Origin: a virus
Virus record (IMG/VR): IMGVR_UViG_3300033148_001599
Coordinates: 1 to 42,829 of that record
Length of the DNA: 42,829 bases
Reading direction: 5' to 3' (one strand)
The position numbers and the translations under genes were made by a program. Positions within the stretch are counted from its first letter, which is position 1; each line of letters starts with the position of its first letter. The notes under the pieces are model-generated. The model ran no database searches, was not told the origin of the DNA, and saw only the letters and a program-made list of their open reading frames with translations. Of this stretch, positions 1 to 42,829 are shown piece after piece.

Positions 1-734
1 TCTCTGCTCCACCGCCGTCCATTATACAGCACACTGGTATCGTGTTCTGTTAGTTGCGTAGTAGGCGTTGGGTATTCCTGTGGCACATCCTCATCAGCAG
101 GGTCAACAGCCCACCAAGTACCATCCATTGTCATCTGTACCCACCTGTCCCACTCTTCAGCGGGGAGAGGAGAGAGGCTACACCAGTTGATAGGCCATCC
201 CATGAGCCAGCAGACCCATGAGGGGTTGAGTTGACCTTTGCTGCCGTCCGTGACAGCGGTGGCATCCTTGAGTTTAATGCCGAACCTGACTCCCTTCTTG
301 TTTTCTCTACTCCACGACCCTTCCTTGTACTGGGCATTGTTGACGACCCCGCCTTCGGTTTCGCATGAGCGAGGCGTAGGCCACAACTGCCTAAACTTCT
401 CCGGCACATCATCAAGGCTATCGCACTCCTTCGGCATGATGCCCGATGCTCTTTCGGCTGTCTGCTCAAGCCCCAACGAGGTCTTGTACTTACGACCAGG
501 GCATTGACCCTTCAGCATCTTCTCACCTGTACGATTGATCGTGTTGGGTGTCGGCCATATCTTCTTTTGCATTGCCTCTTGAGGGTTGTTCTCTGCCCTT
601 GCTTCATCGTATGCCCTTGGCATTTCCGGATCAATTCTTTCCCGTAGATTTCCGGGATGTCTTCGGTTTTTTCTTCCTCCGTTTGTCGCCTGTCTTTTCA
701 TCGCCTCGAAACTTCGGGAGGGCAGACTGTCCAT
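1..734 (-). CDS. C-terminal part of a DNA cytosine-5 methyltransferase (partial, runs off left edge)
   Basis: An open frame of 244 codons begins with ATG at 734 and reaches the window edge without a stop. The N-terminal segment carries LPSRSFEAMKRQ and HPGNLRE. Two WPTP motifs follow (residues about 60-63 and 118-121), then GQLNPSWVCWLMGWP at about 167-181. In phage Dcm-like enzymes such a segment sits in the C-terminal region and corresponds to the motif IX area after the target-recognition domain. Motifs I-VIII are missing here; they are encoded upstream at 1339-1926, beyond an HNH gene. The ATG has no clear ribosome binding site. The segment could be a separate beta subunit, as in naturally split enzymes such as M.AquI, or the remains of a broken gene. 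Motif X would lie outside the window. Confidence 0.75.
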   Translation of the reverse strand, partial: MDSLPSRSFEAMKRQATNGGRKNRRHPGNLRERIDPEMPRAYDEARAENNPQEAMQKKIWPTPNTINRTGEKMLKGQCPGRKYKTSLGLEQTAERASGIMPKECDSLDDVPEKFRQLWPTPRSCETEGGVVNNAQYKEGSWSRENKKGVRFGIKLKDATAVTDGSKGQLNPSWVCWLMGWPINWCSLSPLPAEEWDRWVQMTMDGTWWAVDPADEDVPQEYPTPTTQLTEHDTSVLYNGRRWSR

Positions 735-795
735 TGTGTTTGGAGTGGGCAACAACCCACAACCTATCTCGCTTATGCGGCGCTCCGCACTCGGA
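631..795 (-). pseudogene. Displaced middle fragment of the cytosine-5 methyltransferase (motif VIII copy 2)
   Basis: One base after the HNH stop codon, an open stretch of 54 codons begins SECGAPHKRDRLWV and continues VAHSKHNGQ, ending at TGA 633-631. It has the same 14 residues that close the N-terminal methyltransferase half at 1425-1384. It lacks a good start codon and is in a different frame from the C-terminal part starting at 734, which it overlaps. I read it as the original continuation of the methyltransferase, cut off by the HNH insertion and probably not translated on its own. A plus-one shift would be needed to join it to the C-terminal frame. Ancestrally the two frames may also have overlapped as separate genes. 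Confidence 0.6.
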
Positions 796-796
796 C

Positions 797-1366
797 TTAA
801 GTAGCAACTTGCGGACACTCGTACCTCAATTCCTCGTTGTTCCATGTAATCAATCCATTCTTGTACATCTCCGCAACGAGCAACTGCATCTGGTAATGTA
901 CTTGGCTGTGATGAGGCTTTGACATCACCGCAAGATTCTCCGGTGCGGGGTTTCCCTTGTCCATATCCAGATGATGCACAACTTCCCCTTTCCGAAGAGA
1001 CCTGCCCAGCGTTTTCTCGGCATTTATCACATGAACACCCCTGCCTCCCGTCTTCGGATACTTCTCGGCCACCCTTCTTTTTCGTGTCCGAATGGGTACA
1101 TTGGCTTTCTTTAGAAGGCGCTGAACCCTCTTCCAGTTCACATGAAACGATGTGGCTATCTCCTGCATTGTCATGTTTTGGGTCGTGTACATATCCACTA
1201 CTGTCGGCTTCGTCATTCCCTTGGGACGAAAACTCATCTTCCAGCACTCCCTTCTGCAATACCTCACCCTTCTCTGCTTCTCTGCTTCTCGGCGCGGCTG
1301 AAACATCTCCCCGCATTCCTCGCACGGTCTTGCTTCCGCTAATCTTCTTTGTCTTGGTGTTCCCAT
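797..1366 (-). CDS. HNH homing endonuclease (free-standing) inside the methyltransferase locus
   Basis: Predicted DNA endonuclease of about 189 residues with three parts. An N-terminal zinc-finger-like segment has CEEC and a later CRREC. A helix-turn-helix-like middle segment contains MTMQEIATSFHVNWKRVQRLL. The C-terminal HNH module reads LGRSLRKGEVVHHLDMDKGNPAPENL and ends in HHSQVHY. I chose ATG 1366 because GGAGG lies five bases upstream; an ATG at 1378 is also possible. Its first codons overlap the end of the N-terminal methyltransferase half (stop at 1339) in another frame. One base after its stop the methyltransferase motif VIII appears again, so the gene sits exactly inside a conserved coding motif, as expected for homing endonucleases. 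Confidence 0.88.
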   Translation of the reverse strand: MGTPRQRRLAEARPCEECGEMFQPRREAEKQRRVRYCRRECWKMSFRPKGMTKPTVVDMYTTQNMTMQEIATSFHVNWKRVQRLLKKANVPIRTRKRRVAEKYPKTGGRGVHVINAEKTLGRSLRKGEVVHHLDMDKGNPAPENLAVMSKPHHSQVHYQMQLLVAEMYKNGLITWNNEELRYECPQVAT

Positions 1367-1926
1367 TCGTGCCTCCATGCTCTAACCCACAATCGGTCTC
1401 TTTTGTGTGGTGCGCCACACTCGCTGGCTGACAAGATCCTCCAAGAAGCATCGTACCCGCTTTCCGCCAGGTCTCGCAGTACGGTGCCAAAGTAGTAGTG
1501 AAGAGATCCTTCTGCCTTGTCACCCACTGTCGCTGACAGGAGTCCGGGGACGTTTTCGAGGAGGCAATAGGCGGGTCTAACTTCGCGAATAATACGGGCA
1601 GTGTCTGGCCACATGTTTCGCTCGTCCCCTTCCCCTGCTCTTTTGCCTGCGACTGAAAACGGTTGGCAAGGAAAACCACTCGTGATGAGATCCACTTTTC
1701 CACGCCACGGTTTACCGTCGAAGGATCGCACGTCGTCCCAGATGGGGAATGCTTCGAGGATTTCTTCTTCCTGTCTCCGAAGCAAGACTTCTCTCGGGTA
1801 CGGTTCCCACTCAACAGCGCACACGATTCTGTGTCCAAGCAGCTTGCTTCCGAGGATTCCCCCTCCGGCTCCGGCAAAGAGGGACATTTCCCTAATTCTT
1901 CGATCATCTTTAGGCTCAAGTGCCAT
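1339..1926 (-). CDS. N-terminal part of a DNA cytosine-5 methyltransferase (motifs I-VIII)
   Basis: This 195-residue protein has the catalytic half of a Dcm-type enzyme, which transfers a methyl group from S-adenosylmethionine to cytosine C5. Motif I FAGAGGG is at residues 17-23, PCQPFS with the catalytic cysteine at 86-91, ENV at 124-126, and the motif VIII region ECGAPHKRDRLWV at 169-181. It then ends with an unrelated acidic tail (RHEWEHQDKED) overlapping the HNH gene. The target-recognition domain and motifs IX-X are absent and lie in the frame at 1-734. Family members are usually 300 residues or more. The ATG at 1926 follows GGAAAGGGG, and the preceding gene stops five bases upstream. 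Activity would require the second half in trans. Confidence 0.88.
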   Translation of the reverse strand: MALEPKDDRRIREMSLFAGAGGGILGSKLLGHRIVCAVEWEPYPREVLLRRQEEEILEAFPIWDDVRSFDGKPWRGKVDLITSGFPCQPFSVAGKRAGEGDERNMWPDTARIIREVRPAYCLLENVPGLLSATVGDKAEGSLHYYFGTVLRDLAESGYDASWRILSASECGAPHKRDRLWVRAWRHEWEHQDKED

Positions 1927-1930
1927 GACA

Positions 1931-2113
1931 TTATTTCCCCTTTCCGTTCCGTGTCTGTACAAATTCTTCCAGCTGCGTCTCGGTCACGCGTACGGTCCCG
2001 CTGAACTTCACCGATCCGAGTTTCCCTTCGCGTATCCAGCGGTAGACTTGCGCCTTGCAGACCTTCAGCTGGTCAGCGACTTCTTCTGCTGTGAATAGAT
2101 CATCCATGCTCAT
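1931..2113 (-). CDS. Small helix-turn-helix DNA-binding protein (excisionase/MerR-like)
   Basis: About 60 residues: FTAEEVADQLKVCKAQVYRWIREGKLGSVKF followed by TVRVTETQLEEFV. This is the layout of the small winged-helix family of excisionases and MerR-like regulators: an 'EVA..L.V....VYRWI..G.L...K' helix pair, a short wing, then a closing helix. Such proteins bind DNA as regulators or as recombination directionality factors. ATG 2113 overlaps the upstream stop as ATGA. A second in-frame ATG at 2107 has better spacing from GGAAAGGA. No recombinase is in the window, so a regulatory role for the methyltransferase operon is my inference. Confidence 0.8.
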   Translation of the reverse strand: MSMDDLFTAEEVADQLKVCKAQVYRWIREGKLGSVKFSGTVRVTETQLEEFVQTRNGKGK

Positions 2114-2262
2114 TCCTTTCCCTTGCACTGAACACATACGACACGCGCAACGTCGAACGGGTCGCACTCGTCGGACGCGCATATCAGTTCGGCCACATCT
2201 TCCCAGGGCATTTCCTTCTTGCACTTCTCGCACTGATACTTGATCTGTTCTGTATCGCTCAT
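2110..2262 (-). CDS. Small zinc-ribbon protein, 50 residues
   Basis: The translation begins MSDTEQIKYQCEKCKKEMPW, has a central CASDEC, and ends VVCVQCKGKE. Two CxxC pairs (CEKC and CVQC) are the hallmark of a zinc ribbon. ATG 2262 overlaps the stop of the upstream gene (ATGA), and its own stop overlaps the next start, so it lies in a translationally coupled string. No specific function can be assigned. It is one of five small CxxC proteins in the window. Confidence 0.75.
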   Translation of the reverse strand: MSDTEQIKYQCEKCKKEMPWEDVAELICASDECDPFDVARVVCVQCKGKE

Positions 2263-2474
2263 GCTGTAACCCACTCACCGTACTTCTTGCCTTGAATCAT
2301 CTGGACAGCGGAAACCATTGCGCTCTCATCGACCATTCTCTTGACTATCTTGTTCCACTTGGTCTGGACGAACACATGGAAGATACCACTCTTGCCCTCG
2401 TACTGTCCTCTAAAGGATGCGGTTGCCCCCTTGTGGTCTTCAACCTTCACTCGGTACGTCTTGCCCTGTTCCAT
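2259..2474 (-). CDS. Small hypothetical protein, beta-rich (71 residues)
   Basis: Starts MEQGKTYRVKVEDHKG and ends KKYGEWVTA; not recognised. Alternating hydrophobic and charged residues suggest a small beta-barrel fold. I chose ATG 2474 because GAGGAGG lies just upstream; an ATG at 2495 lacks such a site. The stop overlaps the start of the zinc-ribbon gene as ATGA. It belongs to the operon driven by the promoter at 2831-2804. Confidence 0.6.
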   Translation of the reverse strand: MEQGKTYRVKVEDHKGATASFRGQYEGKSGIFHVFVQTKWNKIVKRMVDESAMVSAVQMIQGKKYGEWVTA

Positions 2475-2498
2475 CTTTCCCTCCTCGGTTGTCATTAT

Positions 2499-2744
2499 CT
2501 AAACTTCCCGACTTGCTAACCACTCACGAGCTTCACTGAGTTTGTCAACGTGCTTTTCTATTCTGCCACTATCAACCGGATTAGCCTTACTGTATATGTG
2601 ATAGCCACCATTAGATGATACACCACCGCCTTCAACACTGCTCTTGCCTACTACACTATACTCACCGTATACATAACTTCTACCGAAACCAAGCAGTTCG
2701 CCCTGCGGACTCATCAGGCTTTTTACCAGCTTTACTTTTTTCAT
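2499..2744 (-). CDS. First gene of the leftward operon, small hypothetical protein (81 residues)
   Basis: Begins MKKVKLVKSLMSPQGELLG and ends LSEAREWLASREV. The middle is rich in glycine, serine and tyrosine (GFGRSYVYGEYSVVGKSSVEGGG), followed by a C-terminal helix. Not recognised. The start at 2744 is supported by GGGAGG at the right distance. A longer reading from 2795 would begin at the expected transcription start of the promoter at 2831-2804 and has no ribosome binding site. It is the leader gene of the methyltransferase operon. Confidence 0.6.
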   Translation of the reverse strand: MKKVKLVKSLMSPQGELLGFGRSYVYGEYSVVGKSSVEGGGVSSNGGYHIYSKANPVDSGRIEKHVDKLSEAREWLASREV

Positions 2745-2803
2745 CTCACTTCCTCCCTTTTCTTTTTCGTCCCGGTTGTTGTTTTCGTTATTCATTCTGC
2801 CCT

Positions 2804-2831
2804 ATTATACCCACAGGTAAACAGATGTCAA
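2804..2831 (-). promoter_or_regulatory. Sigma-70 consensus promoter for the leftward operon
   Basis: Reading the minus strand, TTGACA (2831-2826) and TATAAT (2809-2804) are both perfect matches to the consensus, separated by 16 bases. Transcription would start near 2797, about 50 bases before the ATG at 2744. An AT-rich stretch lies upstream. This is the strongest promoter signal in the window. It probably drives the small genes and the methyltransferase/HNH locus, separately from the late operon that ends at the terminator near 3051. Confidence 0.85.
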
Positions 2832-2853
2832 GGGTTGTTATCACGAAAACAGA

Positions 2854-2881
2854 CATTTATTTTCAAGTATTTGACGAAATG
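2854..2881. promoter_or_regulatory. Imperfect inverted repeat upstream of the promoter (possible operator)
   Basis: The outer arms are CATTT and AAATG, and the inner arms TCAA and TTGA, centred on about 2868. The centre lies roughly 37 bases upstream of the -35 box at 2831. The symmetric, AT-rich layout resembles a repressor or activator site. The HTH protein at 1931-2113 is a candidate ligand, by inference only. Confidence 0.3.
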
Positions 2882-3050
2882 GCGTATACTCCCACTGTGT
2901 TGCGTCTATGGGCGATAATCTTTTTTGAAAGTTTTTTCATCCCGTGAGAGGCTGTGAGAGCCCCGTGGCTGGCACGTTCCCCCGACACGTCTGGATACCC
3001 TCGACCCCGGACTTGCGCAGGACACGCACGCAGACAGCCCCATATCCAGC

Positions 3051-3095
3051 CAGAATAAGAACCGCCCCACCGGTGGGGGTCCAGGGTGGAGCGGT
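3051..3095 (-). terminator. Rho-independent terminator ending the late operon
   Basis: On the minus strand CCGCTCCACC (3094-3085) pairs with GGTGGGGCGG (3071-3062), giving a ten-base-pair GC-rich stem with one G-U pair and a loop of about 13 bases. A T-rich run (TTCTTATTCT) follows at 3060-3051. It lies 100 bases after the last gene of the long leftward operon and before the next promoter. Confidence 0.75.
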
Positions 3096-3194
3096 CTGCC
3101 GGCCAGCAAAGGCGACCGGCGTTTAACAGTGCAGGGAAACGGACAGTCCGACAGAGGGGGCCATCAGCTGCCCGCGCTTTCGCTTAATCCCCGA

Positions 3195-3479
3195 CTAACT
3201 GACTCCGTTCTTCCGTAGTAGCGATTTCACGTCCTTGCCGATTTCCTGAACATCATCATGCAGGGACTTGATCTGCGTCTCGACTTTGTCGTGGCGTTCG
3301 TCACACACGTCGGACAGGCGGAGGTCATCATAGATGTTCTTCCGAGTATCCTTGATGTGTTGGTACATCTCCGTGCGCTTCTTCCCGTGATACTTTGCCA
3401 CGGCGAATATTACGCTGCCGAATGCTATACCTGTGCCGACGATGCTGCATACCAGCGTAGCCGCACTGTAGTCCATCAT
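3195..3479 (-). CDS. Small membrane protein with coiled coil (holin-like position)
   Basis: 94 residues. A hydrophobic segment at about residues 6-27 (AATLVCSIVGTGIAFGSVIFAV) is followed by a charged helix-forming tail (VETQIKSLHDDVQEIGKDVKSLL) with heptad-like spacing. Small proteins with one membrane helix and a coiled coil at the end of a late operon are often holin or lysis accessory proteins, but no lysin gene is visible here, so that is inference. AAGGAG precedes tandem ATGs at 3479 and 3476. It is the last gene before the terminator. Confidence 0.65.
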   Translation of the reverse strand: MMDYSAATLVCSIVGTGIAFGSVIFAVAKYHGKKRTEMYQHIKDTRKNIYDDLRLSDVCDERHDKVETQIKSLHDDVQEIGKDVKSLLRKNGVS

Positions 3480-3490
3480 CCTGCTCCTTT

Positions 3491-3718
3491 CTATTCGGGA
3501 CGACCAACCATATCAAAATTCATGGCCGTCACGATCTCCTCTATGGTGTCCCGATGTTTAGTATCGGGGAACTTGATTTTCATCCGCTCTATCGCGTGGT
3601 TCAGATAGTCCTTCTGGAACTTCGCGAACGCCCACCTGACCAACATGTACGCCTCCTTCGCCAGCAGGTCATGCTCCTCCGACCTGATCTTCAGCCTCAC
3701 CAAATCTCTGTTCAACAT
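3491..3718 (-). CDS. Hypothetical helical protein (75 residues)
   Basis: Rich in charged and hydrophobic residues in helical pattern (LVRLKIRSEEHDLLAKEAYMLVRWAFAKFQKDY). No recognised domain. ATG 3718 is preceded by AAAGGGGAG. It sits between the last tail gene and the small membrane protein with short gaps and is probably co-transcribed with both. Confidence 0.65.
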   Translation of the reverse strand: MLNRDLVRLKIRSEEHDLLAKEAYMLVRWAFAKFQKDYLNHAIERMKIKFPDTKHRDTIEEIVTAMNFDMVGRPE

Positions 3719-3754
3719 ACTGCTCCCCTTTCTTACAATTCCCCAATTTCACTT

Positions 3755-5116
3755 CTATGCGTATTCTTCCAGTGTAGCCGTATCAAACCAGACCTTGCCG
3801 TACCAGTACCCGTCATCTACATGCTCGCTTGGATTAAAGACTTCGCTATAATCAGGACGGAAAAACACCTGTAACAACCCGCCGGAAAGACTCGACTTTG
3901 TTATCCCCAAATCAATATAGACTGTAGCCCCGTCCGGTATGTCGCCATCCGGGACGGAAATCAACTCGCTTGCGACAACTGCGGCCGCCCATCGGTTCTG
4001 ACTTCCTGCGGATCCGCTGGCTGTTGAATACACGGCTCCCGTTTGTGGCGTGGTTACAACCAAAGCAACCGCATCGTACCCGTTGTATATTGATGCGTTC
4101 GGCGTGTGCATTTCCAGCTTCAGAAACAGTTTGCCACCAGTAAACGATGACGCGTCCAGCCGGGCCATAGCAATTCCGTAACCAATACCATACGCAAACG
4201 GAGCACTGGACACGGTTTTCGGCCTCTGTGCTTTTCCTGCCGTGAATACATTATCTACGCCGGAACCGCCGAAACGCTCAAATGGATTGATAAGTCCCGC
4301 GTCGATATCGTCATACGTCGGAGTGTTATCGTAAATGGCTATCGCCGCCGCCAGTGCGGATTCCTGTGATGTCACGTCATCGTCCACATACCCTGAACGG
4401 CATCCGTAATACAGACCACACACACCGCTATTTACTGGGCTGGCGGTATTGGTTGGCGCGGTAGTGTTTCCAGTATCCAGTCCAGAAGCATCATCTGTAC
4501 ACGTCAACAATACTGCGTCAGGAGTGCCACTGAATACAACTTCCATTGCCGATACTGTCGCAACGCCAGCTACCCAACCCACGGCCGCTATGGTGTTCCC
4601 GCTGTCGCTTGGCTGGTCAGATTCTACGGTACACGCTTGAGCGTATGATTCCAAAACTACCCCGCTCCGATATGCCGTGACCGTAAACGCGAACGGGGTC
4701 TGGTCGTATACGAACGAACCGCCTTCCGATTCAGTCCAGATAGCACCGAACACAAATGTTATGGGAGGAATGAGCGCATCCAGTACGGCACGCAAATCGT
4801 TCAGCAAGGCATATCCGGCAAGATCAGCATTGTTTTTCACGTTCCTCGGCAATGTCGCCAGCGGTCGCCCTATAACCGATTCAATGCTACCGTGCCCATA
4901 AAACGATAATAGAGCAGGGTCTTGCAATGCGTTCTGTATCTCCTGGTAGTGTACCTTCTGTAATTTTTGGCCGGCGGAAGCGTTCGTCCATTGCGTCAGC
5001 CCCACACTGGCAAATCCTTGAGCATAATTCGTGTTGTTTTGGAGTTCCTTGAAGTACGCCCCGGTGGTGTCATTTGCTCCACTTAACGGATCGTCAGTCC
5101 ATGCAACGCGGTTCAT
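3755..5116 (-). CDS. Tail-associated protein, unknown (453 residues)
   Basis: Begins MNRVAWTDDPLSGAND. The N-terminal third (to about residue 110) looks helical. The rest is beta-rich and low in charge, with repeated Thr/Ser/Gly/Asp, typical of phage tail-tip or fibre proteins. A segment near residues 115-215 resembles an immunoglobulin-like domain. The start overlaps the stop of the hub-like gene (ATGA), so it is coupled to the tail module. It contains no SGD motif, unlike two neighbouring tail proteins. Candidate roles are tail tip or receptor binding, from position only. Confidence 0.6.
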   Translation of the reverse strand: MNRVAWTDDPLSGANDTTGAYFKELQNNTNYAQGFASVGLTQWTNASAGQKLQKVHYQEIQNALQDPALLSFYGHGSIESVIGRPLATLPRNVKNNADLAGYALLNDLRAVLDALIPPITFVFGAIWTESEGGSFVYDQTPFAFTVTAYRSGVVLESYAQACTVESDQPSDSGNTIAAVGWVAGVATVSAMEVVFSGTPDAVLLTCTDDASGLDTGNTTAPTNTASPVNSGVCGLYYGCRSGYVDDDVTSQESALAAAIAIYDNTPTYDDIDAGLINPFERFGGSGVDNVFTAGKAQRPKTVSSAPFAYGIGYGIAMARLDASSFTGGKLFLKLEMHTPNASIYNGYDAVALVVTTPQTGAVYSTASGSAGSQNRWAAAVVASELISVPDGDIPDGATVYIDLGITKSSLSGGLLQVFFRPDYSEVFNPSEHVDDGYWYGKVWFDTATLEEYA

Positions 5117-6906
5117 AGAAGTGCCGCCCCTTGATCTGCGTAGGCCGGTCCGCCTTGAGTTACGGATGTATGGTCGTGCTTCTGTATCGTATACGCCTTC
5201 GCATCGAACGCTGCCTGTACCGTGGCGTTGATGAAGTCCGCGTCTACCTCCGACGCGCCGTCCCCGACCGGGCCTTCCGTAGCATCATCCCCTTCGAGCA
5301 GATCAAGGGTATCGCTTTCTGACGTGACATCGCCTACCGACTTGTTCCGGAGTACCGTGATGTTGCGCTCCAATGTCTTCAGCTTCTGTCCAACTATCAA
5401 CCGGCGCTTCAGTTCAGCATAGTCCGCTCCGGCTCCGAGGTACTGGCTGTTCGATATCCTGACAGTCGTTTCTTCCTCTGTACCATCGAGTTTGTACGTG
5501 ATGGCCAGCACCATGGCATTGATGTTCGACCACTTCCCTGCCTTCGTGTTTTCGATATCGAGGTTATTCTCCAGACTCCATCCGAGGTCCAAACGGTCCA
5601 GCGTCAGCGTGCCGGTGATTGCCTCGTCCTTTATCGGGTCCAGCAACTGTGTCGCGAGCCCGAGCATTTTCGCCTCGTCGTCCCGAGCCTCCGTTTCATC
5701 GGGTCTCGCCACGTTTTCCTTCACGAGACTGCGGTCAACGATATATATCTCGCTGGTGATGCCCTTGGCGTATGCTGTACCAAGAGGACCGAAGCTGACG
5801 GTCAGCGGGTTCTTCTCGATAACGCCATACAATCTGACCGGTCTCGCGCTTTGTACTTTTGCTTCTGCGGCAGTACCCTCGAACTTCTTAACATTCTTAT
5901 ATACTGGATGCGGGAAGTACACCGTTCCCGTCTTTAGCTGTATGATAGAACCGAGTTTCCACCACCGGCCGGAGTTGGTTTGGTATTCCGTATATGGATT
6001 CAGGTCCGGATCGCTTATAAGCCGGTCGAGCATACGACTGCTTGAGAAGCCCGATATCTTGTACTTCCGAAACACGTCAAGGATGTTGCCCTCAAGGGCC
6101 AGTGCTTCCGGAGGCAGTTCGTCAACGTACCACGTCCAGTATTTCTCCAGTTCCGGATTCCAGTCAGGGACCAGGTTGACATACCCCTCGAGCCGTTCGC
6201 GGTCTCCCTCGATCGTACACTTCGTCTTGCAGTTCGATATGCTGAAGTTTAGATTAGCACGCGCCACGTCGTACTCCGGATGCGCATCAACTGTCTGCCC
6301 TATCTCGCCGGCATACACCTTCTTGTTCGTTGTGGTCGCGAGATTCACTACCCGCAGCTGGCGCGTTGGCGTAATGTAGAACCCGAACTTCCCGGCCTTC
6401 TCAACTATGTATCGCAGACAGTCATCCACAGACATGCTGACGAACGCGGTCTCCGGAGCAACGGTGTCCATTCCCTCGATGCCGGTGGTTGATGCTATGA
6501 ACTCATTCGATACGCGGGATACGATGTCATCGAATATCTGCGCGTATGTCCAGCCGACCGTACTCTCCTCGCGTTCATCGTCAGCGTTGTATATGACATT
6601 CGCAGTCCCGTCCCGCTTGTGTATCACGGTAGCCAGCCTTGCGCGTGGGCCAACCGCCCGGAACGCTATCTGTTCGTTGTTGCTCAACATCGGGTCCTGG
6701 TCCAGAACCCATCCGGTGAACACTGTGACACCGTTGATGGCCAGCGAAACCTTGTCGCCGGTGTTGATGTATCCCTCGTCAAATCGGATGTCATGCCAGA
6801 ACGCCATTGTGCGGGGGCCGTCGAAGCTGACCCTCACGCTATTGAATACGAAACCGTCTGTCTTGCTGACCATGCGGCTCGGGGTTATCAGTCGGATGGC
6901 TGTCAT
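5113..6906 (-). CDS. Tail hub / baseplate-like protein (597 residues)
   Basis: The N-terminal part (SVRVSFDGPRTMAFWHDIRF, then GDKVSLAINGVTVFTGWVLD and IAFRAVGPRARL) has the beta-barrel pattern of phage tail hub proteins, where a field of definition is applied to local coordinates. A SAVDDCLRYIVEK-like segment (SMSVDDCLRYIVEKAGKFGFYI) follows. The C-terminal third has coiled-coil character (YAELKRRLIVGQKLKTLERN) and an acidic stretch. Its place after the tape measure and near the fibres agrees with a hub or tail-tip role. Starts and stops overlap neighbours as ATGA. Weaker alternative: a structural tail-tip protein without hub function. Confidence 0.6.
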   Translation of the reverse strand: MTAIRLITPSRMVSKTDGFVFNSVRVSFDGPRTMAFWHDIRFDEGYINTGDKVSLAINGVTVFTGWVLDQDPMLSNNEQIAFRAVGPRARLATVIHKRDGTANVIYNADDEREESTVGWTYAQIFDDIVSRVSNEFIASTTGIEGMDTVAPETAFVSMSVDDCLRYIVEKAGKFGFYITPTRQLRVVNLATTTNKKVYAGEIGQTVDAHPEYDVARANLNFSISNCKTKCTIEGDRERLEGYVNLVPDWNPELEKYWTWYVDELPPEALALEGNILDVFRKYKISGFSSSRMLDRLISDPDLNPYTEYQTNSGRWWKLGSIIQLKTGTVYFPHPVYKNVKKFEGTAAEAKVQSARPVRLYGVIEKNPLTVSFGPLGTAYAKGITSEIYIVDRSLVKENVARPDETEARDDEAKMLGLATQLLDPIKDEAITGTLTLDRLDLGWSLENNLDIENTKAGKWSNINAMVLAITYKLDGTEEETTVRISNSQYLGAGADYAELKRRLIVGQKLKTLERNITVLRNKSVGDVTSESDTLDLLEGDDATEGPVGDGASEVDADFINATVQAAFDAKAYTIQKHDHTSVTQGGPAYADQGAALL

Positions 6907-8267
6907 ACCAGGTCCCCGCTAACCCAACACAGAGAAAACTCCTGACGATCTCCAGATGCTCCCAGTCCCGTTATCGGGCGCACCATTATCCGTGTCATGC
7001 CCTCGCCGAGTACTCCGAACTGATAGTTCGGATTCGGTGTCTGGAACTCGAAGTTCTTCTCATTCACATCGTCCCCGCTCGTATTGATGTAGAACGTATC
7101 GTCTCCCGGAGATTGCGGGTCGATCCATTCAGCGTATACCGCCGAGTCCCCGCTGGTCGTCACAACCCCGTCCTGCAGTTCTGTGACCTTGTCGTCTGCC
7201 GTGTACGCCCGTATCCGTCCGGGCATGAAGAACAGATCGCCGGATGCCAGGTAGTAATCAAACACATCTCCCGACCCCCAGTTCTTCGCCTCGTCCTGTG
7301 CCCTGACAATGAACTTGTGTATGCCAGCCTGTACCGGATTGCCGGCATAGTCCACGAAATTGTCGTAGCTGTTTATGTTCGTAGGCAGTTCCGCCTCCGT
7401 CCCGTCCCCTGATGTCAACACATAAGCGTATCCCCGGATAGCCGCTGCGCCCGAAGGCTGTGACCATGCGAAGTATGGTTCCTTGTCTGTGGTGAATGAT
7501 GCGTTCCCGATCGCCGACCCGCCTGATGCCACGGCACACGCCACGTCTGTTATCGCATCGCCTGACCGGTCCAGGATGATACTGTCGCTGACAAATGCGC
7601 TCTCGTCCCCGCTCGGTGTTTGGAATTTCGCGTACACCGTCTTGAGTCCGTCACCGTCAATATCCAGGACCACATCACCCGACCCGATGTTCACGTTGTC
7701 GCCGCTCACATTTGAAGGAATCCACTGGCCGGTATTGTCCGCCGGCTGTACGTCTCCGGAGATCCATATCTGCGACGCTCCTGCAGCTGACCACCTCAAC
7801 GACACGTTCGGTCGGTTGATGGCCTCGACCCCTTCGCTGATAACGACAGCCAGGTCAGACGGCCCGGTCGCGCCATCGAGGGTGAACTGGTCCACCGCCC
7901 CGTTCAGCGCCATGATGTTGTTGTCCACGCTCTGCGCACCCGAGGCGATAACCGTAATGACCCCGACATGGTCCGCCGTCAGATTGATGTTCGGTGTACG
8001 GTACGCATCACCGCTGACGACAAGGTTCTCCCATGTCCCGCCGCCCGGAACTGTAGGATTGATACCGCTGGAACTTTCCATCCTGATGGTAGGCTCTACG
8101 GTTGGGTCCATCTCCTTTGAGAACCGTATACGTGCCTGGAATAAAGACGTAGTCTGTACGGGCGACTCGACAACGGAGCCACCATCAAAGTAGTCGATGC
8201 CCATGATCGTAGGCTTGACCGTGGATGACGCTTTGAAGAACCCGTAAATTGCCTTGTCGTTGCTCAT
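6903..8267 (-). CDS. SGD-rich Ig-like tail protein (454 residues)
   Basis: Thirteen copies of Ser-Gly-Asp are spread over the protein, one every 35 residues on average. The serine is AGC, TCT, TCC, TCG or TCA, and glycine and aspartate codons also vary, so the repetition is at the protein level. One segment matches the bacterial Ig-like/surface-domain pattern: a WISGD strand region, then DGDGLKTVYAKFQT, SGDESAFVSDSIILD. The N-terminus (IMGIDYFDGGSVVESPVQT) also looks beta-rich. The gene lies between the hub-like protein and a small gene after the main fibre, so an external tail appendage is likely. Start and stop are ATGA-coupled. Confidence 0.65.
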   Translation of the reverse strand: MSNDKAIYGFFKASSTVKPTIMGIDYFDGGSVVESPVQTTSLFQARIRFSKEMDPTVEPTIRMESSSGINPTVPGGGTWENLVVSGDAYRTPNINLTADHVGVITVIASGAQSVDNNIMALNGAVDQFTLDGATGPSDLAVVISEGVEAINRPNVSLRWSAAGASQIWISGDVQPADNTGQWIPSNVSGDNVNIGSGDVVLDIDGDGLKTVYAKFQTPSGDESAFVSDSIILDRSGDAITDVACAVASGGSAIGNASFTTDKEPYFAWSQPSGAAAIRGYAYVLTSGDGTEAELPTNINSYDNFVDYAGNPVQAGIHKFIVRAQDEAKNWGSGDVFDYYLASGDLFFMPGRIRAYTADDKVTELQDGVVTTSGDSAVYAEWIDPQSPGDDTFYINTSGDDVNEKNFEFQTPNPNYQFGVLGEGMTRIMVRPITGLGASGDRQEFSLCWVSGDLV

Positions 8268-8461
8268 TTATCCTCCCAGTCATAATCCGGCAACGAATCC
8301 CACTTCGCTTTTAAGGCGTTCAACACCTGTTGGTTCTCTAACGGTGGCAACCCGACATGCGCGCGAATTGCGTTGAACTGGTCAAGCTCGACAAGCGCAA
8401 TGGCCTCGCTCAATTTCGGTCCGTGGTGTCGATATAGTTTGTCCCGTGTCTCGTTAGCCAT
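8264..8461 (-). CDS. Small hypothetical protein after the tail fibre (65 residues)
   Basis: Begins MANETRDKLYRHHG and is acidic at the end (LPDYDWEDK). Helical, not recognised. The start at 8461 overlaps the fibre stop as TAATG; an upstream GTG would be inside the fibre gene. Small genes directly behind a fibre gene are often fibre-assembly chaperones. That role is inferred from position only. Confidence 0.6.
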   Translation of the reverse strand: MANETRDKLYRHHGPKLSEAIALVELDQFNAIRAHVGLPPLENQQVLNALKAKWDSLPDYDWEDK

Positions 8462-10620
8462 TAGTGCCACCCCAGTATTACCAAGTCCAGATTATTCCAT
8501 GTCCCTGCATTCGTCGCGCTATACTCAATTATTTGGGATGAATCGCAAGGAATCCACCTTTCAATAAAATGATTGACACCCGCAACGAGTATGTTCGGGG
8601 ACACGTTGCCATGAACATTGACATTGCCGTTTTTCCGGAAGTGAATCTGCTCCGACACGTTGGTGTTCTTCAGTTTCATTTTCATATAAACCCAACTGGC
8701 GGTGACGGGTAGAATTCCGGACAAGTCGAAATCGTGATAGGCACCGTCAATGGTAAAATCTCCGACGTTCCAATCCCATGCACCGGGGTCAGTCCTTACT
8801 TGCTGTGCGAGTAGAAAGTTCCCGCCTGTATCGCTTGTAAACATGGGGACATTTGGGGCCGCGTCCTTTGTCCAGTATTGACCTTGACCGGCAACATCGG
8901 CCTCGGCTGATGCTTTTTCTGTGTGTGACAAGCTACTTATCTTTGACACGTTATCAGAATCATCAGCGATTATACCGCTGCTCTTAATCTTTCGTCCGGT
9001 CGTACCGTCAAACCGAACCATAGCATTGTCCAATACCGGTGTAGGACCAACCACGTCACCGCTCGATACAACTGTTACGCCTGACGCAAACCCTACACCG
9101 CTATCCTGTAACGCCCTGCCAGATCCGTCTGCGAATGTTGGGATGTTGTCAGGCACAGCAAACGACGGCATTACAGCATCACCGCTTGCCGAAGCGGGTG
9201 CGAATCCTGTATGCCCTGCCGATGCGAATGATAGGTTCGACAAGCCACTATGATCTGATGCCGCCCCACCAACAAATTGAGTGGCAAATGCGGATGAGAT
9301 AGTAGCGGTAGTGGCGGATTTCTTGAAAAGGATTCTGGCGGCCAGCACAGCCGCCGCAGTTATCCTATTGGGAAGGGATGTAGTGGGAACAGGGTCTGCT
9401 TCGGCCAAAGCCTCTGTGACGTATTGAGCGCGACCGTAAACCATTACAACGTGGTCGTCGGGTTCTATGTAAAACCACAACGATGCCCATCTATTATTGA
9501 TCATTGTCGTTAGTGTGCCAGCGTTATCATATTGCGTGTTCGGCCATTGAGTCGCAGCGGACGCTTCTTGGCCATTGGCTGAATATGTTGGGAACGAGCC
9601 GGTATCGGATGTGTCAAGCGCAGTTATGGGGTATTCAGTTCTGCCCCACCATAAAGTACCCGCTGACAATGTTACGTTGCGTGTGCCTGTCTCTCCAATA
9701 ACGAGACCACCCTTGCGTATGTCTCGGACAATAGAATGCACACGCCGAATGAATCGTCCTGCTTGGCCGATAGATTCTTCCAGCCTAACGCCGAGGTTAA
9801 ATACACTTTCAATAGAACCGCTTTCACAGGTAACCACACCAATAATTATGTTGTCAACGGCTTCCACGAATTCATCTGCGTCGAGGCTTATGTTGCCATT
9901 GCAATCGACAAATACATATCGCGTTGAATCGTCGGGAATCTCCAGGTCAGAAACCCCTTCCCACGCAAACGATAACAAAGCGGCGTTGTCATCATCTGTT
10001 TCCCTGACAAAACCCTGTCCTTCCGCTACATCAATGGTACACGCGCCGCTATCACTTAATTCACCACCCGTGAAATATCCAGATGATCCCGTGTTGTCGA
10101 AGTATTGTTGTAGTTGAGTGACAGAAGGATCACCTTCTCCAAGCGCAATCGTTACATTCTCCGCCGAGAGGTTCCCATCACCATCAAGATGGATAAGCGT
10201 ATCGTTTCCATGAGTAACGAGATTGACGTTGCCACGAGGATCTGCCATATCTCCGCTTCCCACTACATTACGAATCGAGTTCAGGTATTTTACCCTGTCA
10301 AACGATCCTATCTCGCGGTATGAGAAATACAGGCCATCCGATATGTTCGCAGCACTGACGTGAGGTGTCAGCAATCCGCCCCTGTTATAGTTGACGTGAT
10401 AGTCTCCGGAGGCCAGCACGTCATTGACATCAACCTTCTCCGTATACTCCGTCCCTGTCTCGCCCGGGCTCGTCCATAGCTGTGAAGATGATGGGGCGTT
10501 GTCCTCTGGCCAGAACTCGGGATACTGGACAAGTCCGCCTGAAGGGAATACGACTACTTCATCGCTGACCGCATCGCCGCTCCCGTCAAAATCCCGGAGC
10601 GCGTTCCACCCGATCGACAT
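8461..10620 (-). CDS. Tail fibre protein (719 residues)
   Basis: Long, low-charge, Ser/Thr/Gly/Asn/Asp-rich protein. Near residues 530-575 it carries VLDNAMVRFDGTTGRKIKSSG and IADDSDNVS, a pattern common in phage tail fibres and head fibres (RFDGTTGK followed by DDSGN). It contains five SGD motifs (at DGSGDA, LASGDY, GSGDMA, SASGDA and SSGDVV). The C-terminal part looks beta-rich and could be the receptor-binding end. ATG 10620 follows a GAGGGGGGGA site, 15 bases after the previous stop. This is the largest structural gene in the window. Confidence 0.75.
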   Translation of the reverse strand: MSIGWNALRDFDGSGDAVSDEVVVFPSGGLVQYPEFWPEDNAPSSSQLWTSPGETGTEYTEKVDVNDVLASGDYHVNYNRGGLLTPHVSAANISDGLYFSYREIGSFDRVKYLNSIRNVVGSGDMADPRGNVNLVTHGNDTLIHLDGDGNLSAENVTIALGEGDPSVTQLQQYFDNTGSSGYFTGGELSDSGACTIDVAEGQGFVRETDDDNAALLSFAWEGVSDLEIPDDSTRYVFVDCNGNISLDADEFVEAVDNIIIGVVTCESGSIESVFNLGVRLEESIGQAGRFIRRVHSIVRDIRKGGLVIGETGTRNVTLSAGTLWWGRTEYPITALDTSDTGSFPTYSANGQEASAATQWPNTQYDNAGTLTTMINNRWASLWFYIEPDDHVVMVYGRAQYVTEALAEADPVPTTSLPNRITAAAVLAARILFKKSATTATISSAFATQFVGGAASDHSGLSNLSFASAGHTGFAPASASGDAVMPSFAVPDNIPTFADGSGRALQDSGVGFASGVTVVSSGDVVGPTPVLDNAMVRFDGTTGRKIKSSGIIADDSDNVSKISSLSHTEKASAEADVAGQGQYWTKDAAPNVPMFTSDTGGNFLLAQQVRTDPGAWDWNVGDFTIDGAYHDFDLSGILPVTASWVYMKMKLKNTNVSEQIHFRKNGNVNVHGNVSPNILVAGVNHFIERWIPCDSSQIIEYSATNAGTWNNLDLVILGWH

Positions 10621-10635
10621 TCATCCCCCCCCTCG

Positions 10636-10998
10636 CTATTGTGTCGCCGCTGTCTTGCGGAACACACAAACAAAATGATCGGCCACACCCTGAAACTGGT
10701 CCTGCGGGTCTATGGATAACAACTTGCAATTCGTGAACGTCACGCTATCAATCACCAGGCTACCGAGTCCGGTACCGAAACTCCTTGCCAGGCCCTCGAA
10801 GTATTGCGCCAACTCTATCGTGGTTGATTTGACTACCCACGCCTTCACGGTGAGGATCTGCATGCCCCCGCCCATGTCGCGCTGACGTACTCCCTGCGCT
10901 CTTGGTATATGTACTGTGGTATCTGGCATTTGCGTGGACGGTATCAGCCACGCATAATCGCCCACGGCCACGCCGTTATAGAAACAATTTTCAGACAT
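10636..10998 (-). CDS. Small tail protein after the tape measure (distal-tail/hub-adaptor position)
   Basis: 120 residues starting MSENCFYNGVAVGDYAWLI, with GGGMQILTVKAWVVKS and IDSVTFTNCKLLSI, a beta-rich pattern. I do not recognise the family. Its place directly downstream of the tape measure (apart from the HNH gene) and before fibre genes is that of a distal tail or adaptor protein. ATG 10998 overlaps the HNH stop as TAATG and uses GGAGGG inside the HNH gene end. An earlier ATG at 11031 is less likely. Confidence 0.6.
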   Translation of the reverse strand: MSENCFYNGVAVGDYAWLIPSTQMPDTTVHIPRAQGVRQRDMGGGMQILTVKAWVVKSTTIELAQYFEGLARSFGTGLGSLVIDSVTFTNCKLLSIDPQDQFQGVADHFVCVFRKTAATQ

Positions 10999-11888
10999 TA
11001 CTTTAATCCCTCCATGAAAAAAGCCGTCCACCTATTCCTATCGAAGAGTGTTCTCACATGGCACGGCTTGCAAAGAGCAACGAGATTTTCTATGACGTTG
11101 TTGTGTTTGTCATAATCAATGTGGTGGACATCAAGCTTCTGCCCGTTATCTACTTCGAATTTCCCACATACATCACACATGTGATTATCTCTGGACCGCA
11201 CAGCCTCTTTTAATGCCTCCGTGAACCCTGGACCATATTCCTTGTGTTCGTAAGGCACTCCAGTTCCACCGTGAGATAAACTCATCTTGCGCCGAGCATC
11301 GTCGGTATACACGCCAGTCTTGCCGGCATTCCAAGACGGCACACCTTTGCGGTTTTCGCTCATCTTCCGTTTTGATTCTTCGGTATGGTGCGTACCGAAA
11401 CGCGGGTGATTCTCCTTTATCCTGAAACGATTTTTCGATGAAATGCTCATTCGTCTCCGTGTTTCGTCGGTATACTGTCCGGTTGTTCCTTTGTTCCACG
11501 GCTTGATTTCCCCTGAAGCATATTTCGCTTTCAGTACCGCAGACTGGTGATTCTTTGCCTCCTGTGACATGATGCGCCCTTCGGACGGAGAACCGTTCTC
11601 TTTCAGGTACTTCTTCATGAACTTGCTATGTGCTTTCGCCCGTTTCTTTCCTGCGTCAGTCTGGAAAAATGCACGAGTCCTGTCGGCCGTCCCCTTGCGA
11701 TCAGCCCTCCCGTTGTGTCCCTGTTTGAATTTAGGGATACCGAGTCTGTGATGCGCTCGGGTAACGGGTACCGGGTCCCCACATCCGCACCCACATGGAT
11801 GCACGCCAGTGTTCTCCTCTACCCATGCCGTGATGGTCGTGTTCTCTTGGAACGATCCGAGTTTGCCACGGATTTTCGTCTTGACCAT
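10998..11888 (-). CDS. HNH homing endonuclease with NUMOD3-like repeats
   Basis: 296 residues. An N-terminal cysteine-rich segment (HPCGCGCGDPV) is followed by a basic linker. Then come three NUMOD3-like repeats, TDETRRRMS, TEESKRKMS and TDDARRKMS, a modular DNA-binding motif of phage homing endonucleases. A C-terminal HNH domain has MCDVCG, LDVHHIDYDKHNN and LVALCKPCH. It fits exactly between the tape measure and the next tail gene, sharing TAATG with both. This suggests a neat insertion that kept translational coupling. Confidence 0.92.
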   Translation of the reverse strand: MVKTKIRGKLGSFQENTTITAWVEENTGVHPCGCGCGDPVPVTRAHHRLGIPKFKQGHNGRADRKGTADRTRAFFQTDAGKKRAKAHSKFMKKYLKENGSPSEGRIMSQEAKNHQSAVLKAKYASGEIKPWNKGTTGQYTDETRRRMSISSKNRFRIKENHPRFGTHHTEESKRKMSENRKGVPSWNAGKTGVYTDDARRKMSLSHGGTGVPYEHKEYGPGFTEALKEAVRSRDNHMCDVCGKFEVDNGQKLDVHHIDYDKHNNVIENLVALCKPCHVRTLFDRNRWTAFFMEGLK

Positions 11889-13939
11889 TAGTCCAGTGCT
11901 CCTATCAGTGCCTTGCCATCAGACAGTCCCATCTTCTGCTTCGCCACCAGGCTCCGTATCTTCGTCTCCAGAACCTTCACCTCGCCACGAGTGTCCGCCG
12001 TCAACTGCTGAATCGTTTCTTCCATGCCCGTGAACATACTGCTGACCTTCGAGATGTAATCGGTCGCGGCCTTGCGCTCCTCTACCAACGCTGTCAGAAC
12101 ATCATGCGGATCCTTCGGTGCCATCGCCATACTGCCACGGTTGGACAGCTGGAACCCGCTGAACCTCGACTGATTGGCTCTCGATGCTTGCTTCCGTGCT
12201 TCCCGCGCTGTTGCGCCAGCCCATACTGACGCTCTCTGCGATGCCTCAACGGTTACTCTCGTTGCTGTTGGCGCTACTGATGCCGCCGTCAGTGGTGCTG
12301 CCCCACCAGACAATATACCAGCGGCCTTCGTTACAGCATCTCCAGTCTTGCCAGCTAATCCGCCAACGCCGGTCGCTGAATTTTTTATGAAGTTATCAAT
12401 CTGTTCTTTGAATTGTCTGTCGCGCCCTTTACGGAATACCGCCTGCGCTTTATCACCGAATGCTAATGACGAAACTGAATCGCTTATACCCATGAGTTTG
12501 AGCAGCTTGCCACCGGACCATGTTGATCTCATTTTCTTCACAAAGCCTTCAATGCCTTTAAGCAGTGATATTTGAAACTCTGTCTCTATCGGCTGGAACA
12601 TAATCTTTGCAGCATCAACCATTGTATGCGCCATGAACGCCGCAGCATCTACTATCACGTTACGGAACGCACCGCCAGAGCGGAACATGTTCAGGATACC
12701 ATTGACCGATTCCGTGCCCTCCTCTGACCCTGACTGGAACGCCGTCCAGAACGCCCCCCAGTCCACACGCCCGATGACGTTCACCCACTCGGTTGTCTTC
12801 TCCACGGCCTCGCCGAGGATGGGCAGGAACTGTTTCCCGAAGCCTTCCTGCGCCCCCTGGAATGCACTGCGTAGCAGTTTCAGCTTGCCTCGGAATGTAT
12901 TGATCTGAATCGCTGCCGCCTCCGCCGCTTTGTTGGTTGCCGTTATCTTCGCCTCCATCACACGTAACGGTTCGGCTCCCTCCTTTATCATCTTGAGCCA
13001 TGGACCACCAGCCCTGACACCGAACAGCGCCACGGCTTCAGTCATTGTCGTAACCTTACCGCTTAACGTCTCGACGATATCCGCCACGGAGTTCATCGAC
13101 GGATCGATTTCTTTGAACTGTACCCCGAGCCGTTTCAATACTTCGGCACCGCTTTCGATCATCTCTGTCGGCATCGCCTTCCCCAACTGCAACAGACCCA
13201 TCCGGAACGTGGTGCCTATCATCGAGGCCCGGAGCCCCATGTTCGCAAACTGTGACAGTGTGGCTACCGTACCCTCCAGGCTCATTCCGAGGGATGATGC
13301 AACCGGACCAGCGAATGCCATCGATGTGGACAGCCGGTCCATATTCAGTTTCGAGAATGATATGGATGCAGCAAACACATTGGCCACACGATCCGCTTCT
13401 GATGCCTCCAGGCTGAACTGTTTGATGACCGATGTCATGGTCTCGGCGGTGAACGTCAAGTCCGAGTTCGTGGCCGCCGCCAGAAGCATGGTGCCACGCA
13501 ATGCCGAAATGACCTGGTCGGCACTAAAGCCGGCAGATGCAAGGTCATACATCGCACTCGCCGCTTCCTGTGCTGTGAATATGGTGGTACGTCCCATCTC
13601 ACGGGCCGCATTAGCAACTTGACGCATGTCCTCCGTTGTGCCACCGAGGACCGCTTGCACGTTCGCCATCGCCTGCTCGAAGTCGGCTGCGTTCTTTACC
13701 GCCCCGATAAATAGAGCGGCCGGCAATGCGCCGAGAATCAAGAACCATTTGACTGCGGACTTCACGAATCCGGTAGCTGCTGATATGGCGGCACCCACTC
13801 GCTTGAATCCGGCCTTCAGTACAGCGGCCGCCTTCTTGCCGACCTTCTGCAACTTCGTCATCTGTGTCTGCGCCTTCTTGAGAGCCTGCGCTTTCAGCTG
13901 TGCCTTGATGATAATCGCAATGGTCTGTGAACTTAACAT
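11888..13939 (-). CDS. Tail tape measure protein (683 residues)
   Basis: The N-terminal helical segment has repeated LKAQALKKAQTQM-type sequence. It is followed by a hydrophobic segment (FLILGALPAALFIGAV, about residues 67-82) and then ADFEQAMANVQAVLGG with EMGRTTIFTAQEAASAMYDLASAGF. These match the TP901-type tape measure core. The protein sets tail length and is needed for DNA passage. At about 0.15 nm per residue, 683 residues would give a tail near 100 nm, a short siphovirus tail. It lies right after the chaperone genes, as usual. Its stop TAA overlaps the start of the HNH gene. Confidence 0.92.
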   Translation of the reverse strand: MLSSQTIAIIIKAQLKAQALKKAQTQMTKLQKVGKKAAAVLKAGFKRVGAAISAATGFVKSAVKWFLILGALPAALFIGAVKNAADFEQAMANVQAVLGGTTEDMRQVANAAREMGRTTIFTAQEAASAMYDLASAGFSADQVISALRGTMLLAAATNSDLTFTAETMTSVIKQFSLEASEADRVANVFAASISFSKLNMDRLSTSMAFAGPVASSLGMSLEGTVATLSQFANMGLRASMIGTTFRMGLLQLGKAMPTEMIESGAEVLKRLGVQFKEIDPSMNSVADIVETLSGKVTTMTEAVALFGVRAGGPWLKMIKEGAEPLRVMEAKITATNKAAEAAAIQINTFRGKLKLLRSAFQGAQEGFGKQFLPILGEAVEKTTEWVNVIGRVDWGAFWTAFQSGSEEGTESVNGILNMFRSGGAFRNVIVDAAAFMAHTMVDAAKIMFQPIETEFQISLLKGIEGFVKKMRSTWSGGKLLKLMGISDSVSSLAFGDKAQAVFRKGRDRQFKEQIDNFIKNSATGVGGLAGKTGDAVTKAAGILSGGAAPLTAASVAPTATRVTVEASQRASVWAGATAREARKQASRANQSRFSGFQLSNRGSMAMAPKDPHDVLTALVEERKAATDYISKVSSMFTGMEETIQQLTADTRGEVKVLETKIRSLVAKQKMGLSDGKALIGALD

Positions 13940-13957
13940 GGTATCGCCATCCCTATA

Positions 13958-14598
13958 TCAACGCTTGGCCTTTGTGTCTCTCGCACGCTGGTCATCCTGT
14001 TCTTTCTTGTGATGATCGCGCTGTTTCTGGATGTCCGAGAGTTGACCCTCGATGATACTGAACCACAGCATGTCGATATGATCCTGGTCATAATATCCTC
14101 CCGCTCTTGGTAGGCATCTGAATGTACCATCAAGCCCTGGAGAGCAGAATAGATATGTTTGGAGTATCCGTGGCATGTCCTCTACCGTATGGCCGGCAGC
14201 TAACAACGACACGGATTTCAGGAGTTTTTTCGGTCAGCCTCCCCCACAGAAGTTTTGTCCAGACCGTTTTTCTCATTTATATGTTCCTCAAGCCAGGCTT
14301 GAACCTTGGCAGGCAGTGCTTCTTTGTTTTTGGATGTACATGCGACATCCGTACCGTCCTCGTCACATACGTTCTTCCACGACACGACCGCTGCGTCTAT
14401 CTTCAACCGTCTCGTCGTTCCTGTAAGGAAACGCATCTGTGCTGATTTGTCAGCCCGTGCGTTCTGGTCATCTATTGCGTTGACCTGTTCGGACGACAAC
14501 TTCCGCAACTCAAAGACAGGCCATTTGTCTTCCGTCTCGTCATCCAGCGTGTACTTCTCCTCGTACGTCGCCCCATTGCTTCTCACTAATTTCAACAT
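13958..14598 (-). CDS. Tail assembly chaperone, frameshift fusion product (gpGT-like)
   Basis: Reading of the upstream chaperone gene can shift minus one at A AAA AAC (14230-14224). The downstream frame then continues LLKSVSLLAAGHTVEDMP to RARDTKAKR and stops at 13958. Two overlapping chaperone forms made by a programmed frameshift just before the tape measure are conserved in long-tailed phages. The downstream frame by itself starts with GTG at 14212 and has no good ribosome binding site, supporting the fusion. The T-like part has a helical, highly charged end (IQKQRDHHKKEQDDQ). Confidence 0.8.
14218..14598 (-). CDS. Tail assembly chaperone (gpG-like, unshifted)
   Basis: 126 residues, from MLKLVRSNGATYEEKYTLDDE to GEADRKNS. 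Positions 14604 (GTG) and 14598 (ATG) are both in frame; ATG 14598 lies seven bases after AGGAGG, so I chose it. Acidic and small, located between the tail tube and the tape measure gene, as for lambda gpG. It coats the tape measure during tail assembly. The TGA at 14220-14218 ends the unshifted form. Confidence 0.78.
   Translation of the reverse strand: MLKLVRSNGATYEEKYTLDDETEDKWPVFELRKLSSEQVNAIDDQNARADKSAQMRFLTGTTRRLKIDAAVVSWKNVCDEDGTDVACTSKNKEALPAKVQAWLEEHINEKNGLDKTSVGEADRKNS
14224..14230 (-). promoter_or_regulatory. Minus-one programmed frameshift site A AAA AAC
   Basis: The minus strand reads CGA AAA AAC TCC TGA in the zero frame, so the slippery heptamer A AAA AAC is in register. After slipping back one base the frame reads CTC CTG AAA TCC and stays open to 13958. 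The heptamer is a canonical one, the zero-frame stop is only two codons later, and the place is where tail chaperone frameshifting is normally found. Confidence 0.85.
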
Positions 14599-14615
14599 CT
14601 TCACCCCTCCTGTCT

Positions 14616-14653
14616 GACAAAAGAATCAAGGGCGGAGGCATATCCCCCGCCCT
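14616..14653 (-). terminator. Stem-loop terminator after the tail tube gene
   Basis: AGGGCGGGGG pairs with CCTCCGCCCT (minus-strand reading, 14653-14629) around loop ATATG, with one G-U pair. TGATTCTTTTGT follows, giving a T-rich tail. It probably gives partial termination, raising tail-tube mRNA over the chaperone and tape measure genes. Confidence 0.7.
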
Positions 14654-14665
14654 ATACTCTACTTA

Positions 14666-15559
14666 CTACCCGACTGTATCAACCGTCAGGACTACGCTGT
14701 TCTCGCTCGAAGAATCGTCAACGTATGCCGTCCAGTTGAACGTCTCTATGATGTACTCGCTCTGTCCGCCAAGCGGTGTCGGGCGAGTGTCGTACCTGAT
14801 CTGCGCACAGTTGATATCGAAACTCCGACCGCCACGGTTGAACGTCACCTGGAATGACCGCGCCCCGCCACTGAAGAAGGCGTTCCGCTCGGTCGTGTCC
14901 TCGAACATCTTCGTGAAACTGCCGGTACACACCAGCTTCGTGGCCGCAATCTTCTCGCGGGTGAAGCCAGAACCGAACAGGTCCGTGGCCAGCGTGTTCT
15001 CTATCGTCACCGTGAACGACTGCACGTTCGTATCCGCTCCACCGTTGAGCAAGAACGATGCCTCGCTGTGGATGTACGGAGGATCGTCAGCCGTGAATGA
15101 CGGCGAAGTCGCCGTAGCAGGCGCTTGGTCTTTTCCTTCTATCGTCACCGCACACTTCAGTTCCGAGTCAGGCCCGGCACCCTGCGAGGACGAGAACGTC
15201 AGTGAACCGATAGCACATCCGGAAGCGTATATGGCTCCTGCTTCTCTATCGACTTCTATCGCGATACTTGACAGCGGACGGCTTTCGCTGAACGGGCTTG
15301 ATGTCTGACCGAGTCCACATTCCCACCACTGCGTTGCGCACTGTGGTGATACGCCGAATGTGAGTCCCCCTGTTACTGTCTTGCGCCCGAGTACTGCGCC
15401 AACCATTTCCGCCGTTGCTTGGATCCTATCACCGTAAACGTTCTCACGGTTCAGCTGAAGGCTTTCACTATCTATGGGCTGGTAAACATCGACTGCGCCC
15501 CCCGATGCGAAGGCCGCTTCTTTCCTTATTCCAACATGACCGAGGGCAGCAATTCCCAT
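14666..15559 (-). CDS. Major tail tube protein (297 residues)
   Basis: Begins MGIAALGHVGIRKEAAFASGG with a typical TVTGGLTFGVSP segment. A later pattern (SFTVTIENTLATDLFGSG, then ATKLVCTGSFTKMFED and SFQVTFNRGGRSFDINCAQIRYDT) matches beta-rich tail tube proteins of siphoviruses. The tube forms the channel for DNA. AGGCGGTG precedes the start. It is followed by a terminator and then the chaperones, the conserved order. Upstream of it lies the glycan island rather than the tail terminator gene. Confidence 0.82.
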   Translation of the reverse strand: MGIAALGHVGIRKEAAFASGGAVDVYQPIDSESLQLNRENVYGDRIQATAEMVGAVLGRKTVTGGLTFGVSPQCATQWWECGLGQTSSPFSESRPLSSIAIEVDREAGAIYASGCAIGSLTFSSSQGAGPDSELKCAVTIEGKDQAPATATSPSFTADDPPYIHSEASFLLNGGADTNVQSFTVTIENTLATDLFGSGFTREKIAATKLVCTGSFTKMFEDTTERNAFFSGGARSFQVTFNRGGRSFDINCAQIRYDTRPTPLGGQSEYIIETFNWTAYVDDSSSENSVVLTVDTVG

Positions 15560-15634
15560 TACACACCGCCTTTCTTACTGATATAAAAGAATGTCGTTGC
15601 TTCTCCCCCCACACATCAAGGGGTAACAAATTCT

Positions 15635-16645
15635 CTATACAAAGTCAATATCCAAGTCATCGCCGACGATAACGTCCTCCATTATCTTGTTGTACCTGCG
15701 CCAACGGCAATCCCATGCGGAGCAAGTAGTTGCTGTCAAGCTGGACACGATATCCTTGTGTCTATTTTTTCCCCAAAAATCTGCGAAATTTCTGTCAAAT
15801 ACATTGCCTATGATGTACTCGGGTGTCCGGAGGAAGCAACAGACGAAACAGTTGCCCTGCGGATCTATGACGGTATGCGTCGGAGACAGGAAGCATTTCA
15901 CGTTCTCCGTGCGTGGTAGCACAGAGCCGAAGACATCGACATCGTGCATCATCATGTCGCGCTCATATACAATCTGCTCCTCACACATCTGCACCTGTTT
16001 CTTGTCCATGGTGTTCGGGCCATTGTGCTCGGCCTTGAACTGTACGTAGCCCACTCCGAGGTCAGCCCCCAGTTCCAGCATGTCCCCTGTATCTTGATGG
16101 TTCAGGTTGTTCAGCAGAAACTTCACGCCTATGCGCGGGCGCGTGAAGCCGTTCTTCGTCTTAACGAACCGACGGATGTTATCGCATACGGTCTCGAAGG
16201 CGTTCTTGGCGCGAGGGCGCTTGATGTCTTCGTACGTCTGGTAGTCCGCAGCGTCCAGCCCGATCCGTACATACCGGAAGTCTTTCAGGATATCCATGTC
16301 AAGGTTCGTGCCGTTCGTGAACAGCCCCAACTTCAGACCGCAGTCAATGGCGTGTTCCGCTATCTTCTCAAAGTCCGGATGCAGTGTCGGTTCTCCTCCG
16401 CCAGAAAACTCCAGCGACTTCACACCAGCCCGGGAGATGTCGTCTATCATCCGCAGTGTTGATGCCGTGTCAGCAACGTGATGGTCTTCCCGGTTCTCAT
16501 GCTTGTACAGACAGAACGAACAGTTGTAATTGCAGATGGTCGTGGGCCAGAAGCTGACCATCCTCGGCGGTGGAATGTGGCCGGACAGTATCTGTTTCGC
16601 CTCGTGATAGAACGACAGTATCTTGTGCGATCCCAGTGGATTCAT
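15635..16645 (-). CDS. Radical SAM enzyme with SPASM-like C-terminus
   Basis: 336 residues. The CxxxCxxC cluster motif is CNYNCSFC near residue 38-45. SGGGEPTLHPDF is the usual GGEP motif for S-adenosylmethionine binding. The C-terminal part has CFLSPTHTVIDPQGNCFVCC and later CSAWDCRW, cysteine clusters like the SPASM domain that binds extra iron-sulfur clusters. Substrate unknown. Its start overlaps the stop of the HAD-like gene (ATGA). It is the last gene of the island before the tail tube, separated from it by about 75 bases. Confidence 0.85.
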   Translation of the reverse strand: MNPLGSHKILSFYHEAKQILSGHIPPPRMVSFWPTTICNYNCSFCLYKHENREDHHVADTASTLRMIDDISRAGVKSLEFSGGGEPTLHPDFEKIAEHAIDCGLKLGLFTNGTNLDMDILKDFRYVRIGLDAADYQTYEDIKRPRAKNAFETVCDNIRRFVKTKNGFTRPRIGVKFLLNNLNHQDTGDMLELGADLGVGYVQFKAEHNGPNTMDKKQVQMCEEQIVYERDMMMHDVDVFGSVLPRTENVKCFLSPTHTVIDPQGNCFVCCFLRTPEYIIGNVFDRNFADFWGKNRHKDIVSSLTATTCSAWDCRWRRYNKIMEDVIVGDDLDIDFV

Positions 16646-16947
16646 ACCAGTCCCCCCATTTCATCCCAGTTCGTAAACTTCTCCGCTTCATCCCCGATGT
16701 ACAGGTCAAAGTGTGGCTTGTCCATTATCAGGTGGTGGTACGGCACCGCCCATTTCTCCAGCCATGCCAGCGTATCGGTTTGATGTTCTTCGCTCGACCG
16801 GTGCGTGAACAGGACTACCAGGTGGCCAGCCTCGCACCACTTCCCCAGTTGCTCGATGGCCCCGGGAAGCGGTTTGCAGTTCATGATGCCGAATGACTTG
16901 TACCTGTCGGTGCAGAAGGTGTTGTCGAGATCAATCCCTATCTTCAA
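16642..16947 (-). CDS. Small HAD-family phosphatase (possible GmhB role)
   Basis: 101 residues. MKIGIDLDNTF gives the HAD motif I DxDxT-like site. LVVLFTHRSS is motif II. MDKPHFDLYIGDEA gives the lysine of motif III and the acidic motif IV. Small HAD proteins of this kind often sit with sugar nucleotidyltransferases. It is shorter than the usual GmhB (about 190 residues) and lacks its zinc-binding loop. So the role as heptose bisphosphate phosphatase is inferred from the neighbours (isomerase, kinase, nucleotidyltransferase). Coupled by ATGA on both sides. Confidence 0.7.
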   Translation of the reverse strand: MKIGIDLDNTFCTDRYKSFGIMNCKPLPGAIEQLGKWCEAGHLVVLFTHRSSEEHQTDTLAWLEKWAVPYHHLIMDKPHFDLYIGDEAEKFTNWDEMGGLV

Positions 16948-18500
16948 TGTGAGAACCCCTCGTCTTCCGTGAAGTCACCGACGATGTCCACGTTGATCTG
17001 TGGCATTTCTTCGATTGTATCAAACACGACCATAGCATCGTAGTTATCAAACCGTCCGTTCGGAACACGAACATCAAACTTGTGCGACAATACCAGTTCC
17101 AAGCAGTCCAGCATGATGTGCGCTGCGTAGTTCTTCTCCTTGTGTTTCACGCCGTCCTTGTCGTTCCGCAGTTTCTTGTACCGTGGATAGATGCGCTCGT
17201 ACTCGTCGAATATTTCGCGGGGTACAGGGAGCGTCGGCAACCACGCAAAGCCCTTCGTGATAGTCTTGCCCGTTCCGTCGATTGCAACTTCCCGCGTACT
17301 CTCCGGGACCCTGGCCTCGTGCAACGGCGTGCCCGGTAGCGGAATCAGATACGGTTCAAGCGATAGACCTGCTCCCATTTCTGACATCTTCCGATAGTCT
17401 ATTATCTGCGTGACAAGGTCATCCAGCGTACAGTATGGCGTGAACAGCAACAGCGTGTAATACGGTTTGATGCCGGCATCGAGTATCAGTTGTGTGTTCT
17501 CCCATATCTGCTCGACGGTCTGTTTCTTGTTCAGGCTGTCCAGCACATCCTGGCTCGTGGACTCCACGCCTATGCTCAAGATGCGGAATCCAGCTGCGGC
17601 CATGAGTTTGACTCGGTATTCTGTAATCCGATTTATATTTGTCAGGCAGATGAAGCGCAACCTTTCCGGTATAGTTTCATTTTTCTTCGCTTCGACAATC
17701 GCCTCGAGCATCGGTTCCGTCCTGGAGTTCAGCAGGAAGAAGTCGTCGTCCACAAAGAATATCTGGCGTACATCCGGATATGCGTCCACCACGTCCATGA
17801 TCTGCGACACGACTTCATCCGGAGACAGGCTCACGACCGGCGCATTGCATCCACTCGCATACTTCCGCCACAGCGTCAGCGTACAGAACTTGCACCCCAT
17901 CGGGCAGTAGTTCGATGTGAACAGCCTGAAGGTATTGATTTCGTTATAGTCCGGTTCATCGTACAGCGTGGCCGTCTTCTTCCAGTACCGCTCGGCTCCC
18001 ATAGCCTCGTAGTCCAGACACTGACTAATCTCCCAGTAGTCCTCGGATGTCAGCACCTTGGCGTACGTCCGGGATATGATGCCGTCGATGGATCCGATGC
18101 CGTTACCCTTCGCCAGTTCCAGCATAGGATACTCGCCCTCGGCTGTGACGATAACATCCACCGGAGCGTTATCCAGAACCCGCTGATACTCCAGCGCCGC
18201 ACCGCTTCCGCCGGCCACTATCATGGCATCCGGCTGTAGCTTCTTCGCCTTGTGGATTGCCGCAAGATCGTATTCCAGTGTCGCTGTCAGGACAGAGAAC
18301 GCGATGATGTCGTACTTCACCTGCTCCAGCACTATCTCGAATGATACGGAATCGGGGTCATTACAATCGTAGACATCGCACTCGATATCATGGTACCGCA
18401 GATATGACGCTATCCGCCAGACACCGAGCGGAGGCGTGACAAATCGTTGGTTGAATAAGTCGCCCTTCGTAAACGGTGCCGCGATCAGTACCCGCTTCAT
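16944..18500 (-). CDS. B12-binding-type radical SAM enzyme (518 residues)
   Basis: The N-terminal half has the cobalamin-binding-like fold pattern (PPLGVWRIASYLR, then DIIAFSVLTATLEYDLA and AGGSGAALEYQ). The second half has the radical SAM cysteine motif CPMGCKFC. The canonical DxHxxG cobalamin signature is not obvious, so B12 binding is uncertain. Family members include methylases and ring-forming enzymes. The substrate cannot be read from sequence, but its place between a nucleotidyltransferase and a HAD phosphatase suggests a sugar or sugar-linked substrate. ATG 18500 overlaps the upstream stop as ATGA. Confidence 0.82.
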   Translation of the reverse strand: MKRVLIAAPFTKGDLFNQRFVTPPLGVWRIASYLRYHDIECDVYDCNDPDSVSFEIVLEQVKYDIIAFSVLTATLEYDLAAIHKAKKLQPDAMIVAGGSGAALEYQRVLDNAPVDVIVTAEGEYPMLELAKGNGIGSIDGIISRTYAKVLTSEDYWEISQCLDYEAMGAERYWKKTATLYDEPDYNEINTFRLFTSNYCPMGCKFCTLTLWRKYASGCNAPVVSLSPDEVVSQIMDVVDAYPDVRQIFFVDDDFFLLNSRTEPMLEAIVEAKKNETIPERLRFICLTNINRITEYRVKLMAAAGFRILSIGVESTSQDVLDSLNKKQTVEQIWENTQLILDAGIKPYYTLLLFTPYCTLDDLVTQIIDYRKMSEMGAGLSLEPYLIPLPGTPLHEARVPESTREVAIDGTGKTITKGFAWLPTLPVPREIFDEYERIYPRYKKLRNDKDGVKHKEKNYAAHIMLDCLELVLSHKFDVRVPNGRFDNYDAMVVFDTIEEMPQINVDIVGDFTEDEGFSH

Positions 18501-19156
18501 CCTGTCTCCTCCAGCAGTTGTTCGTATTGCTCCGGCGTGCCAATATCCCGGACCCCCGATTCTATCACGTACACGTTCGCCATGTGCGCCAGATGTGGCA
18601 ACCAATCCCGGCCGATATCAAACATCCGTGGCGACAGCGTGTTCAGCGCCTCGCCCTCACCGGTTATCAATCCAGAGAATGAGTGGGTGCCCTTCGGTAT
18701 CTCCGGCTTCTCCGCGAAGCCCACCATAACACCGTTCGCTATCTGCGCAATCCCGCACCCCGTCAGATCCTCACGTTCGTCCACGGCCACGGTCATCTTG
18801 TACACGTCTCGGTATTCGATGAACTCCACCAGGTCGATATCCGTCCAGACATCCCCGTATATCACGATGAACCGTTCCTTGCCTATCCACTCCCGTGACG
18901 CATACAACGTGCCGGCGCTTCCGAGTAGTTCCTTCTCGCCCATCAACTCCACACCTGACCCGTACAGTTCCTCGAACATCATCCCGGGCTGGTAATGGAC
19001 GTTGACTATGATGTCCATGGTATCGTCCACCTCCCACAGCCGGTCTATCCAGTGCCTGACAATCGGCTTCCCGGCAACGGGCAGCAGGCACTTCGGCATG
19101 TCCGTATACCCCTGCATCCGGGTGGACATCCCCGCGCACAGTATGATGGCTTTCAC
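18497..19156 (-). CDS. Sugar-phosphate nucleotidyltransferase, HddC-like
   Basis: 219 residues starting MKAIILCAGMSTRMQGYTDM (GTG start). It carries the modified signature of NTP transferases, followed by PKCLLPVAGKPIVRHW and VIYGDVWTD, with the metal-binding aspartate in GDxxTD. The C-terminal end is RDIGTPEQYEQLL, typical of this family. HddC makes GDP-D-glycero-alpha-D-manno-heptose from the 1-phosphate. I prefer that role because an isomerase and a HddA-like kinase are in the same island. Family members using other sugars are hard to exclude. The GTG start overlaps the previous stop (GTGA). Confidence 0.75.
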   Translation of the reverse strand: MKAIILCAGMSTRMQGYTDMPKCLLPVAGKPIVRHWIDRLWEVDDTMDIIVNVHYQPGMMFEELYGSGVELMGEKELLGSAGTLYASREWIGKERFIVIYGDVWTDIDLVEFIEYRDVYKMTVAVDEREDLTGCGIAQIANGVMVGFAEKPEIPKGTHSFSGLITGEGEALNTLSPRMFDIGRDWLPHLAHMANVYVIESGVRDIGTPEQYEQLLEETG

Positions 19157-20103
19157 AGTTCCAGCGCCTCCAAGAATCTGGCCTTTGTATTTTCTTCCGA
19201 GTAGTACGATACCTCCTCGGCAGCGTGGTCGCAAACATCTTCGTAGAATGACTGGTCGGTATACAGCGCCATCGTCAACTCAATCATCCGCTTGCTGTCA
19301 TAGATGTACGTCCCGAGATGCGGGAACAACCTGGCCTGCGTATGCGAGTGCATGTTCCCGATGACTGGCGTGCCACAGCCAGCCCCGAATATGGCGTTCC
19401 TCGATGTCCCTATCATGTCGCTCGGGTTCAACATCACCACGCTCGGCGCAACGATATGCTCCAGATAATGATCCCATGCGATCCGGGACACGGTATCGAG
19501 GTTCTCGATTCCCATTATATCCTTGAAGAACCACACCTGATTCTCTACGGGCTCGCACAACAGGCACGGCTTCTTCACCGCCTTGATGACCCCGAGGCTC
19601 GTGATAACGTTGGTCGGGTACCTCTGCTGGTCCATGCCGAGATTGCAGCACACCAGTATCCGGTCGGTCTTCGTCTGCTTCGGTGCGTTTATCACCTTGT
19701 CGGTTATGGGAACGTGCAGGAAGAACGCCGGCGTATCCCACAGCGACTCGTACCACGGAATACGGTCCTCCTCGAATGCGCCTATCAGATCCACCTCCTG
19801 TAGCAGTTCATAGAATAACCGCTGGTGGTCGAACGGCATCTTCGTGAAGTAGTTGATCGTGCCCTCCGGACAGAATATCGTCTTGCAGTCTTGGTGCTTG
19901 GCTATCTGAATCGCATCCTCAATGTACCTGTCGCAGTCCACGAACAGCACAACATCGTACTCGTCCAGCACTTCCTTGTTCTCTCGGACAGACAGAATGG
20001 AGCGGTGTTCCCCTCCGAACAGACGGGGCCAGTCGAATATGTTGTTGGAATGCGCCGTCACCTTGCCGTTGAAATCCGCTCCCGAGAGCATACAGAACTT
20101 CAT
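19153..20103 (-). CDS. Glycosyltransferase-like protein (316 residues)
   Basis: Rossmann-type alternation with DEYDVVLFVDCD and CKTIFCPEGTINYF in the N-terminal half, and DRILVCCNLGMDQQRYP and VVMLNPSDMIGTSRN later. The C-terminal GAGCGTPVIGNMHSHTQARLFP resembles the acceptor end of GT-B glycosyltransferases (G.GTP.I). No clear named family. The location among GT2 and sugar-nucleotide genes supports glycan transfer. ATGA-coupled upstream and GTGA-coupled to the nucleotidyltransferase. Confidence 0.55.
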   Translation of the reverse strand: MKFCMLSGADFNGKVTAHSNNIFDWPRLFGGEHRSILSVRENKEVLDEYDVVLFVDCDRYIEDAIQIAKHQDCKTIFCPEGTINYFTKMPFDHQRLFYELLQEVDLIGAFEEDRIPWYESLWDTPAFFLHVPITDKVINAPKQTKTDRILVCCNLGMDQQRYPTNVITSLGVIKAVKKPCLLCEPVENQVWFFKDIMGIENLDTVSRIAWDHYLEHIVAPSVVMLNPSDMIGTSRNAIFGAGCGTPVIGNMHSHTQARLFPHLGTYIYDSKRMIELTMALYTDQSFYEDVCDHAAEEVSYYSEENTKARFLEALEL

Positions 20104-20294
20104 AGCGTGACCTTGTCTACTTCATCGCTCCCGTTCATGATGATGAAATCGTTTGACTGTTCCACCTTCGTGATGGGGTCAATGCGCCAGACCACTATCG
20201 ACGAGAAACTCCGTATCTCCTTGATCTTGTATATCTTGTTCCTGCCCTTCGATGTCCGTACATAATCGCCCAACGCCAAGTCTCCAACCTTCAT
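20100..20294 (-). CDS. Small beta-rich protein (64 residues)
   Basis: MKVGDLALGDYVRTSKGRNKIYKIKEI has the pattern of a small SH3-like or KOW-like barrel (VGDLALGDYV). It ends NGSDEVDKVTL. Not recognised further. It is coupled by ATGA to the methyltransferase before it and to the glycosyltransferase-like gene after it, so it is a real member of the island rather than chance. It could bind a partner enzyme. Confidence 0.6.
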   Translation of the reverse strand: MKVGDLALGDYVRTSKGRNKIYKIKEIRSFSSIVVWRIDPITKVEQSNDFIIMNGSDEVDKVTL

Positions 20295-20809
20295 GATATC
20301 TCCTCCCGTTTCTGTGCTATGAAATGTAAGTGCGTCTCCGGCTCGTACATCGATCTGTCAAATGATTCTATCGTGAAGCCCCTGTCTGTCAAGAATACGG
20401 ACAGCGTCCCCTCCGTCCATCCCCATTTATGCAGTTGCCCTGGTCGGTCCTGGCCCCCGTAAAGGCACGCCATCACGTACTCCGCCACCGGTCTGTTGTG
20501 TACGGGGTCATCGAACGGCAGCTTATCCATAGCCAGAATAGCGCAGACTGCCATCAAATCAGGCGATGACAGTTCAATCCGACCACCGAGGCCCAGTACA
20601 CGCCAACATTCAGCCACGAGCCTGTCAGCCCCCTTCAGCGTGAAATGCTCAAAACAGCCCTGCATCAGCACGTATTCAAAGGATTCATCCAGGAATGGCA
20701 GACACTCGCCCCGGCAGACGGCCTCCAAGTGATTCCCCTCGATAGCGTTCAGATCGGTATGGATAAAGCCCTCCATCTTCGAGTTCCCTGCCCCTATTTC
20801 CAACCGCAT
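20291..20809 (-). CDS. SAM-dependent methyltransferase-like protein (172 residues)
   Basis: MRLEIGAGNSKMEGFIHTDL has the motif I region EIGAGNS with an acidic residue in the next strand. LPFLDESFEYVLMQGCFEHF and ECWRVLGLGGRIELSSPD match later methyltransferase motifs (post-I, IV). Small class I enzymes like this in glycan clusters often methylate sugars or glycan ends. Substrate unknown. Start overlaps the GT2 stop by one base (TGATG), stop overlaps next start. Confidence 0.75.
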   Translation of the reverse strand: MRLEIGAGNSKMEGFIHTDLNAIEGNHLEAVCRGECLPFLDESFEYVLMQGCFEHFTLKGADRLVAECWRVLGLGGRIELSSPDLMAVCAILAMDKLPFDDPVHNRPVAEYVMACLYGGQDRPGQLHKWGWTEGTLSVFLTDRGFTIESFDRSMYEPETHLHFIAQKREEIS

Positions 20810-21432
20810 CAGACCTTGTTCTCCGCTGCTATCTCGCGGTAGTACGCGCAGTAGTTCTTGTACGGTTCGACCTCCGTGTCCCCGTATCTGGCCAGCAGGC
20901 GTTTCGCACCCTCAATCCGGTACCGCTCGCCAGCCGATTCCCGTGTCCGCAGGTTGCGTATCCTGACACCATCATCGATGTGACGCACCACCAGGTTCTC
21001 GGCGTTATAGGCAACGGCATCGAAGCTGTCCGTCCAGATGACTCGGCTCTTGCGCCACAGCCTCGGGCATGATGACAGGTCGTCCCCACCGTATATCATC
21101 CGGAACGCAAGGATGTCAGAATAGTTGTCCCACGAAATGTACTCGCCAAGCTTCTCCAGCAACTCCGTATCGTACCGCTCGTCCGGATCCGGCTTGAATA
21201 CCCACTCGTGGTTTGCCAGCAGTGCCGCCTGATGGATGTACGCATACGAATAGTACACACGTGGGAACAGCAGTATCTTGTTTGTGAATTTCCGGGCAAT
21301 CTCTACCGTCCTGTCAGTGCTCCCCTGGTCCACCACTACGAAGTCATCCACATACGGAGCCAGCAGCCCGAACGCTTCCTCGAGATATTCCTCCTCGTTA
21401 TGGACGTTGACGATTACGGAGATGGGGTTCAT
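20809..21432 (-). CDS. Glycosyltransferase family 2 (207 residues)
   Basis: MNPISVIVNVHNEEEYLEEAF is the GT-A N-terminus. DFVVVDQGSTDRTVEIARKF follows, and WVFKPDPDERYD has the DPDE acidic motif needed for metal and donor binding. Short for the family and without a membrane segment, so it is a soluble enzyme. It pairs with a second GT2 at 25364-26260 that shares the same D.ESTDDT-type motif. The start overlaps the previous stop by ATGA. Confidence 0.88.
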   Translation of the reverse strand: MNPISVIVNVHNEEEYLEEAFGLLAPYVDDFVVVDQGSTDRTVEIARKFTNKILLFPRVYYSYAYIHQAALLANHEWVFKPDPDERYDTELLEKLGEYISWDNYSDILAFRMIYGGDDLSSCPRLWRKSRVIWTDSFDAVAYNAENLVVRHIDDGVRIRNLRTRESAGERYRIEGAKRLLARYGDTEVEPYKNYCAYYREIAAENKV

Positions 21433-21935
21433 TTCTGGACCACGGCATAGATTGCGGACGGAACATCACCGTATCTGTATATGACATCCAGGTTGCATGA
21501 CTTCCAATCACTGAACAGTCTCTCCGCTCCTTGCGGCGTGAATCGGCACAGGTCAAGGTCTTGCCACAGAGGGTAGCCGATCGACAGCATCCCGAACAGC
21601 GCACGTCCCCCTTTCAGCAACATGTCGTGTATCGCATCCGCCATCACAAACGGGTTGTGGCACTGTTCCATCACTCCGTGGCATACGACTATCTCTGGAA
21701 GGCGATGGGATTTATCGAAAAACTCATATTCCTCTATGTCTGCAACGATGTCCGGCTTCAGTTCTTTGCTCCGGTCAACGGTCTTGTAGTCAGCCCCGGC
21801 ATCCGTCCACAGCTTCCGATATCCCCACCCCTCGTCCGGGTGGCCTACGTCCAGAACCACCGACCCCGGCTTTGCATGGTCTTCTACGAACGCCGGCAAT
21901 ACGGCTTCATTGAAGTATCTGCGTTCCGGTGTCAT
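21429..21935 (-). CDS. Methyltransferase-like protein (168 residues)
   Basis: SVVLDVGHPDEGWGYRKLW replaces a normal glycine-rich motif I (VLDVG). An acidic residue at YKTVDRSKELKPDIVADIE follows, and then LPEIVVCHGVMEQCHNPF is in the motif IV position. Class I methyltransferase fold is likely; substrate unknown. Coupled on both sides by ATGA (21935 and 21432). Confidence 0.7.
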   Translation of the reverse strand: MTPERRYFNEAVLPAFVEDHAKPGSVVLDVGHPDEGWGYRKLWTDAGADYKTVDRSKELKPDIVADIEEYEFFDKSHRLPEIVVCHGVMEQCHNPFVMADAIHDMLLKGGRALFGMLSIGYPLWQDLDLCRFTPQGAERLFSDWKSCNLDVIYRYGDVPSAIYAVVQK

Positions 21936-22762
21936 CCTCCGAACTCCTTTTTGTAGTATTCATCATAGACCGGCTCCACCAGCAGTTCCCTGCCGAGGCA
22001 TCCACAGAACGGCTTGTCACACGGACGCGGTTCCGGATACAGTTCAAACCCCGTGAACAGATTGCCGAGAACAGTACGGTCGTGGTCACACGGCGACATA
22101 TCGAAGTTCTCCCACAGACTCACGCCACCGCAGCCAGCCGAGCATGTCTTGCCTTGCACGAATAGTGCATCGCCCGGCTGTCCACCCCCCTCGTCTCCAC
22201 AGTACCGCTTCCGCATCGGCACGATGCCCCTGTCATACAACCATTCCGCCCACTTCATGAACTCGTCCGCTGGTATGCGTGGATCGTCTATCATCCAAGT
22301 CGTTGTCTTGAAGCCCTTCTCCTGCGCATGTAGGAAGTTCTCGACGTAATCGTCCAGAGCCTTATCCCCACCCCACAACAGGCGTGCTTGCGGGTGAAAC
22401 GATGTCTCGATGATCTCAACGTACTCCGGGCTGGCTTGGTCCGCAAAGTCCGGGAACTGCAGGGACATGTTCGTCTGCAACTCCACCTTCCCGCCTATCT
22501 CCCCGACCTTCTGGCATACCTCGATGATCCAAGGCTTCAGCATCGGTTCCCCGCCCGTCAACGTAATCCGGAACGGCTGTGGTACGGTTTTCAATTTCTC
22601 AATGAACTCGTCTACATTGAACTCGTCCGCCACCTCGTGCGTCCCGTAGCAGTATGCGCATTGGAAGTTGCACTCGCGGTTGACCATCCATATCATCGTG
22701 AAGCGGTCTCGGTAACTCCGGTGCTTTCGCTCGGTATAGAACGGGCTATCAGGTAGTATCAT
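21932..22762 (-). CDS. Radical SAM enzyme (276 residues)
   Basis: CNFQCAYC (near residue 34) is the iron-sulfur CxxxCxxC motif, and LTGGEPMLKPW is the SAM-binding GGEP. The C-terminal third has many cysteines (CSAGCGG, CDHDR, CDKPFCGC), resembling a SPASM/twitch end for extra clusters. Substrate not known. Its start overlaps the last 14 bases of the deacetylase-like gene. Together with the genes at 15635, 16944 and 28666 the island encodes four radical SAM proteins. Confidence 0.85.
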   Translation of the reverse strand: MILPDSPFYTERKHRSYRDRFTMIWMVNRECNFQCAYCYGTHEVADEFNVDEFIEKLKTVPQPFRITLTGGEPMLKPWIIEVCQKVGEIGGKVELQTNMSLQFPDFADQASPEYVEIIETSFHPQARLLWGGDKALDDYVENFLHAQEKGFKTTTWMIDDPRIPADEFMKWAEWLYDRGIVPMRKRYCGDEGGGQPGDALFVQGKTCSAGCGGVSLWENFDMSPCDHDRTVLGNLFTGFELYPEPRPCDKPFCGCLGRELLVEPVYDEYYKKEFGG

Positions 22763-23288
22763 TTTTCAGCCTTTCTTCGAGCGCCTCCAGGTTGCGGCCC
22801 CCGATAAACTCCCACCAGTGAAAATTGAAGACCTCCTTCTCGTCTACTGAATCGTTGACCATCAGCCCCAACGTTTCGCACGCCCTGAACAGATCCGGGC
22901 AGACCTTGTTCCACGGCGGATAGAATGTGTCTATCGGGATGTCCACGCCCATCCGTGAGTTGTGTTTCTTCCAGTCATCGAGGCAGATGCCGAGGTCTGT
23001 CAGTATCGACTCGTAATCAAGCCCAGAGTAGTCCCAGTGACAGGATCCGTGCAACGCTATGTCCAGATTCGGCGTAGTCGTCAGCCACTCCCATACCCCA
23101 CGGCTTGACCACAGTTCATCCGTCAGTATCGTGACCGTGTGTATCTTGTCGTGCTCCAGGAACAGTTCGTGGATGTTCATGATCGTGGTCAGGTCGGTGT
23201 ACTTTCCGATATCATCGTCCCTGTATATGATTGCTACACCCCTTTCTGTGTTCGTCTTTGTGACACGGTTTGCATAATGTAATGCCAT
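22749..23288 (-). CDS. Polysaccharide-deacetylase-like protein, 5' end altered by HNH insertion
   Basis: The conserved part begins VAIIYRDDDIGKYTDL, with an acidic triad (DDD). Later come IALHGSCHWDYSGL, the H-G-x-x-H metal-binding motif of NodB-like deacetylases, and TFYPPWNKV. It would remove acetyl groups from a glycan. The available start at 23288 adds 17 residues (MALHYANRVTKTNTERG) encoded inside the HNH gene; no ATG, GTG or TTG lies nearer to the conserved region. The HNH gene overlaps it by 77 bases, so the original start was probably lost on insertion. Ends 14 bases into the radical SAM gene. Confidence 0.65.
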   Translation of the reverse strand: MALHYANRVTKTNTERGVAIIYRDDDIGKYTDLTTIMNIHELFLEHDKIHTVTILTDELWSSRGVWEWLTTTPNLDIALHGSCHWDYSGLDYESILTDLGICLDDWKKHNSRMGVDIPIDTFYPPWNKVCPDLFRACETLGLMVNDSVDEKEVFNFHWWEFIGGRNLEALEERLKNDTT

Positions 23289-23697
23289 TGTTTATGTCAA
23301 GACGTAAAGCCGGGTATTCGGTGAACGGTTTGATGTGGTGTGCGTTGAATTTGCCTTTTGTATCGCCGCATTCCTGACATTCATACCCATCTCTTTCAAA
23401 TACGGACGTTCTCCACGCAAAATATTCTTTCGTAGTTCTTTGGCGAAGATTTTCGGGGCATATTCCGCCCCTCCAGTTAGGGTTGCGACTTCCGGTGAGT
23501 CGCGTAAGGTGTTGACCAACCACCCGACCATTGCACTGCTTATCTTTATAGTATTGCTTGTAAAAATCAGAGTTGCTTCCGAATCGTTTTTTTACCCATC
23601 GCTTATGGTATTCTTTCAATTTGATTTTGCGGGCTTCGGCCGCTTCTTCTTTTGTCTTGTATTTCCGGCCACGATATGAACTGTCAGTCATAATCAT
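23212..23697 (-). CDS. HNH homing endonuclease (free-standing)
   Basis: 161 residues. The N-terminus is basic (MTDSSYRGRKYKTKEEAAEARK, possibly DNA-binding). NPNWRGG is followed by the HNH domain: CQECGDTKGKFNAHHIKPFTEY, then LDINNGITLCKPCHKDEH. The ATG at 23697 overlaps the methyltransferase stop (ATGA) with GGGGGGTGA upstream. The end lies inside the deacetylase-like gene in another frame. It is the third HNH gene in the window, each at a gene boundary. Confidence 0.9.
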   Translation of the reverse strand: MIMTDSSYRGRKYKTKEEAAEARKIKLKEYHKRWVKKRFGSNSDFYKQYYKDKQCNGRVVGQHLTRLTGSRNPNWRGGICPENLRQRTTKEYFAWRTSVFERDGYECQECGDTKGKFNAHHIKPFTEYPALRLDINNGITLCKPCHKDEHRKGCSNHIQGR

Positions 23698-24449
23698 TTC
23701 GTCACCCCCCATATCACACGCTCCAGTTCCATTTCGTGTATCGTATACTCGGTACAGTTCTCTGACAGGTACCGCTCGAGCATCTCCTGTGATATCTGCT
23801 GCATGTGCTCGCCACCCTCGTCCTCCTTCGGCTTCGCTACCACCCCGCATATCTCTCGGCCTACACGGAACTGCTCCGCAAACGCTTGGTCGAGATCGTG
23901 GACGTGTTCTACGGAATGGCTCGTGAATACCATGTCGAAGGTCTTGTCAGGAAACGCCAGGTCTTCCGCCAGCATCTGTTTGTATTCAGGCATCGTACAT
24001 TCCGGGCGCTTGAATTTCAGACACGGCAGGATAGCATACGCAAACCCGACGTTGACCATCGCCACGTCCACCCCCGTGTACTTGACCCCTGCGGTTGAAC
24101 ACCATATCCCGAACTCGCCCTGACCGCACCCGATATCCAGCAGCGTGCCGATAGACTTCATCTTGTCCTTCAGGATATTGTCATACAGATATTCAATACC
24201 CCCGGCCCTGCTGTTCGTAGCGTTCATCTTGTCAGCAAACGTGAATGTCCTGCCCTGATCGTAACTGTATGTCCTGACGTACGTCTCCACACCGCCCTGC
24301 TTGATAACATTCAGGAGATACCATACGGGTGTCATCAACGCGTTCCCCTCGTGCCAGCCGTTGATGTCGATACCATAGTCCTGTATCGTCGTGGGCATGC
24401 GCACAACGTTCGGGGCGAATACTCCGGGGATGATTTCGGGTTGTTTCAT
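23694..24449 (-). CDS. SAM-dependent methyltransferase (251 residues)
   Basis: GTLLDIGCGQGEFGIWC is motif I, VKYTGVDVAM the acidic post-I strand, and DLAFPDKTFDMVFTSHSVEHV motif IV, all typical class I methyltransferase. The first 100 residues (PNVVRMPTTIQDYG, GWHEGNALMTPVWYLLNV) are unlike a plain methyltransferase and could form an accessory domain. The end (EYTIHEMELERVIWGVTK) closes the fold. Start overlaps the previous small gene as ATGA. Confidence 0.82.
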   Translation of the reverse strand: MKQPEIIPGVFAPNVVRMPTTIQDYGIDINGWHEGNALMTPVWYLLNVIKQGGVETYVRTYSYDQGRTFTFADKMNATNSRAGGIEYLYDNILKDKMKSIGTLLDIGCGQGEFGIWCSTAGVKYTGVDVAMVNVGFAYAILPCLKFKRPECTMPEYKQMLAEDLAFPDKTFDMVFTSHSVEHVHDLDQAFAEQFRVGREICGVVAKPKEDEGGEHMQQISQEMLERYLSENCTEYTIHEMELERVIWGVTK

Positions 24450-24577
24450 TCCTTCCCCTTCAGTTCGCATTCCGTACAGACAACCAGCCTGACGGTCTTG
24501 TTCTTGTCCGCGCACCGGCACTGGCTGACAATGATACCGCAGACCTTGCACTTGATGCAGTGGTGCTGATGGCTCAT
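24446..24577 (-). CDS. Small cysteine-rich zinc-binding protein, 43 residues
   Basis: Starts MSHQHHCIKCKVCG and has CRCADKNK and CTECELKGKE: four CxxC or CxC pairs in 43 residues, a compact zinc-binding protein. ATG 24577 overlaps the previous stop (ATGA), and its own stop overlaps the methyltransferase start (ATGA). Coupling on both sides makes it very likely real although short. No function assigned; such proteins may hold metal or bind partner enzymes. Confidence 0.75.
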   Translation of the reverse strand: MSHQHHCIKCKVCGIIVSQCRCADKNKTVRLVVCTECELKGKE

Positions 24578-24759
24578 TCGGGATCCTTCCGTCCGATGCT
24601 CATTTTCAGAACAATCATAGCGTCTCTGTTGATTTCGTGGGACATCACCTTCTTGTACTCGACGCGGATTTCCTCAAACGCAGCTTCAAGGGCACCGTCA
24701 ACGCCGTGATACTCGCGACACCGCTTCAGAATGTTCCATTGCCCGGCCTTGATTATCAT
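24574..24759 (-). CDS. Small hypothetical protein (61 residues)
   Basis: Begins MIIKAGQWNILKRC and ends LKMSIGRKDPE; helical with alternating charge. ATG 24759 overlaps the methyltransferase stop as ATGA with GGAGGGGG just upstream; an earlier in-frame ATG would lie inside the upstream gene. Unrecognised. Member of the coupled island string. Confidence 0.6.
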   Translation of the reverse strand: MIIKAGQWNILKRCREYHGVDGALEAAFEEIRVEYKKVMSHEINRDAMIVLKMSIGRKDPE

Positions 24760-25373
24760 TTCACCCCCTCCATGTACCACGACATTCCCGGACGGTTGTC
24801 CATAGTTATGGGCCATTCGTCTGGCTGGTCAGTGCCGTAAAACTCCGGGAACATCGTATTTCCATAGTTCAATTCTGCCACGTTGCTGAACCCTGACCGG
24901 ATCATATACATCATGGCCATGTCCAGGCTCGGACAGTTCGCGTGCGCGTAATGCTCTGGAAAGAACATGTCGGTGTACCCCATGTGCGGGTTGTTCGTAT
25001 AATCCCACCGCTCCCAGTTTTGCAGGCCGTAGCAGTCCTTGATGAACTGCGTGTTCCCCATCTGCCAATTGCGTACGAATACACGGGGATCCGGGCATAT
25101 CATCCGGATAGGCGCACCGTCTTTCAGCACACGAAAACACTCCCCGAAGAACAGTGGCAACCTTGCGTACTCGATATGCTCCATGACATGTGACGCGAAG
25201 ATACAGTCCGCGACGTTATCCTCCAATGGCCACTGATTACGGAAATCGAAGTTTATGTATTCAGCCAGGGACCAGTCGCCCTTGTCCTCCTCGAATGCCG
25301 CGAAGTCTGCGTTGACCCAATCGACCCACGGGCTGTCTGCGCCGAGCAATCCACTTCCAATGTTCAGCCGCAT
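24756..25373 (-). CDS. SAM-dependent methyltransferase-like protein (205 residues)
   Basis: MRLNIGSGLLGADSPWVDWVNADF has a motif I region of the type LNIGSG and an acidic NADF. ADCIFASHVMEHI corresponds to motif IV, and RVLKDGAPIRMICPDPRVF to the later strand. Very similar in layout to the protein at 20291-20809. Overlaps the GT2 stop by ten bases, with GGGGG upstream of the start. Confidence 0.75.
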   Translation of the reverse strand: MRLNIGSGLLGADSPWVDWVNADFAAFEEDKGDWSLAEYINFDFRNQWPLEDNVADCIFASHVMEHIEYARLPLFFGECFRVLKDGAPIRMICPDPRVFVRNWQMGNTQFIKDCYGLQNWERWDYTNNPHMGYTDMFFPEHYAHANCPSLDMAMMYMIRSGFSNVAELNYGNTMFPEFYGTDQPDEWPITMDNRPGMSWYMEGVK

Positions 25374-26260
25374 GTCTGACCCCCTTCAAGTATCGCCCTG
25401 TCCACCACATCAGCCTGCAGCGTGAACATGTGCTTCTCCCCATCGTTGGCACGGGCAAGGAAGTCGGGATACTCGATACCCGTCTTCTCCTTGAACTGCT
25501 CCAGCGTTATCCGTGGCTCGTCAACGTGCTTCTCCCACTCCCACCAGAACTCCTCGGCCATGCTTATCCCTCGCTCGCCCGACAGGTTCTTGACCTCTGA
25601 ATCGTGGACGATCTGCCGATAACTCGATACGTACTCCCGATACGGCTCGACCTTCGTATCCCCGTACTTCCAGATGCTGTATTTGTACCAGATGTACAGG
25701 CGGTGATTGTCGAAGTCCTGGTCCTTGCTCGTTTTCCGGTGCTCCATGAACAACTCCGGAGGCAACGGGCAACTCCTATGCGGTCCGTGAATCTCTGCAT
25801 GTACCAGCCCGGTATAGAATATCTCGTCGCATTTCTTGTGCAACCGGCTCTGATAGTTCGGACTCGCCGGCGTACCGTGTGCCACGCTCTCGCTGATTTT
25901 TAACCGGACATCGTCCATGTACTCGTGGCGCATGAAAGAGAATGCGGTGTAATCGCCTGTCCCGATGACGGTCTTCATTGCGGACGCTGTCCTCTCCGGG
26001 AACACCTCGTCGCCATAGAACCACAGTAGCCAGTCGGACTTCGCCTTGTCCCGCAGGAACATCTTGTATCCATCCCCACACATCAGCCACGGCACGATGA
26101 ATACGTTGTCCGTGAACTGACGGGCGATATCCGCAGTGTCGTCCGTACTCTCAAGGTCTACGACCACGAACTCGTCCACGTGATCCTTCAGGGCGCTCAT
26201 GGCACGCTCGATGACCTCGCCCTCGTTATACAAAAACGATACCGCAGTGATGGTGTTCAT
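25364..26260 (-). CDS. Glycosyltransferase family 2 (298 residues)
   Basis: MNTITAVSFLYNEGEVIERAM is the GT-A N-terminus. FVVVDLESTDDTADIARQF follows, and WLLWFYGDEVFP supplies acidic residues in the donor site region. The C-terminal part has a helical region (EFWWEWEKHVDEPRI) that could bind acceptor. Overlaps both neighbours (ATGA upstream, ten bases downstream). Confidence 0.85.
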   Translation of the reverse strand: MNTITAVSFLYNEGEVIERAMSALKDHVDEFVVVDLESTDDTADIARQFTDNVFIVPWLMCGDGYKMFLRDKAKSDWLLWFYGDEVFPERTASAMKTVIGTGDYTAFSFMRHEYMDDVRLKISESVAHGTPASPNYQSRLHKKCDEIFYTGLVHAEIHGPHRSCPLPPELFMEHRKTSKDQDFDNHRLYIWYKYSIWKYGDTKVEPYREYVSSYRQIVHDSEVKNLSGERGISMAEEFWWEWEKHVDEPRITLEQFKEKTGIEYPDFLARANDGEKHMFTLQADVVDRAILEGGQTCG

Positions 26261-26934
26261 ACCGCATCTCCATATCTGCCACAGTATTCACACTTGTCTG
26301 CAGCCTCGGGTTTCTCGCCGGCCAGACACGCAACCGCATCGCGTACCGTCTGACGTGCGCTTTCAGGATCCACAGACAACTCTACAGGCTCAACAGTGAA
26401 CTGGATGGCACCATTATCGAAACTCGTCAGCGGGTAGTAGTAGATCAGGTATGCGGACTCCGCCATCTTGAGCCCCCCGCCTATCCCCATAAGCGTGTAG
26501 CAGTCCATCTGATTCTGGTAGTACGTGCCGAGAATGTCCGCTTCCTTCAGCGGTCCGCCCTTGGTCTTGTAATCGGCAATGATATGCGTATCGCCATCAA
26601 TCAGCATCTCGTCTATCGCACCCCGCAGGAACGCCCCTGTATCCGGACACGTGTACGTCATATCAGTGCCCCGCCAGTTGCGCCGCTTCTTCATCAGGAC
26701 AGGATCCGGGAACAGCATGCCTGGCAAGCGCCCCTCTATCTCCGGTGGCATCGTGCCGGCCGCACGGTGGTTGTCGTAGTACGTCTTCAGTATCCCGTCT
26801 ATACCGCTCGGCAACGATGGGAATATCCCCCTGACTCTCGGCTTCTTCTCGTTCTTGTCAGCCCAAAAACAACGCGGGCACGCAAGGAATACGTTCAACG
26901 ACGACGGTGACAGCGCCAGTACTTTCTCGCTCAT
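26257..26934 (-). CDS. PD-(D/E)XK nuclease, Cas4/RecB-like
   Basis: 225 residues. LSPSSLNVFLACPRCFW is the N-terminal motif of the RecB/Cas4 family, with a cysteine pair where Cas4 has its first cluster cysteine. GAIDEMLIDGDTHIIADYKTK has the D..DYK catalytic triad pattern. The C-terminal end has CEYCGRYG, two further cysteines, consistent with an iron-sulfur cluster. Such exonucleases usually work in DNA repair or recombination, so its position between a GT2 and a phosphoheptose isomerase gene, with ATGA coupling on both sides, is unexpected. Function is uncertain; the fold call is firm. Confidence 0.82.
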   Translation of the reverse strand: MSEKVLALSPSSLNVFLACPRCFWADKNEKKPRVRGIFPSLPSGIDGILKTYYDNHRAAGTMPPEIEGRLPGMLFPDPVLMKKRRNWRGTDMTYTCPDTGAFLRGAIDEMLIDGDTHIIADYKTKGGPLKEADILGTYYQNQMDCYTLMGIGGGLKMAESAYLIYYYPLTSFDNGAIQFTVEPVELSVDPESARQTVRDAVACLAGEKPEAADKCEYCGRYGDAV

Positions 26935-27461
26935 AATAGCTCCTTTGCAGCTATAGCCATGATATGCAACATTCCCTGATGCACGGTTTCAACTATCCCG
27001 TAATCAGCTTCGTGGACACAAATGTAATCATTCGCCAACTCCCTCGCATGCGCATTGTCCGGTGTCGGCCTTCCCATCAACAACAGGCTCTCGTTCCCCC
27101 GCCCTTCTGCTGCCTCGATCGCACGCATGATATTCGGTGAACATCCCGACACACTGATAGCCAGGAGCGTATCGCCCGGCCTCGATAGCGTATTGAACTG
27201 TGCCACGAACGATTCAGCGTAACTCGTATCATTCGCATATGCTGTCAGGGGTGCCACAGATGTCAGTGCCATACAGCGCACACCAGCGACCTTCAGGAAG
27301 TCATTGACCGCATGCTCGGCATTCGATGCGCTTCCGCCGTTGCCGATGACGTAGACGGTTCCGTTCGTATCAGCTATCGCCCTGGCGAACCGGAGAACAC
27401 CATGGCCGTCGATGTCCTTGACTGCCCAGTTCAGACTATCGATATGTTCTTGCACGTCCAT
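26931..27461 (-). CDS. gmhA: Phosphoheptose isomerase, GmhA-like (SIS domain)
   Basis: 176 residues, the length of GmhA (about 190). VYVIGNGGSASNAEHAVNDF is the conserved substrate-binding loop, LAISVSGCSPNIMRAI the second SIS loop, and ADYGIVETVHQGMLHIM includes the catalytic histidine region. It converts sedoheptulose 7-phosphate to D-glycero-D-manno-heptose 7-phosphate. The next step gene (kinase) is directly upstream and overlaps it by 26 bases, which strengthens the heptose assignment over other SIS functions. Confidence 0.85.
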   Translation of the reverse strand: MDVQEHIDSLNWAVKDIDGHGVLRFARAIADTNGTVYVIGNGGSASNAEHAVNDFLKVAGVRCMALTSVAPLTAYANDTSYAESFVAQFNTLSRPGDTLLAISVSGCSPNIMRAIEAAEGRGNESLLLMGRPTPDNAHARELANDYICVHEADYGIVETVHQGMLHIMAIAAKELL

Positions 27462-28437
27462 CGTATATCACCTTGCTCCCCTCGTGGTCGAACCGGAACG
27501 GCATCTCCATCAGCGGATCCATAGCATGTCGCACTTCTCCCTTCTCATCATCGGCAACAATCAACAGCATGAATCCGCCACCCCCTGCTCCCACAACCTT
27601 ACCGCCGAGCGCCCCTGCTTCAAGCGCACACAGATATGTCTCCGCGATATCCGGGTTCGCAATCCCGTCCGCTATCTCGCGCTTGATACCCCATGACTCA
27701 TGAACGATGTCCCCGACAGTCTCGAACGACGCATCGTTTCCAATCCACTGCATCATCTTGTCCACCGACCGACTCAATGCGTGGTATAGATCCAGCTTCG
27801 AGGGCATGCACTCGCCCTGCTGTTTCAGTATATCGTTCCCGTTGCGCCCAGCGTCCAGATGGAACAGCAACGTATGGTCCTCAAGCCAGTCGATTTTCTT
27901 GTTGCGCTTGATGTCCTGGTCCATCCTGTTCACCGACGCATACGCCTTCTCGGAAAATGTCAGGTGATTGAACCCCCCACATGCCGAGGCGTACTGATCC
28001 TGCCGACCTATCGGGGCACCTACCTTATCGATTTCGATGTTGCAGGCAAGGAAGGCCAGTCGTTCCTTGCACATCGGGGCGTTCGTGTACACACTCAAGG
28101 CATGGAGCAACGCCACGGTCAACGCAGAAGACGACCCGAGCCCTGTCCCGTTCATAGGCACGTCTGATATCGTCACGATCTCTATCCCGTTCTCAACACC
28201 GAACAGCGACAGGCACTCCCGGACGATATCGTGCTTCAAATCACGGGTGTGCGCCACGTCCTCCGTCTCTGAATACCGCAGGCTCACACGCCCGTCGAAC
28301 TTCTCCGTCAGCGTCACATAGACGTACTTGTCAATACTGGTGCTAACGACCTGGCCGCCGTACACGTCAGCATACGACGGCAGATCGGTTCCACCTCCCA
28401 CGTACGATATCCGTAGTGGTGCCCGGACTATAATCAT
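27436..28437 (-). CDS. hddA: GHMP kinase, HddA-like heptose 7-phosphate kinase
   Basis: 333 residues. RAPLRISYVGGGTDLPSY is typical of the HddA/D-glycero-alpha-D-manno-heptose 7-phosphate kinase branch. The ATP-binding loop is GTGLGSSSALTVALL, and the C-terminal motif is GGKVVGAGGGGFMLLIV. The enzyme makes the 1,7-bisphosphate in the GDP-heptose route. The gene pair with gmhA is the same in characterised bacterial GDP-heptose clusters. ATGA-coupled to the zinc-ribbon gene upstream. Confidence 0.88.
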   Translation of the reverse strand: MIIVRAPLRISYVGGGTDLPSYADVYGGQVVSTSIDKYVYVTLTEKFDGRVSLRYSETEDVAHTRDLKHDIVRECLSLFGVENGIEIVTISDVPMNGTGLGSSSALTVALLHALSVYTNAPMCKERLAFLACNIEIDKVGAPIGRQDQYASACGGFNHLTFSEKAYASVNRMDQDIKRNKKIDWLEDHTLLFHLDAGRNGNDILKQQGECMPSKLDLYHALSRSVDKMMQWIGNDASFETVGDIVHESWGIKREIADGIANPDIAETYLCALEAGALGGKVVGAGGGGFMLLIVADDEKGEVRHAMDPLMEMPFRFDHEGSKVIYDGRARTYR

Positions 28438-28682
28438 TTGTTCCGCGTCTCCGGAATCGACACTATCTCCAACTCCACTTTGGGCGGTACGAATACCGTC
28501 CCTTCATGGACACACTTACGCTGACGGCATATCAGGTTGCTCGTATGGTCCGTTGTCTCGTCCATAACGTACCGACATGCGGGACACCCGATTTCGCTAC
28601 GGATTTCCGCCAGCACTTTATCCCCAACCTTTGCCGGGACTTCTTCCGCCTTCTCCTCTACGCCTTCATTTTCCTCTGACAT
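28434..28682 (-). CDS. Small zinc-ribbon protein with acidic N-terminus (82 residues)
   Basis: MSEENEGVEEKAEEVPAKVGDKV is very acidic, then GCPACRYVMDE and LICRQRKCVHEG give a zinc-ribbon pair. The end (VPPKVELEIVSIPETRNK) is beta-like. GGAGG precedes ATG 28682, which lies 17 bases inside the preceding radical SAM gene. Function unknown; another of the five small CxxC proteins. Confidence 0.65.
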   Translation of the reverse strand: MSEENEGVEEKAEEVPAKVGDKVLAEIRSEIGCPACRYVMDETTDHTSNLICRQRKCVHEGTVFVPPKVELEIVSIPETRNK

Positions 28683-30003
28683 TGTACAGCCTCCTTGCAT
28701 AGCACCTACGCCTCCACCATGTACTGACACGCGCCAGCACCCTCGTCCTCGGTAGTTTTATCAACAGCTTGATGAACGGCCTCAACAGGCGCGGGAACTC
28801 GACCACGAGCCCGAACCACTTCTGCAGGTTGTTGAACTCTTTCGTTGTATCCCGTTTGATTGTGCTGGCATCGAAGAAACTCTGACCGATGCTATCAACA
28901 TCGCCGTCCCATATCAACAGCTTCTCGCACAAGTCTCCGAGCGGTGTCTTCGGGTACGGCTGAAACAGCGAACAGAACGCCACCGCCGGCTTGCACTCGA
29001 TGTTCAGATCCAGTGTCTCCAGCGCCTCGTCTATCGTCTCGCCTGGCAACCCCACCATGTTCTCGATGCGGTACTGCAACCCCCCTTCTTGCAGTATCCT
29101 CGCAGCGTTGCGGATATCGTCCTTTGACATCTGGCGCTTCAGCATCTCTGTACGAATCAGGTCGTTCCCGGCCTCCGCTGCGAACGTCACACTGACGCAT
29201 CCCGCATTGACCAGCATCTCCACCTTCGCAGGCGTAACCAACTCCGCCCGCAACTGGCAGTGAAACGGAAGCCCGACAGCATCCGGATACTTCTTCGTGA
29301 ACTCCTTCAGCCGACCCTTGTGACATATGAACTCATCGTCTTGGAAAAAGATGAACTTGGTCTCCGGGTAGTCCCGTTTCAGTGCTATACATTCGTCGAG
29401 TACATTGTCCACAGACCGGTACCGAAGCGTCTTCTGACCCTTGAACATCTTCTTGTATGTCCCGTTGTAGCAGTACGTGCATGCGTACGGGCACCCCCTG
29501 GAAAGCATCACATTCTTGATAGGATTGTTGCGGTTCTCTGGATACGAATACATCAGGTCGCGGTCCGGGAACTCTATCGAATCGAGGTCTTGATTGATGG
29601 TGGTGGCTCGGAACAGAATGCCGTCCTTTATTGGCAACCCCATGCGGATACGCTTCAACGCTTCCGGGAGCAACGTCTCGGCTTCGCCCTGTATCAATAG
29701 ATCCACACCATCCTCGTCCACCATATCTTGAAAGAACGTCGCGTGCGGTCCGCCGAAGACACTTACCATGTCCGGGAATCTCTCTTTCAGTTCACGGTTC
29801 AGTTCAAGGTAATACTGGTGCCATCCAGTCGTTACGGAATAGGCCAGAACGTCAGGATGGATTTCGAGCATATCCTCATCGCTCACCCCGTCCTTCGTCT
29901 TCAGTATCGCCGTCTCGTGCCCCTGCGCCTTCAGTTCAGCAGACAGATACCCTATCCCGAGCGGATCGATTGTATAGTCGTGTATCAGGAATAGTATTTT
30001 CAT
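28666..30003 (-). CDS. B12-binding-type radical SAM enzyme (445 residues)
   Basis: N-terminal cobalamin-binding-like part: PLGIGYLSAELKAQGHE, LAYSVTTGWHQYYLELNREL, MVSVFGGPHATFF and GEAETLLPEAL are the usual B12-radical SAM landmarks. Then LSRGCPYACTYCYNG is the radical SAM C-x3-C-x2-C cluster motif. Class members include methylases and ring-forming enzymes; the actual substrate is unknown. ATG 30003 overlaps the dehydratase stop as ATGA, so it is translated with it. The C-terminal tail is basic. Confidence 0.88.
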   Translation of the reverse strand: MKILFLIHDYTIDPLGIGYLSAELKAQGHETAILKTKDGVSDEDMLEIHPDVLAYSVTTGWHQYYLELNRELKERFPDMVSVFGGPHATFFQDMVDEDGVDLLIQGEAETLLPEALKRIRMGLPIKDGILFRATTINQDLDSIEFPDRDLMYSYPENRNNPIKNVMLSRGCPYACTYCYNGTYKKMFKGQKTLRYRSVDNVLDECIALKRDYPETKFIFFQDDEFICHKGRLKEFTKKYPDAVGLPFHCQLRAELVTPAKVEMLVNAGCVSVTFAAEAGNDLIRTEMLKRQMSKDDIRNAARILQEGGLQYRIENMVGLPGETIDEALETLDLNIECKPAVAFCSLFQPYPKTPLGDLCEKLLIWDGDVDSIGQSFFDASTIKRDTTKEFNNLQKWFGLVVEFPRLLRPFIKLLIKLPRTRVLARVSTWWRRRCYARRLYNVRGK

Positions 30004-30968
30004 CGCATCCCCCGCATATCCATCTCCACCATCATGGCCACCAGCTGCTCCAGGTCTATCTGTGGCTCCCATCCCAGTATACGCTTTGCCTTCGACGCAT
30101 CACCGCACAGCGTATGCACGTCTGCCGGCCGATAGAACTGCTCGTCTACCGTCACGTACTTCTCCCAGTATTTGCCCACCATCCGGAACGCTATCTCGCA
30201 GAAGTCCTTGATGGAGTGGTCTTGGCCCGTGGCAATGACGAAGTCCTCCGGAGTATCCTGTTGGAGCATCAGCCACATGGCATGCACGTAATCGCCCGAA
30301 AATCCCCAATCCCTCCGAGCATCCAGATTGCCGAGAGCCAGTGTATCAGCCTTCCCGCACGCTATCTCGGCCACGGTAGACGTAATCTTGCGCGTCACGA
30401 ACTCCTTGCCCCTGCGTGGACTCTCGTGGTTGAACAGTATCCCGCTACTGGCGTGAAGGTTATATGCCTCCCGATAGTATCGCGTCAGGTCGAACCCCGC
30501 CACCTTCGATATCCCGTACGGCGACCTCGGGTGGAACGGCGTATCTTCCGTTTGCGGTGTGTCTTTGGCATTCCCGAACATCTCACTGGATCCTGCGAAG
30601 TAGAACCGGCATGTCGGGACCAACCGGACCAATGCCGACAGCACAGAGTCAGTGCCGTTGATGTTCGTGTTGATAGTCGATGCCCCGTCCTCGAATGAAT
30701 AGCTGACGAACGACTGCGCTGCGAGATGGTAGCATTCCTGCGGGCGTACTTTTTCAACGATGTTGAATATGCTGGCGTGACTCTCCAGCGACCCGGCATG
30801 CAGATGTATCTTGTCTGCGATATGATTGATTCTCTGACAGCGTGTCTTCTGGTCTTCAAGCGCGACTCGACGGACCATGCCATGCACCTCGTACCCCTTG
30901 GCCAGAAGTAGTTCGGCCAGGTACGATCCGTCTTGCCCCGTACATCCGAATATTAATGCTCGCTTCAT
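30000..30968 (-). CDS. GDP-sugar 4,6-dehydratase (Gmd / GDP-heptose DmhA-like)
   Basis: 322 residues. LIFGCTGQDGSYLAELLLAKGYEV is the NAD-binding GxTGQDG motif. Further landmarks are the catalytic SSEMFG region, SPYGISK (YxxxK), LFNHESPRRG and LGNLDARRDWG, all typical of GDP-mannose 4,6-dehydratase. In this island, with GDP-heptose genes, the substrate could be GDP-D-glycero-D-manno-heptose, as for DmhA/WcbK of Yersinia and Burkholderia; sequence alone cannot decide. ATG 30968 is eight bases after the previous stop. Confidence 0.9.
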   Translation of the reverse strand: MKRALIFGCTGQDGSYLAELLLAKGYEVHGMVRRVALEDQKTRCQRINHIADKIHLHAGSLESHASIFNIVEKVRPQECYHLAAQSFVSYSFEDGASTINTNINGTDSVLSALVRLVPTCRFYFAGSSEMFGNAKDTPQTEDTPFHPRSPYGISKVAGFDLTRYYREAYNLHASSGILFNHESPRRGKEFVTRKITSTVAEIACGKADTLALGNLDARRDWGFSGDYVHAMWLMLQQDTPEDFVIATGQDHSIKDFCEIAFRMVGKYWEKYVTVDEQFYRPADVHTLCGDASKAKRILGWEPQIDLEQLVAMMVEMDMRGMR

Positions 30969-30975
30969 TGCGCTC

Positions 30976-31248
30976 TCAATCGTCCAGATGCGCCATGAGA
31001 TGTGACCGGGCATCGTTCACACGAGAGTCGTGATACGCTCCCGCGAATTGGATGTCATCGTTCTCGATACCTTCCAGGGCTTCCATCACCTTCCCCTGGT
31101 CAGCCGATCCGTCACGCCTGTGGTGCGGGACCTTCTTGTCCAGAGTGTCCGTCTCCTCCAGCACTGTCGTCTTCTTCTCCGCTACCGCCGGCTCCGGCTT
31201 CTGACTTGCCTTCGTCGTTTTCTGCGCCCCCAATTTTTCCTTCGACAT
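30976..31248 (-). CDS. Hypothetical protein overlapping the GT9 gene end (90 residues)
   Basis: The N-terminal half is lysine/glutamate-rich and probably disordered (MSKEKLGAQKTTKASQKPEP). The second half is more structured (GKVMEALEGIENDDIQF). ATG 31248 is preceded by GAGGAGGTGATGAAAC, one of the best ribosome binding sites in the window. It overlaps the GT9 frame by 137 bases in another reading frame. I believe this protein is the functional one in the overlap and the GT9 tail is the by-product. Function unknown. Confidence 0.6.
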   Translation of the reverse strand: MSKEKLGAQKTTKASQKPEPAVAEKKTTVLEETDTLDKKVPHHRRDGSADQGKVMEALEGIENDDIQFAGAYHDSRVNDARSHLMAHLDD

Positions 31249-32095
31249 GTTTCATCACCTCCTCAACGGTTATAGTTCGGATACAAGGATTATTATACTC
31301 GCAATTAGTATGACAGGCCCATTCACATCCCTCCGGTCTTTCAGGCTCGATGAATGTCGGACGGCCGCTGATAGGTCCCGATGTTGATTCCGTACTCATT
31401 CCCATAATCAATATACACTCACACGCCATGCTATCGGCGATGTAAGCCAAGCCACTGTCTATGCCTACGAACAGCGTGGCCAGGCCACAGAGCGCGGCTA
31501 TCTCGCTGTAAGACAGCTTCCCGCATAGGTCTACGTCTGCCCCGCACTTCGTATCGTCCGGACCACCAACCTGTATGACCGATGCCGCCGGATACTTTTT
31601 ATGCAGGGCTTCAACGAACTCCCCGAACAGATGCCAGTCCTTTGAGACTACGCGACTCTGCGTGTGGACGATGATGTTCTGGATCGGCGATTGACCCGAC
31701 AATATCATGGCGGCCCGTTTGACATCCGCCTCGTCCGGGAACATGTACGTCTCCCGCTTGGTTATCTCAATGCCACAGCGCCCGGCATAGAAGTCTACCA
31801 GATGCCCGTGCCTGTACTTCTCGTTGTGGTGCCAACAGGAATCGGTCTGTGTCAATTGTGCCGGAAACAGTACCAGGTCGTATTTGTCCTGCGTCGCCTC
31901 GTACAGAACGACATCGTGGTCCTCCGTCAGTACCAGCCCCTTGACGGCCGGGTTCTTGTCCAGCAGTTCTGCGTACTCTTTCGCCACGGCGAACGTTATC
32001 TCGCAGTCCGGATATTTCTCCCGCAGTTCTGCAATCAACGTAGAACCAAGAATTACATCGCCAAGTGTGCGGTAGATGCAGACTAATATCTTCAT
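31112..32095 (-). CDS. Glycosyltransferase family 9, heptosyltransferase-like
   Basis: 327 residues. MKILVCIYRTLGDVILGSTLIAELREKYP is the GT9 N-terminus (GD.......L). FVGIDSGLAYIADSMACECILIMG is the conserved donor-binding segment. GT9 includes ADP-heptose:LPS heptosyltransferases and the heptosyltransferases that modify autotransporter adhesins. CEWACHTNCEYNNPC and EEVMKHV look like the native end; the remaining 40 residues are low-complexity, acidic and glycine-rich, coming from overlap with the next gene. ATG 32095 overlaps the GT4 stop as ATGA. Confidence 0.85.
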   Translation of the reverse strand: MKILVCIYRTLGDVILGSTLIAELREKYPDCEITFAVAKEYAELLDKNPAVKGLVLTEDHDVVLYEATQDKYDLVLFPAQLTQTDSCWHHNEKYRHGHLVDFYAGRCGIEITKRETYMFPDEADVKRAAMILSGQSPIQNIIVHTQSRVVSKDWHLFGEFVEALHKKYPAASVIQVGGPDDTKCGADVDLCGKLSYSEIAALCGLATLFVGIDSGLAYIADSMACECILIMGMSTESTSGPISGRPTFIEPERPEGCEWACHTNCEYNNPCIRTITVEEVMKHVEGKIGGAENDEGKSEAGAGGSGEEDDSAGGDGHSGQEGPAPQA

Positions 32096-33219
32096 GCCAT
32101 CAACTCCTGTACCTGTTTGATGATAGCCAGTGCCGCCTTCTCCCACGTCATCGCCTCCATGTCCTTCCTGCCCTGCGCCCCCATGACCTTCGCCTCGTCC
32201 TGATGCTCGAACATCCACCGTAGCCTCGTGCGCAGATCCTCAACGCTCGGGTACGCCCATTTATGGTTCAGGGCTATCAGGCACTTCTTGATGTACTCGG
32301 CATCGTCTATCACCCTGACATCACATGCTACGGCCATGCTGTTCTCGGGGGTCATGTAGTCCGCCTGCGCCCCCCATTCCGTCGCGATTACGGGGAGCCC
32401 GGATGCCATTGCTTCAATCATCGGCATTCCAAGCCCCTCGCCCCTTGATGCCAGAGCGAAACAGTCGCCCAAAGCATAGAACTGCGGCATATCTTCCACT
32501 GAAATCTTGTCCCCGAAGAACAGTATCCTCGGCGGATTCTTCGTATTGAACCTGTCCACTACCGCCCGGAACTTCTGGTGAACATCGTCCTGCCACCGTC
32601 GTGCGAAGCCCTGGTAGTGCGCCTTGATTATCAGGCAGACATCGTCCTGGTCAGTGAACTCTGTCACGAACGCCTCAATCAGCCCCTCGAAGTTCTTGCG
32701 CTCCGTGAAGTCACCCACCGATAGGAACGTGAATCCCTTCTTGTTCGTTACCCACGGAGACTTGACATCAGGATGGAACTGGTCGGTATCAACGCCGAAC
32801 GGAATCTGGTGTATCTTCTCGTGGTCCATATGGCTCTGGATCCAGGTCGCCTGCCAGCACGTCTTGTTGAACTCGCTGAATACCCACACCCTATCCATGT
32901 AGTTCAGGTCCTCGAGCCACGCCTCCGGGCATCGGTTAGTCTCAAACAGCGAATAGCATACGCGCTTCAGAGCATCCTTGTATTCGAGAGCCGGTTTCTG
33001 GTGACAGACTTGGATGGCATTCACGGCGACCTTCTGGCTCATCATGCGTTGTAGCCTGTCCCTGTCCTCCGTATCCATCTCGACCAGTTCGGTATTCCAG
33101 TTCTGTGCGGGTTCTAACTCTATCACTACACCGAGTTTGTCCAGTGCAATCACGAGGCCACGTGTCAGTTGCTCGTATCCACTTTGCCCCCAGCATGGTC
33201 CTAACCATCGCAGTTGCAT
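32092..33219 (-). CDS. Glycosyltransferase family 4 (375 residues)
   Basis: GT-B fold enzyme. GFTFLSVGDFTERKNFEGLIEAF begins the C-terminal domain, and GEGLGMPMIEAMASGLPVIATEWGAQADY is the E-x7-E donor-binding motif. The N-terminal part (MQLRWLGPCWGQSGYEQLTRGLV) is the acceptor domain. ATG 33219 has GGGAGG upstream and overlaps the previous stop by one base (TGATG). Close in type to the next upstream GT4 but not a recent duplicate (different length and motif wording). Confidence 0.9.
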   Translation of the reverse strand: MQLRWLGPCWGQSGYEQLTRGLVIALDKLGVVIELEPAQNWNTELVEMDTEDRDRLQRMMSQKVAVNAIQVCHQKPALEYKDALKRVCYSLFETNRCPEAWLEDLNYMDRVWVFSEFNKTCWQATWIQSHMDHEKIHQIPFGVDTDQFHPDVKSPWVTNKKGFTFLSVGDFTERKNFEGLIEAFVTEFTDQDDVCLIIKAHYQGFARRWQDDVHQKFRAVVDRFNTKNPPRILFFGDKISVEDMPQFYALGDCFALASRGEGLGMPMIEAMASGLPVIATEWGAQADYMTPENSMAVACDVRVIDDAEYIKKCLIALNHKWAYPSVEDLRTRLRWMFEHQDEAKVMGAQGRKDMEAMTWEKAALAIIKQVQELMA

Positions 33220-34484
33220 CAGCTTACCTCCCGCATCTTCAACGGCTTCGAGAACGGGTGCATCACCCGCTGGACCAACTTCTCCCACTGATCCAGCGCC
33301 GCATCCCACGTCAACGGCTTCCCGCCATACAGGTCGGGGTCGCCCTCTGTGACGAACTTCAACGCCGCACGCCCGTAGTCCTCTCTCCTGCCCTGTTTCT
33401 TGTCCATGCGACCGAATGCCTTCACCAGACATTCATGGTCCGGATACGGCCGTTCTGTGCTGTATTTGCCCGTAACGTAGTGCCCGACCTTGACCAGTTC
33501 GCCCCTGCCCTTCACCAGTTCGGTACTCGCAGAGTGGTCCAGGGCGATGACAGGCTTTCCACACGCCATCGCCTCGACCATTGGCAGCCCAAACCCCTCC
33601 CCCGATATCAATACGAACACGTCGCATATGTTGTACAACAGATTCAAGTCCACCTCGGGCATCATCTTGAGTCCTGATTCAGCGTGTGCCGCATGCTCGA
33701 AATACAGCATGGTCGGCCGTATGCCGGTGATATCGAACACCTCGTCCATATTCCAGCCCATCGGATCGTTGAACATCATGTGAGGCCAGAACACTACATC
33801 GTCCCGCTTTCCATCGTTCGAGAAGTCCTTCCACGCCTTCGCTATCTCCGGGATGTTCTTCCGGAACTGATTGCGGGCAACGCATAGGAAGCACGTCCGG
33901 CGCTTCAGCTTGCCTTCTGGCGTGATTGCATCGATGTGTACGGACAGGCGTAGCTGTTGAATCTGCTCCTTCGACAGTGGCCGGAACACCTTTGTATCCA
34001 CACCGTGCGGGATTATCTGTATTTCGTCCTTCAGTTCAGGTATCGAGTTGAGAATGATGCGCTTCCCGTACTCCGTATACGCCACCTTGACATCCGCATC
34101 CCTGAATACCGGTATCCATGTCGGGGGCAGCGTATCGCCAAGAGAAGCGCCATCGATAGGCACGTACTGGATCCACTTGAACATCTTCCGAGTATTGCAT
34201 CCCGTTTCAGCGATGTGCCGAATCATCCAGCAGTCCCCTATCGTGATGACGATATCCGGCCTGAACCTGCTGACTATGCCGTCGAATACATCGGATCCGT
34301 AATAGTTGTTCTGCGTCCCGTGTACCGTCCAGGGCATTGCTTCCATCTTCTTGTTTGACATGAACCACCCGAGACTCTCCACCGTGTGCCCCCTGCGGTG
34401 CAGACCGCCGGCGATCTCCTTGTGGACACGGCCCATTCCGGTACTTATGCCTGGATGATCGCTGACGACAAGGATGCGTGCCAT
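33219..34484 (-). CDS. Glycosyltransferase family 4 (421 residues)
   Basis: MARILVVSDHPGISTGMGRVHKEIAGGL is a clear GT-B N-terminus. GEGFGLPMVEAMACGKPVIALDHSASTELV is the GT4 donor-site motif. It probably transfers a sugar from a nucleotide sugar to a growing glycan. ATG 34484 overlaps the zinc-ribbon stop as TAATG; a longer frame upstream is the zinc-ribbon region read in another phase. First glycosyltransferase of the island. Confidence 0.9.
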   Translation of the reverse strand: MARILVVSDHPGISTGMGRVHKEIAGGLHRRGHTVESLGWFMSNKKMEAMPWTVHGTQNNYYGSDVFDGIVSRFRPDIVITIGDCWMIRHIAETGCNTRKMFKWIQYVPIDGASLGDTLPPTWIPVFRDADVKVAYTEYGKRIILNSIPELKDEIQIIPHGVDTKVFRPLSKEQIQQLRLSVHIDAITPEGKLKRRTCFLCVARNQFRKNIPEIAKAWKDFSNDGKRDDVVFWPHMMFNDPMGWNMDEVFDITGIRPTMLYFEHAAHAESGLKMMPEVDLNLLYNICDVFVLISGEGFGLPMVEAMACGKPVIALDHSASTELVKGRGELVKVGHYVTGKYSTERPYPDHECLVKAFGRMDKKQGRREDYGRAALKFVTEGDPDLYGGKPLTWDAALDQWEKLVQRVMHPFSKPLKMREVS

Positions 34485-34618
34485 TATTTCTTTTCCTTTG
34501 GTGGTTGGTCGAACCGTGCTGATTTGCAGTCGGGACAGATACGCACATCGGAAGTGCGCGGAATCCATTCGTGTCCGCATCGTTTGCACTCGAGTTTTTT
34601 CGGAAGTCGTATCTTCAT
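34484..34618 (-). CDS. Small zinc-ribbon protein, first gene of the island (44 residues)
   Basis: MKIRLPKKLECKRCGHEWIP, then RICPDCKSARFDQPPKEKK: a complete CxxC...CxxC zinc ribbon. It lies between the promoter-like sequence and the first glycosyltransferase, with TAATG coupling to it. No ribosome binding site is seen upstream of ATG 34618, and the -10 candidate ends only 14 bases before it, so translation may be leaderless or depend on upstream read-through. Function unknown. Confidence 0.7.
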   Translation of the reverse strand: MKIRLPKKLECKRCGHEWIPRTSDVRICPDCKSARFDQPPKEKK

Positions 34619-34631
34619 AAGATTACGGATA

Positions 34632-34661
34632 GGTATACTTGTGATTCCACCTTGCTGTCAA
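34632..34661 (-). promoter_or_regulatory. Candidate promoter at the start of the glycan island
   Basis: A perfect -35 box TTGACA (34661-34656) is followed after 18 bases by TATACC (34637-34632), a moderate -10 box. It sits in the only gap between the tail-completion gene and the island. If real, the start of transcription falls about seven bases before ATG 34618, giving an almost leaderless mRNA. It would let the island be expressed apart from the late operon. Confidence 0.45.
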
Positions 34662-34671
34662 GAAACTTTTT

Positions 34672-35151
34672 CTATGTCGTGAGAAATTGTCGTATGCAAC
34701 GGTACGTAGTCGTCGCCACGAACAGATAATAACCGTCCCCGAACTCCTCGGTGGAATAGGTCAGTTCGGTTATGTCGATCGGCTTTGACAGATAGATGGT
34801 GCCGTCATCGTCCGGCAGAAAGCTACCACGGAACAAGCCATTGACATGCTCTACCATATCGAACAGAGCCTCGTCACCGTCCTCGCTACCGATTATCGCA
34901 TCCTGCGCAGTGAGATAACGCCATACCAGATAAGCCTCTACGGTGTGTTCCGCATCTTTCTTGTCTGATGATACCCACTGCTCCGACGAACTCAAGCCGG
35001 CCAGCCCGAGAAACGGGACATCTGTTTGGTTGATAGGTGGAAGGAAACGCGGTGCCACAATCTCGATGTTCGCCAGCTTATGTTCCAGCGTCGCATCGTT
35101 CCGTGCAGCTATTCTCATTTTATCCAAGATTGTTTTCATTTGACTTGTCAT
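34672..35151 (-). CDS. Tail terminator/completion-like protein (159 residues)
   Basis: MKTILDKMRIAARNDATLEHKL and IVAPRFLPPINQTDVPFLGL are followed by YSTEEFGDGYYLFVATTTYRCI near the end, beta-alpha pattern of siphovirus tail terminator or head-tail connector proteins. Family call rests mainly on position behind the gpG-like gene. ATG 35151 overlaps the previous stop as ATGA with GGAGG upstream. In typical genomes the tail tube gene would come next; here the island does. Confidence 0.6.
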   Translation of the reverse strand: MTSQMKTILDKMRIAARNDATLEHKLANIEIVAPRFLPPINQTDVPFLGLAGLSSSEQWVSSDKKDAEHTVEAYLVWRYLTAQDAIIGSEDGDEALFDMVEHVNGLFRGSFLPDDDGTIYLSKPIDITELTYSTEEFGDGYYLFVATTTYRCIRQFLTT

Positions 35152-35717
35152 TTCGTTGCGTCCTCCAAATGTACGAACCCGAGTTTGACTATGTCCGCTA
35201 TGTCAGACTGCTGGAACATGACGAATGGTCTTGGATCTAAATGCTTCGGCGGTATCTTCATCGTATGCGCCCTGACCTCCTGAAACGCTACCCTCGTGAC
35301 CGGCTTCCCGAACATCTTGGTTATCCTCCGCTTGTGCGCCTTTATCTTCAGTTCCGTGCCGTCAGTCATGCCACCGAAATGCAACTTCTTCGCCTTCGCC
35401 ATATTAGTCCCGACCGCAACAGAATCCTCCCTGACGATCGCTGACATGCTCCCACGCAGGCGACCCGTATCCTGCAGTATCATGAAGTTCCCGCCACCGC
35501 TACCCTTCCGTCGCAATGCCTTTGTAAGCGGTGCCAGACCCTTCCACCTGCGCGGTCTACCCTGTGCCTGAAAGTTCTTATCGACACTCCGGAGCATCAG
35601 AATACCGGCCCGCGTGAGCATCTTGCGCCGGTTCGTCAGCTTCTTCTCCAACGTGGTGAAATACTTCTTGTCCGTATCACCCATTGAAAACTCGAAGTCG
35701 ATAAGTGCGTCGGCCAT
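35148..35717 (-). CDS. Virion morphogenesis protein, Mu gpG-like (189 residues)
   Basis: FQAQGRPRRWKGLAPLTKALRRKGSGGGNFMILQDTGRLRGSMSAIV matches the tail completion family of Mu gpG (W..L...T...R.......IL..TG.L..S). HFGGMTDGTELKIKAHKR and PFVMFQQSDIADI complete it. The product acts in tail completion or head-tail joining. ATG 35717 has AAGGAG whose last bases overlap the previous stop TAG. Confidence 0.85.
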   Translation of the reverse strand: MADALIDFEFSMGDTDKKYFTTLEKKLTNRRKMLTRAGILMLRSVDKNFQAQGRPRRWKGLAPLTKALRRKGSGGGNFMILQDTGRLRGSMSAIVREDSVAVGTNMAKAKKLHFGGMTDGTELKIKAHKRRITKMFGKPVTRVAFQEVRAHTMKIPPKHLDPRPFVMFQQSDIADIVKLGFVHLEDATK

Positions 35718-35718
35718 G

Positions 35719-36222
35719 CTACTCCTTTTTGTCAGCGATATCGTCGAGGCGGTCAGGATCGACACGCTGGTCGATAACGTCGTCCATATCGAATACCGGA
35801 TAGTACGGGTCATTGTTGTGATACACGTCCGGATAGTCGTCTGACGGTATCTCGTTCAGCAGCACCTCCCTGTCCTGTATCTTCTGCAGGGTCGCCATGG
35901 GCCTGTCGTAGTATTCCTCCTTGACATCATCGCTCATGGGCCCCGGACCAGGATGCAGTGACCGCTTCGCATAATACACCGCCAAGTCCTCGGTAATAGA
36001 CCGTATCAGCACAGGCACGTCGCCACTGGCACCCCACGGGACAACCGTTGGATACGTGGTCTCGAGCATCCCGTTCACTTCCCGGGTTGCCCGTGTTGCC
36101 GACCGTGTCAGCAGGGACTCGTGTATCTGCGCCTCTTTCTTGAATCCCGGCATTCCAGCAGTAGCGCCAGACGACATCTCTTGACGGATATCGACGTTGT
36201 TGGCGTATAGTACCTCGCTCAT
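35719..36222 (-). CDS. Head-tail connector, gp36-like (DUF1320 family)
   Basis: Central region SLLTRSATRATREVNGMLETTYPTVVP, then LIRSITEDLAVYYAKRSLHPGPGP and ATLQKIQDREVLL, the conserved layout of Mu gp36-like connector proteins (rY..p, d.a.y.l, L..i..g...L). It bears one SGD motif (WGASGDVPV). The acidic tail (DDVIDQRVDPDRLDDIADKKE) is not part of the family core. Coupled by ATGA to the gene before it. Confidence 0.78.
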   Translation of the reverse strand: MSEVLYANNVDIRQEMSSGATAGMPGFKKEAQIHESLLTRSATRATREVNGMLETTYPTVVPWGASGDVPVLIRSITEDLAVYYAKRSLHPGPGPMSDDVKEEYYDRPMATLQKIQDREVLLNEIPSDDYPDVYHNNDPYYPVFDMDDVIDQRVDPDRLDDIADKKE

Positions 36223-36461
36223 GACTTCTTGCCCGTCAGCTTATCCTTCAGCGATTTCTTCTTGGTCTTGGCCTTCGGAGCGACAACCGGCTCCTCCTCG
36301 ACCAGCACCTCAACAGCCGGCGCTTCCTCGACCATCGTCACGGGCGCATTGTAGATGTCCTTCTCCTCGAACCCTATCGGGTCGATGTTCCCACAATCGC
36401 ACTGCAACTCCTGGTCAGTCTGCTCTTTTCGACATTCCATACAGATCCATATTCTTCCCAT
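36219..36461 (-). CDS. Zinc-ribbon protein with acidic linker and basic tail (80 residues)
   Basis: MGRIWICMECRKEQTDQEL and CDCGNIDPIGFEE form a zinc ribbon. A proline/glutamate/valine-rich linker and a lysine-rich end (KTKKKSLKDKLTGKKS) follow, likely unstructured. ATG 36461 is preceded by GGAGGATAGC; a longer reading frame from 36536 lies inside the previous gene. Function unknown, but this place in the head module suggests a virion or assembly role. Confidence 0.65.
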   Translation of the reverse strand: MGRIWICMECRKEQTDQELQCDCGNIDPIGFEEKDIYNAPVTMVEEAPAVEVLVEEEPVVAPKAKTKKKSLKDKLTGKKS

Positions 36462-36474
36462 GCTATCCTCCTTG

Positions 36475-36813
36475 TTATTCAGGGCTCGCCGTATTGTGCA
36501 TACGGAACACGCCCTTCTTGGTATTGTCAGCATCAATGACGAATTTCACGATGCCGTGCGCCTGTCCAGCCCAATTGTTATTTGCTGCGGGTATGATGGC
36601 GGAGACTACGTTGCTCTCGCCCCCGACATTCTTGTTGAAATCACCGTCCTCTATCTGCGCCAGGTATCCGCTCGTGGTTTCATCCAGCTGACGCTTCACC
36701 CAAAACGTGATAGTCGCGCTGGACACATCCACGGCAGATCCGTCATCCTTGTCCGTAACCGTAAAGGTGACAAGGTTCGCTTCGTTCTGTACTCCGTTTA
36801 GTTCATCGGCCAT
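36475..36813 (-). CDS. Small beta-sandwich appendage protein (112 residues)
   Basis: LVTFTVTDKDDGSAVDVSSATITFWVKR is a beta-strand pair like the N-terminal domain of phage baseplate or fibre proteins. VVSAIIPAANNNWAGQAHGIVKFVIDADNTKKGVFR follows, a pattern common in phage upper-baseplate proteins. It probably attaches the following LamG-containing protein or belongs to the same appendage. ATG 36813 overlaps the stop of the LamG gene. Confidence 0.6.
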   Translation of the reverse strand: MADELNGVQNEANLVTFTVTDKDDGSAVDVSSATITFWVKRQLDETTSGYLAQIEDGDFNKNVGGESNVVSAIIPAANNNWAGQAHGIVKFVIDADNTKKGVFRMHNTASPE

Positions 36814-38372
36814 TATGATATCTCCAAGTCTACCCCCACCGGATCGGAACTGATGCCCAGTGCTACTCCACCATTTGTCACCTTCAATGTCAATGGGACG
36901 TTGAACACGCCCCCCGTCTCCAGAGTCCCCTCGGACCCGTCTCCACTGACTCCGTAGAAAAACGAGTCCTGTACCTTGCCTACTGGTGCGCTGACGTAAT
37001 TGCCCTGCGTCTCTCCGTTAGCGCCCACCACAGTACCCAACAGGATAGAGTCGCCTGATGCCGGTATCGTGATGAGTCCTTCTACGTTGCCGTTCGACCC
37101 CGCCGTTTTCCCGAACCGCAGATTGTCTCCTGACGGTATGACCACGTCGCCCGTTATTGAGTCTCCGCTTACTCCGTGTTGTGTATTCAGAGTCGTCACA
37201 TCACCGCTTGCAGGGTGGAACGCGCCCGTGCGCTCTGGTGTCGCATACCTGATAGGGAACACTACGTTCGGTTCGTCGGGATATTTCTCATTCAGAATAC
37301 AATCTATTGCGCCGTCGGACAGCGTTGCGTCTTGTGAACCGTCACCACTGGCTTGCGCCTGCAATGCCATATATCGACCGATGGGGTTGGTTTCAAGTCG
37401 GAGATTTGCTTTCGACAGCCATGTAGGATTCCAGTTCGTAGGTGTCGCCGCGTTCCCCGATGCGTACTTGTATAGAAATACCCCTGACTCGCTGTTGGGG
37501 TTTTCAAATACATCTGCGCTTGGCATATCCCATGTACTGTCGTCGTGTCCACTGTCCTGGTCGGCAAGAATAACGTCTGTCGTTGTTGGATATTCCCCGA
37601 CTATCCCTTCAACGAAAGCCGGTGTATCTATTCCAGCCAATGTGTGACCATTCCCGGAATAGTCTGCTGTGGGGTTCGATTCGTCGTCCCATCTCCATCC
37701 CGCAATGAGTCCAGCTTCGCCAGGATCGCCAACTGACGGTGCGCCGTCTTTATATATCGCTGTTGCCAGTGCTTGCGTTGGTGGGATATTATACATTCTG
37801 AAATCGTCAATCAGGCCAGCAAATTTGCTTGAAAAGTTAAACCGCCCACCAATGACCATAAACTTTCCGGATGGCAATGCCATCACTCCGCCCAGTGATG
37901 TTCCGGTGTCTAACTGAAGCACGCCATTGACATACAACACAATCGTATCGTCGTCGAGCCTTCCAAACAGCAGGTTCGTCCAGTCGGTAGTGACCGCACC
38001 AGCATTGCTGATAGCGTCCCCTCGCTTTGCACTGTTCTCCCAGGTTTCCCATGCGTAGGTATTGTTGCCGTTTTGCAACACCTTAATGAGTTCATAGCTT
38101 GCTTCCTCGTTGTACCATTCCATAACGTAGCTGGTAACTCCGATACTGTCGGGCTTTACCCACACCGAATAGAAATAGCCGTTATCTTGCGAGAACCATG
38201 CGCCGCCTTCAACTTTCCAGTATTGAGAAGAACCGTTCAGGTCTGTTGCTTTTCCAAGCGACAATACCAATCCCAGTTCCGTGGCCCTGGCCCCGTCAAG
38301 GCGTTGTTCCTCGACTTCTGCGCCGGTAAACGAAGCCCCGTCCATGCTGATTGGTATTTTGACTGTGGCCAT
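36813..38372 (-). CDS. LamG-domain appendage protein with SGD motifs (519 residues)
   Basis: Residues about 40-235 form a concanavalin-like/LamG jelly roll (DLNGSSQYWKVEGGAWF, GYFYSVWVKPDS, IVLYVNGVLQLDTGTSLGG, FAGLIDDFRMYNIPP), a carbohydrate- or protein-binding fold. The C-terminal third has glycine/serine-rich repeats with six SGD motifs and LGTVVGANGETQGNY, like phage collar or head-fibre proteins. It lies between head and connector genes, an unusual place for a fibre, so a head decoration or head-fibre role is possible. TGATG coupling links it to the small membrane protein before it. Confidence 0.75.
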   Translation of the reverse strand: MATVKIPISMDGASFTGAEVEEQRLDGARATELGLVLSLGKATDLNGSSQYWKVEGGAWFSQDNGYFYSVWVKPDSIGVTSYVMEWYNEEASYELIKVLQNGNNTYAWETWENSAKRGDAISNAGAVTTDWTNLLFGRLDDDTIVLYVNGVLQLDTGTSLGGVMALPSGKFMVIGGRFNFSSKFAGLIDDFRMYNIPPTQALATAIYKDGAPSVGDPGEAGLIAGWRWDDESNPTADYSGNGHTLAGIDTPAFVEGIVGEYPTTTDVILADQDSGHDDSTWDMPSADVFENPNSESGVFLYKYASGNAATPTNWNPTWLSKANLRLETNPIGRYMALQAQASGDGSQDATLSDGAIDCILNEKYPDEPNVVFPIRYATPERTGAFHPASGDVTTLNTQHGVSGDSITGDVVIPSGDNLRFGKTAGSNGNVEGLITIPASGDSILLGTVVGANGETQGNYVSAPVGKVQDSFFYGVSGDGSEGTLETGGVFNVPLTLKVTNGGVALGISSDPVGVDLEIS

Positions 38373-38509
38373 CAGACTATCCTGCCGGTGTGTGTGTCAC
38401 CTGTAGACAGAAATGTGAATAATGCGAGGGTTGTTCCTGCAACCAGACATACCGCCAGCATGGGGATTATCAGTATCGCGGCTATGCCTTCCCGGATGTA
38501 TTTGCCCAT
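38372..38509 (-). CDS. Small membrane protein, 45 residues
   Basis: MGKYIREGIAAILIIPMLAV, then CLVAGTTLALFTFL, gives one long hydrophobic helix, ending STGDTHTGRIV. AGAAGGGGGAT precedes ATG 38509. The stop overlaps the LamG start as TGATG, so it is translationally linked to the appendage gene. Function unknown; a single-helix protein here could be a small membrane-active or host-envelope factor. Confidence 0.65.
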   Translation of the reverse strand: MGKYIREGIAAILIIPMLAVCLVAGTTLALFTFLSTGDTHTGRIV

Positions 38510-38521
38510 GCCATCCCCCTT

Positions 38522-38749
38522 CTACAGAGTCCCGTCCACTATCATTTCCTTCGTGCTGTGCCGGTTGATCATGCTGGTCGCTTCCTTCTCCGACATGTTC
38601 ATCATCCCCGCCACGGCCTCCTGATTGAATCCGCGCTTCGTCAGTTCCTTGGCACGCCTCTCGTTGAGATACTCCTGTTTGTTCTCGCTGCTGACATTCT
38701 GGCTCGGGTGTACAGGAAACCCCGCGATCATCCGTTTCTTCTCGCCCAT
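38522..38749 (-). CDS. Small hypothetical protein, possibly helix-turn-helix (75 residues)
   Basis: MGEKKRMIAGFPVHPSQNVS, then a helical C-terminus KELTKRGFNQEAVAGMMNMSEKEATSMINRH that has HTH-like spacing. ATG 38749 is preceded by GAGGGGGAGGGAG. A longer frame from 38935 overlaps the capsid gene and has no initiation signal. Placed between the major capsid gene and a small membrane protein. Function not known. Confidence 0.6.
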   Translation of the reverse strand: MGEKKRMIAGFPVHPSQNVSSENKQEYLNERRAKELTKRGFNQEAVAGMMNMSEKEATSMINRHSTKEMIVDGTL

Positions 38750-38778
38750 GTTTCTCCCTCCCCCTCTTGTATGACGGT

Positions 38779-38802
38779 AGGGGATGCCCGAAGACATCCC
38801 CT
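38779..38802 (-). other. Very stable stem-loop with C(UUCG)G tetraloop after the capsid gene
   Basis: Minus-strand RNA: AGGGGAUGUC-UUCG-GGCAUCCCCU, a ten-base-pair stem closing an exceptionally stable UUCG loop, in the spacer between the capsid stop (38827) and the next start (38749). No U-run follows, so it is more likely an mRNA 3'-end protector or pause than a classic terminator. It may help the capsid message last longer than the downstream genes. Confidence 0.7.
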
Positions 38803-38826
38803 GGTCCGCCTTGAAAGCAACTTCTA

Positions 38827-39765
38827 TCAGGACAGCGTATCGGCGATGATATACGCACACTCCGCCGCGCACACTTCTTCTGCCTGAATCACGCTCGGCT
38901 CGACGAAGTTGCCCTTGCGACCGGGCTCGCGCCATTTCGTCGTGACAGCGTCCAGCTTGCCGCCCTGACGGACACGCATCGTGAAACCAAACGTCAACGC
39001 ATCCAGCGAAGGAGCCGCGTCCACGAACACCAGCACAACGTTGTCATTCCAAACGTCGGAAATCGAAGCGTCCTGGCCCTCGTTTGCCGTATCCTCAACC
39101 GAACCTGCAACCACCGTCTTCATGTTCCACAGTACGGGTGGAAGTTCGCCATCCGTCAAGAGTCCGCTGGCTGCCGGCATCGTGTACCGGATCAGGTTGC
39201 GAACGGTCGAATCCTTCTTGACCACGTCCTTGACTTCAGCGTTCATGACGATCTTGTTCGGAATAACACCAGCACCACGCCTCATCGCCTGCTTGCCGGT
39301 ATCAACATCCGCTTCGATCGTGACGGTTCCGCCACCATCCCACTTGATAGTCGGCACGTGAGAACCGCCGACCTTCGAAGTGTCCTGCGCAATGGCCTGA
39401 ACACGTGATTCGTAGTCCAACATGATCCACTTCATCAACTTGTTGGTCGTGTTCATTTCGGGACGTATCGCTACGTCCGAATTGGCTATAATCCTATCAG
39501 CCACCAACGCGCTCAAGGCATATTCTTCAGCCTTGTACGTTCCTTCTGTCACTCCCCACTTCACTTCCTTCGACCTGGCTCCCACGGCTCGCAGTGAGTT
39601 GACCCGACGCAGCTCCTCACGGAGGAACTTGTAATACTTGTCGGCCTCATGCTTCACCGGTATGACGGGAAAGATCTCGGAGGCGACGAAAGCAGGGTTG
39701 CGAAACTGTATCGCCAGGTTCGTCAGAGGAGCACTCACGTGCACTTCATTTATTCCCGGAGGCAT
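38827..39765 (-). CDS. Major capsid protein (312 residues)
   Basis: LTNLAIQFRNPAFVASEIFPVIPV and YYKFLREELRR are typical of the N-terminal arm of capsid proteins from siphoviruses with Mu-like heads. TGKQAMRRGAGVIPNKIVMNAEVKDVVKK gives the peptide-wall type segment, and WNDNVVLVFVDAAP with TFGFTMRVRQGGKLDAVTTKWREPGRK ends in the usual E-loop/P-domain pattern. It follows the decoration protein gene by 20 bases and is followed by a stable stem-loop. Highly expressed gene by context. Confidence 0.85.
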   Translation of the reverse strand: MPPGINEVHVSAPLTNLAIQFRNPAFVASEIFPVIPVKHEADKYYKFLREELRRVNSLRAVGARSKEVKWGVTEGTYKAEEYALSALVADRIIANSDVAIRPEMNTTNKLMKWIMLDYESRVQAIAQDTSKVGGSHVPTIKWDGGGTVTIEADVDTGKQAMRRGAGVIPNKIVMNAEVKDVVKKDSTVRNLIRYTMPAASGLLTDGELPPVLWNMKTVVAGSVEDTANEGQDASISDVWNDNVVLVFVDAAPSLDALTFGFTMRVRQGGKLDAVTTKWREPGRKGNFVEPSVIQAEEVCAAECAYIIADTLS

Positions 39766-39784
39766 ATTTCACCCTTTCTCTCGG

Positions 39785-40177
39785 TTAACCGAGTTCTTTC
39801 CTGACCTGGAGCCAGCATTCGAAAATATCGCCGGAAGCAGTAGCAGCGGTTTCGGCAACGCCTAAAACACCATCGCCGGAAGCCCATACAGCCGGATCAG
39901 AAACACGACCCTCTACGTCACTGATTCCTACTTCGATACCCACGGATATCGCTTCGGAAGCAATGGCCTTCGAGATGCCTTCCTTCATGACCAGGATTGT
40001 ATCACCAGAGGCAGATGCGGCATCCTGCGTTACGCCCGCAATTCCACCATCCAGTGCGGCAGCTGGAGCCTTGACCTGACGGGCCTCGGTTCCATAAACC
40101 ACGACTGCATACTTGGAGAGTGCGCTTGCTGCGGTGTACGTACGACCGAAAAGAAAATTCTCGGTGGTTCCGCTCAT
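39785..40177 (-). CDS. Head decoration protein (DUF2190-like), SGD-bearing
   Basis: 130 residues. Motifs near the start (LSKYAVVVYGTEARQVKAPAAALDGGIAGVTQDAASASGDTI) and end (VEGRVSDPAVWASGDGVLGVAETAATASGDIFECWL) match small beta-barrel capsid decoration proteins that sit on the capsid surface. Three SGD motifs occur within 130 residues. Codons: TCT-GGT-GAT and two of TCC-GGC-GAT. A short GGTTAACC-centred palindrome overlaps the stop codon (39780-39793). Confidence 0.78.
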   Translation of the reverse strand: MSGTTENFLFGRTYTAASALSKYAVVVYGTEARQVKAPAAALDGGIAGVTQDAASASGDTILVMKEGISKAIASEAISVGIEVGISDVEGRVSDPAVWASGDGVLGVAETAATASGDIFECWLQVRKELG

Positions 40178-40275
40178 AATGCGCTCCCTTCAAATCTCGA
40201 TTAAACGTCTATACTCCAATAACATCACAATGCAGGGCGCACCAAAAGTTTCGTACGGTCCCGCACACATCTGGT

Positions 40276-40303
40276 GCCCCGGCAACCTTGACGGCCCCGG
40301 GGC
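40276..40303 (-). other. Stem-loop after the protease/scaffold gene (hairpin pair, copy 2)
   Basis: Minus-strand RNA GCCCCGG pairs with CCGGGGC over a 14-base loop. The upstream sequence is AGCTACAG, just after the TAA of the scaffold gene. It resembles the stem-loop at 41985-42013 in the flanking AGCTACAG and CACCAG/CATCAG sequence, with different but base-paired arms. No U-run follows. The gene-free gap here is 132 bases (40178-40309). Confidence 0.6.
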
Positions 40304-40309
40304 TGTAGC

Positions 40310-41032
40310 TTACCTTGATGCGTTTATGATGGCATCTTCGTACGACATGCCCTCATACTTGGCCATCAACGCCTTGGCCTTTGCATCCAAGTCACTGCCA
40401 GCAACGTCCATCGTCTGGCCGATGTTGGCACCTTCTGCAAACGTCAGCTGTTCACCCAACTCGCCAGCCGCTCCAGCGTTCATGGCTACGTCGCCAGCAC
40501 CACTGGTATCTACGTCTACCTTCCCGGCCGGGCTGACCTCGCCGAACGCCTGGTGGCTCTTACGGCTGACGAGAACGTCCAGCAATTCTGCCTGGCTCAT
40601 CTCGACCTCCTTGTCGGCTCCACCGTCAGCATCCGTCAGGTTCAGCTTGATCTTGTCGTCGCTGAAGGACTCAAGCAACGCCCTTGCAACAGACTCGTCC
40701 GCCGGAGCGATATGCTGCATCTTCTCCGACTTCCACGCCTCGATCTTGGAGTCAATCTCATTCTTGCGCACATCAGCCTTCATCTTCGTGCTCTCCTCAA
40801 TGGCCTTCCTACCTTCCTCGACCTCCTTCTGAAGATCCTCGAATTTGGCGGCCTGATCCGTCGCCGTCGCGAGACGCTCCTCCAGCTTTATCTTTTCAGC
40901 TTTCAAGCCCTCCACGTCACTCTCGTTCTTCATCGATGCGATCTCAACGTCCTTCGCCTCGACATCCGAACTCAACTGCGTGATGGTGTCCTGAAGCTTC
41001 TTGATATCTTCAGTCACATCTGTCTTACCCAT
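40310..41032 (-). CDS. Nested scaffolding protein, internal start in the protease gene (240 residues)
   Basis: Within the protease-scaffold gene, an in-frame ATG at 41032 is preceded by the near-perfect ribosome binding site GGAGGTGAT at 41047-41039. The resulting protein starts MGKTDVTEDIKKLQDTI and contains only the coiled-coil scaffold. The same arrangement (protease gene with in-frame scaffold start) is known in lambda C/Nu3 and in Mu I/Z. The strength of the internal site suggests that free scaffold is made in excess of the full-length protein. Confidence 0.85.
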   Translation of the reverse strand: MGKTDVTEDIKKLQDTITQLSSDVEAKDVEIASMKNESDVEGLKAEKIKLEERLATATDQAAKFEDLQKEVEEGRKAIEESTKMKADVRKNEIDSKIEAWKSEKMQHIAPADESVARALLESFSDDKIKLNLTDADGGADKEVEMSQAELLDVLVSRKSHQAFGEVSPAGKVDVDTSGAGDVAMNAGAAGELGEQLTFAEGANIGQTMDVAGSDLDAKAKALMAKYEGMSYEDAIINASR

Positions 41033-41947
41033 AGTAATATCACCTCCCTCCGCGTGTGGGTCCTCGGTTTCTTCATACTCGTCAAAATCCTCAAATACCA
41101 CTTCTATCGATTCATCGTCACCATCGAAGGCCAGCGACACGGTCTGGAACTCAAACTCCGCAGCCTCTGGCACTTCGTCAGAGTTGGCTATGATGGGCTC
41201 CATTCCAGGTACCGCCGGAGCCTCATGTCCCAACATGGAGACGTTGCGCAATACATTCTTGACAATCTTCCCGTTGACCTTGATCTGTGGCCAGAACTCA
41301 ATACTACGCTCGGCAAAGCGCCGGTCGTTTATCCACTCCGCTACCTGCTTCGGTACGTTCTTGACGCTCACGAACAGGTGCATCAACACCTTGCCCGTCT
41401 TGCTGTTCTTCACCTTCTTCGTATGCGCCTTGAATATGTCGCCGTATGATGCCAGGCCCGCCACCTTCTCCTGGTCCTCGCGGTGCGTTATCTTCAGCTT
41501 CGGACGTATGACACCCTTCAGGCTGTTGAAGTTATCCTTCAGCGCAGTGACCATCTCGGCCGTTATCTTGTGACCGTTGTGCGTGCCCTCCCGGAACACC
41601 ATCATGTCCTTCAGCACAGCCTGCTTTGCGAATACCTGCCACTCCTCCTCGGAGAACATGGACTGGATGACCGCCTTGACGGACTTCTTCAGCAACGTCG
41701 GCATCTCGTCGATTATCTTGTTGACAGCCACTACCTTCTGCTTCTTGTCCAGATCGTCATCCCTCATGATGTCGTCCACGATACGACGGGCGGCATTCGT
41801 GACCTTCCACCAGTCGTTTTCCTTCTCCTGGACCGCCAGTTCACCGGCTATGGTCTGGAACTCGGCTATCGCATCAGCGTACTTGTCTGACGCAACCGTG
41901 TCGTCCACCTCGTAGTATCGGCCGTCTTCTTCGATATAGCGTTTCAT
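40310..41947 (-). CDS. Prohead protease-scaffold fusion, Mu I-like (545 residues)
   Basis: N-terminal half is a phage I-type prohead protease: KITHREDQEKVAGLASYGDIF (H155), FAERSIEFWPQI (S215) and VSMLGHEAPAVPGM (240-249) are the recognisable segments. The C-terminal part from residue 306 is a long coiled coil (VEGLKAEKIKLEERL, KFEDLQKEVEEG), the scaffold. The protease cleaves the scaffold and the capsid arm during maturation. The gene is followed by the decoration and capsid genes in the usual order. ATG 41947 is preceded by GGAGGG. Confidence 0.85.
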   Translation of the reverse strand: MKRYIEEDGRYYEVDDTVASDKYADAIAEFQTIAGELAVQEKENDWWKVTNAARRIVDDIMRDDDLDKKQKVVAVNKIIDEMPTLLKKSVKAVIQSMFSEEEWQVFAKQAVLKDMMVFREGTHNGHKITAEMVTALKDNFNSLKGVIRPKLKITHREDQEKVAGLASYGDIFKAHTKKVKNSKTGKVLMHLFVSVKNVPKQVAEWINDRRFAERSIEFWPQIKVNGKIVKNVLRNVSMLGHEAPAVPGMEPIIANSDEVPEAAEFEFQTVSLAFDGDDESIEVVFEDFDEYEETEDPHAEGGDITMGKTDVTEDIKKLQDTITQLSSDVEAKDVEIASMKNESDVEGLKAEKIKLEERLATATDQAAKFEDLQKEVEEGRKAIEESTKMKADVRKNEIDSKIEAWKSEKMQHIAPADESVARALLESFSDDKIKLNLTDADGGADKEVEMSQAELLDVLVSRKSHQAFGEVSPAGKVDVDTSGAGDVAMNAGAAGELGEQLTFAEGANIGQTMDVAGSDLDAKAKALMAKYEGMSYEDAIINASR

Positions 41948-41984
41948 CGTTCCACCCTCCAGTTCATTTCATCCGTCTTCTGAT

Positions 41985-42013
41985 GGCCCGGCCACCCTGT
42001 CAAGTGCCGGGCC
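41985..42013 (-). other. Stem-loop upstream of the protease gene (hairpin pair, copy 1)
   Basis: Minus-strand RNA GGCCCGGC pairs perfectly with GCCGGGCC (eight base pairs) over the loop ACTTGACAGGGTG. AGCTACAG lies immediately upstream, as in the hairpin at 40276-40303. No U-run follows. Lies in the 95-base gap between the secreted-protein gene and the protease gene. Confidence 0.65.
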
Positions 42014-42042
42014 TGTAGCTGTTATGTAACGCTTCTTTCAGG

Positions 42043-42384
42043 CTATACCATTTCCGCTCTTGACACCTGCGCGACGGCTTTACCCCTCAAATTATCGTAG
42101 TCGTTTGCCTGGCTCGTGCCCGCATGTATGTGGGTCGCTTTGAGCGTGGCATCTGATTTCTTTTCGCATACCGTTTCGGTGATCTCCGCGTCGCATACCA
42201 TGACGCTGCCAGCGGTGTTGTCATTGCACCAATAAGAGTCCAGCGCAACCACCTCCGGGGTTGCTGTTGCTTCGTAGGACACGACAGACATATCACACGG
42301 CATATCCCTATCAGTCCCGGGCGCAGAAGACACCATCACGACGAGAGCCAGTGCGACGGCCATCAGGCATATCAGTGTTCTCAT
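42043..42384 (-). CDS. Secreted or membrane-anchored cysteine-containing protein (113 residues)
   Basis: MRTLICLMAVALALVVMVSS is a standard signal peptide (positive N-end, hydrophobic core, SSAPG cleavage area). The mature part has four cysteines (MPCDM, YWCND, VCDAE, TVCEK), consistent with disulfide bonds in the periplasm or outside the cell. ATG 42384 is preceded by AGGAAAGGAGG; an upstream frame to 42411 adds an unlikely extension. It stands between two head genes, so it is probably an accessory 'moron'-type gene that acts at the host envelope. Confidence 0.7.
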   Translation of the reverse strand: MRTLICLMAVALALVVMVSSAPGTDRDMPCDMSVVSYEATATPEVVALDSYWCNDNTAGSVMVCDAEITETVCEKKSDATLKATHIHAGTSQANDYDNLRGKAVAQVSRAEMV

Positions 42385-42400
42385 ACGTCCTCCTTTCCTG

Positions 42401-42829
42401 TTAAGCCTCAATTAAGTGCGAAGCCCCATGCTCCACACATGTGCAGTGTTCGTCCAGCGCTGCATCCACCCACGCCTCGAGCCAGTCGTTTACGCCTGTG
42501 AAGCCCTTTGCCCTCGGCACGTTCGTTATCGGCGACAGTTCTATCGGGTCGCCAGCCGCCTTCTTGTTCGCCACCTCGATGGTCGTTATGGGCGACAGTA
42601 TGGACCTACAGAAGAAGTGTGCCGGTGGATCCTCCAACAGCGGGTCATCCCTCCGGAACTTCCGGCCGTCCATATCAACGCAGTACACGGTTGTGCGGTC
42701 ATCCACTATGCTGGACCACTCTACGAACGGTACGAAGTTCTTGACCAGCGGGTCCTCCATCATCGCCCTGCGCCCGAGGTTCACGGCATCGTTGATGTTC
42801 GTCCTCACGATAGCCTCAAGCCTGACAGG
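42401..42829 (-). CDS. Head morphogenesis protein, SPP1 gp7/Mu gpF-like (partial, 5' end outside window)
   Basis: Open to the right edge; visible residues are about 142. IVRTNINDAVNLGRR is the typical N-terminal pattern of the conserved domain. EWSSIVDDRTTVYCVDMDGRKF and PPAHFFCRSILSPI contain the D-R-T-x-x-x-C and P-x-H-x-x-C-R residues, which bind zinc in this family. The protein is a minor head protein near the portal and helps assembly or DNA ejection. The portal gene would be expected to lie just outside on the right. Confidence 0.85.
   Translation of the reverse strand, partial: PVRLEAIVRTNINDAVNLGRRAMMEDPLVKNFVPFVEWSSIVDDRTTVYCVDMDGRKFRRDDPLLEDPPAHFFCRSILSPITTIEVANKKAAGDPIELSPITNVPRAKGFTGVNDWLEAWVDAALDEHCTCVEHGASHLIEA

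Follow-up and report, generated by a model that had tools for sequence, protein, structure and literature searches.

A nested HNH endonuclease gene and a synonymously recoded copy of motif VIII in a two-frame phage cytosine methyltransferase

We report a phage C5-cytosine methyltransferase with two overlapping reading frames, alpha and beta, into which a non-splicing mobile HNH element carrying a recoded end for alpha has, very probably, been inserted. The locus lies on the minus strand of a linear IMG/VR record of 42,829 bases, the whole of which is referred to here as the window. Out-of-frame HNH elements were previously known from a few mycobacteriophage methylases and were regarded as oddities. 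What is new is the two-frame C5 host with the element at the junction of alpha and beta, the presence in two unrelated elements of an amino-acid-identical but recoded copy of motif VIII, and a statistical case for constraint on the second frame of nested HNH genes; a search of the open-access literature found no paper describing this two-frame, recoded-copy HNH arrangement. The features of the locus are as follows.

1926..1945, minus strand: region shared by the two starts, ATG 1931 for beta and ATG 1926 for alpha, and containing the ribosome-binding stretch AAAGGGGAAA, from the sequence.
1339..1926, minus strand: alpha, C5-cytosine methyltransferase motifs I-VIII, 195 aa (PF00145, E=1e-38; TIGR00675).
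3..1931, minus strand: beta, an open ORF of 643 codons in the +1 frame (phrog_1008 'DNA methyltransferase', E=1e-14; frame also open in relatives).
1384..1425, minus strand: motif VIII copy 1 (SECGAPHKRDRLWV), recoded, completing alpha and probably element-borne (comparison of the copies with relatives).
797..1378, minus strand: HNH endonuclease gene, in the third frame (Pfam HNH_3, E=4e-8; phrog_15471).
1366, minus strand: possible second HNH start, with GGAGG at 1376-1372, five bases upstream.
1100..1204, minus strand: helix-turn-helix-like segment of the HNH protein, residues ~59-93 (weak, below-cut-off Pfam and NCBIfam HTH/sigma-70 matches).
905..1039, minus strand: HNH_3 catalytic domain (HHLDMDKGNPAPENL...H), residues 114-158 (Pfam).
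754..795, minus strand: motif VIII copy 2, probably native DNA, where the beta frame reads SAERRISEIGCGL (nearest relatives match copy 2 better).
631..807, minus strand: alpha-frame remnant 3' of the HNH gene (MLLKSECGAPHKRDRLWVVAHSKHNG...), from the ORF list, with a stop at 631.
192..230, minus strand: motif IX (LNPSWVCWLMGWP), in the beta frame, from the sequence.

The 14 residues of motif VIII are encoded twice, at 1425-1384 and at 795-754, on either side of the HNH gene. Each copy is 42 bases long, and 30 of these are shared; the 12 that differ fall in 10 of the 14 codons and are all synonymous in alpha. On each of these points, as on the presence of an HNH element within a cytosine methyltransferase, an earlier note on this DNA is confirmed, the HNH ORF 1378-797 being real (HNH_3, E=4e-8) and the N-terminal half being a C5-methylase (PF00145, TIGR00675). 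The similarity of the copies stops abruptly, on the left at the S of copy 2 and on the right after RLWV, and the limits of the duplicates coincide exactly with the start and the stop of the HNH gene. The repeat is beyond chance: the flank-versus-flank score is 89, where the best of 100 shuffles reached 37.

Alpha ends shortly past copy 1, and copy 2 resumes in the alpha frame one base past the TAA of the HNH gene. The remnant that follows contains no later motif in the alpha frame and is probably dispensable in that frame; copy 2 itself is retained because its DNA also encodes beta, which is read across it. The beta ORF spans alpha, both copies of motif VIII and the whole HNH gene, and continues through the target-recognition region and motif IX until the contig edge cuts it ahead of motif X. 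The insert is 630 bases long, a multiple of three, and the through (+2) frame of the HNH gene contains 0 stops (P about 1e-4, synonymous shuffle). The same earlier note had the C-terminal half in a separate frame starting at 734. This start has to be replaced by a single ORF of 643 codons that is open from 1931 to 3, and the separation is not a product of the insertion, the two overlapping frames being native to the family.

In the relatives of this methylase a +1 frame (beta, phrog_1008) runs alongside alpha and encodes LNPxWVxWLMGWP, which we read as motif IX. Motif X (GNGQVP) stays in alpha in most relatives; in a minority, here termed X_b, alpha ends just past motif VIII and motif X is in beta. 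Judged by the stop after motif VIII and by its beta sequence, the window methylase belongs to X_b, and its motif X would lie past the contig edge. The starts of alpha and beta overlap in many relatives too. The depletion of stops in the +1 frame supports beta as a real protein frame: across 126 thinned phage alpha genes, +1 has 141 stops against 434 expected under synonymous shuffling and is fully open in 78 of them against 7 expected; the +2 frame of the same genes has 1093 stops against 956 expected. An HNH insertion that split one gene into two frames was considered and rejected, as both frames are native in relatives. A conserved W-x-x-DPA stretch of the X_b betas was also considered as the scar of an older HNH insertion and was dropped, the other frames holding no HNH remnant. 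Two further methylases (L052 and L092) look as though a frameshift had exchanged the roles of the frames: the C-terminal part of alpha, motif X included, is encoded in +1, and LMGWP one frame further on.

Alignment with uninterrupted relatives distinguishes the two copies, copy 2 resembling these relatives and copy 1 not, from which it follows that copy 1 came with the element and that copy 2 is native. The matches to copy 2 and copy 1, of 42 bases, are 36 versus 29 in L055, 35 versus 26 in L420, 34 versus 24 in L422 and 31 versus 23 in L034. In one listing of relatives all favour copy 2 except for one tie; in a second set the 15 nearest all do so, and over the whole of that set of 62 loci the margin is a modest 31 to 22 for copy 2, with 9 ties. 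A broad beta-profile test did not separate the copies of the window, and no close uninterrupted sister is known, the best alpha identity being 61% (L401). The best reading is thus that copy 1 is a recoded alpha end borne by the element, and that copy 2 is the native DNA.

The architecture recurs. Of 274 distinct alpha loci, just two carry a duplicated motif VIII, the window and L007/L096 (contig IMGVR_UViG_3300036713_000251), and 80 further alpha loci yielded no additional case. In L007 the 19 residues VLGAVDVGAPHRRERIWIV are present twice, identical at 19/19 residues and at 43/57 bases, either side of an HNH gene of the PF01844 type that is unrelated to that of the window; the copies are 456 bases apart, again a multiple of three, and beta is open throughout. 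Here copy 2 is favoured by 61 loci and copy 1 by 12, and, ranked among natural sequences by a beta-frame profile, copy 1 is at the 1st percentile and copy 2 at the 25th. Natural pairs with identical 14 or 19 residues never share fewer than 33/42 or 46/57 bases, compared with 30 and 43 here. Across the 354 loci the site and layout are common only to these two, their HNH genes are unrelated and no near-identical pair of elements was found. The resemblance of relatives to copy 2 and the recurrence in L007 together support the earlier proposal of a mobile HNH unit whose own recoded copy completes the N-terminal polypeptide, the native copy lying beyond the insertion, and a search for other phages with this insertion found the layout again around another HNH gene.

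The statistical case for constraint on the second frame comes from nested HNH genes as a class. Scanning with nested HNH proteins recovered 79 HNH loci in viruses; the search alignment, A6, was built from four nested genes with the window HNH left out, the locus sets overlap (L328 is L071, L321 is L178 and L364 is L007), and the counts describe this sample and are no census. The +2 frame of the HNH gene is free of stops at 27 of the 29 loci that lie no more than 2.5 kb downstream of an alpha gene, compared with 6 of 50 others (Fisher P=3e-13). Over 26 non-redundant nested HNH genes, the window included, the read-through frame has 1 stop where about 180 are expected. With the window included, 15 cases have beta as their through-frame, 12 have alpha and 2 have the remaining frame; the through-frame usually leads directly into motif X. 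The +2 frame of free-standing relatives of the window HNH gene contains 3, 13, 15 and 12 stops. Of 27 nested HNH loci tested, 7 showed a clear flanking duplication (L325, L328, L332, L337, L343, L007/L364 and the window), so that some such elements have no visible repeat. To look for the same element elsewhere, the window HNH protein was used as a query and gave only distant HNH proteins; at the DNA level, the region had no match in phage records.

Several observations stand beside these counts. The six open-frame HNH genes outside methylases (L342, L347, L348, L357, L369 and L386) are out of frame with no stop in the host frame and, as read from the translations, are apparently nested in inteins of phage terminase and DNA polymerase III genes. 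Three HNH elements, at L071 (3052-3414), L178 (3672-4022) and L261 (2150-2323), have motif IX on one side and motif X on the other; in the first two, motif X comes with the insertion and is read in the beta frame, the old beta tail (EPLEMDK...) being displaced to the third frame past the HNH stop. The window itself has two further, free-standing HNH genes (10998-11888 and 23212-23850), whose +2 frames contain 12 and 13 stops.

On the mechanism that we propose, the inserted unit would consist of copy 1, the recoded alpha end, together with the third-frame HNH gene. With copy 1, alpha would finish on an intact motif VIII, and beta would be translated through the HNH gene, which is stop-free in that frame, as a single polypeptide with ~210 extra residues. 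The predicted HNH nuclease would act on uninterrupted alleles by nicking or cutting them close to motif VIII; repair would then copy the entire unit into the cut allele. As the upstream flank and copy 1 restore the exact protein, unrecoded codons would recreate the DNA target, and the recoding of copy 1 would render the carrier immune; such self-immunity is plausible. Home-and-rescue drives rest on the same principle, in that a recoded rescue copy escapes the nuclease. The engineered forms are the topic of PMC7968924. The insertion site would be a tolerant one, since fragments of M.SssI complement best if the C-terminal one starts past motif VIII but ahead of the recognition domain (PMC3404938). 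We suggest, tentatively and as a possibility that falls somewhat short of probable, that the locus represents a natural 'home-and-rescue' element, in which a predicted nuclease cuts a catalytic motif, a self-immune recoded copy restores the protein and a second host protein is translated through the nuclease gene, so that all three frames are under selection, and that dozens of methylase HNH elements are alike in this.

The immunity step, as distinct from the rest of this explanation, is opposed by a reading in which the recoding is a by-product and confers no resistance: copy 1, freed of beta, drifts at synonymous sites, or the divergence persists because recombination between identical repeats would remove the HNH gene. 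Dual coding does restrain synonymous change in relatives, and the beta frame of copy 1 in L007 is off-profile, so this account deserves serious weight, if rather less than would make it the probable one. Drift should, however, have affected copy 2 as well, which is free of alpha duty and could have changed at beta-silent sites, most of which alter alpha, and yet 0 of 33 copy 2 residues differ over the two cases, compared with 10 of 14 codons recoded in the one and most of 19 in the other. An origin as a chimera of two related methylase genes, the N-terminal part from one phage and the HNH gene with the rest from another, we consider unlikely. Phage methylases often recombine (PMC9957025), and the copies in L007 are about equally far from L045 (44 and 45 of 57 bases), but a chimera leaves unexplained an HNH gene that is stop-free in the beta frame, a length that is a multiple of three, duplicates bounded exactly by the HNH start and stop and the recurrence in L007 with a different HNH gene. 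No motif VIII duplication lacking an HNH gene was found among the 274 loci or the 80 more.

That the HNH gene is internal to a self-splicing intron or intein is very unlikely, although the search matches do include HNH genes nested in intein-like hosts. An Rfam search of the locus gave no match up to E=1, the RNA fold is unremarkable (z=-0.9), a Pfam search of beta gave no domain, of an intein or otherwise, and exact excision is unneeded, beta being already open. For a gene at the edge of a metagenomic contig, one might suspect an artefact of assembly or a methylase in decay that has picked up a stray HNH gene; independent contigs with the same layout, and frames conserved against strong chance expectation, make this highly improbable. 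The non-splicing mobile element is the preferred explanation.

Known systems resemble the locus in part. The closest known kind is the ShiLan domain, an out-of-frame HNH element of mycobacteriophage methylases (PMC11855218, PMC9957025), of which the window element appears to be a variant: common to both are a stop-free, in-frame methylase insertion of ~200 codons, an HNH gene in an alternate frame and the absence of an intron or intein signal. The first 11 residues of the ShiLan domain resemble the sequence after the insertion (69.5-75.9% aa), a repeat that its authors considered as a possible intron signature and set aside (PMC11855218, PMC9957025). Recomputed for phage ShiLan, it amounts to 6/11 amino acids and 18/33 nucleotides, 606 bases apart. 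From its DPPYG motif we read ShiLan gp65 as an amino-methylase, not a C5-methylase, and its host gene has one frame and a repeat that is not amino-acid-identical, whereas the window host has two frames and identical residues. In phage enzymes of other kinds, mobE in Aeh1 nrdA and mobA in T4 gene 60/39 (PMC2988022) are HNH homing endonuclease genes that, like the window HNH gene, lie inside a conserved enzyme gene whose product functions in pieces; there, however, the host gene is truly split, and neither a read-through frame nor a recoded duplicate is described. The fungal mitochondrial mobile ORFs with C-terminal duplication, in atp6, atp9, cox2 and nad3 of Allomyces and Glomus (PMC3630166), likewise bring a replacement gene end with the endonuclease ORF, diverged largely at synonymous sites, while the native end is displaced downstream and remains closest to relatives. 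They differ in being mitochondrial and of the LAGLIDADG or GIY-YIG type, in place of an HNH gene in a phage, and their displaced end is dispensable, whereas that of the window should still serve the second frame.

The division of the host protein also has parallels. The small subunit of M.EcoHK31I has an overlapping-frame origin. In the two-polypeptide C5-methylases M.AquI and M.EcoHK31I, which unlike the window are without an HNH element, motif IX is on a different polypeptide from motifs I-VIII, and M.AquI is divided into motifs I-VIII and IX-X (PMC3404938). Alpha of the window (1926-1339), with motifs I-VIII, would correspond to the large subunit, and beta, with motif IX at 230-192, to the small one; motif X is in the beta of X_b relatives, the window contig ending earlier.

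These comparisons suggest a rule that such nuclease genes leave the other frame of the host open, and that some of them supply a replacement for the piece that they displace, which would make a selfish element almost harmless to its host gene. Self-immunity by synonymous recoding becomes directly testable with short DNA, and the locus offers a route for the separation of overlapping genes. Gene finders overlook or mis-split such loci.

Elsewhere in the window, inspection of the translations by eye points to a run of sugar-nucleotide/heptose pathway-like genes (18497-19234, 26931-27461, 27436-28437, 30000-31013 and 31112-32218), unusual in a phage, with look-alikes of a nucleotidyltransferase, a SIS/GmhA-like protein, a GHMP kinase, a GDP-mannose dehydratase-like protein and a heptosyltransferase-like protein. 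Four radical-SAM-like proteins with CxxxCxxC motifs are encoded at 15635-16645, 16944-18605, 21932-22762 and 28666-30072; two of them have B12-binding-like N-termini, and their neighbours are methyltransferase and glycosyltransferase genes.
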